Part shown: piece by piece, positions 1 to 64,000 of the stretch
Layout of the letters: each line of letters starts with the position of its first letter
Position numbering within the stretch: position 1 is the first letter of the stretch
Origin: a virus
DNA length: 64,000 nt
Strand: one strand, 5' to 3'
IMG/VR virus record: IMGVR_UViG_3300042560_001229
Span: 1 to 64,000 of that record
The notes under the pieces: model-generated
What the model was told of the DNA's origin: nothing
Databases searched by the model: none
What the model saw: only the letters and a program-made list of their open reading frames with translations
Program-made: the position numbers and the translations under genes

Positions 1-63
1 AATCTCTCTAACTGGCTCGAAAGCCAAGCGGCCAACTTTCACGAAGGCCGTCCCACCCTCTAA
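1..63 (+). CDS. 3' end of a gene cut by the window edge
   Basis: An open frame runs from the first base to a TAA at 61-63 and encodes 20 residues ending in EGRPTL. No start is visible, so this is the tail of a gene beginning left of the window. It sits 19 bp upstream of the next gene on the same strand. Function cannot be assigned from so little sequence. Confidence 0.45.
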   Translation, partial: NLSNWLESQAANFHEGRPTL

Positions 64-82
64 AATCCTACCCATCGAAATT

Positions 83-277
83 ATGAAAAAGACCCACACA
101 ACCTACGTCGGAACCTTTGTAAAAGTCAGCGGAGAGTTCCGCACCATGCGCTTCGCCACCAGCCCCGAGAAAATCCAGAAAGGCGGAATGGCTTGCGTAT
201 GGGACGTTGAGAAGAAGGCGTTGCGCCGGTTCAACTTCTCCACCCTCGTCGGCCAACTCGTCAAAGTGGTGGCCTAG
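83..277 (+). CDS. Small phage protein, DUF2693-like beta-barrel candidate
   Basis: Encodes 64 residues. The pattern TYVGTFVKVSGEFRTMRF, then VWDVEKKALRRFN, then STLVGQL resembles a widespread small phage family with an SH3-like fold (DUF2693-like: a YTGTF start, then a V.W.. core and a FN..T..G ending). No catalytic motif is seen. It ends just before the first palindrome-promoter cassette, so it probably closes an operon that enters from the left. Role unknown. Confidence 0.6.
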   Translation: MKKTHTTYVGTFVKVSGEFRTMRFATSPEKIQKGGMACVWDVEKKALRRFNFSTLVGQLVKVVA

Positions 278-281
278 AAAT

Positions 282-342
282 TCTGCAACAGTTGCAAACT
301 TTCTTTTTGACAACGAATCACTCCTGTAAGAAGCTGCCTTAT
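282..342 (+). promoter_or_regulatory. Palindrome plus leaderless-type promoter P1
   Basis: The palindrome is centred at 290 (GCAAC-A-GTTGC). The -35 TTGACA is at 307-312, followed by the conserved ACGAATCA. After a 17-bp spacer the -10 is at 330-335. The predicted transcription start is about 342 and the ATG is at 343, so the mRNA would be leaderless. It is almost identical to the cassette at 18454-18513. Confidence 0.75.
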
Positions 343-615
343 ATGAAATCCATCAAAATCCAAGACCGAGTAAAAGTGTGCGGGGAGAATGGAAGCTACC
401 GCGTGCAGAAGATCGAAGGCCGGAGCATCCAAGGGGTGCGGGTGTTCGAGGACGGCACCACCGGGAAGACGATCAAGTTTGACCGGCTGGATGTGAGTGA
501 GAACTACGCCCGCACGGAATCGAAGGATGACGGCAAGATGCCAGCGGTGTTAAGCCGCGACAGCCAACGGTTCGAGGCGCGGATGCTTAGGAAGCAAGCC
601 AAGGCCACCCGCTGA
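343..615 (+). CDS. Hypothetical basic protein with MKS start
   Basis: Encodes 90 residues and begins MKSIKIQDRVKV. The ATG at 343 is chosen because it falls exactly at the predicted transcription start of P1. A TTG further up lies inside the palindrome and would put the promoter inside the gene. The N-terminal half looks like a small beta-rich (KOW/SH3-like) domain and the C-terminus is helical and basic (RRMLRKQ-type). No known family is recognised. Confidence 0.65.
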   Translation: MKSIKIQDRVKVCGENGSYRVQKIEGRSIQGVRVFEDGTTGKTIKFDRLDVSENYARTESKDDGKMPAVLSRDSQRFEARMLRKQAKATR

Positions 616-618
616 CTT

Positions 619-843
619 ATGACGATCAAGAATCAAACCGAATACCGGGTCGCCCTAGCGCGGCTGAGTCTCCTGATTGAACGTCACCCCGACCCACGCT
701 CCAAGGAAGGCAAGGAACTGCGGACGCTGACCGAAGCCTGTCACACCTACTCCACCTACCGTTCGGTGGGTTGCCTCGAACTGCTGACCACCCTCTATAC
801 CGGCCTCCGACCGGGCACCATGTATGCCTCCCCGAATCGCTGA
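619..843 (+). CDS. Hypothetical small helical protein
   Basis: Encodes 74 residues. It starts at the recurring junction TGA-CTT-ATG, three bases after the previous stop, with no Shine-Dalgarno sequence. The sequence is predicted helical (RVALARLSLLIERHPDP, then LRTLTEACHTYSTY) with one Cys in each half. It is part of the P1 operon. Function not recognised. Confidence 0.6.
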   Translation: MTIKNQTEYRVALARLSLLIERHPDPRSKEGKELRTLTEACHTYSTYRSVGCLELLTTLYTGLRPGTMYASPNR

Positions 844-846
844 CTT

Positions 847-1293
847 ATGAAGCTGAATGACCGAAACGATCTGAGAACGCTCCGCGTGGAGCTTGAAACC
901 GCCCTGCTGGATGTCCTGTCCAAGTATGACATGAGCGTGAAGCTGGGAGGCATGAAATACAGCGGCACCGGCACGGAGATGTCCGTGAAGCTGACCGTGG
1001 TGAAAGGGAACGCCGAAAAGTTCGCCAAGGCTGAGTTTGAGCGGGGCTGCGAAATGCACGCCTACCGCTTTCCGTGGTTGAAGCCCGAGCACTACCTGCT
1101 GCGTTTCTTCGAGCGCGGACACGAATATGTGTTGACTGGCGTAGGCGGCAGAGGACGATGCCCCTTTCATGTGAAACAGCTATCCAACGACAAAGGCTAC
1201 CGGGTGCCCGAATCGTGGGTGAAACGCGCTGTGGAGGCCATCCCTCCCACCATCGGACAGGACTTCCGCCCACGCCGCAAGTTGGAGCTATGA
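847..1293 (+). CDS. Conserved phage protein with basic-LEL C-terminal tail
   Basis: Encodes 148 residues and starts at a TGA-CTT-ATG junction. The layout matches a common uncharacterised phage family: an N-terminal helix (LRTLRVELETALLDVL), then YDMSVKLGGMKYSG, then a segment ending in YLLRFFERGHEYVLTGVGGRGRCP. It ends RPRRKLEL, one of at least eight unrelated proteins here with a basic tail closed by L-E-hydrophobic. The last codons overlap the next ATG (ATGA). Role unknown. Confidence 0.65.
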   Translation: MKLNDRNDLRTLRVELETALLDVLSKYDMSVKLGGMKYSGTGTEMSVKLTVVKGNAEKFAKAEFERGCEMHAYRFPWLKPEHYLLRFFERGHEYVLTGVGGRGRCPFHVKQLSNDKGYRVPESWVKRAVEAIPPTIGQDFRPRRKLEL

Positions 1294-1985
1294 GCTTTCC
1301 CCACCAGAAACGACTCCGCAGGCGCGGCGCATTTGGCCCCAGCGAGTATGAGCAGCGCACCGCAACCAAAGGCACCAGTGCCTTGGCGAAACGACCGTGG
1401 TGCGACATGGGCGACTTTGTCCACTCCTTCCTACGGCGCGACGAACTGATAACACAGTTCGGTTTTGCCATCCCGAACGAGGAGGCGATCACCGCCCTTG
1501 CCCACTGCCCGCAGCCTATCGTGGAGGTAGGGGCAGGGTTGGCTTATTGGGCGTATCTGGTGAAGGAGCGGTATGGGGTGCATGTGGACTGCTACGATCT
1601 GGACATCCCGCCAACGAGCGCCAAGCATGGGACGAACGGCGGCGAGCGGCACGGCTACCACTTTGACCGGGAACCGTGGCATCCGGTGAAGGGTGGCACA
1701 CCGGAGTCCATCGGACGCAAGGAGTATCAGACGTTGCTGCTGATCTGGCCGGACTACTGTTCCCCTATGGCTCTGCAATGCCTGATGAAGTTCACCGGCA
1801 GCACGGTCGTCTATGTTGGTGAGGGAGACGGCGGCTGCACCGGAGACAACGCCTTCCACGAGGCACTGGAGAAGGAGTGGACTGCACTTGGCTACATCGA
1901 ACATCCGCAGTGGAGTGGGCTGAACGATTACATGACCATCTACCGGCGTTTGAGCGCAGACCCCACCCAACCCCTTCCCTCCTGA
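1290..1985 (+). CDS. SAM-dependent methyltransferase-like protein
   Basis: Encodes 231 residues from the ATG at 1290, which overlaps the previous stop. A motif I-like segment (IVEVGAGLAYWAYLV) is followed by an acidic strand end (VDCYDLD). Further on are LLLIWPDY and VVYVGEGDGGCTGDNAFHEAL, typical of a small Rossmann methyltransferase-like family found in eukaryotes and phages. A substrate cannot be inferred; no DNA-recognition domain or NPPY/DPPY motif is seen. Last gene of the P1 operon. Confidence 0.65.
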   Translation: MSFPHQKRLRRRGAFGPSEYEQRTATKGTSALAKRPWCDMGDFVHSFLRRDELITQFGFAIPNEEAITALAHCPQPIVEVGAGLAYWAYLVKERYGVHVDCYDLDIPPTSAKHGTNGGERHGYHFDREPWHPVKGGTPESIGRKEYQTLLLIWPDYCSPMALQCLMKFTGSTVVYVGEGDGGCTGDNAFHEALEKEWTALGYIEHPQWSGLNDYMTIYRRLSADPTQPLPS

Positions 1986-1993
1986 CGGCCAGC

Positions 1994-2017
1994 GATTCCT
2001 ACGCGATTCTCAGCGCA
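1994..2017 (+). repeat. Gene-end repeat, copy 1
   Basis: The element GATTCCTACGCGATTCTCAG plus CGCA follows a C-rich stretch (CACCCAACCCC) at a gene end. Near copies lie at 21954-21982 and 61825-61848, also after C-rich gene ends. Function unknown; it could be a termination or mRNA-end element or a recombination scar. Confidence 0.45.
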
Positions 2018-2059
2018 TCTGTGGCCTGCCTTTCCACCTTAAAAATCGGCCCCCAAACT

Positions 2060-2122
2060 ATTTTGCAACAGTTGCAAAATAATCGTTGACGATGAATCGG
2101 TTTTGAGCCAAGGTTGACCTAT
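2060..2122 (+). promoter_or_regulatory. Palindrome plus leaderless-type promoter P2
   Basis: A perfect palindrome ATTTTGCAAC-A-GTTGCAAAAT is centred at 2070. The -35 TTGACG is at 2086 with GATGAATCGG downstream, and the -10 CAAGGT is at 2109-2114. The predicted start is about 2121 and the ATG is at 2123. Confidence 0.75.
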
Positions 2123-2470
2123 ATGAAATCCACAAGTATCACCAAGAAAGCAGCCCTCGCCTTCATCCGCGAGAAGCTGTCCACGAACGATCAATGGGCC
2201 GTGCGCGGCCTCAAGGTTGTCTATGCCCGCCAGACGGAAAGCGAGAAGATGACCGAAGCCACGAAGGAGGACAACGGGGTTGGCTTCTCCGGTCTGGACG
2301 CGCAGTTCCTTACGTCCCTCGCCAAGCAGCACGAGGCACGCGGCTCCCTCAGTCCGAAGCAGATGGTCTGGCTGCGGAAGAAAATCTCGAAGTATGCCGC
2401 GCAGGTGCTCTCCGTGACGAACATGGAGAAGCTCGCCGCCCTGATGAACCCTCCTACCCCAGCCTCCTGA
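2123..2470 (+). CDS. Hypothetical MKST protein with LSPKQ motif
   Basis: Encodes 115 residues beginning MKSTSITKKAALAFI. The ATG is placed by promoter P2. The C-terminal half contains FLTSLAKQHEARGSLSPKQM followed by WLRKKI. This helix plus LSPKQ pattern recurs in many phage and bacterial replication or accessory proteins, but its role is not established. First gene of a three- to four-gene operon. Confidence 0.6.
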   Translation: MKSTSITKKAALAFIREKLSTNDQWAVRGLKVVYARQTESEKMTEATKEDNGVGFSGLDAQFLTSLAKQHEARGSLSPKQMVWLRKKISKYAAQVLSVTNMEKLAALMNPPTPAS

Positions 2471-2473
2471 CTT

Positions 2474-2731
2474 ATGCTCGCCACTCAGAAATTTGAAATC
2501 ACTGAGCAGCAGGTGATGCAGGGTAGCGGACGGCCTGTGCAGTTCACAGCCGAAGCCAGCGACCTTGGACTGAAACCCGGCCAGTGGCCAACTGAACTGA
2601 CGATGAAGCGCGATGACGGAACTACCACCGAGTTCACCTTTGTTCGCCGAATCGAGCATGACGGTGATCTGGTTGCTGTGGTCTATGCCAGCCTTGGCCG
2701 CTGCGAGTTGCTGAACATTCAGAACGACTAA
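2474..2731 (+). CDS. Hypothetical protein, beta-rich
   Basis: Encodes 85 residues starting at a TGA-CTT-ATG junction. Alternating hydrophobic stretches (PVQFTAEASDLGL, TEFTFVRRIEHDGDLVAVVY) suggest a small beta fold. There are no cysteine clusters or catalytic motifs. Family not recognised. Confidence 0.6.
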   Translation: MLATQKFEITEQQVMQGSGRPVQFTAEASDLGLKPGQWPTELTMKRDDGTTTEFTFVRRIEHDGDLVAVVYASLGRCELLNIQND

Positions 2732-2739
2732 TCCGACTT

Positions 2740-2817
2740 ATGCGAAAATCCAGTTTTGACAGTTTTGCCTTCGTGAAGGTATCTACACCGAGCGTGCGAG
2801 GGGTATCTACACCATGA
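2740..2817 (+). CDS. Possible 25-residue peptide
   Basis: A short frame begins at an ATG in the CTTATG context and ends TGA at 2815-2817, overlapping the next ATG by four bases. It encodes a peptide starting MRKSSFDSF. The segment holds two copies of GGTATCTACACC. It may be a coupling peptide rather than a functional protein. Confidence 0.3.
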   Translation: MRKSSFDSFAFVKVSTPSVRGVSTP

Positions 2818-3293
2818 GTCCGTTGGTGCGTGCAGCGTTTCCACCTTTCGCGCCCGGCGAAGCGGAGGCCAAGGCACAGGAGCTTTCGACCATGACGGGC
2901 TTCCCCTACGAGGAAGTTTTGCAACAGTTGCAACGTGTCCGCACCGAGGAAGTCTGGATGAACGAGACGTATCAGGTGAACGTGCGTAGGGGAGACGTTG
3001 GCGATCTGGTGCATCTCTCCATCAAGCGCAGGGACAAGCAGCCCGTCACTGACTGGCGCGACAAGCAGGCCATGAAGAACCAGCTTGTTGGGCCGGAGTG
3101 TGAGGGGATCGAGTTGTATCCTGCCGAGAGTCGCCTCGTTGACGGGGCCAATCAGTATCATCTGTGGTGCAGCAGTGACCCGGCTTTCCGCTTCCCGGTG
3201 GGCTGGGACACGCGCCACGTTTCGGACGGTTCCGGTGGCGGCGCGGTGCAGCGTCCTCGAAACATTCCGGTTGACCATGAATCCGTCCTGTGA
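2814..3293 (+). CDS. DUF7694-like phage protein
   Basis: Encodes 159 residues. The segment TDWRDKQAMKNQLVGPECEG, then ELYPAESRLVDGANQYHLW, then RFPVGW matches the conserved core of an uncharacterised phage family (DUF7694-like; remembered, not searched). The N-terminus is extra and contains an in-frame genomic palindrome translated as LQQLQ (2918-2934). The 3' end contains promoter P3 for the next operon. Confidence 0.65.
   Translation: MSPLVRAAFPPFAPGEAEAKAQELSTMTGFPYEEVLQQLQRVRTEEVWMNETYQVNVRRGDVGDLVHLSIKRRDKQPVTDWRDKQAMKNQLVGPECEGIELYPAESRLVDGANQYHLWCSSDPAFRFPVGWDTRHVSDGSGGGAVQRPRNIPVDHESVL
2918..2934 (+). repeat. Intragenic palindrome site
   Basis: TTTGCAACAGTTGCAAC is centred at 2926 inside a coding region and read in frame as LQQLQ. 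No promoter follows it. Same element as at the promoter cassettes. Confidence 0.6.
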
Positions 3294-3307
3294 GAAGTTG
3301 CTGCCTT
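3271..3307 (+). promoter_or_regulatory. Leaderless-type promoter P3 (no palindrome)
   Basis: The -35 TTGACC is at 3271 followed by ATGAATCCGT, and the -10 GAAGTT is at 3294-3299. The predicted start is about 3306 and the ATG is at 3308. It lies inside the 3' end of the preceding gene and has no nearby palindrome. Confidence 0.65.
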
Positions 3308-3829
3308 ATGAAATCCACCATCGAACTCGTTGAGCAAGCCCGAGAAATCTTCCGCCGTGTCTATGAGCCGCGAGGAATGCCCGCTGAGGCCGGATGCCTG
3401 CTCTGGTCTTGCGCCGTCCTCCACACCTTACACCAGCATGGGGTGAACGGGGTGTTGCAGGCAGGCACGACGAACTGGCCGCTCCTTCCCCGGCATCTGG
3501 ATGACGGCGTTTCGGCCACGCACTTTGGTTACGTGTTCGAGGCCGAAGTCGCCAAGGTGCGGTTCGCGCAAGGCTTGCTGCCCGAAGTCCATGTGTGGGT
3601 TGTTGTCCCCGAGACTGAGACGCTCATTGACATGACCACCGGCTTCCAGCCCGCGCAGTGCCGGAAGATGATCGGCAAGGAGTTCCATCCCGAGTCGGTG
3701 CCGCCTCCCTACTTTTGGGACAAGTTTGATCGCCTCCCCGATTGGTGGCGTTACAAGGCTGACCCGGTGGCCATCGCCATGATGCACGCCTTCGTCGTTG
3801 AGTATCACGAAATGGAGGTAGCCCGATGA
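3308..3829 (+). CDS. Transglutaminase/papain-fold-like protein
   Basis: Encodes 173 residues beginning MKSTIELVEQ, with the ATG set by promoter P3. A candidate Cys-His-Asp triad is visible in family order: a Cys in AGCLLWSCAVLHTLHQHG, a His in EVHVWVVVPETE and an Asp in TLIDMTTGF. This resembles the transglutaminase-like superfamily, which can act as peptidase, amidase or acyltransferase. No substrate clue is visible. Its stop overlaps the next ATG. Confidence 0.5.
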   Translation: MKSTIELVEQAREIFRRVYEPRGMPAEAGCLLWSCAVLHTLHQHGVNGVLQAGTTNWPLLPRHLDDGVSATHFGYVFEAEVAKVRFAQGLLPEVHVWVVVPETETLIDMTTGFQPAQCRKMIGKEFHPESVPPPYFWDKFDRLPDWWRYKADPVAIAMMHAFVVEYHEMEVAR

Positions 3830-4560
3830 GTCTGCCCGCTGGAGTCGTCTTAAATCAGGAACCTTACCGTCGGGCGGTGCTGTTCTTTACCGAAGGCTCG
3901 CGTGACAAGTATTACCGCATGAGCATCATGGAGGGCAGGCACCTTGCCACGCAGCGGATGTATCTGGTGGCCGACTACGGCAGGCGTGTCGGATACCTTG
4001 GCAACTATGTGAACTCCAGCCGTGCCCACCTTTACGGTGAGGGGCCGGTGAGTTTCTCCACCCGAGACAGGCTGACCGCCGAGGGTCTGACCCGGCTGGA
4101 GGCCAAGTTCGTCAAGGGTTACACCGAAAAGAGTCACGGCTGGCCGAACACCGGAACGTGGCACTTCATCCGCGCTGAGTTCGAGCGAGCGTTGAAGATG
4201 GTGGTTGCCACTGTCCCCGGCACCACGACGACAGGCCGCACTTATCCACCGTGGAGGTTGCCTGAGATTGTCGGTGGTCAGTGGCACCGGGACGACTTCA
4301 CCGAGGAGATGCTGGCGGGCGGTTACAGGCCGCTGCTGTTGGGCGAGAAAGACACCGCCGAAGACGAATACCTTACAGGGGATTCAGGATGGGCGAGGCT
4401 TGGCGGTCTTGCCTCTGGCAATGTCGAGGCATACTGGACTCGCCGCCGCACCAAGAGGCCGCTGCCTTATGGTGTGACGTTCGTTGGTGAAGCGGTGCTA
4501 CCGGGGTTTCGTGAAATGCCCCTCCTACCAGCGAAGCGCAGGAGACTTTTGGAATTATGA
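3826..4560 (+). CDS. GYRLL-domain protein with basic-LEL tail
   Basis: Encodes 244 residues. After an unassigned N-terminal region, residues 165-220 hold a GGYRPLLLGEKD...GWARL...YWTRRR segment. This matches the small repeated domain seen in the genes at 6810, 20621 and 54039 (GYRLL..DE..., later W, then a YRT/YRR strand). The protein ends PAKRRRLLEL, the shared C-terminal tail. ATGA overlaps occur on both sides. Function unknown. Confidence 0.6.
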   Translation: MSLPAGVVLNQEPYRRAVLFFTEGSRDKYYRMSIMEGRHLATQRMYLVADYGRRVGYLGNYVNSSRAHLYGEGPVSFSTRDRLTAEGLTRLEAKFVKGYTEKSHGWPNTGTWHFIRAEFERALKMVVATVPGTTTTGRTYPPWRLPEIVGGQWHRDDFTEEMLAGGYRPLLLGEKDTAEDEYLTGDSGWARLGGLASGNVEAYWTRRRTKRPLPYGVTFVGEAVLPGFREMPLLPAKRRRLLEL

Positions 4561-4940
4561 GCAAGTTACGATTATTGACGAAGAAGGAGAATGGGGTGAT
4601 TGACTCCGGTGTGCTGCTGCGGGATTTGCTGCCAGTCACCATCGGTGACTTTACCATGAACAGTTTTGTGGTGGAATGTGTGATGTGCCACGAAGTCATT
4701 TCCGAAGATCGGGTGCTGGGTGACATCACACACTTTGGCACCAGCGTTGCTGTGGTGAATGCCGTGGCTCACTGTCCCGAGTGCATGATGCTGACCAGCC
4801 TGATGCGGAGAATCCGATGTGATGAGCGTGGCGCAAGGATGGAGTGGCAAGGTGAGGACGGGGTATGGTTTGTGGCTGAGTTACCCGTGCCTCGTATGAC
4901 CAAGATCAGGAATTGGCTTACCCGTCTGTTCTGGCGATGA
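4557..4940 (+). CDS. Hypothetical zinc-binding-type protein
   Basis: Encodes 127 residues. Two CxxC-type pairs (CVMCHE and CPECMM) about 35 residues apart suggest a zinc-ribbon-like fold. The C-terminus is basic and aromatic (WLTRLFWR). Translationally coupled with the genes on both sides. Family not recognised. Confidence 0.55.
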   Translation: MSKLRLLTKKENGVIDSGVLLRDLLPVTIGDFTMNSFVVECVMCHEVISEDRVLGDITHFGTSVAVVNAVAHCPECMMLTSLMRRIRCDERGARMEWQGEDGVWFVAELPVPRMTKIRNWLTRLFWR

Positions 4941-5416
4941 GTGAGATTGTCGTGTTCACCGATGGGTCATGTTTTCCAAATCCCGGTGGCCCCGGTGGGT
5001 GGTCGTTTGTTGCCCGCCACGCTGGAGCCGTTAGGGAGCGTTACGGGCATCTGCCCTCCACCACCAATAACGAGGCCGAGTTGACCGCCATCCATCGCGC
5101 CCTGCTGTTTGTGCAGGGGTCACTGCACCCGCTATCCATCACCACGGACAGTCAGTATTGTTACCGTGCCCTGACCGTCTGGCGTTACCAATGGGAGAAG
5201 GTGGGTTGGAAGAACTCGATAGGCAAGCCGGTGTCCAACAAGGAATTGATCTTGAAGATTGTTGAGTTGGTGGACTGGCATCGCACCTTCCGCACTCTGG
5301 ACTTCCGCTGGGTCAAGGGTCATGCCGGGAACCCATTGAACGAGTTGGCTGATGTGCTTGCTGGCCGCGCTCGCACGGAGAAGATTACGTCAGAGAAAGG
5401 TTGCACCGTCCCATGA
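4937..5416 (+). CDS. rnhA: Ribonuclease HI
   Basis: Encodes 159 residues, the usual length for RNase HI. All four catalytic acids are present: D9 in FTDGSC, E48 in TNNEAEL, D71 in TTDSQY and D139 in GNPLNELAD after WVKGHAG. It should cleave the RNA strand of RNA-DNA hybrids, for example replication primers. The start at 4937 gives the standard N-terminus; longer frames add only non-homologous residues. It ends the P3 operon and is followed by a terminator. Confidence 0.93.
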   Translation: MSEIVVFTDGSCFPNPGGPGGWSFVARHAGAVRERYGHLPSTTNNEAELTAIHRALLFVQGSLHPLSITTDSQYCYRALTVWRYQWEKVGWKNSIGKPVSNKELILKIVELVDWHRTFRTLDFRWVKGHAGNPLNELADVLAGRARTEKITSEKGCTVP

Positions 5417-5471
5417 ATGTGTTACATGGCGTTGTGCGACTTCTTGCTCGGTCTGCACGCATCTGGTGGGC

Positions 5472-5510
5472 GGGGTCATCCTCTGTTGGGGAGGGTGGCC
5501 CCGTCTTTTT
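5472..5510 (+). terminator. Rho-independent terminator
   Basis: A 12-bp stem (GGGGTCATCCTC with GAGGGTGGCCCC, two G-U pairs) and a 7-base loop are followed by GTCTTTTT. The T-run merges into the palindrome of P4, so termination of the rnhA operon and start of the next are packed together. Confidence 0.75.
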
Positions 5511-5570
5511 GCAACTGTTGCAAAAACAAATGGTTGACCATGAATCAGTCACATGGTAACTTGGTGCCTT
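5508..5570 (+). promoter_or_regulatory. Palindrome plus leaderless-type promoter P4
   Basis: TTTGCAAC-T-GTTGCAAA is centred at 5516. The -35 TTGACC is at 5534 with ATGAATCAGT, and the -10 TAACTT is at 5557-5562. The predicted start is about 5569 and the ATG is at 5571. Confidence 0.75.
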
Positions 5571-6014
5571 ATGGATAATCCACCCAAGCCGCACAAGCGA
5601 TGCTCGCAGTGCCCCTTCGCCCGCGCCACGCCCAAGACGTATCTGGATACGATGGGTGACAACTCGGAACGGTTTCCGGGGCAGGCCATCGGGCCGTTCC
5701 CCCTACCCTGCCACATGACCAAGCAGTTCGGCCACTGGAGGGAAGACCCTACGAATCAGACGCCTTGCGTCGGAGCCGCCGAGTATCGCACGAATTGCGG
5801 CTACACGCACCTTGCAGGCAAGCTGCCCATGCTGCCTGCCAATACGGAGGAAGTGTTTGCGTCCCCGGTGGAACTGATCGCCCATCATCGGGCGATTTCG
5901 CTGGAGGAGGCTGCTGAGTTCATTGCCCGCAAGCCTGTCCTCGCCATGCTGCGCGAGGAGATGAGCCGCTCTGGAGTTCAGTTCGTGGCCACTTTGAAAA
6001 AGGAGGACGCATGA
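5571..6014 (+). CDS. CxxCPF cysteine-rich protein (DUF6283-like), paralog 1
   Basis: Encodes 147 residues starting MDNPPKPH. The order CSQCPF, then LPCHM, then TPCVGAAEY is shared with the proteins at 20095 and 59532 and recalls a small phage family (DUF6283-like: CxxCP..., CH, C.G). A metal site is likely. The C-terminal 60 residues are helical. The start is set by P4. Role unknown. Confidence 0.6.
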   Translation: MDNPPKPHKRCSQCPFARATPKTYLDTMGDNSERFPGQAIGPFPLPCHMTKQFGHWREDPTNQTPCVGAAEYRTNCGYTHLAGKLPMLPANTEEVFASPVELIAHHRAISLEEAAEFIARKPVLAMLREEMSRSGVQFVATLKKEDA

Positions 6015-6211
6015 CCAGCCTGACGATTACAATTACGAAAGCCAACCGTAGCAAGAGGACGGTGTATGGCTCCCAAGTGTCCGAGGGTGGGAAGAAGGTT
6101 ATGTCCGTGAGGCCGTTCTATTCCACCCCAAAGGAAGCAGAGGACTACGCTGTGCGGCGTGTCCGTATGGGATGGCCTGATGCTGAGATAACCGTGAAGG
6201 AGGGCGCATGA
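6011..6211 (+). CDS. Hypothetical small basic protein
   Basis: Encodes 66 residues: a beta-like N-terminus (SLTITITKANRSKR), then FYSTPKEAEDYAVRRVRMGW, which resembles a short helix used to process arrayed residues. An AGGAGG-like sequence (AAAGGAGGACGC) precedes the ATG, so this gene has a good ribosome-binding site. ATGA overlap with the next gene. Confidence 0.6.
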   Translation: MTSLTITITKANRSKRTVYGSQVSEGGKKVMSVRPFYSTPKEAEDYAVRRVRMGWPDAEITVKEGA

Positions 6212-6813
6212 ACTGGAAGGATGTGCCACTGCCGGAGAAGATGCTTGCGTTGCCCAAGGATGCGCGAGGGTTTTCTGTTCCCTTCATCGTTGCCTGTGAC
6301 GAGACGGGCAAGCCACAGTTCACGGTCAATGACCGGGCGAAAGTAATGCACGCCCTGACGAATGGACTGTGCGGCATTTGCGGTCAGGGGATACCCATGA
6401 ATGATGTCTGGCTGGTGGGTGGGCCGCAGAGTGCCTTCCACCCGCAAGGGGCTTACATTGACGGCCCGCTGCACGGAGACTGCGCCCGCTACGCCCTGCA
6501 AGTCTGCCCCTACTTGGCTGTGTCCAATGTGAAGTATCGCTCTGCGATTGACGCTGAACGCCTGTCGGGTCGGTTCAAGGATACGACGATTCTCATTGAC
6601 CCCACGGTTGACCCTGATCGCCCCAAGCTGTTTGCGCTGGTCAGGATTACAGGATTGAGCATGACGCCGAACGGCTACTTGGTTCCTGATCGTCCGTATC
6701 CAGATGCCGAGTATTGGAATGGCGGGCAGCGATTGGACGAGGCTGAGGCTCTGGAGGTTTTGGCTTCTCTCGGACTTACACCCTGCGTGGTGCGAAGGGG
6801 GGTCACACCATGA
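6208..6813 (+). CDS. Hypothetical zinc-site protein
   Basis: Encodes 201 residues. A central LCGICGQ pair, then HGDCARYALQVCPYL, gives Cys/His ligands like those of HNH-type or treble-clef folds, but no HNH catalytic core is evident. It ends in a DEAEALEVLASLG helix. Preceded by GAAGGAGGGCGC, a good ribosome-binding site. It belongs to the P4 operon. Confidence 0.6.
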   Translation: MNWKDVPLPEKMLALPKDARGFSVPFIVACDETGKPQFTVNDRAKVMHALTNGLCGICGQGIPMNDVWLVGGPQSAFHPQGAYIDGPLHGDCARYALQVCPYLAVSNVKYRSAIDAERLSGRFKDTTILIDPTVDPDRPKLFALVRITGLSMTPNGYLVPDRPYPDAEYWNGGQRLDEAEALEVLASLGLTPCVVRRGVTP

Positions 6814-7433
6814 GAGTCGGCCCCGAGCATCCCGTCACTGTCACTCAGGATGGCGTAACCCGCTCTTACATTCTGGATGACTGGCAGAGAACTGAAACTC
6901 GTGGTGGTGGATGGCCGACCATCAGCTTGACTCTGCGCGAAGTGCCGAATGCAACCGCTAACCCTCACCATGAAGGTGAAGGTGAATGCCGACCTATCGA
7001 ACCGGGTGCTGGCTACCGCTGGCTGCTTGTGTCGGAACTGGATAACGCCCCAGCCGGGACGGAGTATTACGACAGTGGCGGGGAGTGGACTGCGAACGGT
7101 GAGTGGCCGAATATCCGCTCCACGAATTTCTGGTATCGGGTGCCTCTCGCAACGGATTACTGGATTCCTTCATCGCCCAGCCCCGCGACGTGCCCGCCGC
7201 TGCCCGATGGCTATCGGTTGCCGTTGCTGTCGGAACCGGATGTGGTGACACGCAAAATGATGTGGTGGTCTTGCTCCAGCGAAGCATGGGAGCGTAGTGA
7301 TAGGTCAACACTAGGCGCTAGTTACCGTCATTACTCTACCATATGGCATTGCGTGCCCATCCTTCCCTGTGAGATGACTGCCCCCGCGCCGGAACTTCCG
7401 GCTCGACGGACGAGACGAAAACTGGAATTTTGA
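6810..7433 (+). CDS. Double GYRLL-domain protein with basic-LEF tail
   Basis: Encodes 207 residues. Two copies of the small domain are visible: GYRWLLVSELDN...GGEW...FWYRVP at about 69-115 and GYRLPLLSEPDV...AWERSD...WHCVP at about 133-180. It ends ARRTRRKLEF. The TGA stop is built into the palindrome TTTTGAAACTGTTGCAAAC that follows. Same family as the genes at 3826, 20621 and 54039. Function unknown. Confidence 0.6.
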   Translation: MRVGPEHPVTVTQDGVTRSYILDDWQRTETRGGGWPTISLTLREVPNATANPHHEGEGECRPIEPGAGYRWLLVSELDNAPAGTEYYDSGGEWTANGEWPNIRSTNFWYRVPLATDYWIPSSPSPATCPPLPDGYRLPLLSEPDVVTRKMMWWSCSSEAWERSDRSTLGASYRHYSTIWHCVPILPCEMTAPAPELPARRTRRKLEF

Positions 7434-7445
7434 AACTGTTGCAAA
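7429..7445 (+). repeat. Palindrome site at a gene junction
   Basis: TTTGAAAC-T-GTTGCAAA is centred at 7437. The left half carries C-to-A, creating TGA, which is the stop codon of the upstream gene. The next ATG is 13 bp from the centre. No promoter is seen. Confidence 0.65.
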
Positions 7446-7449
7446 CACC

Positions 7450-7800
7450 ATGAATCCAACGGCCATACATGCCATCCGTGAACTGCGAGCACTGGCCGCG
7501 CAACGTGCCAACACCGCAGCAAGCATCTTTCGCATCTTCCGAACCGTGTCGGTAGTGTTCGGCATCATCAGCGTCGTCTATCTGCATCTGATTATTCTGA
7601 TGCTTCCAAGTTGGTGGGCCTTCCCCTCTTTTCTGCTCTGGCTGTTCCTTTACCCCATCTGCCCCGGCCTGTGGGTGGAGGCGCGCATACGGCGGGACAA
7701 GTGGATGCGGATGCGGCAGGACTGTTTGGACGCAGCCACGGATATTGAGAAAGACTGGACACAGGACAACGAAGACCATGATTACGATTACAATGAGTGA
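7450..7800 (+). CDS. Membrane protein with two TM segments
   Basis: Encodes 116 residues. Hydrophobic spans are at about 30-52 (VSVVFGIISVVYLHLIILML) and 54-75 (WAFPSFLLWLFLYPICPGLW). The tail is charged and acidic (DNEDHDYDYNE). It is likely an inner-membrane protein with both ends in the cytoplasm. Holin function is possible, but it lies far from the lysis genes. Confidence 0.6.
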   Translation: MNPTAIHAIRELRALAAQRANTAASIFRIFRTVSVVFGIISVVYLHLIILMLPSWWAFPSFLLWLFLYPICPGLWVEARIRRDKWMRMRQDCLDAATDIEKDWTQDNEDHDYDYNE

Positions 7801-8056
7801 ACCGATTTACATTCTGCGAAAAAGGGACTGTGCGCTGTTTGTGCCTTCCGCCAAGGATGGGAAGGCGACCCTGCCTTCGATGTTTGCCACCCGCGACAGT
7901 CACGGCAACTTCTACTTCCGCCAGATCGTCTGGCAACCCCGGCGCTGGTGGCAGCTTCGCGGACGCTGGGTGGAAAACGGGGAAACTTGGACAGTGGCCG
8001 ATGTGGACGGCTGGGAAGTCCTGATCGGTGAAGACCTGCGGAGGTTTGAACGATGA
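7793..8056 (+). CDS. Hypothetical Trp-rich protein
   Basis: Encodes 87 residues if started at the ATG overlapping the previous stop (ATGAGTGA); an in-frame ATG at 7778 would add MITIT. The core is rich in aromatics (FYFRQIVWQPRRWWQLRGRW). It ends EDLRRFER, a weak relative of the basic tail seen elsewhere. No family recognised. Confidence 0.5.
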   Translation: MSEPIYILRKRDCALFVPSAKDGKATLPSMFATRDSHGNFYFRQIVWQPRRWWQLRGRWVENGETWTVADVDGWEVLIGEDLRRFER

Positions 8057-8367
8057 CTGAGCACGGAGCCTGCATTCGCTGCCACCGCCCCGCCGTGTGG
8101 GTCTGCTACCATCGCAAGGACACCAAGACAGTGGTGGCCCGCCTGTGTCACGGGCACCGGCAATTCGCGCCCAAGAGAACGACGATGGAGAAACTGACTC
8201 CACTCCCACCCGAACCCGATCTGGAGGAGCGTCCCACGCCCGAGGAAATCGTCCATCAGGAAATCGAGCGATGCTTGGCGGAAATAAACGCCAATCGTCT
8301 CCCACCCATCCAACCCCAAGCCCCTCGTCCTCCGACGAATCCACCAGCCTCCTATGAGCAACACTGA
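8053..8367 (+). CDS. Hypothetical zinc-finger-like, proline-rich protein
   Basis: Encodes 104 residues. The N-terminal CIRCHRPAVWVCYH, then LCHGH, offers four or more metal ligands. The remainder is acidic and proline-rich (PLPPEPDLEERPTPEE, PPIQPQAPRPPTNPP) and probably unstructured. Its 3' end overlaps the next gene by 14 bases. Confidence 0.5.
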   Translation: MTEHGACIRCHRPAVWVCYHRKDTKTVVARLCHGHRQFAPKRTTMEKLTPLPPEPDLEERPTPEEIVHQEIERCLAEINANRLPPIQPQAPRPPTNPPASYEQH

Positions 8368-8554
8368 CCAGCTTCACGATGAATCACCCATGCCGTTTGG
8401 CAAGTATAAGGGAACCCCTATGCAGGATGTGCCCGCCTCCTACCTTCACTGGCTGTGGACGAATGGGGTGAAAAGCGAGAACAGTCCGGTGGCCAATTAC
8501 ATCCGCAATAACATTGTCTCGCTGCAACAGGAACACCCTGACGGCATCTGGTGA
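8354..8554 (+). CDS. DUF3820-like protein
   Basis: Encodes 66 residues with MPFGKYKGTPMQDVPASYLH followed by WLWTNG, the hallmark of the DUF3820 family, common in phages and bacteria and often next to nuclease or recombination genes. The biochemical role is not established. The 14-base overlap with the upstream gene implies coupled translation. It ends the P4 operon. Confidence 0.8.
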   Translation: MSNTDQLHDESPMPFGKYKGTPMQDVPASYLHWLWTNGVKSENSPVANYIRNNIVSLQQEHPDGIW

Positions 8555-8559
8555 GCCGG

Positions 8560-8620
8560 TTTGCAACTGTTGCAAAATTCTCTGTTTGACCACGAAACGG
8601 TTCTAAGCCAAGCTCCCGAC
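8560..8620 (+). promoter_or_regulatory. Palindrome plus leaderless-type promoter P5
   Basis: TTTGCAAC-T-GTTGCAAA is centred at 8568. The -35 TTGACC is at 8586 with ACGAAACGGT, and the -10 CAAGCT is at 8609-8614. The predicted start is 8621, the A of the ATG. Confidence 0.75.
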
Positions 8621-8830
8621 ATGCACTGCCAGCACTGCCAACGAGACATGACCATTTGCATCTGCGACGATGCCGACGCCCGCCTTGAGAATCTGGCGAA
8701 ATGCCCCAACCTCGACCCTGCGTGGATTGCCCGCATTCAAGCCCAGCGGTTCTTGGGCAGATTTCAGATCGCGGCTGACCGCGAGAGGGCCAAAGCCGAA
8801 ACCCAAAAGATCGAACCTCCGAAACCATGA
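8621..8830 (+). CDS. Hypothetical small Cys-rich protein
   Basis: Encodes 69 residues, starting MHCQHCQRDMTICICDD, a likely metal-binding N-terminus, followed by a helical region. The ATG coincides with the predicted start of P5 transcription. ATGA overlap with the next small gene. Confidence 0.5.
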   Translation: MHCQHCQRDMTICICDDADARLENLAKCPNLDPAWIARIQAQRFLGRFQIAADRERAKAETQKIEPPKP

Positions 8831-8949
8831 AAGGCCCGATACTGAAAGCGGCACTGATCGCCGCAGCCGTCACCACCCTTATATGGGGCTTGGCTATTGC
8901 AGTCGCCCTTTTGCTGGCGTGCAGATGCACCCCTGACCCTTGGCCCTGA
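8827..8949 (+). CDS. Small membrane peptide
   Basis: Encodes 40 residues. Almost the whole peptide is one hydrophobic span (KAALIAAAVTTLIWGLAIAV, then ALLLACRC). The LLAC sequence could serve as a weak lipobox. Coupled to the upstream gene by ATGA. Too short to assign. Confidence 0.4.
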   Translation: MKGPILKAALIAAAVTTLIWGLAIAVALLLACRCTPDPWP

Positions 8950-8960
8950 ACCACGAAACT

Positions 8961-9320
8961 ATGAGCACACCCTACCTAGACAACGAGCAGGAATTTCCTG
9001 ACCGCCTCAACGAGATGCGCGACATCATTCACCAATGGGCCAAGGACAAGGGCTGGTGGGACAAACCGAGGAACAAGTTCGAGTTGATCGCGCTGATGCA
9101 CTCCGAGTTGAGCGAGGCGGTGGAGTATCTCCGAAAGAAGGAGCATCCCGCGATGGATGACAAGGTGCCCGAGTTGACCGGAGAGGCGGCAGAGATGGCC
9201 GACACGATCATCCGCATCCTCGATTACTGCGGTGCCTACGGCATTGACATCGGCAACGCCATCCGGCTGAAACACGCCTTCAACCAAAGCCGCCCCTATC
9301 GGCACGGAAAACTCGCCTGA
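8961..9320 (+). CDS. MazG-like nucleotide pyrophosphohydrolase
   Basis: Encodes 119 residues. The all-alpha NTP pyrophosphatase signature is present: ELIALMHSELSEAVEYLRK gives the first ExxE pair, and GEAAEMADTIIRILDYCG gives the second E..D pair. Such phage enzymes hydrolyse (d)NTPs or alarmones to NMP and pyrophosphate. The ATG at 8961 is preferred over upstream starts because the homologous region begins soon after it. Confidence 0.8.
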   Translation: MSTPYLDNEQEFPDRLNEMRDIIHQWAKDKGWWDKPRNKFELIALMHSELSEAVEYLRKKEHPAMDDKVPELTGEAAEMADTIIRILDYCGAYGIDIGNAIRLKHAFNQSRPYRHGKLA

Positions 9321-9323
9321 TTT

Positions 9324-9545
9324 ATGAGCACCGAAGCAAAAGCAACCGACCAGCCACACCCGGCCCCGCCCCTTGACCCGAACGTGCTGGCGAAAGCCCA
9401 CGCCGATGCCATCACCGCGCTGTGTGGTGCCCTGCCCTCCCTGCTCAACTTTAAGGTAGGCTACGGCAACGACGCGGCTGCGAAGTCGGCGTTCGAGCGT
9501 ATCGAAAATAGCCACCAATACCTGATGAACCTGACCTTCCGATGA
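9324..9545 (+). CDS. Hypothetical small protein
   Basis: Encodes 73 residues and starts three bases after the preceding stop in a TTTATG context. It has a low-complexity Ala/Pro N-terminus followed by a helical region (NVLAKAHADAITALCGAL). ATGA overlap with the coiled-coil gene downstream. Not recognised. Confidence 0.5.
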   Translation: MSTEAKATDQPHPAPPLDPNVLAKAHADAITALCGALPSLLNFKVGYGNDAAAKSAFERIENSHQYLMNLTFR

Positions 9546-10321
9546 ACACGAACGAACTGCTCGACTCCCTTATCAATCGCGCCTTCACCGATGGTGACGA
9601 GAAAACCCGCCTCATGCTGATGTCGGTGCGGGACAGCCTCACGACCGAACGGTATGAGGCCACGGAACTGCTTCCCCAAAAGACACGTCTGGAGGAAGTC
9701 TTGCGCGTGACCAAGAATGCGGTGGAGAGACTCACCGAAGAACGAGACTCCGCGCATAAGTCCTGTTTGGAGGCCAGTCTGCTTGTGGAGGAGTATCGCG
9801 CTGCCTCCCATGATTGGCAGCAAAGGTGGCTGACCACTGACGCCGGGTTTCAGACAATCACGGCACAGGCCGCGAAGTTGCTGACTGAGCGAGATGAGGC
9901 TCTGTGCTGGAAGGAGAAGTTTGAGCAAGCCGAGGCTGACGCCAAAGCCTCCGAAATGATACTCAAGCAGGTCTGCGGGGAGCGTGATGCGTTGAAGGAA
10001 CAGTTGAAGAAGTGGGACACGTATCCGCCTTTCGAGGAATTATGCGGGGCTGAGTTCGAGGGACTGGATTCGGCAACGGATGTGGTGCGTGATCTGAAAG
10101 ACGAACGGGACAGGCTCAAGCAGTCCTTGGAAACCGCCCGCACCATCTACGCCAAGTTTGGGCAGCAGCGGAACAAGGCGGCGGCAAAACGTGATGCTTT
10201 GAAAACCCTGATCGAAGGAACGCTGGTGCCTGTTCTGGAGATGTGCGTCCCACACCCGCAGGCACCGCTGACATCGGAGCAACTGGCCGAAACCATCCTC
10301 AAGGCGAAAGGAGAAGCATGA
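9542..10321 (+). CDS. Coiled-coil protein
   Basis: Encodes 259 residues, dominated by long charged heptad-like helices (TRLEEVLRVTKNAVERLTEE, ERDALKEQLKKW, LKDERDRLKQSLETAR). No catalytic domain or membrane span is seen. Such proteins may be structural, scaffolding or DNA-associated. ATGA overlap with the following gene. Confidence 0.6.
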   Translation: MNTNELLDSLINRAFTDGDEKTRLMLMSVRDSLTTERYEATELLPQKTRLEEVLRVTKNAVERLTEERDSAHKSCLEASLLVEEYRAASHDWQQRWLTTDAGFQTITAQAAKLLTERDEALCWKEKFEQAEADAKASEMILKQVCGERDALKEQLKKWDTYPPFEELCGAEFEGLDSATDVVRDLKDERDRLKQSLETARTIYAKFGQQRNKAAAKRDALKTLIEGTLVPVLEMCVPHPQAPLTSEQLAETILKAKGEA

Positions 10322-10554
10322 CCACTGAGGATGTGCAGGAGATGCTGGACGGCAACGAACTCGTCTCGTGGATGGAGCCGGATGACGGCACCGATGAACC
10401 GATCATTTGGTTCGCGCACGCGAAAGACCTTGTGCTTTGCCAGAAGGAAGTAGCGAAGGCGGTAACGAGGAACCCTGCTTGGGAGTATGACTCGGACAAG
10501 GATGCGCTGGAGGATTTCATCGTCATCCACTGGTGCGAAAGGACATGGCCATGA
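10318..10554 (+). CDS. Hypothetical acidic protein
   Basis: Encodes 78 residues from the ATG overlapping the previous stop, with GAAAGGAGAAGC as ribosome-binding site. It is acidic overall, with two Cys. Not recognised. Confidence 0.5.
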   Translation: MTTEDVQEMLDGNELVSWMEPDDGTDEPIIWFAHAKDLVLCQKEVAKAVTRNPAWEYDSDKDALEDFIVIHWCERTWP

Positions 10555-10818
10555 GCATCCGCGTAGTCCACTGCAAGAGGGAGCCGCATGACATCTACAT
10601 CGGCAGGCCGAGTCCGTGGGGAAAACCCCTTTGAAATCGGCAGGGACGGAACGCGGGAGGAAGTCATTGCCAAGTATCGCACTTGGCTTGGTGAGCAACC
10701 GCACCTGATGAAGCTGCTCCCTACCCTGAGAGGCAAAGTGCTCGGATGCTGGTGCGCCCCGAAAGCCTGTCATGGTGACGTGCTCAAGGAACTGGCCGAG
10801 AGAGGGGAGAAGCCATGA
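10551..10818 (+). CDS. DUF4326 protein split by an apparent +1 frameshift
   Basis: Frame one (10551-10634) encodes MSIRVVHCKREPHDIYIGRP and SPWG, then stops at CTT-TGA. The +1 frame (from about 10630 to 10818) continues PFEIGRDGTREEVIAKYRTW through LRGKVLGCWCAPKACHGDVL. Together they rebuild a full DUF4326 domain, whose core IGRPSxWGNPF spans the break. The tract GGGGAAAACCCCTTTGA has one base too many for a continuous frame. Options are a recent mutation, a sequence error, or programmed +1 shifting at CCC-CTT-TGA. Confidence 0.65.
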
Positions 10819-11276
10819 AAGGATGGACAGCACCGCCAGTGGAAAGAGGGATACCGATTCCGGCTCCATCGAAACCAAGGAAGGGACGACCGCCCAACAC
10901 CCATCCACCATCGCCGTGGATTGCATGGCTGAAAACTTTGGCGGTGGGAGATTCGTTCCCCGTCTATTTCAGCACAGGGAATACGGTGAAGAAGTATCTG
11001 GAGAATCTCGGCATTGCTTACGAGTATCGGTGGGTAGGCGATGGGCAGGGTGGTAGGTTCTGGATTCTCAGCCAGCCTTGGCGCTGTGCGGAACGACCGG
11101 ATGGATTGCACCAGTGGGAACCGAAACCCTTGGAAGGGCTGAACCATTTTCGCTGCTCCGCATGTGGAGTCCCCGGAGTGCTGGACATCCCTGCAAAGCG
11201 CATCGTGCCCACCCTACCCTCCGAGGAACCCGCTCCACTTACCGAGAGGCCCGCCTCGACAGATTCAGCCGCGTAA
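10815..11276 (+). CDS. Hypothetical proline-rich protein
   Basis: Encodes 153 residues. It has a basic, proline-rich N-terminus (PAPSKPRKGRPPNTHPP), a middle with VGDSFPVYFSTGNTVKKYLE and CRCSACG-like cysteines (FRCSACGVPG), and a disordered tail. GAGAAGCC precedes its ATG, which overlaps the DUF4326 stop. Not recognised. Confidence 0.5.
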   Translation: MKGWTAPPVERGIPIPAPSKPRKGRPPNTHPPSPWIAWLKTLAVGDSFPVYFSTGNTVKKYLENLGIAYEYRWVGDGQGGRFWILSQPWRCAERPDGLHQWEPKPLEGLNHFRCSACGVPGVLDIPAKRIVPTLPSEEPAPLTERPASTDSAA

Positions 11277-11284
11277 AAAAGAAC

Positions 11285-11617
11285 ATGAGCAACAAGACGA
11301 ACAGACGCATAGGGAAGTTTCGCATCAACCGCGAAGTCATGGACAACTGGCGGCAGGCAAACGGACTGCTGACCAACGTGTTCGTGCTCCGCTGTGAGTT
11401 CATGGAGGCTGACCGCTGCTTCCACTATGTCGCGCTGTGCGATGAGTTCGAGGAAGTCCAGTTGGGCGAGGAGCCACCTGAGTATGAAGTCATCGTGACC
11501 ACTCACGGAGATGGCAGTCAGACTGACTTTAGGTTTCGGCTGAACGAATTTGCCACAGTTTCAAAACGACTTCGGGCGCTGGACTTCTCGAAAACAGAAG
11601 CTAGGTCTGCTCCATAA
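11285..11617 (+). CDS. Hypothetical protein
   Basis: Encodes 110 residues. It begins MSNKTNRRIGKFRINREVMD and has a central FEEVQLGEEPPEYEVIV segment. A degenerate palindrome (GCCACAGTTTC, centre about 11557) falls in its 3' half. It lies in the same operon as the upstream genes; the gap to the next cassette is short. Confidence 0.55.
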   Translation: MSNKTNRRIGKFRINREVMDNWRQANGLLTNVFVLRCEFMEADRCFHYVALCDEFEEVQLGEEPPEYEVIVTTHGDGSQTDFRFRLNEFATVSKRLRALDFSKTEARSAP

Positions 11618-11642
11618 GGAAGAAAATCCATCGGTGGAAAAC

Positions 11643-11700
11643 TTTGCAACTGTTGCAAATATCGCTTGTCCATGAAGCCGCTCAGAAAGAAGTTTGCGGC
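11643..11700 (+). promoter_or_regulatory. Palindrome plus leaderless-type promoter P6
   Basis: TTTGCAAC-T-GTTGCAAA is centred at 11651. A weaker -35 TTGTCC is at 11666 with ATGAAGCCG, and the -10 GAAGTT is at 11689-11694. The predicted start is 11701, the A of the ATG. Confidence 0.65.
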
Positions 11701-12033
11701 ATGAAAACGATGAAACTAATTCTGCTCGCAACCATGATGCTCACCGGCACGTTGTTTGCGGAACCCGACACGAGTGCAGCAGCCGACTGCCGGAAAATGC
11801 TGGCCGACCTGAATCAAGCGTCCCGCTCCCTAGCCAGTCCTGCGGAGAAGGCGACGATCATTCAGCAAATGCACAAGTCGGCCAAGCTCGCCTCCTACAA
11901 GGTTCCGTCTGCCAATCATTCCGCTCGCAAGATGCTGTGGGACGTTACCCTTGAATGCGGAAATGGTATGCGCTGGAATCCGGCAAAGGTGAAGTCCATG
12001 CTGGAAAGTGCCGTGCTGGAGTTGGAGAAGTGA
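11701..12033 (+). CDS. Secreted (signal-peptide) hypothetical protein
   Basis: Encodes 110 residues. The N-terminus MKTMKLILLATMMLTGTLFA has the basic, hydrophobic and small-residue regions of a Sec signal peptide, with cleavage likely after LFA. The mature part (about 90 residues) is helical with two cysteines that could form a disulfide. A periplasmic role, such as superinfection exclusion, is possible but only inferred. It has its own promoter, P6. Confidence 0.6.
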   Translation: MKTMKLILLATMMLTGTLFAEPDTSAAADCRKMLADLNQASRSLASPAEKATIIQQMHKSAKLASYKVPSANHSARKMLWDVTLECGNGMRWNPAKVKSMLESAVLELEK

Positions 12034-12042
12034 AATGAGGAC

Positions 12043-12081
12043 TTGCACAACGAATCGGGGCTGTGCATAGTCGGCACCGAT
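12043..12081 (+). promoter_or_regulatory. Leaderless-type promoter P7 (divergent copy)
   Basis: TTGCAC at 12043 is followed by AACGAATCGG; the -10 CATAGT is at 12066-12071. The predicted start is about 12078 and the ATG is at 12082. No palindrome lies nearby. It would drive the glycosyl island. Confidence 0.55.
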
Positions 12082-12834
12082 ATGACCAAATCACGCACGC
12101 GCAGTAAGGGCGGCAAGCCAGCCCTCAGCACCGAAGCACCGAAACTCCCCAAGACGATTGCGGAGATTACGATTGAGAGAAAGCAACTCACGGAGTTGCG
12201 GCCTCACCCCAAGAATCCGCGCACCCACCCCGAGCGGGGAACGGCGGAGTATGAGACGTTGAAGGCGTCTTTGGAGTATGACTACTTCGACCCGATGGTT
12301 TGGAATAAGCGCAACGGGATGCTCGTCTCCGGTCACTTCCGCCGACGCATCCTGCTCGACATGAGCTACACCGCTGCGGATGTCGTGGTGGTGGACTACG
12401 ACGAGAACACTCATTTGGCGAGGATGCTGGCGGCGAACAAGGGGTTGGGAAAGGTGAACAAGGCGCAGCAGAAAACCCTGTTTCAAGATTTGCTGGATGC
12501 GAGTGCGAAGATGGAGTTGTCGGGGTTCACGGACAAGGAGTGGGGCAAGTTCATTGATGCGGCTGGGGAATCGCTGGAGGGGCCGCAACCTGACTACCCC
12601 ATTGCTCCCATCCTCGGTGAGAAGCACGACTACGTGATCGTCTATACGGCGAACGAGACTGATCGAGCCTTCCTCCATTCCCTGCTAGGCATTCGCCAAG
12701 AGCGCAGCTACAAGAGCACCAGCATTGGTTTAGGGCGGGTGGTTACTTTTGAGCGGTTTGTTGCGGAGTTGGTAAAGAACAAGGAATCCTTGAACGCGCA
12801 GAGTCTTGTCTCCGGTAACTACCAGCCTGAGTAG
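12082..12834 (+). CDS. ParB-like nuclease-domain protein
   Basis: Encodes 250 residues. The N-terminal 120 residues match a ParB/Srx-type domain: LTELRPHPKNPRTHPE, then YDYFDPMVWNKRNGMLVSGH, then RRRILLDM. The C-terminal half (HDYVIVYTANETDRAFLHSL, then SYKSTSIGLGRVV) occurs in phage ParB-like proteins without a clear HTH. Here it heads an operon with two glycosyltransferases and two UDP-galactopyranose mutases. It might act in DNA modification, or bind the dispersed palindromes like ParB on parS. Both are inference. Confidence 0.75.
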   Translation: MTKSRTRSKGGKPALSTEAPKLPKTIAEITIERKQLTELRPHPKNPRTHPERGTAEYETLKASLEYDYFDPMVWNKRNGMLVSGHFRRRILLDMSYTAADVVVVDYDENTHLARMLAANKGLGKVNKAQQKTLFQDLLDASAKMELSGFTDKEWGKFIDAAGESLEGPQPDYPIAPILGEKHDYVIVYTANETDRAFLHSLLGIRQERSYKSTSIGLGRVVTFERFVAELVKNKESLNAQSLVSGNYQPE

Positions 12835-12835
12835 C

Positions 12836-13579
12836 ATGAGAGTTCAAGTTGTTATACCTTCGTTTAGGCGAGCGAAGCTGTGTTTGTCTCATCGTCTGTT
12901 TTCCGATGCGTTAGTGTGCATACCTGATGATGAGGACTACGCGGAATATCTGGCTAGCGGTTTCACGAAAAAGCAGTTGCTTGTCCATTCGTCCAAGATG
13001 ATTGGGATAGCCCCGAAGCGGAACTGGATTCTGCAACAGTTTCAAAATGAGCCTGTGTTCATGGTTGACGACGACATGGAATCTTTTCATCGGGTTTATG
13101 GCAAACTCGGACAGACATCCAAGATAAAGGAAGTTGGGGCCGCGCAGGAGGTAATTAACAACCTAGCTCAGATGACTCATGATATGGGTGCCTTCATGTT
13201 CGGGCTTGGATGCTTTCCAGACCCCAAGCTGTTTGGCGTGGACAAGCCGTTTGCCATTACAGGGTTTATCCCCGGTGCAGCTATGGGTCTGCTTCCCGGT
13301 CACGGACTTAGTTTTGATACGCAGTTCCTACTACGGGACGACTTTGATATTTGCTGCATGAATGCCTTTAGGCACCGCATCTGTCTAAAGGAGAACCGCT
13401 TCACGTTCAGCACGGTTGAGATGTATAAGCGAGCCGGTGGTCAGGCGACTTACCGAACAGGCACCGTTGACGGTTCGTGCATTGAACGTCTTATCCTCAA
13501 GTATGGGAGTGATGTGATTATGCGGTCTGGCGTGATGGAAGGGCCGGTGGAGAAAATAAAGATGGTGCTCCCCTATTGA
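12836..13579 (+). CDS. Glycosyltransferase, TAGT-like, copy 1
   Basis: Encodes 247 residues. VQVVIPSFRRAKL at the N-terminus, KRNWILQQF at about 61 and VFMVDDDMESFHR with a DDD motif at about 75-80 fit a GT-A glycosyltransferase. The pattern resembles the phage TET-associated glycosyltransferase (TAGT) family, which decorates modified DNA bases, though this rests on memory of motifs. It is a paralog of the next gene. It contains a palindrome-like site (13030-13046). The ATG at 12836 is two bases after the ParB-like stop. Confidence 0.65.
   Translation: MRVQVVIPSFRRAKLCLSHRLFSDALVCIPDDEDYAEYLASGFTKKQLLVHSSKMIGIAPKRNWILQQFQNEPVFMVDDDMESFHRVYGKLGQTSKIKEVGAAQEVINNLAQMTHDMGAFMFGLGCFPDPKLFGVDKPFAITGFIPGAAMGLLPGHGLSFDTQFLLRDDFDICCMNAFRHRICLKENRFTFSTVEMYKRAGGQATYRTGTVDGSCIERLILKYGSDVIMRSGVMEGPVEKIKMVLPY
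13030..13046 (+). repeat. Intragenic palindrome variant
   Basis: CTGCAACAGTTTCAAAA is centred at 13038. It is the reverse orientation of the GAAAC-T-GTTGC variant and is read in frame as LQQFQ. Confidence 0.5.
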
Positions 13580-13580
13580 T

Positions 13581-14345
13581 ATGCCCGAAGTCCGCGTCAT
13601 CATTCCATCGTTCCGTCGCAGTCAGTTGATTTACTCTCATAGGGTCTTGGAGGATTACATCGTGTGCATCCCTGAGTCCGATTATGCCGACTACGTGGCC
13701 GTGGGGATTCCGAAGAAACGAATTGTCTGTCACCCGAACACAGTGATCGGGTTGTGCCCGAAGCGGAATTGGATTTTCGACAACCTCGAAAACGGCAAAC
13801 CGTTCCTATCGCTGGACGATGACATCCACGGCATGATGCGGACGTTCACGCCAGCCGGTGTGACGACGCTGTTGGACAGCAAGGTGGCCGTCCATGAAAT
13901 CATTGATAACACGGTGAGCATGGCAGAGGAGATTGGGGCGAAGTTCTTTGGCTTTGCGAACAGTGCCGACATTCGCACGATCAATTTCAATGTGCCGTTC
14001 GCCCTTACCGGATTCGTCAACGGATGGAGTATGGGATTCCTGCCGGGGCATGGTCTGCGCCTGCCGGAGAACCTGATTGGCAAGGAGGATTACGAACTGT
14101 CGTTGCAGAACGCTTTTCGACACCGCATCTGCTTCCGCAACAATCGCTATGGGTTCAATGCCGAGGGGACGTTCAAGAACACCGGAGGGTTGGCCGTCTA
14201 TCGAAATAACGAGACGGAGAAGAAGGCCGTGGCCATTCTCCAGCAACGCTATGGGTCGGACGTAGTGCTTGTGGTCAGGCGCACAGGGTTCAAGACACAG
14301 GAGCATGTAGGGTATCAGAAAATTGCCCTCAACCTTCCATTCTGA
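13581..14345 (+). CDS. Glycosyltransferase, TAGT-like, copy 2
   Basis: Encodes 254 residues, paralogous to the preceding gene along its length: VRVIIPSFRRSQLIYSHRVL, CPKRNWIFDNL, PFLSLDDDIHGMMR, ALTGFVNGWSMGFLPGHGL and NAFRHRICF all have counterparts. The conserved DDD suggests metal-dependent sugar transfer from a nucleotide sugar. The likely donor is UDP-galactofuranose made by the adjacent mutases. The acceptor (DNA base, virion protein or host glycan) is not visible. Confidence 0.65.
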   Translation: MPEVRVIIPSFRRSQLIYSHRVLEDYIVCIPESDYADYVAVGIPKKRIVCHPNTVIGLCPKRNWIFDNLENGKPFLSLDDDIHGMMRTFTPAGVTTLLDSKVAVHEIIDNTVSMAEEIGAKFFGFANSADIRTINFNVPFALTGFVNGWSMGFLPGHGLRLPENLIGKEDYELSLQNAFRHRICFRNNRYGFNAEGTFKNTGGLAVYRNNETEKKAVAILQQRYGSDVVLVVRRTGFKTQEHVGYQKIALNLPF

Positions 14346-15355
14346 TGAAGGTGCTGGTTGTAGGCAGTGGAATTAGCGGACTGGTCGCGGCCCGTTTGAT
14401 GCGAGATGCTGGGCATGATGTGGTCGTGCTGGAGACTCGTGAACATATCGGCGGGAACTGCTACGACTACAAGGATGCGCCTACTGGAGTGACGGTTCAC
14501 AAGTATGGCCCGCATTGTCTGCACACCAATTCGGATACGGTGGCTTTGTTCCTCCAACGCTTCGGGAAGTTCAACGATTTCAGTCCAGAAGTGTGGGGAC
14601 GCATAGGGGATGGGCGATTGGTGCCCGTTCCGTTCAACCTGCACGGTGCGGATTTGGTGGGGCCAAAGACACCCGAGGAGATTAGGGACATGATCTTCGT
14701 GGACTACTCTGAGAAGATGTGGGGCAGGCCGTGGGAGCAGATACCGGAGAACATCCGCAAGCGGTTGCCGGTTATGAGGGAAAGCCATGAACTGCGCTTC
14801 CACCAAACCAAGTATGTCGGAGTGCCGGTGGACGGATGGACGAGTCTGCTAAGTGCTATGGCCGAGGGGGTGACTGTCCATCTGAATACTATCTTGGGGG
14901 AATGGATTTCGTGGAGCAGGAATTGGGCAGACCTGACCATTTACACGGGAAAGCTGGATGCGTTTTACGGTTATCGGCACGGCAGGCTCCCTTATCGGAG
15001 TTTGGACATCAAGATTGAGCGCACCACGCGCCAGCGGCATTTCCAGATTAACGAATGCAACAGTTTCAATAAATGGACGCGGGCGTGTGACCAAGGATGG
15101 TGGTATGGGAAGCATGAGGATGCCACCATTGTCACGCGGGAGTATTCAGTTGACCACACACCGGAGAATGAGCCGTATTACCCGATGAGGCCGTTTAGCG
15201 GTGCAACGGAGATGTGGGAGAAGTATGATGCGCTGGCGAAGCATGAGTCGCGGACAGTATTCCTTGGGAGGCTGGCGAACTACACCTACATAGACATGGG
15301 TGTGGCTGTTGGAACGGTGTTGGGAAAAGTTGGGAAAATTACTGGAGTAGCATGA
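14345..15355 (+). CDS. glf: UDP-galactopyranose mutase, copy 1
   Basis: Encodes 336 residues, slightly shorter than typical bacterial Glf (about 370-390). It has an FAD-binding GSGISG motif (KVLVVGSGISGLVAARLM), HIGGNCYDYKD, then TVHKYGPHCLHT, all diagnostic of the family. VDYSEKMWGRPW and YPMRPFSG are also conserved family segments. The enzyme interconverts UDP-galactopyranose and UDP-galactofuranose in the cytoplasm. It is tightly coupled to the glycosyltransferase upstream and to its own paralog downstream. Confidence 0.9.
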   Translation: MKVLVVGSGISGLVAARLMRDAGHDVVVLETREHIGGNCYDYKDAPTGVTVHKYGPHCLHTNSDTVALFLQRFGKFNDFSPEVWGRIGDGRLVPVPFNLHGADLVGPKTPEEIRDMIFVDYSEKMWGRPWEQIPENIRKRLPVMRESHELRFHQTKYVGVPVDGWTSLLSAMAEGVTVHLNTILGEWISWSRNWADLTIYTGKLDAFYGYRHGRLPYRSLDIKIERTTRQRHFQINECNSFNKWTRACDQGWWYGKHEDATIVTREYSVDHTPENEPYYPMRPFSGATEMWEKYDALAKHESRTVFLGRLANYTYIDMGVAVGTVLGKVGKITGVA

Positions 15356-16380
15356 AGGTGCTGGTTGTGGGTGCCGGGATAAGTGGGGCGACAGTGGCGG
15401 CAAGGTTGCGGCAGTCGCGGCACGCCGTAACGGTCGTGGACTCGCGCTCGGTGGTAGGAGGGAACTGCCATGATTATCGGGATGACGTAACCGGAGTAAT
15501 GGTGCATAAGTATGGGCCGCATGTGTTTCACACCAAGCAGGTTGCGGTGTGGAATTTTCTCCAAGACTACACGGAGTTTGATCGTCTGGACTTGAAGATC
15601 GTGGCTGAGTTGCAGGACAGGAGGGTAGTGCCTATTCCTTACAATGACACCACGCGGAGGATTGTCGGTGACTGGACGGAGGAGGACATCCTGCGGGAGA
15701 TTGTGGTGCCGTATTCGGAGAAGATGTGGGGGTGTCCGTTTGCCGAGATTCCGAAATCCATCACCAACCGCGTGCCCAAGCCAAGGGTCGGTAATGACGA
15801 CAGATGGCATCAGGACACGTTGCAGGGTGTGCCGAGGCATGGCTACACGCAAATGGTGGAGAGTATGTTGGAGGGGTGTGATGTGCTGGTGGGCGTTGAC
15901 GGGGACTACTGGAGACGCATCCGCGACGACTTCGATCTGGTGGTCTATACCGGCAAGCTGGATGACTACTTCCAGAGCATCCACGGTGCGCTGCCCTATC
16001 GTTCGCTGAACATTGTCTCGGAGGTGAAGACATGGCGTCTCCCTACCATGCAGATGAATGCCTGCAACACTCGCAACCCGTTCACCCGGCAGATAGATCA
16101 CGGCCACTGGTATCCGTATCGCAGCAGTGTCTCGAAGTGGACGACGATCATTTCGACGGAGACGCCCTGCGCTCATGTGCCGGGTGAAAATGAAGCGTTC
16201 TACCCAATGGCGGCGTTTGCTGGGGTGGAGGAGTTGGCCGGAAAGTATCGGGCAATGGCCGAGGCTGAATCACGCACGCTGTTTGTGGGAAGGCTTGCAA
16301 CTTACACGTATCTGGATATGGATGTTGCGGTCGGCATCGCCCTCAAGACTGCTGAGAGACTGCTGAACCTACCTATATGA
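15352..16380 (+). CDS. glf: UDP-galactopyranose mutase, copy 2
   Basis: Encodes 342 residues with GAGISG, VVGGNCHDYRDDVTGVMVHK, YGPHVFHT, VPYSEKMWGCPF and YPMAAFAG, all hallmarks of UDP-galactopyranose mutase. It clearly diverges from copy 1, so the pair is not a recent duplication. Its ATG overlaps the previous stop and its own stop overlaps the small terminase ATG. The sugar genes are therefore co-transcribed into the packaging genes. Confidence 0.9.
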   Translation: MKVLVVGAGISGATVAARLRQSRHAVTVVDSRSVVGGNCHDYRDDVTGVMVHKYGPHVFHTKQVAVWNFLQDYTEFDRLDLKIVAELQDRRVVPIPYNDTTRRIVGDWTEEDILREIVVPYSEKMWGCPFAEIPKSITNRVPKPRVGNDDRWHQDTLQGVPRHGYTQMVESMLEGCDVLVGVDGDYWRRIRDDFDLVVYTGKLDDYFQSIHGALPYRSLNIVSEVKTWRLPTMQMNACNTRNPFTRQIDHGHWYPYRSSVSKWTTIISTETPCAHVPGENEAFYPMAAFAGVEELAGKYRAMAEAESRTLFVGRLATYTYLDMDVAVGIALKTAERLLNLPI

Positions 16381-16889
16381 CCACACGCATCCGCACCAAG
16401 AAGCCAGCCGCCCCGAAGATGAAGCTCGTCCCTGTTGACACGATGGGGCGCAGTCGGGAGCGGGACACCGAACGCACCGCCCGCAACAAGGAGATTTTCC
16501 TCAGCAAGCTGAGGGATGCGCTGGGCATTGTGAAAGCCGCCTGCGATGCCACCGGGATTCATCGGACAACCTACTATTGGTGGATGACGCATGACCCGGT
16601 GTTCAAGAAGGCTGCGGATGATCTGATTGAGGAGCGCATTGACGTGGCCGAGGCCGCGCTGGTGAAGTCCATCAAGGAGGGGCAGCCTGCTGCGATTATC
16701 TTCTTCCTCAAGACCAAGGCGAAGCACCGGGGCTACGTGGAGCGCATGGAGCACGTCGGCACGGCAGAGGCTCCCATCGTGGTGCATCATGGTGTGGACA
16801 TGCAGTGGTTGAATGAGGAACTGCCCAAGGAGAAGCTGGCTGGCATCCTTGGAAAACTCCACTCGGCCAATGGTCGCTCTGAGCAGTGA
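16377..16889 (+). CDS. terS: Terminase small subunit
   Basis: Encodes 170 residues. An N-terminal HTH-like region (LSKLRDALGIVKAACDATGI, HRTTYYWWM) is followed by DPVFKKAADDLIEERIDVAE and FFLKTKAKHRGYVER, a pattern common to phage small terminases of the helix-turn-helix type. It should recognise DNA for packaging together with the large subunit, whose gene overlaps its 3' end by 20 bases. Confidence 0.8.
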   Translation: MTTRIRTKKPAAPKMKLVPVDTMGRSRERDTERTARNKEIFLSKLRDALGIVKAACDATGIHRTTYYWWMTHDPVFKKAADDLIEERIDVAEAALVKSIKEGQPAAIIFFLKTKAKHRGYVERMEHVGTAEAPIVVHHGVDMQWLNEELPKEKLAGILGKLHSANGRSEQ

Positions 16890-18321
16890 GACGGAGCAGG
16901 CGGAAGTGTTTCGTGCGCTGGTGCAGAAGGCGCGGACGGACTTCCTGACCTACCTGCTGCTGTTCAACCCACCGGGGTCGGACATCGTGCTGAGTGACTG
17001 CCACCTTGCACTGGCCGAACTGGTGCAGGGTGTGGTGGACAATCATCTGTCCAAGAGGCAGGCCACGTCCATGCCGCCGCAGCATGGCAAGAGCACGATG
17101 CTGTCGAAGGAGGCAGTGTCATGGATTGTGGGACGACTGCCGGGGATACAGGTGGCGTTGACCAGTTTCAGCCACGAACTTGTCACTGACTTCTCGAAGG
17201 CGATTCGTAGCCGGGTGGAGATGCCCCTCTACGAGATGATCTTCCCCAAGGCGACGTTGCATCCGCTTTTCAACAGGTCAGATAGTTGGATGCTGAACAA
17301 CGGAAGCGGGGTAAGGGCTAAGTCGGTAGGGAAGAAGCTGACCGGACGCCGGGTGGACTGGCTGATTATTGATGATGCCCACTCCGGTCGTCGTGAGGCC
17401 GAAAGTCCTCTGGCAAGGAAGCGAGTGCGCGAGTGGTATTTCGGTGATTGCATCAGCCGTCTGGCTCCGAGTGCCACCGTTTTTATCATAGGGACTCGCT
17501 GGCATCCGCAGGATTTGATTGGGCATCTGATCGGGGAGGAATACACCGAGGAGATGGTGTTGCAGGGCAAGACGCAGGAGTTGTTCAGTGCCACGAACAT
17601 GGAGGCCATCTGCACGGACACGGACAAAGACCCGCTGCATCGGGATGTGGGAGCCGCCCTATTCCCCGAAGTGCGTAACCGGGTGTTCTTGGAAAACATC
17701 AGGGCGGCGATTCCAGAGTATGAGTGGCAGAGTCAGTTCCAAGGCAAGCCGCAGACCAGCGGCAGCGGACAGGTGGACATCAATAAGCTGCATCGCATCA
17801 GCATGTCGGATGTGCCCACGAACATCGAATGGTTCCGTGGTTGGGACTTGGCGCTGACGGAGAACAAGACCAGCGACTACTCGGCAGGGCCGCTCTGCGC
17901 CTATGACAAGGCGAAGGACTTTTTCTACATCATTGATATGTTCCGTGAGAAGCTGGCGTGGCCAAGGTTGAAGCCGCAGATTGTCCGTCTGGCGAAGCTC
18001 GACCATGAGGAGCACGGTTCGCATCGCGTAGGCATGGAGGCGGTGATTGGTTTCGACATCGGCTGGCAGGAAGTGCGGCAGGAGTTGATGGGTGTGATGA
18101 AGGTGGAGAAGCGCAATCCGTCCTCGGACAAGCTGATTCGAGCGCAGCCGTGGTTTAACAAGATCGAAGCCGGGAAGGTGTTCCTCGTCCGTGGGGAATG
18201 GAACCGGGACTTCCTCAACGAGTTGTCCCTTTTCCCCGATGGCGACCATGATGACCAGATAGATGGAGTCTCGGTTTGCTGGGAGATGGCGACCAAGGTG
18301 CAGAAGCTCCTGTTCGCGTAA
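16870..18321 (+). CDS. terL: Terminase large subunit
   Basis: Encodes 483 residues from the ATG at 16870; the upstream in-frame ATG would add a non-conserved stretch inside terS. ATPase features are Walker A MPPQHGKST, Walker B VDWLIIDDAHSG and a coupling motif IIGTRWHPQD. The C-terminal nuclease has the RNase H-like acids in RGWDLALTENKTSDYSAG and HDDQIDGVS. It translocates and cuts DNA during head filling. It ends before a 190-bp gap. Confidence 0.92.
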   Translation: MVALSSETEQAEVFRALVQKARTDFLTYLLLFNPPGSDIVLSDCHLALAELVQGVVDNHLSKRQATSMPPQHGKSTMLSKEAVSWIVGRLPGIQVALTSFSHELVTDFSKAIRSRVEMPLYEMIFPKATLHPLFNRSDSWMLNNGSGVRAKSVGKKLTGRRVDWLIIDDAHSGRREAESPLARKRVREWYFGDCISRLAPSATVFIIGTRWHPQDLIGHLIGEEYTEEMVLQGKTQELFSATNMEAICTDTDKDPLHRDVGAALFPEVRNRVFLENIRAAIPEYEWQSQFQGKPQTSGSGQVDINKLHRISMSDVPTNIEWFRGWDLALTENKTSDYSAGPLCAYDKAKDFFYIIDMFREKLAWPRLKPQIVRLAKLDHEEHGSHRVGMEAVIGFDIGWQEVRQELMGVMKVEKRNPSSDKLIRAQPWFNKIEAGKVFLVRGEWNRDFLNELSLFPDGDHDDQIDGVSVCWEMATKVQKLLFA

Positions 18322-18453
18322 TCCACACCCAAACCGCCTCTTAGGACAGGCCGCTCCAGAGGCCACAAAAGCCCCATACGTTGAGCAGGCTGGCTTCCCC
18401 ACTACCTACCCTCCAGAAGTTGCAAACGCCGGTTTCCAGTCATCGAAACTATT

Positions 18454-18513
18454 TTTGCAACAGTTGCAAATTCTTTTTGACAACGAATCACTCCTGTAAG
18501 AAACTGCTGCCTT
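18454..18513 (+). promoter_or_regulatory. Palindrome plus leaderless-type promoter P8
   Basis: The palindrome is centred at 18462; TTGACA at 18477 with ACGAATCACT; the -10 GAAACT is at 18500-18505; ATG at 18514. It is near-identical to P1. The preceding gap (18322-18453) holds no gene. It does hold CACTACCTACCCTC and GCAAACGCCGGTTTCCAG, similar to the region before P15, so the repeated cassette reaches about 50 bp further upstream. Confidence 0.75.
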
Positions 18514-18798
18514 ATGAAATCCACCCGCCAACCCGACCCCGCTGAAATCCAACGCAAGCTCGATCTTGCCATTGCCTTCAAAGCCGCCTGCGCCCGTCTG
18601 CGGGCCACCCGCGCTCGCACCCTGTCCGAGCAGCCGCCCCTCTCCACCTACGTCAACGGTGTGTATGACGACCGGAGCGAGGACTTCCACGCCCGCGAGA
18701 ACGAAATCGAAAATGACCGCCGTGCTGCGGAGTTCGATGAAACCGTGGCCGAACGCGCCGCGCAGTTCAGTGAGCACGCCCTCCCTACCGCCTACTGA
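18514..18798 (+). CDS. Hypothetical MKST protein
   Basis: Encodes 94 residues starting MKSTRQPDPAEIQRKLDLAI. Two strongly helical charged segments (IQRKLDLAIAFKAACARLRA, NEIENDRRAAEFDETVAERA) suggest a helical hairpin. The start is set by P8. Not recognised. Confidence 0.55.
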   Translation: MKSTRQPDPAEIQRKLDLAIAFKAACARLRATRARTLSEQPPLSTYVNGVYDDRSEDFHARENEIENDRRAAEFDETVAERAAQFSEHALPTAY

Positions 18799-18799
18799 C

Positions 18800-19081
18800 A
18801 TGAGCTACCAGACTATCGAAGCAACCATGTATCTGGAGCGGGATGGGTATGAAGTGCAGGTGTCCCTCAGCGCCACGTTCATTCCCGGCTCACGCCAGAC
18901 CCGCGAGGAGCCTGTCGAGGAAGCCTGCTTGGAGGATGTCACAGCCAAGTTGCCCGATGGACGGGAACTGACTTTGGAGGACGATGAGGAGGACGATGCC
19001 GAGCAAGCTCTGTGGCAAGCAGTCGAGGGTAAGCGCGAGGATGCACAGGTTCGTAACCACGTAAGCCGAAGGGACGAATAG
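18800..19081 (+). CDS. Hypothetical acidic protein
   Basis: Encodes 93 residues. A beta-like N-terminus (IEATMYLERDGYEVQVSLSA) resembles small phage proteins that handle DGREL-type repeats. The C-terminal half is strongly acidic (LEDDEEDDAEQ). It starts one base after the previous stop. Not recognised. Confidence 0.5.
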   Translation: MSYQTIEATMYLERDGYEVQVSLSATFIPGSRQTREEPVEEACLEDVTAKLPDGRELTLEDDEEDDAEQALWQAVEGKREDAQVRNHVSRRDE

Positions 19082-19082
19082 C

Positions 19083-19181
19083 ATGAGCAGAAACGATCAA
19101 GAACTTCTGATATTCGCCATCTACATGCTGGCTGTCGCCATCTGGACGGTCGCCTACTTCATACCGGCACCCTCGCTATGA
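19083..19181 (+). CDS. 32-residue membrane peptide
   Basis: Encodes a short peptide with a single hydrophobic span (LLIFAIYMLAVAIWTVAYFI). It overlaps the next gene by ATGA and follows the previous stop by one base, so it is translationally coupled in the P8 operon. Function unknown. Confidence 0.45.
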   Translation: MSRNDQELLIFAIYMLAVAIWTVAYFIPAPSL

Positions 19182-19354
19182 CCATCACCTATCTGAACGG
19201 AGAGAACAGGCAAGTGACCGAGCATCTGCCCTGCCGCACGGCTCTTGCCGCTGTGGAGTTGCTGAAAGCCGCAGGGAAGAATTTCAAGTATCTCGTGCGC
19301 TGTGAACCAGACGCACCCGCAGTGAAACCAAAAACAGAAAACCAACCGAAATGA
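19178..19354 (+). CDS. Hypothetical 58-residue protein
   Basis: Starts MTITYLNGENRQVTEHLPCR and contains a helix (ALAAVELLKAAGKNFK). The N-terminus resembles the product of the gene at 22583 (MTLNITYKNGKVQTIERV), so the two may be distant paralogs. ATGA overlaps on both sides. Confidence 0.5.
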   Translation: MTITYLNGENRQVTEHLPCRTALAAVELLKAAGKNFKYLVRCEPDAPAVKPKTENQPK

Positions 19355-19620
19355 AACAGTATCAAGACCACGACCCGATCAAGGACAAAGGCAAGGCAGT
19401 GCCGCATCCGAAACGTCCGACCCATTACTCCTACCGGGGCCGGGGCTGCGGAGGCTCCCTCACCTTTCTGCGTTCGCAGATAGACAGTGCCACCCGGAAG
19501 GCGAACTCGCCCAAGGCGGTAGCTGATAGGGGCGGTCGTCTTGGAATCTTCGGCATCCTGATGGCCGTGGCCGCGTCTGTGAAATCCGCCGCACGCCGCC
19601 CTACTCAACGAGGACGCTAA
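19351..19620 (+). CDS. Hypothetical basic protein
   Basis: Encodes 89 residues, rich in Arg, Lys and Gly (YSYRGRGCGGSLTF, SVKSAARRPTQRGR), with a short hydrophobic patch (GIFGILMAVAAS). It could be nucleic-acid binding or membrane-associated. It is followed by a 10-codon frame (19625-19657) whose sequence supplies AGGAGG for the next gene. Confidence 0.45.
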   Translation: MKQYQDHDPIKDKGKAVPHPKRPTHYSYRGRGCGGSLTFLRSQIDSATRKANSPKAVADRGGRLGIFGILMAVAASVKSAARRPTQRGR

Positions 19621-19653
19621 GACCATGACACCTTACGAAGCACAGGAGGCCAA

Positions 19654-19923
19654 ATGACCATCTGGAAATACCCGCTGACCCTCACCGACGTTCAGGATGT
19701 GCGGATGCCCATTGGCTCGGAAATCCTCACGGTGCAGGTGCAGCACGCCAGCCTATGCCTGTGGGCGCTGGTGAATCAGAATGCCGGACGAGATGCCGGT
19801 GAGGTTCGCACAATCGAAATCCACGGCACTGGCATCATAATGTCGGACGAGGAGCGTCGTTACATCGGCACCGCGCAGATGGCCGGTGGCGCTCTCGTCT
19901 GGCACGTTTTCGAGAGGCTATGA
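19654..19923 (+). CDS. DUF7352-like phage protein
   Basis: Encodes 89 residues. IWKYPLTLTDVQDVRMPIGS, then QHASLCLWALV, then EIHGTG and YIGTAQMAGGALVWHVFERL matches a compact conserved phage family with this exact layout (DUF7352-like, from memory). It has one of the clearest Shine-Dalgarno sequences in the window (CACAGGAGGCCAA). Function unknown. Confidence 0.75.
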   Translation: MTIWKYPLTLTDVQDVRMPIGSEILTVQVQHASLCLWALVNQNAGRDAGEVRTIEIHGTGIIMSDEERRYIGTAQMAGGALVWHVFERL

Positions 19924-20084
19924 AAACGATCACGAACATGAGGCAGTGCCCCAAAGGTCTGACCCGGCCTCAGCGCAAGGTGGTGAGCAGCATCCTCAGT
20001 CGCGTGCGGTTCAAGAAAGGCCGGGGTGTGGTGGTGCATTACTACCATCGGACTAGGGAAGTGCTCGCCCGCCCTCTATTTTGA
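19920..20084 (+). CDS. Hypothetical 54-residue basic protein
   Basis: Starts by ATGA overlap and is rich in Arg and Lys (LTRPQRKVVSSILSRVRFKK). It ends RPLF. The TGA stop (20082-20084) lies in the left half of the palindrome centred at 20088. Confidence 0.5.
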   Translation: MKTITNMRQCPKGLTRPQRKVVSSILSRVRFKKGRGVVVHYYHRTREVLARPLF

Positions 20085-20096
20085 AACTGTTGCAAT
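20080..20096 (+). repeat. Palindrome site at a gene junction
   Basis: TTTGAAAC-T-GTTGCAAT is centred at 20088. It supplies the stop codon of the upstream gene and the first A of the next ATG (20095). No promoter is visible. Confidence 0.6.
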
Positions 20097-20436
20097 GAGC
20101 ACACCTACCAAAGAGCAAATCAAAGACGGGAGGAAGTGCTGGCGTCCGAAGATGCCGGAGCTATCCAAGGCATGTGCGAGTTGTCCGTTCATGGAAGGGA
20201 ACGATTCCGAGTTCGCCAAGATCATCGCCCGGCTCAGGCGGGTGAGTGTGCAGAACGTCCTCAAGTCCGACATCGAATATGCGCGGAGGAGTGTGAAACT
20301 GGACACTGTGCTGACCGGCAACTTCGCCTGCCATCACACCGCCTATGACTTGGAGAGCATGAAGCCCAAGCCGCAGACGGAGTTGCGCCAGTGCAAGGGA
20401 GCCGCTGACTGGTATCGCGCCGGAGGACAGATATGA
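20095..20436 (+). CDS. CxxCPF cysteine-rich protein, paralog 2
   Basis: Encodes 113 residues. ACASCPFMEGND, then FACHHTAYD, then RQCKGAADWYRAGG gives the same CxxCPF ... CH ... C.GA order as the genes at 5571 and 59532. A metal-binding role is likely; biology unknown. The ATG sits 7 bp after the palindrome centre with no Shine-Dalgarno sequence. Confidence 0.6.
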   Translation: MSTPTKEQIKDGRKCWRPKMPELSKACASCPFMEGNDSEFAKIIARLRRVSVQNVLKSDIEYARRSVKLDTVLTGNFACHHTAYDLESMKPKPQTELRQCKGAADWYRAGGQI

Positions 20437-20624
20437 GCTACTACCCCTCCAACCCATCAGCTACGGAGACAGACCGCAAGATTCAGCACTGTGCTACGCC
20501 GAAGGAGGCAGCAGATGCCCTCGAAGGACATGACTTGATAATGGCGGTGGATGCCCTCAGCCGGAAGTTTGGCATCAAGACCAACTCGAAGAAGATGCAC
20601 GCCCTAGTGACTCGCAAGCCATGA
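20433..20624 (+). CDS. Hypothetical small protein
   Basis: Encodes 63 residues. The segment CATPKEAADALEGHDLIMAV, then DALSRKFG, is helical and basic at the end. ATGA overlaps both neighbours. Not recognised. Confidence 0.5.
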   Translation: MSYYPSNPSATETDRKIQHCATPKEAADALEGHDLIMAVDALSRKFGIKTNSKKMHALVTRKP

Positions 20625-21214
20625 GCAACGCCCTAGAAGATCAGATCGTCGAAGGGCACACGGACTTCCACAACCCGCATGATCTTATCTGGCCGCAGAT
20701 CGAACCGCACCTTGGCTATCGTCTGCTGAACACGGACGAGGTAGGCGAACTGCATCCCCAACTTGAGGAAGTGGAGGCGTGGCTGGTCACGGTAGATAAG
20801 TGGGCTACTGGCTATTGGGGACAGGATAGAGGGCTTACCTATCGCACCAAGATGACCCGCGCAGAGTTACGGAAAGCCAGAGGACTGCCGCCCGAGCCGA
20901 AACCAAGGCGCAGGCACAATCCCGACAACGTGACCGATGACCAAGTTGGGGCAGGCTACCGACTGCTGGATGACGATGAGGTAGGGCCGGAGTTTGACCG
21001 GAACAGGGGCTTGGGTGTGGAGCGGTGGCATCCTCACGATAAGGAGTGGCTGAATGGGTATAGTGGTGGCTCAAAGAGCATTACTTACCGCACAAGCATG
21101 ACGCGCAATGAACTGCGTCAGGCTCGCGGCCTGCAACCCGAAGCCGAGCCTCTCTACCCATCTGCTGCACCTGAGCCTGTCCGAGCAAAGAGATTGCGGA
21201 GACTGGAGTTTTAG
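20621..21214 (+). CDS. Double GYRLL-domain protein with basic-LEF tail
   Basis: Encodes 197 residues with two clear tandem copies of one domain: LGYRLLNTDEVGE...YRTKMTRAELRKARGLPPE (about 27-92) and AGYRLLDDDEVGPE...YRTSMTRNELRQARGLQPE (about 108-171). A short linker leads to RAKRLRRLEF at the C-terminus. It is the best-defined member of the family also found at 3826, 6810 and 54039. Function unknown. Confidence 0.65.
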   Translation: MSNALEDQIVEGHTDFHNPHDLIWPQIEPHLGYRLLNTDEVGELHPQLEEVEAWLVTVDKWATGYWGQDRGLTYRTKMTRAELRKARGLPPEPKPRRRHNPDNVTDDQVGAGYRLLDDDEVGPEFDRNRGLGVERWHPHDKEWLNGYSGGSKSITYRTSMTRNELRQARGLQPEAEPLYPSAAPEPVRAKRLRRLEF

Positions 21215-21231
21215 CCCAACCTGCTGACCTT

Positions 21232-21501
21232 ATGAAAATCGAACACTTGCTTGAAGCCATTACCGAAACCGCCCGCGAATACGAAGGTCAGGGAGCCAGC
21301 GGGCAGAGAATATGTGAAGCCCTGCGCGGTGTGGTCGCAAGGGCCGGACGTTACGCCGCCAAAGACCCCGACACGGAGGTTGCCCTGCCCGAGCACGAAC
21401 TGCGGGCGATGATTCGTGACGAGATTGCCAAGATGGTCATGCCCTTGGCGCTGGTGGAGAACCCGCCCGAAATTCTCCAACCCGAGGATGCGGAGAGATG
21501 A
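21232..21501 (+). CDS. Hypothetical helical protein
   Basis: Encodes 89 residues, preceded by a TGACCTTATG context like other junctions here. The sequence is mostly helical (KIEHLLEAITETAREYEGQG, HELRAMIRDEIAKMVMPLAL). Not recognised. Confidence 0.5.
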   Translation: MKIEHLLEAITETAREYEGQGASGQRICEALRGVVARAGRYAAKDPDTEVALPEHELRAMIRDEIAKMVMPLALVENPPEILQPEDAER

Positions 21502-21543
21502 ATCGCAGTTGACAGGAGAAAGTTGCCCGCCTAGTTGTGGCGC

Positions 21544-21912
21544 ATGGCCAACGAACTTACGCTCAGACTGCAAGCCTCGATCTTGTCTGGAAATCTCCAG
21601 AGCGAGTTTCCTCAGCAGATCATCCGTCCCAACGTGGCGGCACAGGAGCAGAATGGCGGGGTGTTCTCGCTTACGACTTCCGAGACTGACCTGACGCTGA
21701 CCGGCATCACCACACCGGGCTGGCTGATCTTGAAGAATCTCGACACCACGAATTTCCTGACATGGGGGCCGAAGTCTGGCGGTTCGATGATTCTCTGCGG
21801 AAAGATTCTGGCCGGGGAGTTTGCCATCTTCCGGCTCGGCGCTGCGGTGACAATGCGGATGAAGGCGGATACGGCCACGGTCAAGGTGCAGTGGTGGGTC
21901 GTTGGCACCTAA
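21544..21912 (+). CDS. Virion-type small protein, paralog of 33343
   Basis: Encodes 122 residues. MANELTLRLQASILSG, GWLILKNLDTTNFLTWGP and ILAGEFAIFRLGAAVTMRMK align with the protein at 33343 (MANEITVSLQ, GWMFVKNLDSTNFVEV, LLPGEFCLLKPGAAIYAR). This looks like a capsid-decoration or head-fibre type protein, yet here it sits among accessory genes. Possibly a variant decoration protein. Confidence 0.55.
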   Translation: MANELTLRLQASILSGNLQSEFPQQIIRPNVAAQEQNGGVFSLTTSETDLTLTGITTPGWLILKNLDTTNFLTWGPKSGGSMILCGKILAGEFAIFRLGAAVTMRMKADTATVKVQWWVVGT

Positions 21913-21953
21913 GCCCAAGGCGGTTCCTCACCCAAACCCCCACCCTCGGGGTC

Positions 21954-21982
21954 TGACGATTCTCAGGGCATCCTCAGCGATT
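21954..21982 (+). repeat. Gene-end repeat, copy 2
   Basis: GACGATTCTCAGGGCATCCT plus CAGCGATTC follows the C-rich run CACCCAAACCCCCACCC. It resembles the elements at 1994-2017 and 61825-61848, in the same position after a gene end. Confidence 0.4.
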
Positions 21983-21997
21983 CTGCTGATGGATTCC

Positions 21998-22025
21998 CCA
22001 CCTTCCCCAAGGTGGTTTGCCTCTT
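21998..22025 (+). terminator. Candidate terminator hairpin
   Basis: CCACCTT-CCCC-AAGGTGG forms a 7-bp stem and is followed by TTTGCCTCTT. The T-run is interrupted, so strength is uncertain. It lies between the decoration-like gene and P9. Confidence 0.45.
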
Positions 22026-22038
22026 ATGGGCCAACTAT

Positions 22039-22099
22039 TTTGCAACTGTTGCAAAATATCTGTTGACGACGAATCGGTTTAGGCCCATATTGGTGGCAT
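22039..22099 (+). promoter_or_regulatory. Palindrome plus leaderless-type promoter P9
   Basis: ATTTTGCAAC-T-GTTGCAAAAT is centred at 22047. TTGACG is at 22063 with ACGAATCGGT, and the -10 CATATT is at 22086-22091. The predicted start is about 22098 and the ATG is at 22100. Confidence 0.75.
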
Positions 22100-22570
22100 A
22101 TGAAATCCACCTCATCCAAACTCAAGACCGCAGCCGTCACGCAGGCTGCACCCGTCCTCACCAAAGCCGAGCGTTTCGCCCGAGGCTTGGAGCATCTGTC
22201 TTACCAGCTTACCGCTGACGTTGAAGACGCCAAGACGCTGAAAGCCAAGTTCATCGCTGACCTTGAAAAAGGTGACGCGACCTACCGCATTACGTGGAAT
22301 GCCACTGAACTGGTGAAGGCCGAGTTCAAGGCGAGCTTCGCCTTTGGTGTTCTGGAAGATGCCAAGCGCAAAGGTGAGCAGTTGTCGGTGACACTGGCCA
22401 GCCATGTGGCCTCGCTGGGTGAGGCTATCCTCCGCAATCGGTTCATCGAATCCTCTACCAGTCCGATGAGCAACGCGGTGGCGATGGCCAAGCACGAAGC
22501 CGCCTGCCACACGCAGGAGCGGTATGCGGGAGTGGTGCGGCACTTCGTCAACGTGGCCGCTCAGTCCTAA
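22100..22570 (+). CDS. Hypothetical MKST protein, helical
   Basis: Encodes 156 residues beginning MKSTSSKLKTAAV. It is long and helical (FARGLEHLSYQLTADVEDAK, ELVKAEFKASFAFGVLEDAK) with an extended helical tail. No catalytic motif. The start is set by P9. Confidence 0.6.
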   Translation: MKSTSSKLKTAAVTQAAPVLTKAERFARGLEHLSYQLTADVEDAKTLKAKFIADLEKGDATYRITWNATELVKAEFKASFAFGVLEDAKRKGEQLSVTLASHVASLGEAILRNRFIESSTSPMSNAVAMAKHEAACHTQERYAGVVRHFVNVAAQS

Positions 22571-22582
22571 CCGAACACGAAC

Positions 22583-22750
22583 ATGACTTTGAACATCACG
22601 TATAAGAACGGAAAGGTGCAGACGATTGAGCGCGTCACGGACATCAAGGAGCGCGAGCGCGACGGCGGTGTGGTGATTATCTACTACGGCGACTGCGGCT
22701 TCCAGAAAACGGAGAAGAAGCATATCACCAATATGGAGGTGACGCTGTGA
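22583..22750 (+). CDS. Hypothetical 55-residue protein
   Basis: Starts MTLNITYKNGKVQTIERVTD and ends in a Lys-rich segment, with a short beta-like fold predicted. It overlaps the next gene by GTGA. Possibly related to the protein at 19178. Confidence 0.5.
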   Translation: MTLNITYKNGKVQTIERVTDIKERERDGGVVIIYYGDCGFQKTEKKHITNMEVTL

Positions 22751-23043
22751 GCCGCCTGCTCGAACTGCCCTCGGTCAAGGATTGGCCGGAACCGCGCCGG
22801 AGGAAGGCTGTGAACACGCTTCTCTACAAGCTGGGGTTCAACCAGTGGTATCAGTCCATCCCGACTACGGAGATTGCGGACATCCTCACCCGCTTCGGCT
22901 TTGATGCCTCGGTGATGGAGGGCATCTACACCGGCAGGGATGGGCGGATGCACGAACAGATCAAGGACAGCCGACTGTGGCTGACGATGACATGGCACGC
23001 GATGCCGAGTGGCCGCTACGAAATCGTGGCTTATGTCAATTAA
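22747..23043 (+). CDS. Hypothetical protein with GTG start
   Basis: Encodes 98 residues. The GTG overlaps the previous stop (GTGA) and GGAGGTGACGCT lies just upstream, a strong ribosome-binding site. Helical N-terminal part (RRRKAVNTLLYKLGF). It overlaps the next gene by 11 bases. Not recognised. Confidence 0.5.
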   Translation: MSRLLELPSVKDWPEPRRRKAVNTLLYKLGFNQWYQSIPTTEIADILTRFGFDASVMEGIYTGRDGRMHEQIKDSRLWLTMTWHAMPSGRYEIVAYVN

Positions 23044-23296
23044 CACCTTCCCCGAAACAGGTGTGCTGCTGGACGCAATGCTTGCCGCTCTCGGCCCGCA
23101 GACTCCGACAGCAACCACCGATCAGATGTGCGACCGCATCATCGTTTCGCTGAGGATGCCTGACCGCATGAGTGGAGATTCCGAGTTCAAGACTCGGGTG
23201 TATCGGTTGCTGTGCCGAATGAAGAAGCGCGGACTGTTCACCAGCACGAGGGAGTGGACTGGAAAAGGTTACGGCCCATTATGGAGGCTCGCGTAA
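23033..23296 (+). CDS. Possible winged-helix protein
   Basis: Encodes 87 residues. TTDQMCDRIIVSLRMPD, KTRVYRLLCRMKKRGLFTST and a final GYGPLWRLA have the helix-helix-wing look of a small winged-helix DNA-binding fold. This is only a pattern impression. It ends the P9 operon. Confidence 0.45.
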   Translation: MSINTFPETGVLLDAMLAALGPQTPTATTDQMCDRIIVSLRMPDRMSGDSEFKTRVYRLLCRMKKRGLFTSTREWTGKGYGPLWRLA

Positions 23297-23304
23297 ATTA
23301 ACTT

Positions 23305-23342
23305 TTGACAACGAATCGAATCTGAGCCAAGCTACCTGTATT
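23305..23342 (+). promoter_or_regulatory. Leaderless-type promoter P10 (no palindrome)
   Basis: TTGACA at 23305 with ACGAATCGAA; the -10 CAAGCT is at 23328-23333; predicted start about 23340; ATG at 23343. Confidence 0.7.
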
Positions 23343-23639
23343 ATGAAATCCACCACTAGTCCGAAGTCCAAGGCTGTCCGAGTTGGCAGCATTTTGTTTC
23401 ACCCTCCCCGTATGGAGCGAAGGTTCCTGTTGTTCACCCTTACTGGTGAGCCTGTGTATCAGTATGGCTACACCGGCTACACGTTGGAGAAGAACGGGAC
23501 ACGTCAGCAGTCCACCAGCTATGGGGACGTTGGTGATGACCTGCGGCAGAGGCGCGCAGCCAAGGCCACGGCCAAGCTCGGAGTCCCCGTCGAATGGCGG
23601 GAGACGAAGCCAGTCGAAATGATGGGGGTGTCGTTCTAA
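23343..23639 (+). CDS. Hypothetical MKST protein
   Basis: Encodes 98 residues beginning MKSTTSPKSKAVRVGSILFH. The Tyr/Gly-rich middle (GEPVYQYGYTGYTLEKNGTR) suggests a beta fold. The stop overlaps the ligase start (TAATG). The start is set by P10. Confidence 0.55.
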   Translation: MKSTTSPKSKAVRVGSILFHPPRMERRFLLFTLTGEPVYQYGYTGYTLEKNGTRQQSTSYGDVGDDLRQRRAAKATAKLGVPVEWRETKPVEMMGVSF

Positions 23640-24649
23640 TGATTGCCCGCCCCATGCTGGCCGAGACGCTGGAGAATGTCGCAGACATCCAGTTCCCGGT
23701 GCTCGCCACCGATAAGATTGATGGTCGCCGCAACCTCCTACTCCCACCCACCGAAGCCGGGAAGATGAGCCGCTGTGCCAGCCGTTCGCTGAAAGGGTTG
23801 AAGAATGACTTCACGCGGGAGTGGCTGGAGAGCTACCTCCCACCCGGCTTGGATGGGGAGTTGGTGGTGCTGACGCCCGATGGCCGCGTGGACGAGTTTC
23901 ACGTTATCTCGTCGGCGTTCACTAATGACGGTGAGCCTGACTTCCGCTTCATGGTGTTCGATGACTTCCGTGGCGGGTTGCAGGAGCCATATCTGGAGAG
24001 AATGAAACGGCTGGAGAAATCCCGGCTCCCATCTGGCAGGGTTATCAAGCTGCTTCCCACCCTCATTGAGAACGAGGAGGAACTGGACGCCTTTGAAGCC
24101 GCTGCCCTTGCCCGAGGGAATGAAGGGATTATGATTCGCACGCCCCACTCACCTTACAAGGAGGGACGCAGCACGGTGCGCGAAGGTTGGCTGCTCAAGA
24201 TCAAACGGTTCAAGGATGCGGAGGGCACTATCGTCGGAACCGTGGAGGGGATGCACAATGCGAATGAGGCCACGATCAACGAAGTAGGGCGCACGCAGCG
24301 TTCCACTTCCAAGGAGGGCAAGATTGGCAAGGGCCGAGTTGGTGCGCTGGTGGTCAAGCCGCTGGAGTTTGGCCCTCCTACCAATGACGACTGGCTGTAT
24401 GTGCAGCAGAACGCTCATCGGATGAAGGCGGCAGTGCAGAGCCACCCGTATCTGTTTATGATGGGCACCGGAGCCATCACCGTAGGCGGGAACAACGTCC
24501 CGTTGTCCGAAGCGCACACGATGCACAGACGGGTGGTGAAGTATAAGTTCCAGCCCATCGGCGTGAAGGTGAAGCCGCGTTTCCCGCAATGCCTCGGCTA
24601 CCGGGACGCTGATGATATGGATGGCGAACAGCAAGGGAGGCTGTTATGA
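23639..24649 (+). CDS. ATP-dependent DNA ligase (T7-like)
   Basis: Encodes 336 residues, close to T7 ligase in length. The nucleotidyltransferase signature K-x-D-G is seen as DKIDGRR with catalytic Lys26. Later motifs are FRFMVFDDF (III), GNEGIMIRTP (IV) and WLLKIKRFKDAEG (V), followed by an OB-fold-like C-terminus. It seals DNA nicks in phage replication using ATP. The start at 23639 overlaps the previous stop; an ATG 45 bases upstream is possible but adds no conserved residues. Confidence 0.88.
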   Translation: MIARPMLAETLENVADIQFPVLATDKIDGRRNLLLPPTEAGKMSRCASRSLKGLKNDFTREWLESYLPPGLDGELVVLTPDGRVDEFHVISSAFTNDGEPDFRFMVFDDFRGGLQEPYLERMKRLEKSRLPSGRVIKLLPTLIENEEELDAFEAAALARGNEGIMIRTPHSPYKEGRSTVREGWLLKIKRFKDAEGTIVGTVEGMHNANEATINEVGRTQRSTSKEGKIGKGRVGALVVKPLEFGPPTNDDWLYVQQNAHRMKAAVQSHPYLFMMGTGAITVGGNNVPLSEAHTMHRRVVKYKFQPIGVKVKPRFPQCLGYRDADDMDGEQQGRLL

Positions 24650-25044
24650 CTTTGGTGGTCAGTAGTAGCAACATGGTGCCCACGCGAGATGCTGGGACAG
24701 GGCGGTGGAATCTTCGCCTCATAGAAACAAGCGCGCTACTGGCCACCATCACTTTCAGTAGCAATGCTGAGGCTGACGGGCTGGCAGTATCCAGCCGAGG
24801 GCTGACGGCGAAAGCCTATGTAGCCTGCCATAATCCTATACGGCCCTCGCAAAGGTGCAGTGTAGGCAGTGCCCTCCGTGTGCGCTGTAAAAGGGTGCAA
24901 ACCCAACGCGGCCCTTTCGGGGTAGATGGATGCGGGTTCGATTCCCGCACGCTCCAGTTACGGGGCGGCTCGGTGCTACAAGACCTGACGGTGACATGCC
25001 GCAAGCATACCGGGTTCGACTCCCGGCTACTCCACCCCTTTTGA
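24646..25044 (+). CDS. Questionable ORF running into tRNA-like DNA
   Basis: A 132-residue frame starts by ATGA overlap with the ligase. The first 60 residues could be a real short protein. From about 24840 the translation becomes Cys/Arg-rich and includes CGFDSRTL and TGFDSRLL, which are typical false translations of tRNA T-arms. I treat the second half as non-coding. Confidence 0.25.
   Translation: MTLVVSSSNMVPTRDAGTGRWNLRLIETSALLATITFSSNAEADGLAVSSRGLTAKAYVACHNPIRPSQRCSVGSALRVRCKRVQTQRGPFGVDGCGFDSRTLQLRGGSVLQDLTVTCRKHTGFDSRLLHPF
24884..24956 (+). tRNA. tRNA-like 3' half 1
   Basis: A perfect T-arm (GCGGG-TTCGATT-CCCGC, 24932-24948) is followed by seven acceptor-type bases and a discriminator A at 24956. 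No matching 5' acceptor strand or convincing D and anticodon arms were found, so the left boundary is only what a 73-base tRNA would need. It could be a degenerate or unusual tRNA. Confidence 0.35.
24962..25034 (+). tRNA. tRNA-like sequence 2
   Basis: The T-arm CCGGG-TTCGACT-CCCGG (25010-25026) is exact. GGGGCGG at 24962-24968 can pair with CTACTCC at 25027-25033 with two wobbles and one mismatch, giving exactly 73 bases with A73. A D-arm-like CTCGGTGCTACAAGACC is present, but no standard anticodon arm with U33 can be drawn. Probably a decayed or atypical tRNA. Confidence 0.4.
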
Positions 25045-25056
25045 AACTGTTGCAAA
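25040..25056 (+). repeat. Palindrome site at a gene junction
   Basis: TTTGAAAC-T-GTTGCAAA is centred at 25048. It includes a TGA (25042-25044) that stops the upstream frame. The next ATG is 16 bp from the centre. Confidence 0.6.
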
Positions 25057-25063
25057 CTGACTT

Positions 25064-25432
25064 ATGCCCGTAACGATTGTTGGTGTAACAGCCGGGGCGG
25101 TCATCACTTTCCTCTCCACGGTGCAGAGGGAGGGTGAGCCTCGGCTGTATCGGGTGCGGTTGACCGTAATTGCGTTTGGTCAGACGGAACCTGACAAGGT
25201 GCTCGCACTGGCGGATGGCTTCATGTTTGGGGATGAGCAACTGATTCGAGTCGGCCCGAGACGCCTCCTACCGGAGCGTGTGAAGTCCAGAAACACTGAC
25301 TTTGCCTCGGTGCTTTCCAACTACATGCGGCTGGATGACATTGACGATGAATTGTCCTTGCCAGAATCCGCCCGCCAGTGGTATCGTCGCCAAGCAGTGA
25401 AACCCCGTAAAAGAAACCTCGAAATCCTATGA
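25064..25432 (+). CDS. Hypothetical protein with basic-LEIL tail
   Basis: Encodes 122 residues. A beta-rich first half (TVQREGEPRLYRVRLTVIAF) is followed by helices and ends KPRKRNLEIL, a one-residue-longer version of the shared basic L-E-hydrophobic tail. It starts in the CTTATG context and overlaps the GroES start by ATGA. Function unknown. Confidence 0.55.
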   Translation: MPVTIVGVTAGAVITFLSTVQREGEPRLYRVRLTVIAFGQTEPDKVLALADGFMFGDEQLIRVGPRRLLPERVKSRNTDFASVLSNYMRLDDIDDELSLPESARQWYRRQAVKPRKRNLEIL

Positions 25433-25695
25433 AAATGATCGGCAGTAAAGTCCTCGTCCGCATGAAGCCCCGCGCCACAGTCAGCGAAGGCGGCATCCAT
25501 ATCCCGGCAGTGAGCCAGACCACGGAGTTGTGGGGCACGGTGCAGTGCGTCGGGGAGGGGGCGAAGGATTTGGTCATCGGGGATGAAGTGCTGATTGAGG
25601 CGCATCTCGGCACGCACTTCATCATGCGCGGCGAAGATCACATCATCATCGAAGCGGAGAAGATCAAGGCGAAGCGCGAGTTGCTTGCGGCGTGA
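25429..25695 (+). CDS. groES: GroES-like co-chaperonin
   Basis: Encodes 88 residues, near the usual 95. GSKVLVRMKPRATVSEGGIH, then IPAVSQTTELWGTVQCVGEG, then GDEVLIEAHLGTHF and EDHIIIEAEKI follow the Cpn10 beta-barrel pattern, including the mobile-loop region that contacts GroEL. No GroEL gene is in the window, so it likely works with the host chaperonin to fold virion proteins, as T4 gp31 does. It lies just before the head genes. Confidence 0.85.
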   Translation: MKMIGSKVLVRMKPRATVSEGGIHIPAVSQTTELWGTVQCVGEGAKDLVIGDEVLIEAHLGTHFIMRGEDHIIIEAEKIKAKRELLAA

Positions 25696-25704
25696 AGAAT
25701 CCGC

Positions 25705-25772
25705 TTGCGTTCATTCCTGAGTGCGGATATGGCGTTGCTGCAATTCAGTAACCAACCAATCAAAAACGCATT
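25705..25772 (+). promoter_or_regulatory. Candidate late promoter with A/C-rich leader
   Basis: TTGCGT at 25705 and TATGGC at 25728-25733 are 17 bp apart. The leader ends CCAACCAATCAAAAACGCATT before the ATG at 25773, similar to leaders before 33343, 42355 and 46630. No conserved GAATC block is present. Confidence 0.4.
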
Positions 25773-26573
25773 ATGACGATCAAAGCTCCTTCCACCTACG
25801 TTCGCGGCCAAGACGGTCGCGCTGGCTTCCGCGATGTTGACTTCAAGACGAAGCAAGACCTTGTGCTTCCGTTCACGAAGCTGAACAAGCGGTATCGCAT
25901 CAAGTCCATCTCGATCATCTCGAAGGACACGAATGTTGACTTGTCGAACGGCGCAACGGTCGTCGCGGCTGAGGCTTCGACCGGGGCCGACACGGACGCC
26001 ACGATCACGCTGACGAGCAACGGCACCGCCCCTGCGGACGGTGTGACGGTGACAGTAGGCGGGAAGGTCTATACGTTCCAGACGACCCTAACCAATGTGG
26101 ATGGGAACGTCCTGATTGGCTCAACTGCAAATGCGGCTGCTGCTCTCGACAATCTCAAGTCGGCGGTGAATCTCTCGACTGGTGCCGGAACCACCTACGC
26201 CACTGCGATGACGGCGCACCCTAAGATCACCGCCACGACCAATACCGACACGACTCAGGTGTTTGTGGCCAGCGTCGGTGCAAGCAGCGGGCGTGCTGGC
26301 AATGACCTGACTGGTGCCGATACGTCTGCCACGCTCTCGTGGAGCAACAGCGGTGCGTTCACTGGCGGTCTGGACGGCGTGCTCGTCAACGCGATGGTGG
26401 CCTCCACCGATCTGGCCGACACCGATCAGACCGGGCTGGTGCAGAACCTCACCCTCGCGGCCACGGCGGAAGTCCTGACGGCCCCGAACGCGGTCGTCCT
26501 GTCCATCCGCACCGGCTCCTCAGCAACCACGGACACGAAGGACGTGGAAATCGAATACACCGTTCTCGACTAA
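25773..26573 (+). CDS. Probable structural (decoration/fibre-type) protein
   Basis: Encodes 266 residues. The middle carries ADGVTVTVGGKVYTFQTTLT, NVDGNVLIGSTANAAAALDN and TSATLSWS...GGLDG, a module repeated in many phage head or tail surface proteins. The sequence is rich in Thr, Ala and Ser and in beta strands. It has its own A/C-rich leader, which suggests high expression. Exact virion position unknown. Confidence 0.6.
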   Translation: MTIKAPSTYVRGQDGRAGFRDVDFKTKQDLVLPFTKLNKRYRIKSISIISKDTNVDLSNGATVVAAEASTGADTDATITLTSNGTAPADGVTVTVGGKVYTFQTTLTNVDGNVLIGSTANAAAALDNLKSAVNLSTGAGTTYATAMTAHPKITATTNTDTTQVFVASVGASSGRAGNDLTGADTSATLSWSNSGAFTGGLDGVLVNAMVASTDLADTDQTGLVQNLTLAATAEVLTAPNAVVLSIRTGSSATTDTKDVEIEYTVLD

Positions 26574-26577
26574 GCCG

Positions 26578-26775
26578 ATGGGTGTGCTCGTCAATCACTG
26601 GCCCACCCTCGCCCTAGTTGGATACTGCCTCGTTGGTCTGTCCATCTTCTCAGCTTACATCCGCTCGTCGTATGTAATGCTGAGAAGGTGGGAGGTAGTT
26701 CTGTTCGTCGTCTCCGGCCCGCTGGTCTGGCTGGTGGCAATTTTGAAACTGTTGCAAAGCAGGAGGGCACGGTGA
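26578..26775 (+). CDS. Small membrane protein
   Basis: Encodes 65 residues with two hydrophobic spans (LALVGYCLVGLSIFSAYI and WEVVLFVVSGPLVWLVAIL). The palindrome centred at 26750 is read in frame as ILKLLQ near its end. It overlaps the next gene by GTGA. Confidence 0.55.
   Translation: MGVLVNHWPTLALVGYCLVGLSIFSAYIRSSYVMLRRWEVVLFVVSGPLVWLVAILKLLQSRRAR
26742..26758 (+). repeat. Intragenic palindrome site near a junction
   Basis: TTTGAAAC-T-GTTGCAAA is centred at 26750, coding within the upstream gene and 22 bp before the next GTG start. Confidence 0.6.
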
Positions 26776-27371
26776 AGGAGGCGGGCGGAATCCACATGGC
26801 CTCGCACGGTCGCAGGCTGGTGCTGGTGCTGACGGATACGATGGGCAGTCAGGCATTGGCCCAAGCACTGATGGAGGGTGATTCGTCGGTGGTGCAGATA
26901 AGCACGCAGGAGTTGTCCCTCTACCGGCAGTTTGATCGTTTCGCGCTGGTGAGGAATCCGGTGCAGCGACTCGCCAAGGCTTACCGGCACCATGCCGATG
27001 AGTTGCTGGCTGGTGACTCGGCGGTTGGGTCGTTCGAGGATTTCACCAAGGAGATGTGCCGCAAGATAGCGCATGGCCTCCAGCCGAAGGATGTGACCGC
27101 CACATGGTTCAGTTACGTGCTCTCGCAGTTCGGCTACATGCAGCGAGGAACTGACTGCGAAGTGGATGGGCTGTTTGATCTGGCGCAGGCGAACGTGTGG
27201 CTCCCCTACCTGCAACGCCGGTATGGTCTGGCGGATATTCGGCTGGATGATTCCATCGGGCAAAATAGCGGCCCGTTGTCCACTCCCACCCTCTCCATCA
27301 TCCAAAAGACTTACGCGCAGGATTACGCCATCCTCAGCGAATTAAAAGACGCTCCCTTCGTCGTTCTCTAG
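26772..27371 (+). CDS. Sulfotransferase-like protein
   Basis: Encodes 199 residues from a GTG preceded by CAGGAGGGCAC. FALVRNPVQRLAKAYRHHAD matches the 3'-phosphate binding motif of family-2 sulfotransferases (RNPxxRxxSxY). LSTPTLSIIQKTYAQDYAIL matches the typical C-terminal end. The 5'-PSB loop is not obvious near VLTDTMGSQ, so activity is uncertain. It may modify a glycan or virion component. An ATG at 26796 is an alternative start. Confidence 0.55.
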   Translation: MKEAGGIHMASHGRRLVLVLTDTMGSQALAQALMEGDSSVVQISTQELSLYRQFDRFALVRNPVQRLAKAYRHHADELLAGDSAVGSFEDFTKEMCRKIAHGLQPKDVTATWFSYVLSQFGYMQRGTDCEVDGLFDLAQANVWLPYLQRRYGLADIRLDDSIGQNSGPLSTPTLSIIQKTYAQDYAILSELKDAPFVVL

Positions 27372-27429
27372 GACGTTTTGGCTTGCCTCCGGGGTCGGAT
27401 GGCTTAACAGTCGCGCAAACCGCACTCCG

Positions 27430-28734
27430 ATGGCAAACCTACTCCGCAGACGCACCAAGGAATTTTCCAGCAAGAGGGAGGCTGCGGAGGCGTCACGCAT
27501 CCAAGATCGCAAGGAGCACAGCTACATTGAGCAGCGGTTGAAGATTCCGATTTCGCGGCTGGGAGACATAAATTCGTTCCTGAGTGTGGGCAGCAAGAAG
27601 GTGTGGGCATCGTTCCGCGCCTGCCATCTGGTTGCCTCCCTAATCATGTCCACGGAGTTCAAGCTGGTGAAGCCCGATCAGCCGGAGTGGAAACCCAAAC
27701 CCGGCGACCCGCAGGACGACTTCCTCAGCAACCCGAACCCCTTCGATTCGTGGAAGGAGATGCTTTACCTGTGGACGTTCCACATGAAGCTGACCGGGCG
27801 GGCGTATTGGATGAAGGATGAGATTAACGGCATGGGTCAGCCGAGCGCGGTCTATCCGATGCTGCCGCAATACATGAAGATCGTGCCTGACGCGAAGAAG
27901 GGCATCGGCATGTTCATTTACAGCGTGAACGGCAAGGAGATTTCACTGACCCCCGAGGAAGTGATTTACTTCCGCCGACCGTCCGCGATCAGCCTGATTG
28001 AAGGCATGGGTGACGTGGAGCCGAGTCAGGACTTGTATAACGACTTCATCAATCGCAGCACGTATTCGGAGAAGTTCATCGAACACGGCGCACAGCCTTC
28101 CGGCATCCTGACCCTCAAGGAACCGATGGATGACGAGGAGCAGTGGGGCAAACTCAAGGACTGGTGGAACCGGGAATACAGCGGCAAGCAGAACGCAGGC
28201 AAGACCGCCTTCCTATCCGGCGAGTGGAGCTATCAGCAGCTTGGACTTACCCATCAGGAGATGCAGGCGGTGGAGCGGGATACGATGACCGTGAATCAGA
28301 TATTTATGAACCACGGTGTTCCGCTCTCCATTGCGGGCATCCAAGGTGCGGCGAACTACGCCACGGCGCGGGTGGATGAGATGAACTTCCGCAAGTATGA
28401 AATCGTGCCGTTGCTGGAGTTGTTCATCGGCAAGCTGAACCGTTCCGGTGCGCTGTTCACGAACTTCGAGGAAAGCACGCAGATTGCCTACAACCTCTCG
28501 GGGCTGATTGACGTTGAGCAGGTGACGAGGGACTACGGCCCGCTCGTGAGCATGGGAGCCATGACCCTCAACGAGTATCGGGAGAAGGCCGGACTGCCGA
28601 AGATTGACAATCCGTATCTCGATCAGTTTTTCATCCCGTCCAGCTTCACGCCGCTGGAGATGGCCGGACTGACGGATGTGCCGCCAGCCGAAGCCACGGT
28701 GAAGCGTTTGGTCAGGGAAGCAATGGGGAGGTAG
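27430..28734 (+). CDS. Portal protein (HK97 family)
   Basis: Encodes 434 residues. SVGSKKVWASFRACHLVASL, LLSNPNPFDSWKEML-type text, HMKLTGRAYW, LTPEEVIYFRRPSA, DNFINRSTYSEKFIEHGAQP-type text and QGAANYATARVDEMNF are characteristic of HK97-type portals. It forms the dodecameric DNA entry ring at one capsid vertex. Followed after three bases by the MuF-type gene. Confidence 0.9.
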   Translation: MANLLRRRTKEFSSKREAAEASRIQDRKEHSYIEQRLKIPISRLGDINSFLSVGSKKVWASFRACHLVASLIMSTEFKLVKPDQPEWKPKPGDPQDDFLSNPNPFDSWKEMLYLWTFHMKLTGRAYWMKDEINGMGQPSAVYPMLPQYMKIVPDAKKGIGMFIYSVNGKEISLTPEEVIYFRRPSAISLIEGMGDVEPSQDLYNDFINRSTYSEKFIEHGAQPSGILTLKEPMDDEEQWGKLKDWWNREYSGKQNAGKTAFLSGEWSYQQLGLTHQEMQAVERDTMTVNQIFMNHGVPLSIAGIQGAANYATARVDEMNFRKYEIVPLLELFIGKLNRSGALFTNFEESTQIAYNLSGLIDVEQVTRDYGPLVSMGAMTLNEYREKAGLPKIDNPYLDQFFIPSSFTPLEMAGLTDVPPAEATVKRLVREAMGR

Positions 28735-28737
28735 GCT

Positions 28738-31700
28738 GTGCCCTGCTCCCACCCGCACCATCGTCTGTCATCCAGCAGGGTGTTCTCCCTACTGAGGAAG
28801 TCCCATGCTCCCGAGGGGGGCTGGAACGCTGCGAACTACCACGGAGTCCACGCGGAGCGGCTGGTGCAGGATTTCATCAAAGTCCACAAGACCGCACAGG
28901 CGAGAGGCATCCGCTCGCTGACGGAGTATCTCAAGGCGAAGTTCAAGGAGTTGGTGAACATCGTCATTCAGGAAGTCACGGAGCGGAAGATTCGGCTCGG
29001 TCAGACGAAGGGTCTTGCAACTGTTGCAAAAGCACTGGAGTTCACGGTGAATCCTGCCGGTGACAGCAATCTGTGGATGGAGGCCATTGCCGGTGCGATG
29101 CGGGACTACGATAAGGAAGTGATCGTGGAGATGCTGCCTCGGATGCAGAGCGTAGCCTCCGAAGTGTTTGGCAAGACCACGGTGCTGCTCGGCGGTGAGG
29201 TAGGGAAGGACGCTGCGAACATTGTCCATGCTGAGATGAAAGACTTGGCCAAGCTGGTCACGCGCATCAATGAAACGACGCGCAACCAGATGGCGACGAT
29301 CATCCGAGAAGGCATCGAAGCCGGTGACTCTGTGAGCGGGGTGGCACAACGGCTGCGGGATGCCCTTCCGCAAAAGCTGTGGCCGCGCATTCCCACCATT
29401 GCCCGCACGGAGATGGGCAGGGCTGCGGACAAGGGCAGTGCGCTGGCCATGATGAAGTCCGGTGTGGTGAAGACGGTCATGGTCATCGGCTGCAAGGCCA
29501 TTGAGCCGGGGATTCCCACTTATCATGGGGTGCCGACTTGCAACATCGAACACGTCCCGGTTGAGGACGCCGCGCTGCTGCAATTCCACATCAATCACAC
29601 CGGGACGATTGTGCCGGAGTCGTTCTTCGATGATGACCGCGCACCCGCCTCCCTACCACCTTTGGATTCACCGGCAGATGAGTTGAAGCTGGCGCGTGGT
29701 GCGGAGGGCAGTTTGTCTTCAAGGCCGATTGAATTTGCCGGTGCGGAGGAGGCTGAGTTTCTGGCCAAGGAGTTGGCCGAGGATAACATCCTCATTCAGC
29801 CCACCGCGTTGAAGGCCATGCAAAGTGGCTTCGGCATGTCGCCGGTCGCGCTGAGAAATGCCTTGATGGAGGATGCGGTGCCCAAGGATGGCTACCTTCC
29901 GGCGAAGATGATTATGACCCAGCAGGAGAAGGGTCTGTGGAGCATCCTGTCCAAGATTTGCCCGGTGAAACCCGGCAAGGCCGAAGGCGATGATGGATGC
30001 AACACTTTGGCGATGGTCTATGACCTAAATGAGAAAGCGGTCGGGCAGGGCATCCACACCATGCACGAAACGATAAAGGCCAAGGCTGTTGGCAAGCAGG
30101 CGTTAGCCAACCATTTGGCCACGATGGATTCGCTCGGCATCAAGAAGATGAGTCTGGAGGCAAACATTGACAAAGGCGGGTTTGCATGGGCGCGTTACGG
30201 ATTCGTGCCCACCGACCCGAACGGGCTGGCTGGGCAGTTGCTCAAGAAATACACGAGCGCGGTATTCGACTCCCTGCCTAAAGCCGATGCTAGTCATGTG
30301 TTGGGTCTTATCTCCCGGCTGACGATGGGTGATGCCAAGGCGGTGTGGGAGATCGCCGCTTTGAAAATGACCGGCCCCGGTGGGATGGGAATTGGCGATT
30401 GGTTGTTGCGCGGAACCAAGTGGCAGGCGCAACTCGATCTGACGGACAAGGTGGCCTACAAAATGTTCAAGAAGTATGTGACTGACAAGGGAGTGGCCTC
30501 TGCTGGTGTTGCGCTGCCGCCGAAGATTCTTCCTGCAATGGTGCCCAAGCCGCTGAGTGCCCCGGTAGTCTCTGCGGCACCCATCAGCATGTCCGGGGTG
30601 CAGTTCCCGACCATTGCGGAATTGAAGGATACAGGCACGCGCATCGGCGGAACTACTGGTGCCCGACTCATGGTGGACTCCAAGGGCAAGCGGTGGGTGC
30701 TCAAGGATGGCCGTGGGGCTGTTGGAACCATCACGGAGGAAGTTCACGCTGACAATGCTTACCGGGCGATGGGCGTGAATGTGCCGAACAGTATCCTGAT
30801 GACCGAGGGTGGAGTGACGGTCAAAATCTCCGAGTTCATGGAGGGAGGGGTGACGCTGAACGACTACGCGCTCTCGGCCAGCAAGGGAGACATCGCGGCG
30901 ATGTATGCCAAGATCAGGAAGGGCTTTGCCGCTGATGCGCTGCTGGGAAATTGGGACGTGATTGGCATGGACGCTGATAACATCCTCATTGTGAAAGGCG
31001 TCCCCTATCGGATTGATAACGGTGGGTCGCTGCGCTACCGGGCGCAGGGTTCCCTCAAGGGAGCCGCGTGGAATGAGCATCCGGTGGAGTTGTGGACGAT
31101 GCGTGGCGAACGCTTCTCATCTGGTGCCGCTGCACAGGCCAAGAAGGTGTTCGGTGAAATCGGGGACAAGGCGGAACTGACCATTTATGATCTGGCACGG
31201 CAGATTGATGCCATTGATCGCAAGGCGTTGCTGGAGTCGCTGCCCGAGGAGTTGCGGGACACGGTGGGCAAGCGTCTGACCTCCCTAAAGTCCATCGCAA
31301 GAAAGGCCAAGGATTACGAAAAGGATGACTGGAATCATGGCAATACTGACCGTGTGACCTTTGGCATAATGGAGTTGCGAGAGGCAGGTATATCGAAGAA
31401 GCTGGAGAAAACACTGGATTTTGCTAAGAGCAGGGGTGTTAGACGCGCTAGCTGGGAGATGACGGATGACGCAGGCAAGTCGTTTGGTGGTCTGCGGGAC
31501 AAAGGTGGTGCCGGTCAGGAGTTTTGGGATTTGCTGAGAAAGAAGCATGGGCCGGAGGGCGTGGATGTCTTGCGTGCGTGGCACAATGCACAGGCTGGTG
31601 GTTCGTGGAGTCCTGAGTCCGTTGGCTTGAAACATTGGCTCACTAATCAGAGGCACGCCATCGCCGGGAAAGTTGAACGCTATTGGGGTCGTGGGAATAT

Positions 31701-32235
31701 AACCACGGAGATGGCCGAGAACCGATGGAAGGATATGTGCAAGGTCGCCGGTATCAGCACGGACGAGGCTGGCAAGGTGTTCTCCTTCTATCATGCCTTT
31801 GTGCAAGAGCAGCTTGGGGTCATTGATCTGCCAAACAACGACCGGGCGCGTAGGGTGGTGAGGCTGCTACGGACTGAGGAAGCCAGCACGTTATCGGCTG
31901 CAAAAATATCCGTTGGGGACAAGAACCGGCCTCTGCGCCGTGGTAAGAATGAGTCTTCCTCGCTGGTGCATCCCACCACACCCGCTGGCAATGAACTGAC
32001 CGTTCAAGTTGTTCCGCATACCCGAGTGACTGGTTCGTATCTCGGAGGAAATCAAAGCGGTGGCAGTTCTTTTCTTGGTGATGAGGAAAATGAGTTCACC
32101 TTCATCCCTGACAAGATTCCGGTTAGTTATTTAGGGACGGTGCGTTATGATGATACCAAGTGGGACGGTGATTTTGGCCGGGAAGCTACGGATTGGGGAC
32201 TCAGCCTCGACCATCTGGCCCATCTTAACGATTGA
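28738..32235 (+). CDS. Multidomain minor head protein (MuF-type) with kinase-like domain
   Basis: Encodes 1165 residues from a GTG with GGGGAGG upstream. Residues ~150-300 carry the MuF/SPP1 gp7 pattern (VAQRLRDALPQK, TIARTEMGRAADKGSA). Residues ~420-500 look like a GNAT-type fold (ANIDKGGFAWARYGFVP). Residues ~620-790 resemble a HipA/lipid-kinase-like kinase: RWVLKD, then LLGNWDVIGMDADN, then YRIDNGGSLRYRAQG. The last ~140 residues (LRRGKNESSS ... GDEENEFTFIP) faintly recall an ADP-ribosyltransferase. It is likely packaged and injected to act on the host. Confidence 0.75.
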   Translation: MPCSHPHHRLSSSRVFSLLRKSHAPEGGWNAANYHGVHAERLVQDFIKVHKTAQARGIRSLTEYLKAKFKELVNIVIQEVTERKIRLGQTKGLATVAKALEFTVNPAGDSNLWMEAIAGAMRDYDKEVIVEMLPRMQSVASEVFGKTTVLLGGEVGKDAANIVHAEMKDLAKLVTRINETTRNQMATIIREGIEAGDSVSGVAQRLRDALPQKLWPRIPTIARTEMGRAADKGSALAMMKSGVVKTVMVIGCKAIEPGIPTYHGVPTCNIEHVPVEDAALLQFHINHTGTIVPESFFDDDRAPASLPPLDSPADELKLARGAEGSLSSRPIEFAGAEEAEFLAKELAEDNILIQPTALKAMQSGFGMSPVALRNALMEDAVPKDGYLPAKMIMTQQEKGLWSILSKICPVKPGKAEGDDGCNTLAMVYDLNEKAVGQGIHTMHETIKAKAVGKQALANHLATMDSLGIKKMSLEANIDKGGFAWARYGFVPTDPNGLAGQLLKKYTSAVFDSLPKADASHVLGLISRLTMGDAKAVWEIAALKMTGPGGMGIGDWLLRGTKWQAQLDLTDKVAYKMFKKYVTDKGVASAGVALPPKILPAMVPKPLSAPVVSAAPISMSGVQFPTIAELKDTGTRIGGTTGARLMVDSKGKRWVLKDGRGAVGTITEEVHADNAYRAMGVNVPNSILMTEGGVTVKISEFMEGGVTLNDYALSASKGDIAAMYAKIRKGFAADALLGNWDVIGMDADNILIVKGVPYRIDNGGSLRYRAQGSLKGAAWNEHPVELWTMRGERFSSGAAAQAKKVFGEIGDKAELTIYDLARQIDAIDRKALLESLPEELRDTVGKRLTSLKSIARKAKDYEKDDWNHGNTDRVTFGIMELREAGISKKLEKTLDFAKSRGVRRASWEMTDDAGKSFGGLRDKGGAGQEFWDLLRKKHGPEGVDVLRAWHNAQAGGSWSPESVGLKHWLTNQRHAIAGKVERYWGRGNITTEMAENRWKDMCKVAGISTDEAGKVFSFYHAFVQEQLGVIDLPNNDRARRVVRLLRTEEASTLSAAKISVGDKNRPLRRGKNESSSLVHPTTPAGNELTVQVVPHTRVTGSYLGGNQSGGSSFLGDEENEFTFIPDKIPVSYLGTVRYDDTKWDGDFGREATDWGLSLDHLAHLND
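29014..29030 (+). repeat. Intragenic palindrome site
   Basis: CTTGCAAC-T-GTTGCAAA is centred at 29022, in frame as LATVAK within the minor head gene. Confidence 0.55.
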
Positions 32236-32269
32236 CGATTAAACGGTTCTAGTGTATGGTTTGACCTAT
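32232..32269 (+). promoter_or_regulatory. Leaderless-type promoter P11 (no palindrome)
   Basis: TTGACG at 32232 with ATTAAACGGT; the -10 TATGGT is at 32255-32260; predicted start about 32267; ATG at 32270. It overlaps the stop of the minor head gene. Confidence 0.65.
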
Positions 32270-32677
32270 ATGGATATTACCAAAGTGACTGCTGACGAAG
32301 AAGGGCTGGTTGTCGAAAGTGACATCGGCCAGATGCTCATTGGAGGAAAACGCTACTTCTTGGAGGCAGGAGTTACGATGCTGTTTATCACGAAAGGCCC
32401 GCCCGAACCGAAGGTGGTTGTTCCTAGTGTGGATGGAAGTTCGTCGGTTGTCCTGTCGGGGACGACCGACCCGCAGTTGGTGTGCCTTGCCCGCAGGGGA
32501 TGGTCTGCACACCAGATGGTGCCTATGCCTGACGAGTTTCCGGTGCCAACGGTGGGTGAGTCCACGGCTGAACTGGCCAGCGGACAGGACGTGAATGGTG
32601 AACCGTGGCCGGTGCCGCGACTGCCCGCTGTTCCATTGGAGGAAGCACTGGCTGCGGCCAAGAAGGAGGGCAACTGA
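32270..32677 (+). CDS. Hypothetical protein
   Basis: Encodes 135 residues. The N-terminal half is beta-rich (GLVVESDIGQMLIGGKRYFL) and the second half is proline-rich and probably disordered. The start is set by P11. An accessory gene inserted between head genes. Confidence 0.55.
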   Translation: MDITKVTADEEGLVVESDIGQMLIGGKRYFLEAGVTMLFITKGPPEPKVVVPSVDGSSSVVLSGTTDPQLVCLARRGWSAHQMVPMPDEFPVPTVGESTAELASGQDVNGEPWPVPRLPAVPLEEALAAAKKEGN

Positions 32678-32678
32678 A

Positions 32679-33071
32679 ATGTGGGTAGCCTCGAAATACG
32701 GTTTCTTCTCCATCGTGAAAAAGGACGGCGGCTGGCACATCCGCGCTCGCAAGGCGGCGGATTTGAAACTGTTGCAAAAAGCCGTGGGCAGCACGTTCGC
32801 CGGGGAGAAGATTCACCTGACCCCGGATGCCGACTACTGCGCCCGCATCTTCATCACCGACCATTCGGACGGTCGCGGTGCGGTGCAGATTGACCGCATC
32901 ATGTCCGCGCTGGGTGAGTCCGTGGACTACGGAAACTTCAAGAGCATGATCGCTGAGACTCCCGACCAGCAGGATAAGTTGCCCGCCTACCATCGCATGT
33001 GGAGTGCAATGTTTGACTTCCAGATGAGCATGGCATCGCGTAAGGTCAGGACATGGCTGAAAAGAATCTGA
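32679..33071 (+). CDS. Conserved phage/bacterial hypothetical protein
   Basis: Encodes 130 residues. MWVASKYGFFSIVKKDGGWH at the N-terminus, PDADYCARIFITD and DKLPAYHRMWSAMFDFQ match a conserved uncharacterised family in phages and bacteria with just this order. An in-frame palindrome (centre 32770) is read as LKLLQ. AGGAGGGCAACTGAA upstream is a good ribosome-binding site. Confidence 0.7.
   Translation: MWVASKYGFFSIVKKDGGWHIRARKAADLKLLQKAVGSTFAGEKIHLTPDADYCARIFITDHSDGRGAVQIDRIMSALGESVDYGNFKSMIAETPDQQDKLPAYHRMWSAMFDFQMSMASRKVRTWLKRI
32762..32778 (+). repeat. Intragenic palindrome site
   Basis: TTTGAAAC-T-GTTGCAAA is centred at 32770, coding for LKLLQK. Confidence 0.6.
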
Positions 33072-33283
33072 CCGCAGGCCCGTATGCCCTCGACCCCGAA
33101 GGGCAGAAGATTGATGCGTTCTTTCACGAGGCGATGCTGGAATCGAAAAGTGGCACGCTGGCCTCGGACTACGCGGCGATTCAGCAGGGCATGGCGAACG
33201 GACTCTCCCTAGCCCTCGCGGTGCGCTATTACGCTTCTCCGGTCACGAAGGAATGGCTGACTGTGAAGGGCGTAAAGTTTTGA
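33053..33283 (+). CDS. Hypothetical helical protein
   Basis: Encodes 76 residues and overlaps the preceding gene by 19 bases. It is helical (KIDAFFHEAMLESKSGTLAS) with no recognisable motif. It is followed by a promoter for the decoration-like gene. Confidence 0.5.
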   Translation: MAEKNLTAGPYALDPEGQKIDAFFHEAMLESKSGTLASDYAAIQQGMANGLSLALAVRYYASPVTKEWLTVKGVKF

Positions 33284-33284
33284 G

Positions 33285-33342
33285 TTGACGAGTTTCAGAA
33301 TGTGCCGCAGTCTCGCGTTGCTCAACCAACCAACTACTTTTT
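33285..33342 (+). promoter_or_regulatory. Candidate late promoter with A/C-rich leader
   Basis: TTGACG at 33285, 17-bp spacer, CAGTCT at 33308-33313. The leader includes CTCAACCAACCAACTACTTTTT directly before the ATG at 33343. It lacks the GAATC block of the leaderless class. Confidence 0.5.
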
Positions 33343-33699
33343 ATGGCCAACGAAATTACGGTATCACTGCAATTCAACGTATCGAAGAACGGAGCCTCGG
33401 TAACGGCGTCACCTTCCATCACGCAAACCATGTCTGGAAATCAGATGATTTCCAACGTGCAGGCGGTTGGCACATCCAACGAAGCCCTGTTGCTTGGCGA
33501 CGTTGTGCCTACTGGCTGGATGTTCGTCAAGAATCTGGACAGCACGAATTTTGTGGAAGTGTTCCTCGACAATGCCAATGCCGAGCTTGCGGCCAAGCTG
33601 CTGCCCGGTGAGTTCTGCCTGCTCAAGCCCGGTGCGGCCATCTACGCTCGTGCCGACACTGCCGGTTGTGATTGTCAGGTCATCGCCATTGAGTTGTAA
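33343..33699 (+). CDS. Small virion-type protein (decoration/head-fibre candidate)
   Basis: Encodes 118 residues. MANEITVSLQFNVSKNGASV, GWMFVKNLDSTNFVEVFL and LLPGEFCLLKPGAAIYARAD form a compact beta-rich protein common near phage head genes. It is paralogous to 21544. A dedicated promoter with an A/C-rich leader suggests abundance. Confidence 0.6.
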   Translation: MANEITVSLQFNVSKNGASVTASPSITQTMSGNQMISNVQAVGTSNEALLLGDVVPTGWMFVKNLDSTNFVEVFLDNANAELAAKLLPGEFCLLKPGAAIYARADTAGCDCQVIAIEL

Positions 33700-33704
33700 G
33701 CCGT

Positions 33705-33721
33705 TCTGCAACTGTTGCAAA
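33705..33721 (+). repeat. Palindrome site at a gene junction
   Basis: TCTGCAAC-T-GTTGCAAA is centred at 33713, between the stop of the decoration-like gene and the next ATG (17 bp away). Confidence 0.6.
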
Positions 33722-33729
33722 AATCCACC

Positions 33730-34026
33730 ATGAACTTCGTTCAATGCAGATTCGTCGGTAAGCCCTCATGTGTGGGCAGGCATGGGATGCTGGAGTTCGG
33801 TGACGTGGTGACGCTCAGTGCGAAGGAGTTCCTGTCTGCCAAGCGCGGCCCGAGCGCGGACGATTGGGAGAGGCTGCGGGATGTTGACAAGCCACAGGCT
33901 CCCATTCGCGCTTCCGAGGCGGTGAAGGTCGTGGAGACGCAGCCCGACCCCGAAGTGCTGCACGAGAAGGCACCGGAGGTTGAGCTTCCGACCAAGGTGG
34001 AGACGCGCAGGAAGCACCGGAAGTAA
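33730..34026 (+). CDS. Hypothetical protein
   Basis: Encodes 98 residues. MNFVQCRFVGKPSCVGRHGM, then EFGDVVTLSAKEFLSA, resembles small head-associated phage proteins with a single beta fold. The C-terminus is basic and likely disordered (KVETRRKHRK). It sits between decoration and topoisomerase genes. Confidence 0.5.
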   Translation: MNFVQCRFVGKPSCVGRHGMLEFGDVVTLSAKEFLSAKRGPSADDWERLRDVDKPQAPIRASEAVKVVETQPDPEVLHEKAPEVELPTKVETRRKHRK

Positions 34027-34032
34027 GCTGCC

Positions 34033-35496
34033 ATGCGACGGCTGATCGTCCGCAAAGCCCATCCCGGTGACGGGGCCAGCAGTGCCTACTACCAGACCGA
34101 TGGGCCGATTCCCCGGATAGTGGTCGTTAAGGCGAACCCGAATCACGACCCTGCTACTGGCCGGTTCACGTCGGCTGGTGGAGGAGGCGGTGGTGGTGGT
34201 TCAGCGAATGAGCGGACTCGTGATCGTATTGAAGGGACACAGGCCGAAGCTGATCGTGAAGTAGCCAAGGCCGGTGCCGTGGTTAAACGGATTCGTGGCA
34301 AGCTGGATGCAGTGAAGGCACGGCGAGACGCGCTGGACACTCCACCCTCTATCGTCAGTCAGCTTACGGCGGCGTTGAGCAGCGCCACTGCCAAGCGCAA
34401 GGCACTGGAAGCTGAGGGTGAGAAGATCAATGCGCGACTCGCCGCACTCAAGGCCCAGCTTGCCGCCTTGAAGAAATCCCTTGGTGATGATTTTGACCAG
34501 TTGCTTACGGATGCGATGGCATGGCGTATGGGGTGCGAGTCACTGGAGAGCTACTTGTCCGAACTGCTGACTACGAAGGCTCCAAGGCTGGTCGTTTTCA
34601 AAGCAGGGAACCCGAATCACGACCCGGTTACTGGCCGTTTTACGTCTGCCGGTGGTGGCGGGTATCTCCACGCCACGACTCGCGGTGCGGACGGCAAGCT
34701 GACGATGAGCGACGGCTCTCCCCTACCTTCCCACATCGCTGCATTGAAGATTCCGCCGAAGTGGGCTGATGTCGAAGTGAACAAAGACCCGGCTGGTGGG
34801 TTGCTGGCACAGGGCAAGGATGCCAAGGGCAGGGTGCAGAGTGTTTATGGTGAGAGCTTCATTGCGAAGAAGGCGGCGCAGAAGTTCGCCCGCAACACCG
34901 AACTGATGGCCAAGGAATCCAAGGTCGTTTCGCAGATTAACGACAATCTCAAGAGCAGTGATGCCAAGACGAGGGAGAATGCTGCCGCGATGAAGGTCAT
35001 TCACTCCACCGGCATCCGACCCGGCAGTGACAATGACACCGGGGCCAAGGTGCAGGCCTACGGAGCCACGACGCTGGAGGGCAGGCATGTCGTGGTCAAC
35101 GGGGAGAAGGTCAGATTGAAGTTCACCGGCAAGAAAGGCGTGGCCTTGGACATCCCGGTGGATGACCCGGTTGCCGCCAAGATTCTGCGGGAGCGCAAGG
35201 AGGCAGCGGGCAAGAAGGGAAAGATTTTCCAAACCAACGATGGCTCCCTACGCGAGTATAGTCACACGCTCGGCGGTGGCAGTTTCAAGCCCAAGGATTT
35301 CCGCACGCTCAAGGGCACGAACGAGGCACTGGCGATGGTTGGCAAGATGAAGGCACCCAAAGGAGAGAGTGCCTACAAGAAAGCGGTCAAGGCGGTGGCC
35401 ACTCACGTAGCCAATAAGCTGGGCAACACAGCGACCGTGGCGTTGCAGAGCTACATCAATCCCGTTGTGTTTTCGCATTGGAGGGAAGCAAAATGA
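34033..35496 (+). CDS. Type IB DNA topoisomerase with virion-tag repeats
   Basis: Encodes 487 residues. Residues ~228-487 match poxvirus/bacterial TopIB: HIAALKIPPKWADV, LLAQGKDAKGRVQSVY, HSTGIRPGSDND (catalytic Arg region), KLKFTGKKG-like Lys loop, KDFRTLKGT (Arg) and Tyr474 in LQSYINPV. The N-terminal part carries two copies of NPNHDPxTGRFTSAGGG (~35-51 and ~194-210) separated by a coiled coil. That motif recurs in phage head-associated proteins. A packaged topoisomerase acting on incoming DNA is plausible. Confidence 0.8.
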   Translation: MRRLIVRKAHPGDGASSAYYQTDGPIPRIVVVKANPNHDPATGRFTSAGGGGGGGGSANERTRDRIEGTQAEADREVAKAGAVVKRIRGKLDAVKARRDALDTPPSIVSQLTAALSSATAKRKALEAEGEKINARLAALKAQLAALKKSLGDDFDQLLTDAMAWRMGCESLESYLSELLTTKAPRLVVFKAGNPNHDPVTGRFTSAGGGGYLHATTRGADGKLTMSDGSPLPSHIAALKIPPKWADVEVNKDPAGGLLAQGKDAKGRVQSVYGESFIAKKAAQKFARNTELMAKESKVVSQINDNLKSSDAKTRENAAAMKVIHSTGIRPGSDNDTGAKVQAYGATTLEGRHVVVNGEKVRLKFTGKKGVALDIPVDDPVAAKILRERKEAAGKKGKIFQTNDGSLREYSHTLGGGSFKPKDFRTLKGTNEALAMVGKMKAPKGESAYKKAVKAVATHVANKLGNTATVALQSYINPVVFSHWREAK

Positions 35497-35657
35497 GCGA
35501 ACCATTGTTACCGTCTGACCCGCATTTCGGCTACGCGGACAAGCCGCTTCCAGACTGGCGTAATGAACTGGACGAACCCGACCCCGATGACGAGGAGTTG
35601 GAGGAGACGCCTGCCGATGTCATTCTGATTTTGGGTTTCGACCCGAAAGACCTTTAG
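35493..35657 (+). CDS. Hypothetical 54-residue acidic protein
   Basis: Overlaps the topoisomerase stop by ATGA and has GGAGGGAAGCAAA as a ribosome-binding site. Strongly acidic middle (ELDEPDPDDEELEET). Not recognised. Confidence 0.5.
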   Translation: MSEPLLPSDPHFGYADKPLPDWRNELDEPDPDDEELEETPADVILILGFDPKDL

Positions 35658-35664
35658 TTTCTCG

Positions 35665-35712
35665 TTGACTTGCGACGGGGCGGTGGGAAAGATTCGGCAA
35701 TAAACCGGAGCC
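35665..35712 (+). promoter_or_regulatory. Candidate promoter before the protease gene
   Basis: TTGACT at 35665, 17-bp spacer, AAAGAT at 35688-35693; ATG at 35713. It lacks the extended GAATC block. Confidence 0.4.
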
Positions 35713-36711
35713 ATGCCAAAACTACTCAAGCGCAACGCCAACAGACCGACGCATCTCCCTACTCCGGTTCTGGAGCCGCACGCACACTACAAGAACGTGT
35801 GTCCTGTGTGTCTCGTGACCAGCCAGTGCCGCTGCACATCCTCGTATAAGCGTATGAGCACCCACGTCTGCGCGACGTGCGTGAAGGAGATTGGCAGTCG
35901 TCCGGTGGACTTGTCCCTCCTGCCTCAGCCGCAGAAATCCGCCCACGCCCTCATGGGTAAGATGGTGACGTTTGAAGTGGATGGTGTTCGCATCGTGGGC
36001 CGCGTGGAGAAGCAAGTCAGTGCCGACAACTTTTCGATGAAGCTGGCCATGCCCGATGTGGATGGGATGCTGATTCTCACGGACAGCGAAATCGTCCATC
36101 CCGTCTCCGGTCTGGAGGAGGTAAGTGCCGTGGCCAACGCCAAGAAGATGCGCGTGTTCGAGGACACCGTGCCGTTTGAAATCGAACGCGGGAAGATGCA
36201 GACCATTCGTGATTCGGACAAGGCGATCATGGATTATCAGGACGTGGTGATTGCCGGGTTCGCCTCCACGTTCAAGTCGGTGACGCCCGCTGATCGTGAC
36301 GGGGACTACGTTCTGGAGAAGGCGTTCGACAAAACACTCATGGAGTTCCGCAAGAACCCGGTGATGCTCATTGACCATCAGAATCGGGTGGACTCGCTGG
36401 TGGGTTCCTACTCGAAGATTGGCACGTCCGAGAGTGGCCTCGCGGTAGAGGGCCGGTTGAGCAACGCACCGGAGGTTCGCCGCGTGCGCTTCCTCGTAGC
36501 CGAGGGCCACTTGAAGGCGTTCAGCATCGGCGGCTTCTTCCTCTACGAGTCAGACGGCAAGGGCATCGGTGAAGTGAAGCTCTACGAGATTTCGCTCATC
36601 CCGATTCCGGCCAACCCCGATTCCCTTTTCCACACGCGCTCGCTTGGCATGGGTGATGTCGTGAAGTGCTGGAACAACCACCGCAAGCATCTGCGGGCTT
36701 GGATTCGCTAA
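35713..36711 (+). CDS. Prohead (capsid maturation) protease with N-terminal zinc-finger-like region
   Basis: Encodes 332 residues. Residues ~175-310 fit the HK97 U35 protease: VIAGFASTFKSVTPADRDGD, NPVMLIDHQNRVDSLVG (His), HLKAFSIGGFF (Ser) and KLYEISLIPIPANP. It should cleave the scaffold/delta domain of the capsid protein during maturation. The first ~170 residues are unusual: CPVCLVTSQCRCTSS with CATCVKEIG suggests zinc binding, followed by a small beta domain. The extra N-terminus may guide assembly. Confidence 0.85.
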   Translation: MPKLLKRNANRPTHLPTPVLEPHAHYKNVCPVCLVTSQCRCTSSYKRMSTHVCATCVKEIGSRPVDLSLLPQPQKSAHALMGKMVTFEVDGVRIVGRVEKQVSADNFSMKLAMPDVDGMLILTDSEIVHPVSGLEEVSAVANAKKMRVFEDTVPFEIERGKMQTIRDSDKAIMDYQDVVIAGFASTFKSVTPADRDGDYVLEKAFDKTLMEFRKNPVMLIDHQNRVDSLVGSYSKIGTSESGLAVEGRLSNAPEVRRVRFLVAEGHLKAFSIGGFFLYESDGKGIGEVKLYEISLIPIPANPDSLFHTRSLGMGDVVKCWNNHRKHLRAWIR

Positions 36712-36717
36712 CGTCCT

Positions 36718-37536
36718 ATGGCCGAAGTCGTTTTTAACCGCGTTGATTTTCATGTGCTGGTGTCGGAGAAACCGACATCGGCCCTTCGTATCAGCTACAC
36801 GAATAACAACCCCGCGCCCATGCCGGTGCTGGTGCAGGGTGACAAGGTGAGCGTGCGGGTGTTCCCTTACGTGCTGACTTCCGCTGGGGCGTTGGAGACA
36901 TGCAATTTCGCCACCGGCTCGGTGGTGACTATCGGGGCGCTCGCCGCCAGTCCGATTGGCACTGATGAGTTGTTTGACAGCGGGACGTTTGCGATTGGGA
37001 CGCCGGGTGCCGATGGGTTGCAGTTCTACGAAGCCACGGTGGGCATGAATACGGTGCCGATTGATACGCTGCTCGCCGGGGAGACGGAGGCGGAAATTCT
37101 GGTGAACATCCAAGTGGAGGATTTGGCTGGGGTGGCGGCTACGAAGCGCAAGACCATTGCCTACTTCGCGGCGACGTTGAAGGCGGATGTGCTATCCGAG
37201 GCCAGTGACCCCACACTCAGCACGGTGACGAAGTGGCCTGCGACGTTCTCAGTCATTTCTGCCAACGGCACGACGATGGTGGCAGGAGGGCGCTACGCAC
37301 TGGACACCACTGCCGGTGCGCTGAGTATCACACTCCCTACTTCTCCGGCGATAGGGGCGACGATTGAATTGTTTGACGCGCAGGGGACATGGGGCACGAA
37401 CAATGGCACGCTGATTCGCGGGGTGACTTCGCTGGAGGATATTGAAGACACTGCGGCGAGCCTGACCTTGAATGTCTCCGGTGCCCGCCTCATCCTCGAA
37501 TACGTGAGCGGCGCAAAAGGCTGGAGGGTGAACTAA
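36718..37536 (+). CDS. Probable structural protein (fibre/decoration type)
   Basis: Encodes 272 residues: an N-terminal Ig-like beta region (LRISYTNNNPAPMPVLVQGD), then a C-terminal pattern of SLTLNVSGARLILEYVSGAK, GWRVN, the ending typical of phage tail or head fibre modules. No Shine-Dalgarno sequence; CGTCCTATG context. It is followed by two further surface-type genes. Confidence 0.6.
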   Translation: MAEVVFNRVDFHVLVSEKPTSALRISYTNNNPAPMPVLVQGDKVSVRVFPYVLTSAGALETCNFATGSVVTIGALAASPIGTDELFDSGTFAIGTPGADGLQFYEATVGMNTVPIDTLLAGETEAEILVNIQVEDLAGVAATKRKTIAYFAATLKADVLSEASDPTLSTVTKWPATFSVISANGTTMVAGGRYALDTTAGALSITLPTSPAIGATIELFDAQGTWGTNNGTLIRGVTSLEDIEDTAASLTLNVSGARLILEYVSGAKGWRVN

Positions 37537-37541
37537 ACTTT

Positions 37542-38885
37542 ATGGCTCTACTATCCGACCTTTTAGCGACTCAGCAGAGTAACGCTCTGAAAGTTAATAC
37601 CGTGGACGTTGTGGACAGCACGGCGCGTCTTGAGTTGACCACGGCAACCGTTCGCGCCGGAGATTTCGTCCGTGAAGTTGGCCGCGCTGAAATCGCTAAA
37701 CTAACGTGCCTCGGGAGCACTTACACAGCGGGAGTCGCGGAAACCACGGAAATCACCTGTAACGGACAGGGAAGCCCCACGCTGGCAGGCACTTGCTTCT
37801 ACCTCAGCACGCCGACGGAAGTTGTGTATGTCTGGTTCAGCGTTAACGGCGACGGCTCGGACCCTGGGGCGGCTGATCGCGGCATTGAAGTTCAAATCGG
37901 AATGTCGGAAACCGCGAACGGTGTCGCGGCGGCTGTGCAAGCAGCCGTTGACTTGGATGCCGCGTTTTCCGCAACGGTGTCCGGCAATGTCGTCACAGTG
38001 GTCAACGCCGTCGCTGGTCTGACCCTGTTTGGCAGCATGGACGAAGATACAGGCTTCACAATTACCAATCCAGTGATCGGCGCGGACGCCACGCACACTC
38101 TGCAAGACAAGTTGCTCACCCTCCGTAACGGCGCGGGAACGGGCATTTCAGTAGGTTTTTCGCTCGCGGGCAATGTCGGCAACATCGCCGTAACGCTGCC
38201 CCCGTCCACGCAGACCGCCGCACAGATCGCCGCGCTCACGCAAGCCGCGATTCACGCGCACGCAGACTTCAACGCCGTTCAAGGAACCGGGGGAGCAACG
38301 GCGGAAGTCACCGTTACGAACGCCGCCCCCGGAATGACTGCGAACGCAAGCGCGGGAGACACAGGCTTCACAGTAACTACGCTCACGGAAGGCGTATCTG
38401 TTGGCCCCATATCTGTTCTGGTGGATGAAGCTCTGATTGCCAGCGAGACTGGATGGCGTAGCGATCTTCCTCAGTGTTTGGCGTGGATTCGTCATGCAAC
38501 GTCCAACCAAACCATCGCGGCCAGTGTAGCGTCTAAGATATTATTCGGCGCTGGAGAACAGCTTGGTTGTCCTCACTACGATTCGGTTGAGAGTTGTTTC
38601 ACCGTGCCCCGGACAGGGAAGTATCGTGTTACCCTCTACGCCAACACCGGGAATGCGACCGCCTCCAGAACAGACCTTCGCGTTTATGTGAACGATGCCC
38701 GCGCAACCGACAACGAGTGGCGCATTGAAAGACCCGCCAGAGCAAATGACGTGATGATCGGCGGTTCCATCGTTTGTCAATTCACTGCTGGCGACAGGCT
38801 GACTTTTTTCGTATGGCCGGAATCGGGGACGTTGACTCTTTATTCAGGAGTGAAGACTTACGCGCTTATTGAAAGACTGCTATGA
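37542..38885 (+). CDS. Probable head/tail fibre with C1q-like end
   Basis: Encodes 447 residues. The long beta-rich, Thr/Ala-rich body includes two similar modules (ADAT...TLQDK...NGAGTG; ATAEVTVTNAAPGMTANASA). The C-terminal ~110 residues (ESCFTVPRTGKYRVTLYANT ... FTAGDRLTFFVWPESGTL) resemble a C1q/TNF jelly-roll trimer as in some receptor-binding fibres. Codon choice looks different from neighbours, hinting at separate acquisition. Confidence 0.6.
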   Translation: MALLSDLLATQQSNALKVNTVDVVDSTARLELTTATVRAGDFVREVGRAEIAKLTCLGSTYTAGVAETTEITCNGQGSPTLAGTCFYLSTPTEVVYVWFSVNGDGSDPGAADRGIEVQIGMSETANGVAAAVQAAVDLDAAFSATVSGNVVTVVNAVAGLTLFGSMDEDTGFTITNPVIGADATHTLQDKLLTLRNGAGTGISVGFSLAGNVGNIAVTLPPSTQTAAQIAALTQAAIHAHADFNAVQGTGGATAEVTVTNAAPGMTANASAGDTGFTVTTLTEGVSVGPISVLVDEALIASETGWRSDLPQCLAWIRHATSNQTIAASVASKILFGAGEQLGCPHYDSVESCFTVPRTGKYRVTLYANTGNATASRTDLRVYVNDARATDNEWRIERPARANDVMIGGSIVCQFTAGDRLTFFVWPESGTLTLYSGVKTYALIERLL

Positions 38886-39328
38886 TTCAACGTCGCACTT
38901 CCGCATTACCCTCGCCGCCAATGACTGATATTGCTGTCAGGCTGTCGGTGCTTTTCCCCGGCATTGATTTAGTGACTGACGTGGAAATCCGCGACGACGG
39001 CAGCGGGCCGCGCATCGCCGCGTGGCACCGCCCTGAACCTAAGCCGACTCCGGCAGAACTCGCTGCCGTGGTAGTCCCGCCGCCTGTGCTTGCGCTGACC
39101 GCTCGGCAGGCGAGACTCTGGTTGCTCTCTGCCGGATTGGATGACGCGGCGATTCGGGCGCAAATTGACGCCATTCCAGACAGCAATCAGCGCGCTGCCG
39201 CACTTGTGGAATGGGAGTATTCCGTGACCATTCACAGCAATCACCCGCTTGTCTTGCTGATTGCCAGCGGTCTTGGTTTAAGTGACGTGCAGCTTCGAGC
39301 GGCATTCATCAACGGAGCGAGTCTGTAA
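38882..39328 (+). CDS. XkdW-like tail/fibre accessory protein
   Basis: Encodes 148 residues and starts by ATGA overlap with the fibre gene. TARQARLWLLSAGLDDAAIR, ALVEWEYSVTIHSNHPL and ASGLGLSDVQLRAAF are conserved in small proteins encoded just after fibres in many phages (XkdW-like C-terminal domain). Likely assembly or attachment of the fibre; exact role not established. Confidence 0.65.
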   Translation: MIQRRTSALPSPPMTDIAVRLSVLFPGIDLVTDVEIRDDGSGPRIAAWHRPEPKPTPAELAAVVVPPPVLALTARQARLWLLSAGLDDAAIRAQIDAIPDSNQRAAALVEWEYSVTIHSNHPLVLLIASGLGLSDVQLRAAFINGASL

Positions 39329-39340
39329 CGATCAACTAAG

Positions 39341-39952
39341 GTGCGTTCCGCCTTCCTAATCCCATCTCGATTTCTTCCGCCGCCGCCCCTATTGAACTGC
39401 CTGTGGAGGGCGAGGATTTTCTTCGGCGGGCTGCTGTGGCTGATCGGGATGCCGAATCGCGGCTACTGGTTTTGGGACTTGCGAACCAAGGAACTTTGCT
39501 GGTGTGCGAACATGGAATCCGTCTATGGCGTCCCGCACGACCCGAAGGGCTACACGATAGGGGAGTATGACAGCCTGTTCGCCAGCGCACTTTGGGATGA
39601 CCGAACCCGCTCCTATGTGAACTACGCGGTGGAGTTGGCGAAGCAAAGCCGCTCGGTATTTACCCATGATTTCCGCGTGCGCGACCAGACAACCAACGAG
39701 TTGAAGATCGTGCATGGTCGGGGCCAGTGGATTTACGAAAATGGCAAGCCTGTGGGCATGTTCGGCTACAACAGCGTCTATCGGCTCAACTCGAAGGACA
39801 AAGCCTTTGTTGACTCCGCGCTGGCCATTGAGGAGTTGCAGCACGCCGCCTCGAATCCGAACTGCCCTACCCCCGACACGATAAGCATTGCCTGTGGCTT
39901 GATGTCTATGGCACAGTGCTTTCACTCCCTAACTCACCATGTCCGAGGATGA
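39341..39952 (+). CDS. PAS-domain protein
   Basis: Encodes 203 residues from GTG 39341, or 167 from the ATG at 39449. A PAS/PAC pattern is clear: YWFWDLRTKELCWCANMESV, then FRVRDQTTNELKIVHGRGQW and IYENGKPVGMFGYNSVYRLN. No kinase, cyclase or HTH output follows. The upstream-start version adds a hydrophobic stretch (FFGGLLWLIG) that might anchor it in membrane. It sits just before lysis-type genes; a sensory role in lysis timing is speculation. Confidence 0.65.
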   Translation: MRSAFLIPSRFLPPPPLLNCLWRARIFFGGLLWLIGMPNRGYWFWDLRTKELCWCANMESVYGVPHDPKGYTIGEYDSLFASALWDDRTRSYVNYAVELAKQSRSVFTHDFRVRDQTTNELKIVHGRGQWIYENGKPVGMFGYNSVYRLNSKDKAFVDSALAIEELQHAASNPNCPTPDTISIACGLMSMAQCFHSLTHHVRG

Positions 39953-40253
39953 GGCACTCAAAACAGGATTAGCGGCACTGGCCGAACTGACCAAGGAACT
40001 GCGCGAGCAGAAACTCAAAGAGTCGGGGATACCGCCGTGGGTTTCGGTGCTGGTAACTATCATGGTTCCGACGATTGGGCTGATCTTGTGGTTCGGGAAG
40101 CTGGACTCGCGGATGCAGAATTTAGATCAGGCCAGCACGACTGCTCACAGGCGACTGGATGCCAGTGATCTCGTCATCAGAGAAAATGCCTCCAAGACCT
40201 CCCGCAGGTTGCGCGTGATTGAAAGAAAGCTGGACTTGCCGGATGGGGAATGA
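39939..40253 (+). CDS. Single-TM coiled-coil protein (lysis-region)
   Basis: Encodes 104 residues: charged N-terminal helix, TM span WVSVLVTIMVPTIGLILWF at about 37-55, then a coiled-coil-like tail (LDQASTTAHRRLDASDLVIR). It may be a pinholin, an inner-membrane spanin-like protein or a tail-anchor. Its TGA stop lies within the palindrome centred at 40257. Confidence 0.5.
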   Translation: MSEDEALKTGLAALAELTKELREQKLKESGIPPWVSVLVTIMVPTIGLILWFGKLDSRMQNLDQASTTAHRRLDASDLVIRENASKTSRRLRVIERKLDLPDGE

Positions 40254-40265
40254 AACTGTTGCAAA
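40249..40265 (+). repeat. Palindrome site at a gene junction
   Basis: AATGAAAC-T-GTTGCAAA is centred at 40257. The TGA at 40251-40253 is the upstream stop; the next ATG is at 40267. Confidence 0.6.
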
Positions 40266-40266
40266 C

Positions 40267-40995
40267 ATGAGCCAGCGCACACGCAAGATAATCGCGCAGG
40301 TAGGCTTCGTCCTCCTATCCCTCGTCCTCATTTCCCTGTGCCTGATTTTCAGCGGATGCACCAGCAGGCCCGATAACCGCAAGTTGCTGGAGAAGCAGGC
40401 GGAAGTGACTCAGAATGTCGCCAAGGCCAAGGCTCATTTTGCAGCGGCGAGTGTGAAGCTGCGAGAGGCCAAAAAGAGCAACGCCAAGGCTGCGGAAAAG
40501 CAGGTGGAGGCGTTGCGCTGGATGACTCTGATCGTGCCTGCGGTGGAGCAACTGGCATTGAAGGTTCCTGATGACTTGAAGCCCGAAGTGGAGGCGCTGC
40601 GGCTCAAGGTGGAAAGTCTCAGTGCCGAGATTACAGCGGCGGTAGGAGCGACGGCGGAAACGAAGGTGGCCGTGGATGAAGCTGACAAGGAGCAGGACAG
40701 TGGTTTGGCGAGAATCGTATCCGTGGAGGCTGCGATCAAGGAGATGAACGAGAAGTGGGGGCCGGAATACTTTGCCGAAGTGAATGCAATGGCAGAGGAC
40801 AGGGATAGCCTGCGGAGTCGGCTGAACAAGGTGCTCGGCATCGTGGGTTTCCTTCTTGGTGGAGCCGCTTTTCTTGCATCCACCCGATTTACAAAAGTTG
40901 GCGTGCCTGCGACATGGGGCATTCCGGTAGGAGCCTTTGCCTTCGTCTATGCCGCGACGTTTTTCCTTGGCAGATGGGGGAAACTGTTCCAGTAG
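40267..40995 (+). CDS. Lipoprotein with coiled coil and C-terminal TM spans (unimolecular-spanin candidate)
   Basis: Encodes 242 residues. The N-terminal hydrophobic segment ends in a lipobox-like FSGC (VLISLCLIFSGCTSRPDN). About 140 residues of charged coiled coil follow. Two C-terminal hydrophobic spans are VLGIVGFLLGGAAFLASTRF and PVGAFAFVYAATFFLG. An outer-membrane lipid anchor, a periplasmic coiled coil and an inner-membrane anchor fit a unimolecular spanin that fuses the membranes at lysis. It is larger than known examples, so this is inference. Confidence 0.5.
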   Translation: MSQRTRKIIAQVGFVLLSLVLISLCLIFSGCTSRPDNRKLLEKQAEVTQNVAKAKAHFAAASVKLREAKKSNAKAAEKQVEALRWMTLIVPAVEQLALKVPDDLKPEVEALRLKVESLSAEITAAVGATAETKVAVDEADKEQDSGLARIVSVEAAIKEMNEKWGPEYFAEVNAMAEDRDSLRSRLNKVLGIVGFLLGGAAFLASTRFTKVGVPATWGIPVGAFAFVYAATFFLGRWGKLFQ

Positions 40996-41015
40996 TGACC
41001 GCGAAACACTGACCT

Positions 41016-41162
41016 ATGAAACCCATCCTGCTACTCATCGCCGCCGTCCTTTGCATCGGTTGCGCCGCAAAGCGCGAACACTGGACGCAACGCCCGCCGA
41101 CCGGCCCAGCGACGGAGCGCACGGTGGACGAGAAAGGCAACCCTTCTTTCGGAACCAAGTAA
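41016..41162 (+). CDS. Small lipoprotein (Rz1/o-spanin-like)
   Basis: Encodes 48 residues: MKPILLLIAAVLCIGCAAKR, a short signal with CIGC as a lipobox-like end, then a Pro-rich mature part (WTQRPPTGPATER). Size and composition resemble outer-membrane spanins. Located between the larger lipoprotein and the holin-like gene. Confidence 0.5.
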   Translation: MKPILLLIAAVLCIGCAAKREHWTQRPPTGPATERTVDEKGNPSFGTK

Positions 41163-41177
41163 CCAGAAAACCAACCC

Positions 41178-41534
41178 ATGAAAAAACTCATCAATCGTTT
41201 CGGACTTCCCGGAGTCCTCTTTACTGCCTGCATCGGCCTGTGGCTTCTGACCAGCATCTTCGCGGAGGACTTTCAAGCCAGCGTCGGCCCCGGCTTCCTC
41301 GCCCGCATCCCGACCAAGTTGGCGGTGCTGGCGGTCATTCTGGCATCGCTGAGGTTGGTCATTAAGTTCGCCTTCCCTTCCATTTATAGGTTCACGGATA
41401 CGGAGGGCGGCAAGGTCGTTTCTGAGTTTGCGACTGCATGGCGTTCCCTCGAATCGAAACACAAAGTATGGATAAGCGTCATCACCTACCTCATCGCCTT
41501 GCTTGCACTCTCGCAGGCATTTCTCTCCTCTTAG
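41178..41534 (+). CDS. Holin candidate
   Basis: Encodes 118 residues with three hydrophobic spans (LPGVLFTACIGLWLLTSIF, PTKLAVLAVILASLRLVIKF, WISVITYLIALLALSQAFL). Size, topology and overlap with the endolysin gene fit a class I holin. A/C-rich leader (AACCAGAAAACCAACCC) and no Shine-Dalgarno sequence. Confidence 0.6.
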   Translation: MKKLINRFGLPGVLFTACIGLWLLTSIFAEDFQASVGPGFLARIPTKLAVLAVILASLRLVIKFAFPSIYRFTDTEGGKVVSEFATAWRSLESKHKVWISVITYLIALLALSQAFLSS

Positions 41535-42196
41535 TGGCGATGGGCGGCACACCCGCCCGCCCGCAGCCTACGCCGCCAAAGGCTACTCCGCGTCCGGTGG
41601 TCATCGCCACGACGCCGAGTGACAAGAAGCTGCCTCCGGCCAAGGTGCCGCAGGCCACGCCCCAGCCGGTAGCTCCCGCAACTCCGGCACCCGCCACGCC
41701 TGCCCCGCGCAAGGTGCTTGGTGGACTGATTGCGGTGGACAGCAAGGCGCTGCTGAGAACATTCGCCTCCTATGTAGGAATCAAGGAGCAGCCGTTGGGC
41801 AGCAACAACGGCCCGATGGTCAGCAAGTTCAATGCGTCGTGCGGGTTTAAGCCCAGCGACCGCGCTCCGTGGTGTGCGTCGGTGGCGCACTATGGCTACC
41901 GGGTGAACGGCGCTCCCGACCGCCCCGGTGCCTACTCTCCAAGCTGGTATGTCAAGGCTCGGGTGGTTCCGGCCAAGGATGTGCAGCCCGGTGACGTGGG
42001 GCTGGTCTGGTTTCCCTCGAAGAAACGCTATGCCCACACCATTGCCGCGATTGAGAAAGTGAACTGGTCAGGCCGCGTGGTGTCCTCCTACGTCACGCTG
42101 GAAGGAAACACCAATGCGATGGGGAGTAGGGAGGGCGATCAGTTTGCTCGCCGCGTGCGCCCTGCCGATACGGTGACAGTGGTGCGGTGGAACTAA
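41468..42196 (+). CDS. Endolysin with CHAP-like domain and signal/anchor
   Basis: Encodes 242 residues from the ATG at 41468, or 252 from 41438. The N-terminal hydrophobic segment (LACTLAGISLLLVAMGG) is followed by a long Pro/Ala linker. Residues ~100-242 carry a CHAP/NlpC-like peptidase pattern: SNNGPMVSKFNASCGFK, then APWCASVAHYGY (catalytic Cys), then YAHTIAAIEKV (His) and TLEGNTN. It cleaves peptidoglycan. The signal suggests SAR or Sec-dependent export. It overlaps the holin frame by 67 bases. Confidence 0.8.
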   Translation: MDKRHHLPHRLACTLAGISLLLVAMGGTPARPQPTPPKATPRPVVIATTPSDKKLPPAKVPQATPQPVAPATPAPATPAPRKVLGGLIAVDSKALLRTFASYVGIKEQPLGSNNGPMVSKFNASCGFKPSDRAPWCASVAHYGYRVNGAPDRPGAYSPSWYVKARVVPAKDVQPGDVGLVWFPSKKRYAHTIAAIEKVNWSGRVVSSYVTLEGNTNAMGSREGDQFARRVRPADTVTVVRWN

Positions 42197-42354
42197 TTTG
42201 CAACTGTTGCAAAGTTTTTGTTGACTCGCTGTTCGCGCTCTGCTGATTTGCAGCGCAACGAAGAAAATCGAAAAAGCCTTGAGAGGGGAGTATCGAAGCC
42301 GCTTCGCAAAAGTCCAACTCAGCAAGTCAACTCAGTAAAAACCAAACTCATAAA
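42197..42354 (+). promoter_or_regulatory. Palindrome and late promoter region for the major capsid gene
   Basis: A palindrome (TTTGCAAC-T-GTTGCAAA) is centred at 42205. TTGACT at 42221 is followed in register by TCGCGCT, as at 46550. A long leader of about 100 bases follows, ending in the A/C-rich AACTCAGTAAAAACCAAACT before the ATG at 42355. No Shine-Dalgarno sequence. This matches the need for strong late expression. Confidence 0.55.
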
Positions 42355-44040
42355 ATGAAACTTACCCGCGATCAGAAAATTCGGCTCAAGGCACTTCTCT
42401 CCAAGGATGCGAAGTCCCTGACCGCCGACGAAACGACCGAACTCAACACCCTCACTGCGGCTGCAAAGGCTGCGAATTGGGACGCCGCCACCGACCCCAT
42501 CGAAGATGAGGACGAGAAGGGGCTGACCGATGACGAAGTGAAGGGCATCGTGGTGGACGCGCTCAAGGGCATCGGCCTCGACGCTGAAACTGTCACCGCC
42601 ATCAAGGACGGCCTCAAAGCCTCCGGCAAGTCGCTCACTGCCGAGGACGTGTCCACTGCCATCCAGAAGCATCTCGGCGGCAACGCCGTTGACCAGAAGG
42701 CTCTGACCGACGCCGTGACCAAGGCGGTCAGCGCGCAGAAGGGTCTGACCGAAGCCGATCTGACCAAGGCTCTGGAGAACTTCTCCAAGAACCTCAAATC
42801 GCCCTCGCGTCACGAGTTCCCGGTCAACTCCGGCGAAGCCTCCTTCCCCATCGAGTCCCGCGCTGGCAACCTGACCGTTGGCCAGAAGCAGCTTCTCAAT
42901 ATCTGCATGATGCACGTTGGCGAGTCGGCCATTCTTTCCGGCAAGTCGGTTCGTCCGAAGTCCGAGAATGATGGCATCACCGCCGAGCAGTTGGCGCAGG
43001 CTTGCCGCAACGGTGAGTTCGTCAGCAAGACCATCCGCGCTGAGATGCTCAATGGTCGCAAGGCCATCACTGCTGGTGGTTCCGGCTCCGGTGCCGAACT
43101 GGTGAACACCGATCTGTCGAGCGATCTGCAAACCCGCCTCTATTTGGAGTCGGCGGTTGCAGCGGAGTTCGTCGGTCAGGAAATCCAGATGCCGACCAAT
43201 CCGTTCCAGCTTCCGATGACCACGACTCGTCCGTTCTTCCGTATCGGTGACGAGACTGGCTCGGTGCCCACGGCATCCACTCCGGCGACGACTCGCCCGA
43301 CCCTCACGGCTGGCAAGCTGATCGGCATGTCCGAATACAGCTACGAGGCTGAGGAGGACGCGATCATCGCCATCCTGCCCATGCTGCAAGAGCAGTTGGG
43401 TTCGGCTGCGGCTGACGCCCTCGAAGGTGCCCTTATCAATGGTGACACCGGCACCCACATGGACGGCGACATCGAAGCTGTCTCCGGTCATTCGTCCAAG
43501 CTGTTCAAGGGCTTCCGCAGCCTCGCCTTGGACGCTGGTGGCATCTGCACTGTGGACATCTCCGCTGGTGGTATCAGCACCGACAACATCGGTTCCATGC
43601 GTAAGAACATGGGCAAGTATGGCATCAAGCCGCGTGACCTTATCCTCATTGCCGGGCCGAAGGGCTACAACGATCTGGTGCAACTCGCGGAGACACTGAC
43701 GTTCCAGAATGTCGGCACCGGCTCGCTGGCTCGCATCCTGACTGGTGACGCGCCTTCGCTGTTCGGTATGCGTATCATCACTTCGGCGCAGTGCCGCGAG
43801 GATTTGAATGCTGCCGGTGTTGATGAAGTCGCTGGCGTTGCTGACCGGGGCAGCATCCTCATCGTCCACAAACCGAGCTTCCTGCTCGGCGTGCGCCGGG
43901 GCTTCACCGTCGAAGTGGACACTGACAAGCGGACGCAGATGAACTCTGTCATCGCCAGCTTCCGCCGCGCCTTCACTCCGAAGGAGACTCCTTCGACCAC
44001 TGAGCCGATGGTGATTCTCGGATTCAAGCATGTGGCCTAA
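42355..44040 (+). CDS. Major capsid protein (HK97 fold)
   Basis: Encodes 561 residues. The first ~150 are acidic and helical, like an HK97 delta/scaffold domain removed by the protease at 35713. A HK97-type core follows: SGSGAELVNTDLSSDLQTRL, QIPMPTNPFQLPM-like text, FRIGDETGSVPTAS, LEGALINGDT, RKNMGKYGIKPRDLILIAGP and LFGMRIITS. It forms the capsid shell. It has its own late promoter and is followed by a strong terminator. Confidence 0.9.
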   Translation: MKLTRDQKIRLKALLSKDAKSLTADETTELNTLTAAAKAANWDAATDPIEDEDEKGLTDDEVKGIVVDALKGIGLDAETVTAIKDGLKASGKSLTAEDVSTAIQKHLGGNAVDQKALTDAVTKAVSAQKGLTEADLTKALENFSKNLKSPSRHEFPVNSGEASFPIESRAGNLTVGQKQLLNICMMHVGESAILSGKSVRPKSENDGITAEQLAQACRNGEFVSKTIRAEMLNGRKAITAGGSGSGAELVNTDLSSDLQTRLYLESAVAAEFVGQEIQMPTNPFQLPMTTTRPFFRIGDETGSVPTASTPATTRPTLTAGKLIGMSEYSYEAEEDAIIAILPMLQEQLGSAAADALEGALINGDTGTHMDGDIEAVSGHSSKLFKGFRSLALDAGGICTVDISAGGISTDNIGSMRKNMGKYGIKPRDLILIAGPKGYNDLVQLAETLTFQNVGTGSLARILTGDAPSLFGMRIITSAQCREDLNAAGVDEVAGVADRGSILIVHKPSFLLGVRRGFTVEVDTDKRTQMNSVIASFRRAFTPKETPSTTEPMVILGFKHVA

Positions 44041-44069
44041 GCCGTAGCCTTTAGGGGAACCGCAAATAG

Positions 44070-44110
44070 AAGCCCGCTCTCGTTTCATGGCGAGGGCGGG
44101 CTTTCTTTTG
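44070..44110 (+). terminator. Rho-independent terminator after the capsid gene
   Basis: AAGCCCGCTCTCG pairs with CGAGGGCGGGCTT (13 bp, one G-U) across an 8-base loop, followed by TCTTTTG. It would limit read-through from the strongly expressed capsid gene. Confidence 0.85.
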
Positions 44111-44112
44111 TG

Positions 44113-44148
44113 TTGCGAAACTGGCTGGTGTGGGCGTAGGGTCTGGCC
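44113..44148 (+). promoter_or_regulatory. Candidate promoter right after the terminator
   Basis: TTGCGA at 44113 and TAGGGT at 44137-44142 are separated by 18 bp; the predicted start falls at about the ATG (44149), again a leaderless arrangement. It lacks the GAATC block. Confidence 0.4.
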
Positions 44149-44616
44149 ATGAGAAAAGTCACCTATATCGGAGCGCCAACCCTCCTAGCCCGTCACGGAA
44201 ACATCAAATCAGGGGACACGATTTACATGCGCGAAAGCGAATGGGATACCGTGAAGAATGACCCGCAGCGTTTTCAACTGGACAGCGACACAGCGGAGTT
44301 GCGCGACAGTTCCGGCGTCAGCGTCAAGCCACAGAAGACCAACAAGTTTGACCTTCGCACGATTCATTGGAGCAGCCGACCATTGGGGCGTTACCTTGGC
44401 CGGTTCAATATGAGCAAGCTGAACAAGGTGGCTGAGGCCATGAACTCGCTGGGACTGCCGGTGCTGTGCGGGCGAGGCTGCAACGCTGTGGATATTTTGG
44501 ATTCGATTCAGCATCATGCGGTGACGCAGGGCTGGGATAAGTTGAGTCGCACTGACTGCCTGACCAGCGGCACGCACAAGCCGCGTGTGCGGGAACGCCA
44601 CGCAGCAGCCGCGTAA
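44149..44616 (+). CDS. Head-to-tail region hypothetical protein
   Basis: Encodes 155 residues. It starts MRKVTYIGAPTLLARHGNIK, and the N-terminus resembles small beta proteins near phage head completion genes. The rest (MSKLNKVAEAMNSLGLPVLC, AVDILDSIQHHAV) is helical. Not recognised as a named family. Confidence 0.55.
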   Translation: MRKVTYIGAPTLLARHGNIKSGDTIYMRESEWDTVKNDPQRFQLDSDTAELRDSSGVSVKPQKTNKFDLRTIHWSSRPLGRYLGRFNMSKLNKVAEAMNSLGLPVLCGRGCNAVDILDSIQHHAVTQGWDKLSRTDCLTSGTHKPRVRERHAAAA

Positions 44617-44633
44617 TTTGCAACTGTTGCAAA
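44617..44633 (+). repeat. Palindrome site at a gene junction
   Basis: ATTTGCAAC-T-GTTGCAAA is centred at 44625, immediately after the TAA stop and 10 bp before the next ATG. No promoter is seen. Confidence 0.65.
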
Positions 44634-44634
44634 C

Positions 44635-44841
44635 ATGAACAAAGCCACCGTTACCCGTTTGCTGGAAGGATTGAGTCTTCCCGATGCTGAGGCTCGGCTG
44701 TGGACTGAACGCATCAAGAAGGCCGACGATGGGCAGCAGGATGGCCGGGAGGAGTTGCAGCGGTGCTACGATCAGTTGGTTCGCAAGGTGGGCGTAGCCG
44801 GTCATCAGCACAAGCGTTCACCCATCCATCACACCCGATAA
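44635..44841 (+). CDS. Hypothetical 68-residue protein
   Basis: Starts MNKATVTRLLEGLSLPDAEA; helical and charged, with a His-rich end (HQHKRSPIHHT). It lies between palindrome and connector gene. Not recognised. Confidence 0.5.
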   Translation: MNKATVTRLLEGLSLPDAEARLWTERIKKADDGQQDGREELQRCYDQLVRKVGVAGHQHKRSPIHHTR

Positions 44842-44844
44842 GTT

Positions 44845-45519
44845 ATGCCGACCACACTTGTCCGTCCCCTTACCACGCTGCGCGAAGTCCAGAAGGAAAC
44901 GCGCAATGTGGATACTGCCCAAGAAGATTGGTTCAAGGAGTGCATCAATGCGGCGAGCCGTGCAGTGGAAGCCATCACCGGAAGGGAGTTCTGGTATTTT
45001 GATTACTCGTCCACCGAGCTTGTTGTGAAAGAGAAGTGGGTGGTGATGAGCCGCATCTACCTTCCGTGGCCCATCATTACGCTGACGGAGATTAAGAACC
45101 TCGGGGAAGTGGTTCCGAGTGAGCAGTATTATTACAGTGGCGGGGTCATTCAAGGGCTGCGCTGGTGGGCGACCTACCGCAACCGTCCGAATTACTCGAA
45201 CACCGGATTGGACGGCACACCTATCGGTGGCGACCATGAATCCGAAGGACTGTTTGCCGTGGGCAGCACCGGGCTGATGAGCAACCCCCTGACCATTAAG
45301 GGCACGTTTGGATGGCCGCTGACTGACGCAGTGACGCCGCCTCCTACCCTGCCTGCGGATTTGCGCCGTGCGGCGACTTTGCTGGCCGCTGCTTGGACGA
45401 TGTTCAACCGCAGGGAACTGGTGGGTTATGACGGTCAGAAGCAGACGTTGCTCGACAGCCGGATTCCCAAGGAAGTGAAGGACATTCTGAGCGCCGGATA
45501 CAGCGAACGATTCCTGTGA
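44845..45519 (+). CDS. Head-tail connector (gp6-like)
   Basis: Encodes 224 residues. The N-terminal helices (QEDWFKECINAASRAVEAIT, GREFW) and the final helix (LRRAATLLAAAWTMFNRREL, VGYDG) frame a beta insert, a pattern typical of phage head-tail connector proteins. Position directly after the capsid gene and before the gp10-like gene supports this. Confidence 0.7.
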   Translation: MPTTLVRPLTTLREVQKETRNVDTAQEDWFKECINAASRAVEAITGREFWYFDYSSTELVVKEKWVVMSRIYLPWPIITLTEIKNLGEVVPSEQYYYSGGVIQGLRWWATYRNRPNYSNTGLDGTPIGGDHESEGLFAVGSTGLMSNPLTIKGTFGWPLTDAVTPPPTLPADLRRAATLLAAAWTMFNRRELVGYDGQKQTLLDSRIPKEVKDILSAGYSERFL

Positions 45520-45995
45520 ACGGCTCGTTTCGAGTAGTGGTGCATGGTGAGCGGGCGGAAGCAGCCATGCGGAAGCTCGCGGCGGAACTGACCGTCGCCA
45601 AGACGAAGCCGGTCATTGCCGGAGTGGCATGGCGGGTTCATGCACGGCTGGTCAGGAACACGCCGATCAAGTGGACAGGGAATCTGCGCCGAAGCTGGAC
45701 GGTGGTTGAAACGCCTACCGGCTTTGTCGTCACCAATCCGAACAGGGTGATGTTGTTTCTGGAGAAGGGCACGCGGGCGCATGGCCCGAGATTCAAGAAG
45801 TTCCTCTACATCCCGTTGGTGCCGTCTGCGATGGTCTGGCACCCCGGTTTAATTCGTGGTCAGGACTACGTGCTGACCAAGAGAGTGCGGGGTATCCGCG
45901 CACGGAACATTGTCCGCGATGAGCGCCCCACTGCCCGAGCGGAAATGCTTGCGGCGTTGACCCGTTACGTGGATAACGTGCTGAACAAACCATGA
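45516..45995 (+). CDS. Tail-completion protein (HK97 gp10-like)
   Basis: Encodes 159 residues from GTG overlapping the previous stop. RVHARLVRNTPIKWTGNLRR, SWTV, VTNPNRVMLFLEKGTRAHGP is the standard HK97 gp10-like signature. It connects the head completion ring and the tail. ATGA overlap with the next gene. Confidence 0.8.
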   Translation: MNGSFRVVVHGERAEAAMRKLAAELTVAKTKPVIAGVAWRVHARLVRNTPIKWTGNLRRSWTVVETPTGFVVTNPNRVMLFLEKGTRAHGPRFKKFLYIPLVPSAMVWHPGLIRGQDYVLTKRVRGIRARNIVRDERPTARAEMLAALTRYVDNVLNKP

Positions 45996-46537
45996 ACGTC
46001 ACCGATTACCCCATCCCTGCCAGAGCCTTTGCGGTGATGGACGCTCGCATTGCTTTCTGGTCGGTGGCCGGGTCTGGTCGGGTGCTGGATGGCGTGACCT
46101 ATGACCGGGAGGCTCGATTGGAGCCGATGGGTGCGGACATGCTGCCCATGATTCAGCCGGTGGACTATACTTGGGAGGAGAAGGTGTGGGGCGGTGCATC
46201 CTCCGCACCTGAGCGCGTGGGTAACACCCAAGTCGTCTCGGAAATCACGTCCACGTTCTTCGTCGCTGGGCGCAGGGAGTATGGTCTGATTCAGCGCAGC
46301 ACGGCTAACCCCGAGGACGGCAAGGGTGTCTTGGAGTGGGTGTCCCGGTTGCAGGATGCCTTGGAGAAGGCCGTGAGTGACGGCAGGCAGGATTCCATGC
46401 TGGAGGGGACACTGGCCAAGCCCATGCGCTTTGTGTGCAAGCAGAACTACCTTTCCGATCTGTCGTTCGCCCTCCTGCTGGAAGTCTCCCTATTCACCGT
46501 GCCGTATTGGAGAGCCGGGAGGACACCGCCGTTTTGA
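45992..46537 (+). CDS. Probable tail terminator-like protein
   Basis: Encodes 181 residues. It lies between the gp10-like and tail-tube-type genes, the usual slot for the tail terminator. It holds a helix-strand pattern and ends in a beta strand (FALLLEVSLFTVPYW). No sequence signature is recognised, so the call rests on gene order. Confidence 0.45.
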   Translation: MNVTDYPIPARAFAVMDARIAFWSVAGSGRVLDGVTYDREARLEPMGADMLPMIQPVDYTWEEKVWGGASSAPERVGNTQVVSEITSTFFVAGRREYGLIQRSTANPEDGKGVLEWVSRLQDALEKAVSDGRQDSMLEGTLAKPMRFVCKQNYLSDLSFALLLEVSLFTVPYWRAGRTPPF

Positions 46538-46549
46538 TGAAAGAAAATC

Positions 46550-46629
46550 TTGACGCGATGCTCGCGCTTACGCACAGTGCGCTCAGTCCACAACGTATTC
46601 AGCCTCACACTTAACAGAACCCAAACATT
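46550..46629 (+). promoter_or_regulatory. Late promoter with A/C-rich leader
   Basis: TTGACG at 46550, then TCGCGCT in the same register as at 42221, and CACAGT at 46573-46578. The leader ends ACACTTAACAGAACCCAAAC before ATTATG. It precedes a small, probably abundant tail protein. Confidence 0.5.
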
Positions 46630-46974
46630 ATGGCAGTCATCGGAGACGCTCTTACTTTCGGAATCGCAGCAGACCAAGGCGGTGGTAGCCCGGTTTTGGT
46701 TTTGCAGAAACTCACTGTCAACCAGAAGACTGACCAGAAGGAGGCCCGCGACCGCAACGGTGTCGTGCAGGCTGTGTCGTTCTACAACAAGACGCAGGAA
46801 ATCAGCCTCGAAGGTCTTGGTGCATACACCGGAGCAGCCATCGGTGCTGCGCTTTCGCTTTCCGGCATCACCCTTGTTGGCACGTCTGCTTACGTTCAGG
46901 AAATCAATGTCGAGCACGGCAACGAGGAATTTCTCAAGACAAGTGTGAAGGCGATGTGCTGGGAAGGCATCTAA
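46630..46974 (+). CDS. Probable tail tube/major tail protein (small)
   Basis: Encodes 114 residues, beta-rich: VLVLQKLTVNQKTDQKEARD, VSFYNKTQEISLEGLGAY, LVGTSAYVQEINVEHGNEEF. Position before the chaperone and tape-measure genes, and its own late promoter with a high-expression type leader, suggest a tail-tube subunit. The family is not recognised with certainty. Confidence 0.5.
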   Translation: MAVIGDALTFGIAADQGGGSPVLVLQKLTVNQKTDQKEARDRNGVVQAVSFYNKTQEISLEGLGAYTGAAIGAALSLSGITLVGTSAYVQEINVEHGNEEFLKTSVKAMCWEGI

Positions 46975-47008
46975 ACCTTCTACTTGGCGATGACCCCCGC
47001 TTGACGGG

Positions 47009-47500
47009 ATGCCAATGGAATCAACAGGAGACATAACGCAGGATGGGGCTGGTGACGTAAGGCAGGGTTCGCTGATCGTCTATGTTCGGAATACGCAACT
47101 GGCGGCGTGCTTGGTGGCGATTGGGGTGAGACTGAGAAAAGACCCTCCCTACACCAAGAAGGAGATGGGCAACGGGGATGTTGTGACCACTTGGAATTTC
47201 GAGGCGAAGACGCCTGACGGTGGCATCAATACCTTGGATATGCTCAAGGCGTGGAAGGATGATGTGGCCTTTGGTGAAAAGAATCCGACCCATCCGTTCA
47301 CGTTCGCCATGCACGCAGTCAAGAACTACCGGCAGATGGTGGAGCATGTTCACAATCAGCAACCGTGGGTGGCCTATGTGAGTGAAACCGGGATGCACAC
47401 AATTTGGGTCATCAAGGACTCTGCCAAGGCTAGGGAGTGTGTGGCGCTTGGACTGTCCCGCACTGGCGACCATGCCGAAGTTGACCAGCACACCAGTTAG
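47009..47500 (+). CDS. Hypothetical protein in tail module
   Basis: Encodes 163 residues. TQLAACLVAIGVRLRKDPPY, NGDVVTTWNFEAKTPDG and NYRQMVEHVHNQQPWVAYVS suggest an enzyme-like alpha/beta fold, but no catalytic signature is recognised. An in-frame ATG at 47015 is an alternative start. It lies between the tube-like and chaperone genes. Confidence 0.5.
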   Translation: MPMESTGDITQDGAGDVRQGSLIVYVRNTQLAACLVAIGVRLRKDPPYTKKEMGNGDVVTTWNFEAKTPDGGINTLDMLKAWKDDVAFGEKNPTHPFTFAMHAVKNYRQMVEHVHNQQPWVAYVSETGMHTIWVIKDSAKARECVALGLSRTGDHAEVDQHTS

Positions 47501-47510
47501 CAATACCGAT

Positions 47511-48071
47511 ATGAGCGACGACGACATCACCACCATACTACGTGACGGACAAAAGCCCAAAATTGACCCACAAGCGGCCTCTGACCCCAAGCCCCCTACA
47601 CCCACCCCAACTAGTAGCTCCGGCGTTTCTGGAGCCAAGGATTTGATAGCGCGAATCGAGCAGGCAGGCAGTGCCAGCTTGCTGGATGAGAACCGCAAGA
47701 TCGTTGTGGGTGGATGGGAAATTCGTCCGGTGAGTCTTGGCTCCATCGAGATGCTGCACTTGCTGGAGTCGAAGCTGATTTCCGGGGTGCGAGTGAATAA
47801 CGTGGCTGACCTGCTGGGTGACTGCTTGGAGTTCATCATGCTGCATGTCATCAGCGAGGATGACGCCGTAGAGCATTGCTTCCTGAGCAAAGTGGAGAGG
47901 CAGAAGGCCGTGATGAAGTGGGGTCTGAAAGTGAAGGTGCAGGACATCGAAGGGCTTGTGAAAAGCACGATTGGGGTGATTGCCAGTGCCACGTCCACAC
48001 AGGTTAAGGGGACGCCGCCCGAGCATGTGAAGGCTGCTGGTAGGAAGGGTTCCGGTTCAAAAAAAGCGTAA
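47511..48071 (+). CDS. Tail assembly chaperone (gpG-like)
   Basis: Encodes 186 residues. It has a disordered acidic N-terminus and a folded region (IEQAGSASLLDENRKIVVGG, EIRPVSLGSIEMLHLLESKL, DCLEFIMLHVISEDDAVEHC) and ends GSGSKKA. At 48059-48065 the heptamer A-AAA-AAA precedes GCG-TAA, a classic -1 slippery site. It lies immediately upstream of the tape measure gene, where phages encode the G/GT chaperone pair. Confidence 0.75.
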   Translation: MSDDDITTILRDGQKPKIDPQAASDPKPPTPTPTSSSGVSGAKDLIARIEQAGSASLLDENRKIVVGGWEIRPVSLGSIEMLHLLESKLISGVRVNNVADLLGDCLEFIMLHVISEDDAVEHCFLSKVERQKAVMKWGLKVKVQDIEGLVKSTIGVIASATSTQVKGTPPEHVKAAGRKGSGSKKA

Positions 48072-48277
48072 GGCCACCTTGGTTGCACCGTCTGGTTGCA
48101 ATCGTGGTGGCCATCACCGGGCACGACTCCCGTTACGTGATCTGGAAAATGCCGCTGCGTCAGGTGTTCGTGTGGGAGCATGTGCATCTGGAGAAAGAGG
48201 GCTGGACGTGCTGGCCTCCTAGTGTGGAGTTATCTGCCGAGGAGGTTATTCGTTCGTTCAGGAAGGAAAGGGCTTGA
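48065..48277 (+). CDS. Frameshift extension of the tail chaperone (gpGT-like)
   Basis: Reading the -1 frame from the slippery heptamer gives a 70-residue extension (SVRPPWLHRLVAIVVAITGH ... EVIRSFRKERA) with no good start codon of its own. The fusion from 47511 would be 255 residues. Both the slip site and its position match programmed -1 frameshifting in lambda-like tail assembly. Confidence 0.7.
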   Translation, partial: SVRPPWLHRLVAIVVAITGHDSRYVIWKMPLRQVFVWEHVHLEKEGWTCWPPSVELSAEEVIRSFRKERA

Positions 48278-48311
48278 GTCACCCATGTCGCTGAGTTAAG
48301 AGAACGCACGT

Positions 48312-50492
48312 ATGTCAAACCCAACCGTAACCATTGATCTGCTGGGCAATCTTGCTCCGCTGAATCAGTCACTCGGCAGGGCGCGAGATGCTCTTGGCCG
48401 TTTCGTGAAGCAGGGCACTATGGGCAGTCGTGCCGGTGGTGGCGGTGGTAGCCGTGGTGTGCAGACTGTCAGCGTGTTTGGAAGCGGAGGCGGTGGCGCT
48501 GGCCGAGGCGGTGGAGGAGGCGGTGGAGCAGGCTCCGATGATGACGGAGGCATGAACCTCGGTGGCCTTATTGGCAAGGCAGGCTCGGCATTGGCTGCAC
48601 TTTACGCACTCAAGAAGGGTGTGGACTTTGTTGGTGCAGGCATTTCGCTGAACGCACAGATGGAGGATGCCAAGACTAGCATCGCCACAATGCTGGGCAT
48701 GTTCGGGGATGATCGTGGATTCGGTGATCGCATGAAGGTTGCTGGCGGTGTAGTTGAGGAGATTAGGCAAAAGGGGTTGCTCGCGGAGGCGACGTTCAGT
48801 GAGTTGCTTAACACCTACGGAGCCATTGCAGGCACGGCCATTTCTGCCGGTGTCACGGAGGCGTCTGACCAGATTAACCTGATGGTGGCCGGGTCGCAGG
48901 CGTTGAAGGTGCTGAATGGCGACCAAGCAAACCTCGCCGCAGAGTTGAATCGTGCGTTGTCCGGTCAGTTGAAGACTGGTGACAAGCTGTTGCTCGTGAA
49001 CGGACTGACCAAGGATGCGATGAATAAGGCAATCAAGGAGGGTAACGCCTTGAAGTTCATCATGGAGAAGCTGGCCCCTGTCATTAAGGACGGCAAGGAG
49101 GGTCTGACAAATTGGGGGTCGCAGATAACGCTGTTGAAGGAGAACTGGCAGACTTTTCAATCGGCAGTCGCCGCCCCTATTTTTGACCATGCGAAGAATG
49201 CACTGATCTGGATTAACGAGAAGCTCGGGGTAATCACAGCAGAAGTAAAGGTGTGGGCTGGAACGGTGCAGGGTATCTTTGCCAATGGGGATGCCGGGTC
49301 TGTGCTTAGTCTGGCTCTGCAAATCGGAGCAGCCGATGGCATCGAGTATATGGCTGGCCTGCTCTTTGCGGTGTTCAGTGCCGCAGGTGAGGTTCTTTTG
49401 CGCTCGCTGGTTCGTCTTGGTGATGGTGATTTTTGGGTTGCGGTGGGGGACATCATGGTTGGCTTGGCTAAAGTGTTCCTTGGGACTATGGGAACGGTTG
49501 GCGCTTACCTTCTGGATGGCTTTGCCTCAGCGGTGGACTTTCTTGCAGCCGGGATGATGGTGGCTTCCGGGAAGTTCAAGAATGTGTTCAACTCGGACAC
49601 GGTTGGTAATGTGATGCTGTTTGCCGAGACGATGAGGGAAGCCATGCTTAACCCGCTGGCTGAGTTAGGCAAAGGTCTGATGACCGTCGCCAATTACTTT
49701 GCCCAAGCCATGAGTTCTGCGTTGAAGGGGGACTTTTCGGCCATAGGTGCCGTAGCGAAGCCCCTGTATGCGGCACTCAATCCGGTAACTTTCCTCCTTA
49801 GCGAAACAGCCAAGAAAGTGGCATCTGTTGCCAGTGGTGCTAAGGCAGGCATCACCATTGACGAAGCCTTGAAAGAATCCAAGGGAACCGGGAAGGACGT
49901 GTTGACGAGCATGGGTATTGATACCGGGAAGATGAAGGACATTAGCGGTGTCATTGCATCCAGCGGTGTTGAGCAAGCGGCCAAAGGTGCGGCTGCACGT
50001 TTGCAGCAGTTGAACGAGGACGTGGCGAATCCCATTGTTGACGCATTGACGAACTTCACGAAACCCGACATGATTGACACTTCGGCGCAGGAGAAAGCGT
50101 TGAAGGATAAGCTAGATGCTGCCAAGCCTCTTGAGTTTTTTGGCCCCGAGTGGGATGGGCGCAAGCCGATGACTAAGGCCAAGGAGAATGGCGATGGCGA
50201 TGGTGACAAGACTGTGGCAGACAGTCTCGCCTCCATTGGTGGTGGCGGTAATGTGTGGGGCGGTGGCAGCGGCATGTCCGAAGTGCAGGAGCAGACCGCC
50301 GCCGTGAAGGAGCAGGTAGTTGCCGCAGGGCAGCAGACCGTTGCGGTGCAGGCACAGACGACTGCCGTGCAGGAGCAGTCCAGTCACACCAAGATACTGG
50401 TGGACGTTATGCGTGACTCCTATGCTGCGCTGCTGAACATCGTGGAAAATACCAAGAACCGGGGCGGGTTCTCCCTAACCGCATCCGCATAA
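48312..50492 (+). CDS. Tape measure protein
   Basis: Encodes 726 residues. The N-terminus (NLAPLNQSLGRARDALGRFV) is followed by a Gly-rich linker. The tape-measure core is VDFVGAGISLNAQMEDAKTS, IATMLGMF, then VTEASDQINLMVAGSQALKV. Several hydrophobic segments and a Gln-rich C-terminus follow. It sets tail length and may aid DNA entry. At about 1.5 angstrom per residue a tail near 110 nm is expected, if the tail is of siphovirus type. Confidence 0.85.
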   Translation: MSNPTVTIDLLGNLAPLNQSLGRARDALGRFVKQGTMGSRAGGGGGSRGVQTVSVFGSGGGGAGRGGGGGGGAGSDDDGGMNLGGLIGKAGSALAALYALKKGVDFVGAGISLNAQMEDAKTSIATMLGMFGDDRGFGDRMKVAGGVVEEIRQKGLLAEATFSELLNTYGAIAGTAISAGVTEASDQINLMVAGSQALKVLNGDQANLAAELNRALSGQLKTGDKLLLVNGLTKDAMNKAIKEGNALKFIMEKLAPVIKDGKEGLTNWGSQITLLKENWQTFQSAVAAPIFDHAKNALIWINEKLGVITAEVKVWAGTVQGIFANGDAGSVLSLALQIGAADGIEYMAGLLFAVFSAAGEVLLRSLVRLGDGDFWVAVGDIMVGLAKVFLGTMGTVGAYLLDGFASAVDFLAAGMMVASGKFKNVFNSDTVGNVMLFAETMREAMLNPLAELGKGLMTVANYFAQAMSSALKGDFSAIGAVAKPLYAALNPVTFLLSETAKKVASVASGAKAGITIDEALKESKGTGKDVLTSMGIDTGKMKDISGVIASSGVEQAAKGAAARLQQLNEDVANPIVDALTNFTKPDMIDTSAQEKALKDKLDAAKPLEFFGPEWDGRKPMTKAKENGDGDGDKTVADSLASIGGGGNVWGGGSGMSEVQEQTAAVKEQVVAAGQQTVAVQAQTTAVQEQSSHTKILVDVMRDSYAALLNIVENTKNRGGFSLTASA

Positions 50493-50495
50493 TTT

Positions 50496-51215
50496 ATGTC
50501 AACGCCCATTTGGATAGGAACCGACCTTGCTGGCTACTTGCTGGAGGATGTCCCTGCGACCATTGATATTGACGAGTCCGGGGTTGCCAAAGGTTCGTTG
50601 ACCTTTACATCGAGATACGACGGTGCGGTTGGGCTGGTGCTGGCTGTAACCGAGCATCCCACCTACCCGTGGTTGCAGCGAACGACGGCCACGGTAACAC
50701 GCGAGGAGGGTGATTCGGCCAAAATCGTGGTGAACTACGAAGGCGTCACACCAAGTCCCGGTGACGAGGAAGTGCCTGCTGAGAGGAAGCAGTATTCGTT
50801 GAAGGTGACTGCCGGGAATGAACCCATCGAGACGCACCCGCAGTTCTTTGCCATGATTACAAACTTTCGTGCGATCATTGACAAGGAGGATGACAAGTTC
50901 AAAGGATTCCCGGCGTATCTGGACGCGGAGAAGACGCAGAGGAATCCGATGGCTGGGGTCAAGAATTACCTAGTGCCCGGTCTGATTTATGAGGAGAGCT
51001 ATACCGACCCCGATGGCAATGTGGATTTGGGTGCATTATTCGGCACAATGGGGGCAATAAGCGTTCCACCCAGCAGCGGCGTTCTTCCGAACATCCCCGG
51101 TAGGAACTGGCTGATGGTTGGCGGCAGCGTCTCCAAGGTGGGCGATGGGTTGAAGGTGACGCGAAGCTGGCGCATGAGCGGTGACGACGGCTGGAATCCC
51201 TCCATCTACCTTTAA
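50496..51215 (+). CDS. Probable tail structural protein
   Basis: Encodes 239 residues. Beta-rich first half (KGSLTFTSRYDGAVGLVLAV, TTATVTREEGDSAKIVVNYE). The rest includes SYTDPDGNVDLGALFGTMGA and ends KVTRSWRMSGDDGWNPSIYL. It directly follows the tape measure, which suggests a distal-tail or baseplate component. No named family recognised. Confidence 0.5.
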   Translation: MSTPIWIGTDLAGYLLEDVPATIDIDESGVAKGSLTFTSRYDGAVGLVLAVTEHPTYPWLQRTTATVTREEGDSAKIVVNYEGVTPSPGDEEVPAERKQYSLKVTAGNEPIETHPQFFAMITNFRAIIDKEDDKFKGFPAYLDAEKTQRNPMAGVKNYLVPGLIYEESYTDPDGNVDLGALFGTMGAISVPPSSGVLPNIPGRNWLMVGGSVSKVGDGLKVTRSWRMSGDDGWNPSIYL

Positions 51216-51220
51216 GTGCC

Positions 51221-51745
51221 GTGAGTATTAAGATGCCAGTGTTCAAGTGCAGTGAGAAGGCGTTGGAAGACGCGCTGAACCTGCTGGCTCGTGGAATTGA
51301 AACTGTTGCAAACCGCTCCACGATAAACACGGCAGGCGGGCTGCTGTTCAGGCAGGACGAGTCAGGGGTAACTCTGGAGGAGATGCCCGATGAGGACACG
51401 TCTGGAAGGCATGACTCGCCCTACGAGATGGGAACCACGGCTTACGGCAGTGATGACCCCGAGAACCCGACAGCCCGGCCTGCGCTGACGAGCGCCATGA
51501 CGGACACCGGCATCGTGGGTATTCAGCCACTCGACTACGTTGGCAGTGACCCGACGTTTGGATTCAATGTGCAGGTAGTGACTCGCAGGATTTTTTACAA
51601 CCCGGCGTCTGGTGCTTTCGATGTCCGAATGTTTGTCCGTGACCTTATTTTTGATTCCAAAGGCAGGCTCTACAAGATCACCGCCGAGAAGATAGTGGAG
51701 GAGTCCAACATTGTTGGCACCGGCAGTAACGGAGGAGGAATATGA
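51221..51745 (+). CDS. Probable tail-associated protein
   Basis: Encodes 174 residues from a GTG (or 170 from the ATG at 51233). An in-frame palindrome (centre 51304) is translated ETVAN. The C-terminal half (GFNVQVVTRRIFYNPASGAF, DVRMFVRDLIFDSKGRLYKI) is beta-rich. GGAGGAGG in its 3' end serves the next gene. Function not recognised. Confidence 0.5.
   Translation: MSIKMPVFKCSEKALEDALNLLARGIETVANRSTINTAGGLLFRQDESGVTLEEMPDEDTSGRHDSPYEMGTTAYGSDDPENPTARPALTSAMTDTGIVGIQPLDYVGSDPTFGFNVQVVTRRIFYNPASGAFDVRMFVRDLIFDSKGRLYKITAEKIVEESNIVGTGSNGGGI
51296..51312 (+). repeat. Intragenic palindrome site
   Basis: ATTGAAAC-T-GTTGCAAA is centred at 51304, in frame as IETVAN. No promoter. Confidence 0.6.
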
Positions 51746-52536
51746 TTGCCCTCTATTCGTGGAAGTATCGGCAGGGGACGTTCTCGTTGAGCAATTCCCG
51801 GATATGGACTGCGAGTGTCCACTACGCCCTTCGAGCAGGGATGAGGCCTGTGCTTGTGGCCGATGAGGTTGGCGTCCGTTACCTTGCAGATGGCTTGAAG
51901 CTGCCCTTTGCCGAAGTCCTGCCGCTGCCCGCCATTCCTGATGAGCTTGTGCATGTGTATGATCTGACCAAGCTGACCGCGTTGCAGATAATTGCGGAGC
52001 GGGGAGAGCCTGTGATTCACGTTGACCATGATGCCTTCATTCGCCGACCGCTCCCGAAGCGCATTCTGGAGGCTCCCTATGCCGCTGAGTTCAGATACCG
52101 CCCAAGTCAGGACGCCGCCAGTCTGCATGGGTCGCTGCCTGTCCCACGGTTTGCAGGGGATTTGCCAACCGGATTGATGGCAGGAATCATGGGCGGTAAT
52201 GCCACTGAAAGAATCGTAGCGGTGTGTCGTGAATCGTTGCGGGTGGCTCTCGACCAACGGAACAGGCGAATGCTGGTTCAGGAGCCAAACGGCTTCCTGC
52301 TCTCCACAATCTTCGGTGAACTGGCTTTCGGTGAGGCATTCCCTGACGCCGAGGAGTTGCTCCCGAGAGGGCCGTCTGTGCAGGAGGACTACTACAAGGT
52401 GGGGTATATGCACGCTGCTGGCTTGAAGAAGGATGCCGGAACGCGGTGTGAGATGCTGGAGTTTTTCAAGGCCGACATGCCGGAGGTTTTCGCAGCCACG
52501 CTTCCCGCCTTCGACTCCTACCACACAGGGCGATAG
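51742..52536 (+). CDS. Glycosyltransferase-like protein (DUF6734-like)
   Basis: Encodes 264 residues. IALYSWKYRQGTFSLSNSRI, a strand with PVLVADEVGVRYLADGLKLP, and GEPVIHVDHDAFIRRPLPKR, where DHD serves as a DxD motif, fit a GT-A fold glycosyltransferase like uncharacterised DUF6734 proteins. It has the strongest Shine-Dalgarno in its area (GGAGGAGGAATATG). It sits at the end of the tail genes and could decorate virion proteins. Confidence 0.55.
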   Translation: MIALYSWKYRQGTFSLSNSRIWTASVHYALRAGMRPVLVADEVGVRYLADGLKLPFAEVLPLPAIPDELVHVYDLTKLTALQIIAERGEPVIHVDHDAFIRRPLPKRILEAPYAAEFRYRPSQDAASLHGSLPVPRFAGDLPTGLMAGIMGGNATERIVAVCRESLRVALDQRNRRMLVQEPNGFLLSTIFGELAFGEAFPDAEELLPRGPSVQEDYYKVGYMHAAGLKKDAGTRCEMLEFFKADMPEVFAATLPAFDSYHTGR

Positions 52537-52540
52537 TTGT

Positions 52541-52602
52541 TTTGAAACCGTTGCAAAATTTTCTTTTGACAACGAATCAGTAAGGAGGCAGGCTGGTGGC
52601 CT
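52541..52602 (+). promoter_or_regulatory. Palindrome plus leaderless-type promoter P12
   Basis: TTTGAAAC-C-GTTGCAAA is centred at 52549. TTGACA is at 52566 with ACGAATCAGT; the -10 CAGGCT is at 52589-52594; predicted start about 52601; ATG at 52603. Confidence 0.7.
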
Positions 52603-52845
52603 ATGAGCAAATCCACCAAGCAAGTCACGCAGGCCGAGTATCTCGACCATTGCACCCGCGCCAGCCGCACCTTCCATACGCAGGACAGTTCCACCGGAGT
52701 TCCCGAATCCCGCTGGCCGCTGGTCTGCAACTGGTTCGACGGCTACAACGGCAACACACCCATCAATCCGCGTGAGGCTGGCCGCGTCGTCTATCTGGAG
52801 GATGGCAGCAAGCAGTGGTTCATCAATGAGGAGGCGCAGCCGTGA
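52603..52845 (+). CDS. Hypothetical protein with MSKST start
   Basis: Encodes 80 residues, starting MSKSTKQVTQAEYLDHCTRA, close to the MKST type. FDGYNGNTPINPREAGRVVY and LEDGSKQWFINEEAQP look like a small beta domain. The GTGA overlap couples it to the next gene. Start set by P12. Confidence 0.55.
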   Translation: MSKSTKQVTQAEYLDHCTRASRTFHTQDSSTGVPESRWPLVCNWFDGYNGNTPINPREAGRVVYLEDGSKQWFINEEAQP

Positions 52846-53069
52846 CCATTGCCGAAGCCAAGGCGGATGTTGCCAAGCGGTTGAAGGAACACACGCTTCC
52901 CTACCTTCGGCTGCGAGCACGAACGGTTGGGTTCTACGGGTTCGGCTACGGCGAGGCGATCTTCGTTGACATCTTCTTCACCACCCCGCCGTCTGCTGGC
53001 TGGAAGGAGCGGGTGTTTGGTGATGTCCCGAAACCCAGCGCCGGAGGCTATATCCCACGAAGCGCATGA
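52842..53069 (+). CDS. Hypothetical protein with GTG start
   Basis: Encodes 75 residues with MTIAEAKADVAKRLKEHTLP and YGFGYGEAIFVDIFFTTPPS. Small alpha/beta fold, unrecognised. Overlaps both neighbours. Confidence 0.5.
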   Translation: MTIAEAKADVAKRLKEHTLPYLRLRARTVGFYGFGYGEAIFVDIFFTTPPSAGWKERVFGDVPKPSAGGYIPRSA

Positions 53070-53692
53070 ATCCGATTCTCGAAATGTCCAAGCAAGTTGC
53101 CTGCCCCAAGTGCGGCGGAATCATGGGCAGGATTACCGGAGCGGAGAAGCAGGGCGACCGTAGTGAAGTAGCCTGCCCGCACTGTGGGTGGAGTGGAACA
53201 GCGGAAGTCGTCTCGGAGCGGCTGGAGGTTTTCGAGTGGGGCTTTGACGGCGGTGCCCGCACGGTCATCTGGAACGTGGCCAAGATGCGCCGCTTCCTAC
53301 TCAAGCACGCGGAGAAGATTCCCGTCCATGAAGTGCCGTGGATGCTGGCCGAGAAATGGCTGGAGATGAACGACTTCTCCCCTACCGATGCTGACCCACC
53401 ATCCGTGGCTGGGGACACGCCGCTGATCGTCATTGAGCATCCCTCGGCCATCGCGGAAGTCCGCGAGCATTTTGGACTCCTGCCCATTGATGGCTGGCAC
53501 CGGATGTTCGACGCGGTAAAGGCGAAGCGAAACCTGCGGGCGTGGATTTGCAAGACCGCGCTGGAGCAGAAGTTTCGGATGCTGGACATCGTGCATGTGG
53601 ACAACGGCGAGGGTGCTTTTGCGACGGAGACGCCCACGAACACGCAACTGGAAACGTGGGACAGGCAGGAACCCATTCTGCACCGACCATGA
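53066..53692 (+). CDS. Hypothetical protein with zinc ribbon
   Basis: Encodes 208 residues. CPKCGGIMGRITG and CPHCGWSG, about 22 residues apart, form a classic zinc ribbon at the N-terminus. The rest is alpha/beta with HFGLLPIDGWHRMFDAVKAK and no catalytic motif recognised. It could be a regulator or an adaptor for nucleic acid. Confidence 0.55.
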   Translation: MNPILEMSKQVACPKCGGIMGRITGAEKQGDRSEVACPHCGWSGTAEVVSERLEVFEWGFDGGARTVIWNVAKMRRFLLKHAEKIPVHEVPWMLAEKWLEMNDFSPTDADPPSVAGDTPLIVIEHPSAIAEVREHFGLLPIDGWHRMFDAVKAKRNLRAWICKTALEQKFRMLDIVHVDNGEGAFATETPTNTQLETWDRQEPILHRP

Positions 53693-53961
53693 GCAACTAC
53701 GTTTCCCGAGCATGGCTGCAATCCGTGGCCGCAGAGTTCCGCATTCAGATGAGCGGGCTGGAGACGAAGAAGGAACTGACCGCAGCGCGGAAGATCATGG
53801 AGTCCTTCATGGCCTGCTGCTCTTGGCGGAATCCACGGTTCAGTAAGGAGAAGTTTCGAGAGGCGTCCGATTATGATCGCCCTCCGGTCAAGCGAAAGCG
53901 CACCCGGCGACCCTCCACCATTACTCAAGATCGCAAGCCCCGGCGCATTCTGGAAATTTGA
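53689..53961 (+). CDS. Hypothetical protein with basic-LEI tail
   Basis: Encodes 90 residues: helical body (ETKKELTAARKIMESFMACC), then a basic region (PPVKRKRTRRPSTI) ending RKPRRILEI, the shared tail type. The TGA stop is embedded in the palindrome centred at 53965, exactly as for the gene ending at 7433. Confidence 0.55.
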   Translation: MSNYVSRAWLQSVAAEFRIQMSGLETKKELTAARKIMESFMACCSWRNPRFSKEKFREASDYDRPPVKRKRTRRPSTITQDRKPRRILEI

Positions 53962-54019
53962 AACTGTTGCAAAATAAACGATTGACGATAAATCGGTTCT
54001 GTAAGAAGTTGCCGTTCTT
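53957..54019 (+). promoter_or_regulatory. Palindrome plus leaderless-type promoter P13
   Basis: TTTGAAAC-T-GTTGCAAA is centred at 53965. TTGACG is at 53982 with ATAAATCGGT; the -10 GAAGTT is at 54005-54010; predicted start about 54017; ATG at 54020. Confidence 0.7.
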
Positions 54020-54055
54020 ATGAAATCCACCCCGCGTCATGCCTTACCGACCTAA
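54020..54055 (+). CDS. 11-residue MKST mini-ORF
   Basis: The ATG at the expected leaderless position opens MKSTPRHALPT and then TAA. The real gene starts at 54039 in another frame. This shows the promoter and ATGAAATCCAC start are one inherited unit, here separated from its original gene. It may act as a translated leader or be only a remnant. Confidence 0.4.
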   Translation: MKSTPRHALPT

Positions 54056-54494
54056 CGCCCACAATCCAAGTAACGTCCCGCTGGAGCACTGGCAGCAACC
54101 CGGCTGGCGGCTGATGGACGCCGATGAAGTCGGGAGTCAGTTCACCACCCCGCTGCCCTTCACCCATCGCTGGAGTTCTCTCCGACAAAAATGGATGCGG
54201 CGTCGTCACAAGACCGAAATGTGGACAGCCTCCTCTCGGAATAACTCGTATCTCACGAAGCTGTCCCGCAACCGCATCCGCGCCCTGCGTGGTCTGCCCC
54301 GCGAGCACTTCCCACCGGATGTGCCGCCACGCCCCAGCACGTCCCTTGCACACTTGACCATCCCTGCGCCGACGATAGTGCCACCGCATACTCCACCATC
54401 GCCAGCGTTTCCGCATGTGCCTACGCCTGCGCCTCCACCGGAACCCGAGCCACCACTGCAACGCCGGAAACGCATCCGCAAGCTGGAGTGGTAA
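54039..54494 (+). CDS. GYRLL-domain protein with proline-rich linker and basic-LEW tail
   Basis: Encodes 151 residues. One domain copy near the N-terminus: PGWRLMDADEVGSQ ... HRWSS ... YLTKLSRNRIRALRGLPRE, matching the domain at 20621. A ~50-residue Pro-rich linker leads to RRKRIRKLEW. The long disordered linker before the tail suggests the tail must be exposed. Function unknown. Confidence 0.6.
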   Translation: MPYRPNAHNPSNVPLEHWQQPGWRLMDADEVGSQFTTPLPFTHRWSSLRQKWMRRRHKTEMWTASSRNNSYLTKLSRNRIRALRGLPREHFPPDVPPRPSTSLAHLTIPAPTIVPPHTPPSPAFPHVPTPAPPPEPEPPLQRRKRIRKLEW

Positions 54495-54502
54495 CGCTGT
54501 GC

Positions 54503-54540
54503 TTGACTACAAATCAGTAACCTAGTAAGTTGTCCACCTT
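54503..54540 (+). promoter_or_regulatory. Leaderless-type promoter P14 (no palindrome)
   Basis: TTGACT at 54503 with ACAAATCAGT; the -10 TAAGTT is at 54526-54531; predicted start about 54538; ATG at 54541 in a CTTATG context. Confidence 0.7.
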
Positions 54541-55263
54541 ATGAGCAGACCATCCATCCAAACCAAGAAAGGCTACGATATGTTTGAAGTATCGTCAGCA
54601 TTGCAGAAGTCCATCCGCCGAGGCATGGAGAAAGAAGCCCTGTATTGGGCGCACGAGTTGGTGCAGTCCAACTACCATAACTACCTTTGGAAGCGGCTGG
54701 CCATCGTCGCGGTGGAGGACATCGGCCCTGCCGACCCTGATGCCATCGTGCGGGTCATGGCCATGAAGCAGGCGTTTTACGACGAGAAGGAGAACAAGGG
54801 TGGTGGCACCCTGTTTTACGTGTCGGCGGTGATGCTGATGTGCCGTTCGCACAAGTCGCGCCTGTGGGATTGGGCAACGTGCAGCATGCTGGCTTCCCAC
54901 AATCGTCGGGCCGAGGACATTCCCGACTTCGCCATTGATAAGCACACGCGCAGGGGCAAGATGATGGGTAGGGGACGCGATCACTTTTTGAAGGAGGGCA
55001 CCAAGCTGCATCCTCACAAGACCCAACCCGGCGAGGAGGAGTTGAAGCAGGAAACCATGCTGCTGTGGGATGACAAGTCCGAGGCCGAGCACGCCGCCCT
55101 TCCTCACAATCACAAAGATCGCGCCAAGGGTTCGGTGCCCACCGACTCTGATGAAGGAGTCACCGGACGCTTCCCTATCGGGGCGTCTGATGAAGGCCCA
55201 AGGGTGCGGACGAAGAAACGCCGCCGCACCGCCGCCGAGGCTGAACTGGACTTCGGCAAATGA
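54541..55263 (+). CDS. RarA/MgsA C-terminal-domain-like protein
   Basis: Encodes 240 residues. SSALQKSIRRGMEKEALYWA, LAIVAVEDIGPADPDAIVRV and KHTRRGKMMGRGRDHFLKEG match the clamp-loader-like C-terminal part of replication-associated recombination protein A. No ATPase domain is present. Stand-alone versions are encoded by several phages. It may bind the phage replication fork or divert host RarA. Start set by P14; ATGA to the next gene. Confidence 0.7.
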   Translation: MSRPSIQTKKGYDMFEVSSALQKSIRRGMEKEALYWAHELVQSNYHNYLWKRLAIVAVEDIGPADPDAIVRVMAMKQAFYDEKENKGGGTLFYVSAVMLMCRSHKSRLWDWATCSMLASHNRRAEDIPDFAIDKHTRRGKMMGRGRDHFLKEGTKLHPHKTQPGEEELKQETMLLWDDKSEAEHAALPHNHKDRAKGSVPTDSDEGVTGRFPIGASDEGPRVRTKKRRRTAAEAELDFGK

Positions 55264-55832
55264 ACCAGACGCCGTGGGTCATCCGCACCGTGGCCGTCAA
55301 GGCCACAACTTCTGAGCCGGTGCCCAAGGCCGACTGGCGCAAGGGCACGGTGCGGCGTTACTCTATGGTAGAGCCGGGTGAGTATAGCATTGTGGAGAAA
55401 CCCGGCCTCGTCCATCGCAGCGGTTGGTTCGGCATTGTGAAGGGAGAGAACACGCTAACCCATATCCCTACCGGGAGGGGTTTGAACATTGGCCACCGGC
55501 TGAACCATGAGCAGTGCAAACGATACGGGGAATGGCTGGCTGAGTTGGAGCCGAATGAGGCGTTCTGGAACCGGAACATGGAGAGTTGGGATGATGAGAA
55601 GATAGGCAGGCGCAAACGTCCCTTTCGTAAGACGCTGACTGACTACCTGTATTGGCTGACCACCGATGACCCCTGCTGTGAGCCAGCAGCCTGTGAGTTC
55701 TGCCAAGGCACCGGAGCCGCTGGCGAGTGGAGCACGAATGTATTTGGCGAATGGGTATGGCAGTGCGTTGGTGTCCCATGCTCACTCTGCAACGGATTGG
55801 GTGTAACTCCGGCACACAATGAGGGTCTTTAG
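55260..55832 (+). CDS. Hypothetical protein with DnaJ-type zinc-finger motif
   Basis: Encodes 190 residues. The C-terminal CEFCQGTGAAGEW...CVGVPCSLCNGLG contains CxxCxGxG-type repeats like the DnaJ zinc-finger. The N-terminal part has RSGWFGIVKGENTLTHIPTG, RGLNIGH. No J domain. Metal-binding adaptor is possible; function unknown. Confidence 0.55.
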   Translation: MNQTPWVIRTVAVKATTSEPVPKADWRKGTVRRYSMVEPGEYSIVEKPGLVHRSGWFGIVKGENTLTHIPTGRGLNIGHRLNHEQCKRYGEWLAELEPNEAFWNRNMESWDDEKIGRRKRPFRKTLTDYLYWLTTDDPCCEPAACEFCQGTGAAGEWSTNVFGEWVWQCVGVPCSLCNGLGVTPAHNEGL

Positions 55833-55941
55833 AAGTGAGTTTTCCTTGGCCAAAAAGAGTCCTCCTAGTTGTTTTGGTGGCCTTTCCCACCATCCACCCT
55901 CTTGTGAGCGCAAACGATGGTTTCCAGCGAAATGAGTCTTT

Positions 55942-56001
55942 TTTGCAACTGTTGCAAAATAATCGTTGACGATGAATCGGTTTTGCACTAAGTTCGTGGC
56001 C
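55942..56001 (+). promoter_or_regulatory. Palindrome plus leaderless-type promoter P15
   Basis: TTTTGCAAC-T-GTTGCAAAA is centred at 55950. TTGACG is at 55966 with ATGAATCGGT; the -10 TAAGTT is at 55989-55994; predicted start 56001; ATG at 56002. The upstream gap (55833-55941) has no gene and resembles the region before P8. Confidence 0.75.
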
Positions 56002-56346
56002 ATGAGCAAATACACCCCGATCAGTGAAGACCAAATGGATGCCGTATTTCAGCCCGCAAAGGGCTGGACGAAGACCGCCACCCAAAACGGGCACGGCGAG
56101 TTCGTGTATCAGTATCGCACCAACTTCAACCCGGCCTTCGTCGTGAAGGTCTATTCGTCCGTGTCGGCCAGCCGTCAGGTCAGCCGCAAGGTGGGTCTGG
56201 ATGCCATCCGGGTCTGCGCGGTGAACACTGTGACCGACCGTGGCCTTATCAAATCCGCCCGCATCCACCGCACCGCTGGCTGGGAAGCCCGCGTGCGGGA
56301 GCGCGTCCTCGCCACCCTCACCGCCCTTAAAGCCCGCCGCGCATGA
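56002..56346 (+). CDS. Hypothetical protein
   Basis: Encodes 114 residues. A beta-rich core (VYQYRTNFNPAFVVKVYSSV, KVGLDAIRVCAVNT) is followed by a basic helix (ARVRERVLATLTALKARRA). It resembles small phage nucleic-acid-associated proteins in layout, but no family is certain. Start set by P15. Confidence 0.55.
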   Translation: MSKYTPISEDQMDAVFQPAKGWTKTATQNGHGEFVYQYRTNFNPAFVVKVYSSVSASRQVSRKVGLDAIRVCAVNTVTDRGLIKSARIHRTAGWEARVRERVLATLTALKARRA

Positions 56347-56474
56347 AAGACGCAATCTCCAAGCAAGTCGGCCCGCCCTACTCCACCAGCCGCTCGTTCG
56401 AGAAGGCCATGAAGAAGCGCACCCATAAGAAACGCCGTCAGGAAGGCCGCAAAGCCTGCACGAAAAATCTCTGA
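56343..56474 (+). CDS. Small very basic protein
   Basis: Encodes 43 residues; starts by ATGA overlap. FEKAMKKRTHKKRRQEGRKA is highly basic and could bind nucleic acid. The stop is one base before promoter P16. Confidence 0.5.
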   Translation: MKDAISKQVGPPYSTSRSFEKAMKKRTHKKRRQEGRKACTKNL

Positions 56475-56548
56475 TTGACTACGAATCAGTCAGCAGCTAC
56501 CTTTCCACTTCACCGCAGTTACAACCGCAAACCATAGAAATCGAAGAT
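56475..56548 (+). promoter_or_regulatory. Promoter P16 with a short 5' leader
   Basis: TTGACT at 56475 with ACGAATCAGT; the -10 TACCTT is at 56498-56503. Unlike most, the ATG (56549) is ~39 bases after the predicted start. The leader contains TTCACCGCAGTTACAACC (56509-56526), shared with P17. Confidence 0.7.
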
Positions 56549-58177
56549 ATGAGCAAACCGCAGATTACATCGGCTCGACAGAGCTACATTGACCAGCTTG
56601 ACCTGCTCTCGGCAGCAGCCGTGGGTGTCGTGCTGACTCGCACCCGCGAACCGCACCGGGCCGAGGAAGCCATCAAGGAGTGGACGTTCACGAAGAAGCG
56701 TTCCTTCAAAAGCTGGAACGCCGTGCGCGGCTGGAAGGAGTCCAAGCCCGACATGCGTGCCACCGTGCCCCCGCCTGACAAGGTGACGGACTTCTACCTC
56801 GCCCTCCAGAAGATCGCTGATGTCGCCGGGAACGGTGCCGCAGCGTGGCAGGACATCACGCTTGTCGCCCACTACCCGCATTGGAATCTGGCCAAGTCTC
56901 CGGCGCAGATGCAGTTGCTCAAGGAATACAGCCGCGACTTCACGGAGACGAAGCAACGGCTCGTCCTGCTCGTGCCCGAGGCATTCGTCCTCCCGCCCGA
57001 GTTGCAGAACGACATCGCCGTGCTCGACTTCGGCCTCCCCTACCGGGACGAGTTGCGCGAGATTTACGATAACGTGATGGATGCGTCCAAGGAAGTCAGC
57101 GGGCACTCGGCACCCTATAACGAGGACGAGATTGGCACGCTGCTCGGTTCCGGTGCGGGCATGACCGAGGCCGAGTTTGAAATGGCTCTGAGCAAGGCGA
57201 TTCTCACCCATAAGGAGAAGTGGCCGAAGGTGCCGGTGAAGGACATGAACCGGGTGCTGCTCGAAGCGAAGACCGATGTGGTCAAGCGTTCGGAGATTCT
57301 CGAACTCATGGACATCGTGGATATGAAGGAAGTCGGCGGTCTGGACTTGGCGAAGGATTGGATTGCCAAGCGCAAGCGTTGCTTCACTCAGGAGGCCACC
57401 GACTTCGGAGTTGACCGTCCCAAGGGCATCGCCGCCATCGGGCCTCCCGGCACCGGCAAGAGCCTGTTCGCCAAGGCACTGGCTGGCCTGCTCTCAGTCC
57501 CTCTTATCAAGTTCGATGTGAGCAAGGTGTTCGGCTCGCTGGTGGGGCAGACGGAGACGAAAACGCATTCCGCCCTCATGCAATGCGATGCGATGGCCCC
57601 ATGCGTGGTGCTCATTGACGAAGTGGATAAGGCGGGCATTGACCCGAGGCAGGGCGGCGGTGACTCCGGCACCAGCAAACGGGTCATCGGGAAAATCCTG
57701 ACGCACATGCAGGAGAGCAAAGCACCGATCTTTTGGGTGCTCACTGCCAACCGCGTGGATGGGCTTCCGCCCGAGTTGCTCCGCAAGGGACGACTGGACG
57801 AAGTGTTCGCCATTCTTCCGCCGAACAAGGTGGAGCGCATGGAAATCGTTAAGATTCACCTTCGCAAGCGCAAGCAAGACCCGAGCAAGATGAAGGACTT
57901 GTCCTTGGTCGTGGACGCCAGCGAGGGCTTCGTCTCTGCGGAACTGGAAGGTGCCGTCAAGGACGCTGTGATTGAGGCGTTCACGGAGGGCACGGAAGTC
58001 ACCGGGGCCATGATCGCGGAACAGTTGAAGGGCATGAAGCCCATCAGCGTGGCCTTCGCCGACGACTTTAATGCGATGAAGGAGTGGGCTGCCAATAACG
58101 CACGCATGGCCAGCACGCAGGACGAAGTGGACGAGACTGTGCAATTCCGTCCCCGGCGTCGTAGGATGGAGCAGTAA
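56549..58177 (+). CDS. Ycf46-type AAA ATPase
   Basis: Encodes 542 residues. The N-terminal ~250 residues fit the regulatory part of Ycf46-like proteins. The AAA core has GPPGTGKSLFAKALAG (Walker A, ~297), VVLIDEVDKAG (Walker B, ~352), WVLTANRVDGLPPELL (sensor 1) and RKGRLDEVF (Arg finger). A winged C-terminus ends RPRRRRMEQ. Role in phages unknown. It shares an unusual leader with the DUF1257 gene at 59962. Confidence 0.85.
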   Translation: MSKPQITSARQSYIDQLDLLSAAAVGVVLTRTREPHRAEEAIKEWTFTKKRSFKSWNAVRGWKESKPDMRATVPPPDKVTDFYLALQKIADVAGNGAAAWQDITLVAHYPHWNLAKSPAQMQLLKEYSRDFTETKQRLVLLVPEAFVLPPELQNDIAVLDFGLPYRDELREIYDNVMDASKEVSGHSAPYNEDEIGTLLGSGAGMTEAEFEMALSKAILTHKEKWPKVPVKDMNRVLLEAKTDVVKRSEILELMDIVDMKEVGGLDLAKDWIAKRKRCFTQEATDFGVDRPKGIAAIGPPGTGKSLFAKALAGLLSVPLIKFDVSKVFGSLVGQTETKTHSALMQCDAMAPCVVLIDEVDKAGIDPRQGGGDSGTSKRVIGKILTHMQESKAPIFWVLTANRVDGLPPELLRKGRLDEVFAILPPNKVERMEIVKIHLRKRKQDPSKMKDLSLVVDASEGFVSAELEGAVKDAVIEAFTEGTEVTGAMIAEQLKGMKPISVAFADDFNAMKEWAANNARMASTQDEVDETVQFRPRRRRMEQ

Positions 58178-58256
58178 CAGTCGCCACAAATGACCACCAC
58201 GTTGCGAATGACCCTCTACCCATACCAATCCACCAGAATGAAAGGAGCAGCCCACC

Positions 58257-58880
58257 ATGCCACTGATTAGCACGATGACCGGAAGCGAAACCGTAGCCGA
58301 TGGCTTTGCCAAGGTGTTCGCCTTCCATGTAACCCGCGAGGCTGAGACTTTCATCGGCCAAGCAGCCAAGACGGGGGAGAAGGTTAGGGCGGTTGGCAGT
58401 CCCGTCAGGGAAAGCGCCGTGGCTGGCATCCGTCAGGAGATAGGAGGGTCTTGGGTGATGCAGTCGTTCGAGGTTGAGGACGATGAAATCATCAAGGTGT
58501 TTGCCCAGCGCAGGAACGCATGGAACAAGCTGATCGTGGCCGCGCAGCTTCTCCTGCTATGCCGCACCACCGGCCCGCTGACCCGCATCACCATCCCTCT
58601 ACTCAACCGTCCCGGCAAGAGCCGGTTCACGGAGGCGGTGATGCAGGGCCGGTTTGAAGTCGTCACCCCGCAGGAGGCGTTTGAGCGACATGGCATCACC
58701 GTCCCGCCGCACTTCATGCGGTTCTACCATCCGAGTTCGCAGCAGTCGGTGTTCAACGTCACGCAAGTCGAAGCGGCCAGTTCGGTGAAGCAGAAGATCG
58801 TGGCCACCATCACCAAGGCCGATGACGGAGCCACCGTGGTTGTCCGTTCGGTGAAACGTCGGAGGGCATTCGAGCTATGA
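58257..58880 (+). CDS. Hypothetical protein with basic-FEL tail
   Basis: Encodes 207 residues. AAQLLLLCRTTGPLTRITIP and IKVFAQRRNAWNKLIV are prominent; no domain recognised. It ends VKRRRAFEL, the shared C-terminal tail type. AAAGGAGCAGCCC precedes the ATG. A 26-codon frame at 58190-58270 overlaps its start and is probably not a gene. Downstream of the AAA ATPase in the same operon. Confidence 0.55.
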   Translation: MPLISTMTGSETVADGFAKVFAFHVTREAETFIGQAAKTGEKVRAVGSPVRESAVAGIRQEIGGSWVMQSFEVEDDEIIKVFAQRRNAWNKLIVAAQLLLLCRTTGPLTRITIPLLNRPGKSRFTEAVMQGRFEVVTPQEAFERHGITVPPHFMRFYHPSSQQSVFNVTQVEAASSVKQKIVATITKADDGATVVVRSVKRRRAFEL

Positions 58881-59326
58881 GTCAGTCATCCGATAACAAG
58901 AAGTGGCGGCAGAACGTGCCATCAAACATCGGCATGTTGGGGCTGCTTGTTCCGCCGAAGGTCAAGACCAGTCTGCCGAAGCCTTACCAATACGAGGCAC
59001 CGATTGCTGCGGTGCAGGACATGGTGCGACAGTTGAAGATCGAGGAGAAATCTGATCGCAAGTTGCAGTGCTACCTTGTTGCCACCAAGCCAGTCAGCAA
59101 GGGTATCCGACTGACCATCTTCATGCTCGGCTATCAGCCCGGACTGTGTGGAGAGAGTGGGACTGGTGCAGGGTTGGATAAGTCTCAATGGGAGGCCATG
59201 ACCGGCACTGTGCGGATGATTCTGGAGCACGACTTGGGCAAGGTGCCTCTCTATGTCGAGCCGTGGCGCAAGGGGAAGAAGTTTCAAGCCCGCTTCGAGA
59301 CTTACATCAAATACTCAGAACTATGA
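58877..59326 (+). CDS. Hypothetical protein
   Basis: Encodes 149 residues. PSNIGMLGLLVPPKVKTSLP and AGLDKSQWEAMTGTVRMILE are helical or loop segments with no motif known to me. ATGA overlaps both sides. Part of the AAA operon. Confidence 0.5.
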   Translation: MSQSSDNKKWRQNVPSNIGMLGLLVPPKVKTSLPKPYQYEAPIAAVQDMVRQLKIEEKSDRKLQCYLVATKPVSKGIRLTIFMLGYQPGLCGESGTGAGLDKSQWEAMTGTVRMILEHDLGKVPLYVEPWRKGKKFQARFETYIKYSEL

Positions 59327-59535
59327 CCACCCGCGACCAGTTTGTAGCCTACGTTGACCGGATGGATGCGCGGCAGCGGTTCTCGGACTTATACACCCGC
59401 CCCGTCGAGGAGTATCTCACCGAGTATTGTGGGTCGGCGCAGGAGGCTGAGGATGCTTCGGACGGCGAGAAGCAACTGTGGCAGAGCATCTGCAACGATT
59501 TGGGGCTTCCCTTCCCACCAGAGGACGAAGCATGA
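59323..59535 (+). CDS. Hypothetical acidic 70-residue protein
   Basis: Acidic and helical (EEYLTEYCGSAQEAEDASDG). Starts by ATGA overlap. Not recognised. Confidence 0.5.
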   Translation: MTTRDQFVAYVDRMDARQRFSDLYTRPVEEYLTEYCGSAQEAEDASDGEKQLWQSICNDLGLPFPPEDEA

Positions 59536-59840
59536 GCAAGAACCAAGTGCTTGTGCCGATGGAGACAATGTGCCCGACCTGCCCGTTCCGGCCCGAGGGC
59601 TATACCGAAGTTCGCAGCCTGCTGGTTGAACGTGCGACGAGCGAGGCGACACCCATCTGCCACTCGACCGGGGACACAGAGATTGTCCCTCCAGAAGATC
59701 GGCTGGACGCCAACCCAAGGGCGTGCCGGGGTGCGCGGAATCTGCAACTGCAACGCTTTGCCAAGATGGGGTTCATCACCGCCCCGACTGACGAGGCATG
59801 GTTTGCCAAGTGCAAGGAAATGGGACTCCCGACACCGTGA
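59532..59840 (+). CDS. CxxCPF cysteine-rich protein, paralog 3
   Basis: Encodes 102 residues. TMCPTCPFRPEGYTEV, ATPICHSTGD and ACRGARNLQLQRFAKMGF repeat the CxxCPF, CH, C.GA order of the genes at 5571 and 20095. Metal binding likely. It closes the operon before P17. Confidence 0.6.
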   Translation: MSKNQVLVPMETMCPTCPFRPEGYTEVRSLLVERATSEATPICHSTGDTEIVPPEDRLDANPRACRGARNLQLQRFAKMGFITAPTDEAWFAKCKEMGLPTP

Positions 59841-59842
59841 CC

Positions 59843-59961
59843 TTTGAAACTGTTGCAAAATCTTTTTGAAAATTTCGGATTGACCACGAATCAGTCATGG
59901 TCTAAGTTTCAGTTCACCGCAGCTACAACCCGCCCAACAGGGCACAGCAGAAACAGACAGT
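59843..59961 (+). promoter_or_regulatory. Palindrome plus promoter P17 with a short leader
   Basis: TTTGAAAC-T-GTTGCAAA is centred at 59851, 29 bp upstream of TTGACC at 59880 (ACGAATCAGT). The -10 TAAGTT is at 59903-59908. The ATG (59962) is ~47 bases after the predicted start. The leader has TTCACCGCAGCTACAACC (59913-59930), near-identical to P16. Confidence 0.7.
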
Positions 59962-60402
59962 ATGAGTAAAACGACCACCATTAACAAAGTCCCGATTCGG
60001 GACATCGCCGCCCTGCATTCCGCAGCGACGGACTTGAAGAACGCCGGAGTGAATTGCTCCCTCGTTGCCAACACCGGATGCCGCCTCTGGTATTCGGAGC
60101 AGCAGTGCGCCTACGTGCTCAAGCTGCCTGACTGCCAGTTCGACCTTGGCATCGTCAAGAACGGGGATGGCACCTATTCCACCGTGACCGATCTGCACGC
60201 CGGTTTGGTGTCCCGGCAGATTGGGCAGACCGCCCCGCCGTCCTGTGGCTTCACGCCCGAGGAGTTGGCCATCGGCAAGTTCATGCAGGAGTATGGCAAG
60301 CACGCCGCCATCAATGCCGCAATGGAGGCAGGCCACCAAGTAAGCGGCTGCTACCTTGACGAGCAAGGCGAGTATCAGTTGGAACTCGAAGTCACCCTCT
60401 AA
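59962..60402 (+). CDS. DUF1257 (Ycf35-like) protein
   Basis: Encodes 146 residues. VPIRDIAALHSAATDLKNAG, AYVLKLPDCQFDLGIVKNGD, GTYSTVTDL, then a final AINAAMEAGHQVSGCYLDEQ, GEYQLELEVTL agrees with the DUF1257 layout. In cyanobacteria and some phages DUF1257, DUF2997 and Ycf46-type ATPases tend to occur near each other. The shared leader with the AAA gene supports joint function. Biochemical role unknown. Confidence 0.75.
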   Translation: MSKTTTINKVPIRDIAALHSAATDLKNAGVNCSLVANTGCRLWYSEQQCAYVLKLPDCQFDLGIVKNGDGTYSTVTDLHAGLVSRQIGQTAPPSCGFTPEELAIGKFMQEYGKHAAINAAMEAGHQVSGCYLDEQGEYQLELEVTL

Positions 60403-60434
60403 CCGCAACACCGAACCAGAAAGAAACCACCAGT

Positions 60435-60632
60435 ATGCCGAAAATCCGAGTCACCATCAATAAAGTCGGGGGAGTCAAAGCCGAGGGCGAAGGGTTCGTC
60501 CAAGGCCAGTGCCATACGAGCATGGCTCCCATCCTCTCCGTGTTCAGCGGAGGCACCGGAATCCAAACGTCCGAGGAGAAGCCGGACTTGAACGTGCTGG
60601 ACGAAGGCGAGCACGAGCACATCGCCCTCTAG
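60435..60632 (+). CDS. DUF2997-like protein
   Basis: Encodes 65 residues. KIRVTINKVGGVKAEGEGFV, then C and a final EEKPDLNVL agrees with the small DUF2997 family (beta hairpin plus Cys-containing helix). Direct neighbour of DUF1257, the usual arrangement. Confidence 0.7.
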   Translation: MPKIRVTINKVGGVKAEGEGFVQGQCHTSMAPILSVFSGGTGIQTSEEKPDLNVLDEGEHEHIAL

Positions 60633-60635
60633 GTC

Positions 60636-61007
60636 ATGGGAAAGCAACTCATTACCATTGGCGTAGGCGGGTCGTTGACCGGCCTGCAAATGAAGAAAGG
60701 CGCGGGGCTGGACTTACGGAAGTTCGGCCCCGCCGCCATCGTCCGCTCGACCGAAATCGAATGGGACGAGGAACAGCAAAAGTGGTTCGTCCACTTTCTC
60801 CAAGGGCAGCGCAAGGACACCGTGCTGACGCGCACTGACTTCCATGAGTATGTCGTCCCTCCTATCCACCAGACGGTAGGGGAGGCCAAGCTGAACGGAT
60901 GGAAGTGGCAGGATGCCATGCTCTACTCGGATTACGAGGATGCCGTCGCCGCCGAAGTCGCCGCCATTCAAGCCATGCGGAAGAAGCATGGGAAGGAGTT
61001 CGTATGA
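60636..61007 (+). CDS. Hypothetical phage protein
   Basis: Encodes 123 residues. QLITIGVGGSLTGLQMKKGA, GLDLRKFGPAAIVRSTEIEW, DEEQQKWFVHF is a small beta domain with no known function. Three bases after the previous stop. It belongs to the DUF1257 operon. Confidence 0.55.
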   Translation: MGKQLITIGVGGSLTGLQMKKGAGLDLRKFGPAAIVRSTEIEWDEEQQKWFVHFLQGQRKDTVLTRTDFHEYVVPPIHQTVGEAKLNGWKWQDAMLYSDYEDAVAAEVAAIQAMRKKHGKEFV

Positions 61008-61735
61008 GCGTGGAGTTCAAGACGCTCATGGGCACCACCATCCCAAGGGAAGCTGTGCCGATCTTTCTGTTCAAGGACGGCACGCACTGGTGCGCGGTGC
61101 GTCCTGACTTCATCAACTTGCATGAGAGCATCGCCGGATTCGGTGTCACGCAAGGTGAGGCTGTGATGAATCTGGAAAGTAACGAGGCCATCGCACCGAG
61201 AACGGTTGTGCAGCCTGACGGCTCGGCGCTGGGGGAGATTCCTCCGGTTGAGGATACCGGCCTGTTCGGCGGAGTCATTCCCGAAGGAGCCACTGACATC
61301 ACGCTAGAGCAGCAGGCCGTGCTGGACGCCATACTGCCGGAGCCACCTAACCCTGCCTACCGCACTACGGTTCGTATCGTTACCTCGATGGGGAGTCTTG
61401 CCTTGGACTATGACGGGCCGGTTCGGTTCCAGCACGGAGTCACCGATGCTGATGAAGGTGAGTTGCGAGCCATCCTGCAACCCGGCAGGCATGAGTTCGT
61501 GGTCATCACCCGGCCTTATGCTCCCGATGTCGAAGCTGAGGAAAAGCCCGACGCCGAGGGCTGGTATAACTTGCAGACCCAAAGCAAGATGCCGGAGCCT
61601 CGCGTGGCGGTGCAAGTCAAAGGGCACTTAGGGGATGACACGGTCGGCGTCACCTACTGGTCGCATAAAATGGGCGACTGGATGTGCAGCGGCGACCCGA
61701 CGCACTGGCGTCCCATTCCTCCAGAAAAAGTGTAG
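61004..61735 (+). CDS. Protein with DUF551-like C-terminus
   Basis: Encodes 243 residues. The C-terminal stretch VAVQVKGHLGDDTVGVTYWS, HKMGDWMCSGDPTHWRPIPP fits DUF551-like phage proteins (ending in HW.P.P). Upstream parts are beta-rich and unassigned. AAGGAGTTCGT precedes the ATG, which overlaps the preceding stop. Confidence 0.6.
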   Translation: MSVEFKTLMGTTIPREAVPIFLFKDGTHWCAVRPDFINLHESIAGFGVTQGEAVMNLESNEAIAPRTVVQPDGSALGEIPPVEDTGLFGGVIPEGATDITLEQQAVLDAILPEPPNPAYRTTVRIVTSMGSLALDYDGPVRFQHGVTDADEGELRAILQPGRHEFVVITRPYAPDVEAEEKPDAEGWYNLQTQSKMPEPRVAVQVKGHLGDDTVGVTYWSHKMGDWMCSGDPTHWRPIPPEKV

Positions 61736-61748
61736 CAGTGGGGAAACC

Positions 61749-61776
61749 GGAGAAGGGGTGTCACAGCCCCTTCTCC
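61749..61776 (+). terminator. Hairpin after the operon end
   Basis: GGAGAAGGGG and CCCCTTCTCC form a perfect 10-bp stem with an 8-base loop. Only GCGTCCTTG follows, not a clean T-run, so termination efficiency is uncertain. Confidence 0.5.
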
Positions 61777-61824
61777 GCGTCCTTGCCCTCCAGACCACCC
61801 AACCCCCACCCGGCACCGGAAAAC

Positions 61825-61848
61825 GATTCCTACGCCATCCTCAGCGCA
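61825..61848 (+). repeat. Gene-end repeat, copy 3
   Basis: GATTCCTACGCCATCCTCAG plus CGCA follows CACCCAACCCCCACCC, as at 1994 and 21954. Nearby, at 61857, ATGAAATTCCACCC resembles the MKST start unit without its promoter. Confidence 0.45.
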
Positions 61849-61878
61849 CCATTTTGATGAAATTCCACCCTTCCCACC

Positions 61879-62220
61879 ATGCCCATTCAAGAAAACGCCT
61901 GTGACTGTCCGCACTGCCGAGCCATGTGCCAGAGTCCCTGCATAGGGACGCCCGAGGACATCGCCCGATTGATTGCCGCAGGGCACCGGGACAAACTCGC
62001 TCCGACCCTCTACGCGCCGCTCCTCGACTACGGCGTTCCGCCTGTGAGCATGGTGGCTCCACTCAAGACTGAGAAGGGCTGTGTCTTTCGCACCGAGGAA
62101 GGTCTGTGTTCGTTGCACGCCAGCGGACTGAAACCGTTGGAGGGTAAGCTGGCCTCGTGCAAGCACACGCCCAAGGAATCCCTCATGGTCATCGCGGCAG
62201 TAACGAAGACATGGCTGTGA
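61879..62220 (+). CDS. Cysteine-cluster (YkgJ-like) protein
   Basis: Encodes 113 residues with Cys in CDCPHCRAMCQSPCIGTPED, then GCVFRTEEGLCSLHASGLKP and KLASCKH. The spacing resembles YkgJ-type cysteine clusters that bind zinc or an iron-sulfur centre. The biological role is unclear. No clear promoter; it follows the gene-end repeat. Confidence 0.6.
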   Translation: MPIQENACDCPHCRAMCQSPCIGTPEDIARLIAAGHRDKLAPTLYAPLLDYGVPPVSMVAPLKTEKGCVFRTEEGLCSLHASGLKPLEGKLASCKHTPKESLMVIAAVTKTWL

Positions 62221-62253
62221 GCACACGCAATAGGGACGGTGAGAAAGTAGCCA

Positions 62254-62290
62254 TTGACAACGAAACGTCCTCTCTGATAGCGTCTTACCC
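62254..62290 (+). promoter_or_regulatory. Leaderless-type promoter P18 (no palindrome)
   Basis: TTGACA at 62254 with ACGAAACGTC; the -10 GATAGC or ATAGCG is near 62276-62282; predicted start about 62289; ATG at 62291. Confidence 0.6.
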
Positions 62291-62632
62291 ATGAAGAAAG
62301 ACATCGAAAAGTATCTGATACCGGGCGACCGTCCGCTGGTCATCCTTCCCGAACTGGCTAGGGAGTTGGGTTTGGAGCAGGCGGTGGTTTTGCAACAGTT
62401 GCATTGGCTGCTGAGGGACGAGCGCAACGGCAAATTGCTGAAAGATGGGAAGCGGTGGGTGTTCAACACTTACGAGGATTGGGTGAAGAATTACTTCGTG
62501 TGGATGAGCGAGCGCACCCTCCGCAGAGTGTTCACAGAACTGGAGACGCTGGGTGCCATTGAGTCGTGCCAGCCCGAAGGTGGTATCTCCCGGCGCAAAT
62601 ACTACCGAATGCTGATAGGAGGAACGAAGTGA
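62291..62632 (+). CDS. Replication initiator-type winged-helix protein
   Basis: Encodes 113 residues. LARELGLEQAVVLQQLHWLL matches the N-terminal GLNEAIVLQQIHYWL pattern of phage replication organisers. MSERTLRRVFTELETLGAIE, then RRKYYRM, looks like a winged helix. The in-frame palindrome (centre 62397) encodes the LQQL part. It probably starts the phage replication operon with its own promoter P18. Confidence 0.65.
   Translation: MKKDIEKYLIPGDRPLVILPELARELGLEQAVVLQQLHWLLRDERNGKLLKDGKRWVFNTYEDWVKNYFVWMSERTLRRVFTELETLGAIESCQPEGGISRRKYYRMLIGGTK
62389..62405 (+). repeat. Intragenic palindrome site
   Basis: TTTGCAAC-A-GTTGCATT is centred at 62397, in frame as VLQQLH in the replication-type gene. 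Confidence 0.55.
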
Positions 62633-62781
62633 GAAACCATGTGGCCATTTTGGACGCATCCACCGGCCATCCTGACCGCTTCCTCATGCGGCCAATTTGG
62701 ACGGTTCCTATAACAAGAAGGACTGCAAGCATCACCGACAAGAACTGCTCGCGCAGACGCGAGGTAGGAGGGCTATGCTGA
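62629..62781 (+). CDS. Possible 50-residue protein
   Basis: A GTG overlapping the previous stop (GTGA) opens a frame ending at 62779-62781 and overlapping the next ATG. It has no recognised features and could be a coupling ORF only. Confidence 0.3.
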   Translation: MRNHVAILDASTGHPDRFLMRPIWTVPITRRTASITDKNCSRRREVGGLC

Positions 62782-63485
62782 AAGTCTCGACCAAACCCAA
62801 GGCCACGGAGCCGCCCCCTACCATGAGCCTTGATGAACGGGTGGCAAGGGCCACGGAACGCTGTGACACCATCCGGCAGAAGAAGAAGCAGAAAGCCGCC
62901 GAGTCCGGTCTGTGCTCGGCGCGGGAGTTGCGGAAGCTGTGGCTTAGTGCTGGCGGTGCGACCGTGCTGCCGGTGACGACGCAGGACGCCATCATCCTTC
63001 ACCAAGAAATGAAACGCCACGCGGCGCGGAAGGAGAAAGTCGGGTTCATTGAACTGATGGAGTGGAGCATCGCCAACTGGCCGCTGATGATGGACGCGCA
63101 TTTTCACACCATGCAGAACCGGCCCGAGTTACCGGCCATCCGCTTTTTCGTGAAGTGCATCGGCAAGTTCCTGTTCGCTTACGATGAACGCGGCAGGCTG
63201 GAGCGCATGGCGAACATGACGACCCGCGAACGCATGGTGGACACCCTGATGCGGAGGAAGGGCATGACGCAGGCGGCAGCGGAGCGGGAGGTTGATGAAC
63301 GCCTTGGCCTGACCAAGCTGAAAGCCGAGATTGAAACCGAACGCCGGAAATTGCAACAGTTGCAAGACCGGCACCAGCAAACCAAAGAAACCGAAGAAAG
63401 AATCGCCATGATGAACCGAACCGTGCAGCGCAAGGAACTGCGAGCCGTGCAGGGTGTGGGAGGCACCTACGAGCAATGGACTTAG
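62775..63485 (+). CDS. Hypothetical protein with C-terminal coiled coil
   Basis: Encodes 236 residues from the ATG preceded by GTAGGAGGGCT, a strong ribosome-binding site. Middle region AMNQNRPELPAIRFF-like text and GRLERMANMTTRERMVDTLM are helical. The C-terminal coiled coil contains the palindrome as KLQQLQ (63350-63366). Context suggests replication or helicase-loading. A TTG start at 62697 is possible. Confidence 0.5.
   Translation: MLKVSTKPKATEPPPTMSLDERVARATERCDTIRQKKKQKAAESGLCSARELRKLWLSAGGATVLPVTTQDAIILHQEMKRHAARKEKVGFIELMEWSIANWPLMMDAHFHTMQNRPELPAIRFFVKCIGKFLFAYDERGRLERMANMTTRERMVDTLMRRKGMTQAAAEREVDERLGLTKLKAEIETERRKLQQLQDRHQQTKETEERIAMMNRTVQRKELRAVQGVGGTYEQWT
63350..63366 (+). repeat. 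Intragenic palindrome site
   Basis: ATTGCAAC-A-GTTGCAAG is centred at 63358, in frame as KLQQLQ. Confidence 0.6.
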
Positions 63486-64000
63486 ACGACCCGCAAACCA
63501 AGGTGGTGAACGATGCGGTGGAGCAATCCATCCTCCGTGCCGGTATCCCGAAGCAGTTCGCCCGCAAGTCGGAGCAGTTGAGGAACTACGGACTGAGGGG
63601 CATGGCACTGGACGATATGTTTTCCTCCGGTGAAATGTCCACCCTCCTAGCCGGTGGCGGTGGCCTTTACTTCGAGGGTGACTCGCCGGAACTGTTTGCC
63701 CGCTTCCATCTGACTTGCCGGGGTGTGCTGCGGAGGCATCTGCCTTTGTCGGTGCTGTCCCTGCCCACCTTCCGTCAGGTGGTCTGCGGAAAGAACTACG
63801 ACGAAACGATTTCGAGGGTGGTGGTGCTGGCCATTGGCGGGTTTTACGACAAGACCTACAAGCAACCGTTCTCCGAGGAAGACCTGTTCACGATGGGTTG
63901 GTATCTGCGCGAGTGGGTCATGTCCGGCAAGGCGCTGATACTCCAAGGCTCCCTGCCATTGGGCCGCTGCGATTGGTGGTCGGACTCACTTTTGCAACTG
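63476..64000 (+). CDS. Partial gene at the right edge, possible helicase-loader type
   Basis: Starts MDLDDPQTKVVNDAVEQSIL and overlaps the previous stop by 10 bases; it is still open at the window end (175 codons). RVVVLAIGGFYDKTYKQPFS then GWYLREWVMSGKALILQGSL faintly recalls DnaC/IstB-like loaders, but no Walker A is visible. A palindrome half (TTTGCAACTG, 63991-64000) is cut by the edge. Confidence 0.5.
   Translation, partial: MDLDDPQTKVVNDAVEQSILRAGIPKQFARKSEQLRNYGLRGMALDDMFSSGEMSTLLAGGGGLYFEGDSPELFARFHLTCRGVLRRHLPLSVLSLPTFRQVVCGKNYDETISRVVVLAIGGFYDKTYKQPFSEEDLFTMGWYLREWVMSGKALILQGSLPLGRCDWWSDSLLQL

What the first reader, a model, noticed from the sequence alone, without database searches (positions are those of the whole stretch)
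34033..35496. Topoisomerase IB inside the head operon with two NPNHDPxTGRFTSAGGG tags
Most phages encode type II topoisomerases with replication genes. Here a type IB enzyme with catalytic Tyr474 lies between decoration and protease genes and carries two copies of a motif seen in head-associated proteins. It may be packaged to relax or join genome ends on entry, and the motif may be a cargo-loading signal.
Basis: partly seen in the sequence, partly recalled or inferred. Interest (0 to 1): 0.75.

Follow-up and report, generated by a model that had tools for sequence, protein, structure and literature searches.

The report
Tagged topoisomerase predicted inside phage heads
This phage gene encodes an apparently intact DNA-untwisting enzyme carrying short peptide tags that related, mostly uncultured phages attach to proteins of the capsid interior and even to their portal proteins, suggesting that the enzyme is carried in the virus particle with the DNA.

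Summary
ORF 34033-35496 encodes a 487-aa type IB topoisomerase with the full catalytic set R329, K367, R424, N465, Y474. Two copies of NPNHDPxTGRFTSAGGG lie at aa 35-51 and 193-209. The gene sits in the head operon just upstream of the S78 prohead protease; the "decoration" neighbours have no family match. In this genome only this protein carries the tag.

Relatives extend the finding. A profile scan of viral contigs found 137 related TopIB loci; the best 80 were kept. In 53 of 68 non-redundant proteins a short tag precedes the TopIB domain. In 19 of 67 the domain is fused to a portal protein, from four Pfam portal families; others are fused to head proteases or MuF. In an unselected sample, tags mark portals, proteases and known injected effectors (ART, NUDIX, zeta, Acb1, RelA/SpoT), not terminases. 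Tags within one genome are alike, with synonymous codon drift.

Best reading: a virion-packaged swivelase delivered with the genome by peptide-tag sorting. Packaging is strongly inferred. The tag's mechanism (docking, protease site or linker) and the step at which the enzyme acts (packaging, ejection or entry) are open. I found no published description.

The parts
34033..35496 (+). tagged type IB topoisomerase gene, 487 aa
34135..34185 (+). tag copy 1, NPNHDPATGRFTSAGGG (aa 35-51), near the N-terminus, disordered in the model
34201..34572 (+). helical (coiled-coil-like) domain, aa ~57-180, between the two tags; no relatives among proteins of the fetched TopIB loci
34609..34659 (+). tag copy 2, NPNHDPVTGRFTSAGGG (aa 193-209), directly before the TopIB domain
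34663..35493 (+). TopIB domain with active site R329, K367, R424, N465, Y474
27430..28734 (+). portal protein (untagged here)
   Evidence: PF04860 2.8e-50
28738..32235 (+). MuF-like head morphogenesis protein with a large C-terminal extension (untagged)
   Evidence: phrog_2468 4e-10; matches proteins of TopIB loci
35713..36711 (+). prohead serine protease (S78), next gene downstream
   Evidence: PF04586 2.9e-14
42355..44040 (+). major capsid protein
   Evidence: PF05065 3.7e-11

Best explanation
The gene encodes an active TopIB that is built into or loaded into the procapsid and leaves with the genome. The short tags are a head-association signal: a disordered peptide recognised by a phage-specific partner in the procapsid (scaffold, capsid or portal). 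This phage uses the tag to load TopIB as a separate protein, where many relatives fuse TopIB to the portal, prohead protease or MuF. Once with the DNA, the enzyme, which by established knowledge of type IB topoisomerases needs neither ATP nor Mg2+, relaxes torsional stress in the packaged, ejected or newly entered genome. Shown by sequence: intact active site, fold, two constrained tags, head-operon position, recurrent fusions of relatives to head proteins, sharing of tags with predicted injected effectors. Inferred: packaging, tag recognition, and the step at which relaxation matters.
For: Active site invariant in 51/51 aligned sequences and TopIB fold. 67 non-redundant viral relatives: 16 with Phage_portal_3 plus one each with Portal_Mu, Phage_portal and Phage_portal_2; 3 DUF2213, 2 MuF; PHROGs give 19 portal and 5 head-maturation-protease members. 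The tree needs several separate portal fusions (9 changes, at least 4 forced by supported branches). L032 and L033, among the nearest relatives of the window enzyme, are fusions to two different portal families. In the L044 portal-TopIB model the tag lies in disordered residues 488-555 between two folded domains. Tags precede TopIB in 53/68. In an unselected tag sample (known TopIB loci removed), portals are 17/65 vs 4/63 in control ORFs (P 0.0035), ART 12 vs 2 (P 0.009), terminase 0 vs about 5, with zeta toxin, Acb1, RelA/SpoT, PBECR1, LPD1/3 also tagged. 42 of 46 genome-wide tag matches lie within 10 kb of TopIB vs 15 expected. Different genes of one genome share the tag type in 95% of pairs vs 38% permuted. 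The window phage has no detectable type II or IA topoisomerase, and its replication genes lie at 64-81 kb (read by eye).
Against: No virion proteomics for any TopIB-carrying relative. In this genome TopIB is the only tagged protein, so no tagged head partner is visible here. 15 of 68 TopIB relatives lack a tag by the regexes, although several of these have degenerate forms. The positional count includes tags inside the TopIB genes themselves. Nothing tells whether the enzyme acts during packaging, ejection or after entry, or on host DNA.
Confidence: 0.6

Rival explanations
1. The tag is a recognition site for the prohead protease: tagged polyproteins (portal-tag-TopIB, tag-coil-tag-TopIB) enter the procapsid and are cut at the tags, freeing separate domains inside the head, comparable to processing of T4 and SPN3US internal proteins.
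For: Tags sit between unrelated domains, several per polyprotein; they occur at the C-termini of portals and proteases and the N-termini of cargo; the region is disordered; genome-specific tag types would match a genome-specific protease. The window's protease is the next gene.
Against: The window's own capsid protein contains no tag-like sequence. Head proteases of different families (DUF2213, S78_2) occur among carriers of one tag type. The Gly-rich tail after GRF looks more like a flexible linker than a cleavage consensus.
Confidence: 0.25
2. The tag is only a specialised flexible linker or a recombination joint that helps domains shuffle, with no recognition partner; TopIB is in the head merely through fusions in some phages.
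For: Gly-rich tail, disorder in models, repeated domain shuffling around tags.
Against: Conserved core across unrelated proteins (86 HPR-type matches vs 0 in shuffled proteins); synonymous drift with the peptide conserved, 2 vs 7 codons in the window (P 0.003 if 72% of neutral codon changes are nonsynonymous); tags near protein N-termini, where no linker is needed.
Confidence: 0.13
3. TopIB is an ordinary replication or transcription topoisomerase that happens to be transcribed with late genes.
For: The cultured Rhizobium phage RHph_N46 encodes a TopIB with no annotated head gene within 6 kb.
Against: Head-operon location, covalent fusion of relatives to portals and head proteases, clustering of tags in that region.
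Confidence: 0.08
4. The enzyme is packaged and injected as an effector against host DNA or host defence rather than to serve the phage genome.
For: Same tag and same slot as ART, zeta, Acb1, RelA/SpoT and PBECR1 proteins.
Against: Active site and fold are those of an ordinary relaxing enzyme; no toxic or defence-linked partner specific to TopIB was seen.
Confidence: 0.2

Closest known systems
Bacterial and poxviral type IB topoisomerases (Deinococcus radiodurans TopIB 2f4q/3m4a; variola TopIB 2h7f)
   Same: Fold, five catalytic positions and N-terminal domain remnant
   Different: Here the domain has N-terminal tags and a helical domain and sits in a phage head operon; relatives are fused to portals
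Polyvalent and head-packaged effectors (Iyer et al. 2017, PMC5512222; 2022, PMC9503650): ART, NUDIX, 2H fused to portal, MuF or capsid protease
   Same: Enzymes encoded with or fused to portal, MuF or protease and predicted to be packaged and injected
   Different: Topoisomerase is absent from those surveys apart from a reference title; the conserved tag was not found described there
MuF polymorphic toxins (PMC5576092)
   Same: Head-associated carrier plus variable C-terminal enzyme
   Different: The window TopIB has no MuF domain, and 'topoisomerase', 'linker' and 'motif' do not occur in that paper
T4 capsid-targeting sequence on internal head proteins
   Same: Short peptide that directs cargo into the procapsid (proposed here by analogy)
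   Different: Compared from general knowledge only; the phage tags also occur internally and C-terminally and fall into several unrelated types

Membership tests
Type IB topoisomerase | Pfam Topoisom_I above the curated cut-off | tested here: met
   69.1 bits vs cut-off 23.7
Type IB topoisomerase | catalytic Arg, Lys, Arg, His/Asn and Tyr | tested here: met
   R329/K367/R424/N465/Y474 align with D. radiodurans R137/K174/R239/N280/Y289 and are invariant in 51 sequences
Type IB topoisomerase | TopIB fold | tested here: met
   Foldseek 3m4a 1.2e-14, probability 1.00
Type IB topoisomerase | relaxation of supercoiled DNA through a 3'-phosphotyrosyl link | not testable with these tools
   needs purified protein
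Head-packaged effector / polyvalent protein | encoded among portal, protease and capsid genes | tested here: met
Head-packaged effector / polyvalent protein | several domains of disparate activity in one polypeptide | tested here: inconclusive
   the window protein has one enzyme domain plus a helical domain; relatives such as L047 and L066 carry ART and TopIB together
Head-packaged effector / polyvalent protein | present in virions and injected | not testable with these tools
   no proteomics available
Tag family H..G[RKQ][FW]-GGG | matches the tag profile | tested here: met
   two matches, 1.7e-8 and 4.6e-8; the two window copies were among the 34 sequences of that profile, so this is not independent
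Tag family H..G[RKQ][FW]-GGG | other head proteins of the same genome carry the tag | tested here: not met
   only TopIB is tagged in the 81-kb record
T4-type capsid-targeting sequence | N-terminal peptide cut off by the prohead protease | not testable with these tools
   cleavage needs virion mass spectrometry

The most novel reading that the evidence does not exclude
Tailed phages use a modular peptide code for loading proteins into the head: each phage lineage uses one or a few short tag types (HPRxxxGKF, NPNHDPxTGRF, xPRDxxGRW, GVKGMKWG, GHPFRGNQYT, KHLPGQHDQ, CPTGxGGGVDxxC) on portals, proteases and interchangeable enzymes, and a portal- or tag-borne TopIB acts as a virion swivelase on the viral DNA.
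Probability: 0.42. Interest if true: 0.85.

Novelty: new variant of a known kind. Interest (0 to 1): 0.7.

Why it matters
How tailed phages choose which proteins enter the capsid is known in detail for few systems. A short, portable, lineage-specific tag found on portals, proteases and predicted injected enzymes would be a readable signal for predicting the injected proteins of uncultured phages and a possible tool for loading proteins into heads. A topoisomerase repeatedly fused to the portal would make it testable whether torsional stress limits packaging, ejection or genome establishment. Poxviruses are known to carry a related TopIB in their virions (general knowledge), so a phage counterpart would be a striking parallel.

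Tried and rejected
The INPHARED match of tag 2 to Salmonella jerseyvirus 'head morphogenesis' genes is on the antisense strand with E 4, and was rejected. The single-protein search for TopIB relatives found none; the two-row alignment found 2; the four-row alignment found 137. No tagged TopIB was found in cultured phages, and one close relative in bacterial genomes, in a MAG contig that looks phage-like; the patterns of that scan were narrow. L002 in the tag scan is a 26-codon frame and was treated as chance. The helical N-terminal domain has no relatives among the 1,310 ORFs of the fetched TopIB loci. The GHPFRGNQYT query gave no hit in cultured phages. Literature: no paper held contains both 'topoisomerase IB' and 'portal protein', none contains the NPNHDP-type strings, and the seven hits for other tag strings are unrelated; subscription journals and preprints are not covered.

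Full report
What is there. ORF 34033-35496 (+) encodes 487 aa. From N to C it is: a disordered start; tag 1, NPNHDPATGRFTSAGGG (aa 35-51); a helical domain (about 57-180); tag 2, NPNHDPVTGRFTSAGGG (193-209); and a type IB topoisomerase domain to the end. Pfam, PDB sequence search and Foldseek agree on TopIB, nearest to Deinococcus TopIB. R329, K367, R424, N465 and Y474 align with the Deinococcus catalytic residues (alignment; residue roles from general knowledge) and are identical in all 51 aligned sequences, so the enzyme is very probably active.

Surroundings. The gene lies in a head operon: portal, MuF-like protein, five small genes, TopIB, S78 prohead protease, and further on the capsid protein. 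The record is an 81,219-base virus record. Replication genes (DnaB-like, PolA-like, primase-like, RecA-like, read by eye) lie at 64-81 kb. No type II or IA topoisomerase was found.

The tag is not chance. Its DNA core is found twice against 0.02 expected. The two copies differ by 2 amino acids but 7 synonymous codons, which points to selection on the peptide (P 0.003 under an assumed neutral nonsynonymous share of 72%).

Relatives of the enzyme. A four-sequence profile found 137 relatives in viral contigs, of which 80 were fetched. All 67 non-redundant proteins carry Topoisom_I. Sixteen are fused to Phage_portal_3 and one each to Portal_Mu, Phage_portal and Phage_portal_2; others are fused to DUF2213, MuF, ART or NUDIX. 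PHROG counts agree: 19 portal, 5 head maturation protease. L032 and L033, 57-60% identical to the window enzyme and next to it on the tree, are fusions to two different portal families. On the tree, portal fusion needs 9 changes, at least 4 of them forced by well-supported branches, so TopIB has been joined to head proteins repeatedly.

Relatives of the tag. In 53 of 68 TopIB proteins a recognisable tag lies within 150 aa upstream of the domain. The commonest form is [FW]xESxHPRxxxGKFxxGGG; the window form is NPNHDPxTGRF. A scan for PNHDPxTGxF in viral contigs, made without regard to TopIB, hit portals (L009, L010/L017, L012, L016, L018), an S78 protease (L003), a zeta-toxin polyprotein (L022), an acetyltransferase (L019) and a 1,202-aa TopIB polyprotein (L006). 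A scan for EHPRxxxGKF, with known TopIB loci removed, gave 65 proteins: 17 with Phage_portal_3, 12 ART, 8 NUDIX, 3-4 TopIB, 3 zeta, plus Acb1, RelA/SpoT, PBECR1, LPD1, LPD3 and DNA ligase, and no terminase among the 25 of 35 families shown. Control ORFs from the same loci gave 4 portals, 2 ART, 8 MuF and about 5 terminases (tests). The control ORFs are shorter on average, which weakens this comparison.

Behaviour within genomes. Of 46 genome-wide tag matches, 42 lie within 10 kb of TopIB against 15 expected, although many of these are inside the TopIB gene itself. Tags in different genes of one locus are 56% identical versus 40% between loci (permutation maximum 48%). When several tag types are distinguished, pairs of tagged genes in one locus share a type in 95% of cases versus 38% permuted, 0 of 2000 as high. 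Types can mix: L030 and L074 carry two or three. Other types are GVKGMKWG, GHPFRGNQYT, KHLPGQHDQ and CPTGPGGGVDNSCSP, each in several genes of one genome. Cultured phages show the same: Arthrobacter phage Gordon gp8-gp11 each start with a GVKGMKWG tag, Gordonia phage Secretariat has five copies, Mycobacterium phage Damien's protease starts with NPRQPRDRFGRW, and Pseudomonas phage Orimi01 has a portal-tag-ART fusion.

Mechanism. I infer that the tag is a head-association signal read by a phage-specific partner, and that this phage loads TopIB as a separate tagged protein where relatives fuse it to the portal. Models put the tag in disordered stretches, as expected for a docking peptide, a protease site or a linker alike. 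Constraint on the peptide, N-terminal tags and genome-specific types argue against a plain linker. The absence of tag-like sequence in the window's capsid protein and the presence of one tag type with different protease families argue mildly against a protease site. What TopIB does is less certain: relaxing torsion in DNA during packaging or ejection, or in the newly entered genome, fits an ATP-free enzyme travelling with DNA (general knowledge of the family). My estimates: packaged in the virion about 0.8; acts on the phage's own DNA about 0.6.

Comparison with the literature. Head-packaged ART, NUDIX and 2H enzymes fused to portal, MuF or protease are known (PMC5512222, PMC9503650). Topoisomerase appears in neither survey except in a reference title, and I found no description of the tags. 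The library excludes most subscription papers and preprints, so the tags may have been described elsewhere.

Noticed in passing
window, 27 sites from 282 to 63350, e.g. 2062-2078, 5508-5524, 8560-8576, 33705-33721, 42197-42213, 44617-44633: A 17-bp palindrome TTTGCAAC(A/T)GTTGCAAA (or TTTGAAACTGTTGCAAA) is dispersed through the window at 27 places; shuffles give 0.09 matches. Many sites look close to gene boundaries by eye; it could be an operator, stoperator-like or transcription signal.
   Followed up: partly
L036 genes at 2027-15312; L033; L059/L060; L099; phages Gordon (L235) and Secretariat (L236): At least five further short tag types (CPTGPGGGVDNSCSP, KHLPGQHDQ, GHPFRGNQYT, GRPGxVGG, GVKGMKWG), most of them repeated in several genes of one genome.
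   Followed up: partly
window 28738-32235: The MuF-like protein has a long C-terminal region that resembles a kinase-like (HipA/PI3K-type) domain by eye; parts of it match proteins of TopIB loci in other phages.
   Followed up: no
window 12806-14345 and 14345-16380: Two pairs of tandem paralogues, the second resembling UDP-galactopyranose mutase flavoproteins by eye.
   Followed up: no
L036 5855-10837: A MuF-TopIB polyprotein that also contains an intein-like splicing domain (Pfam Intein_splicing 9.7e-5, below its cut-off).
   Followed up: no
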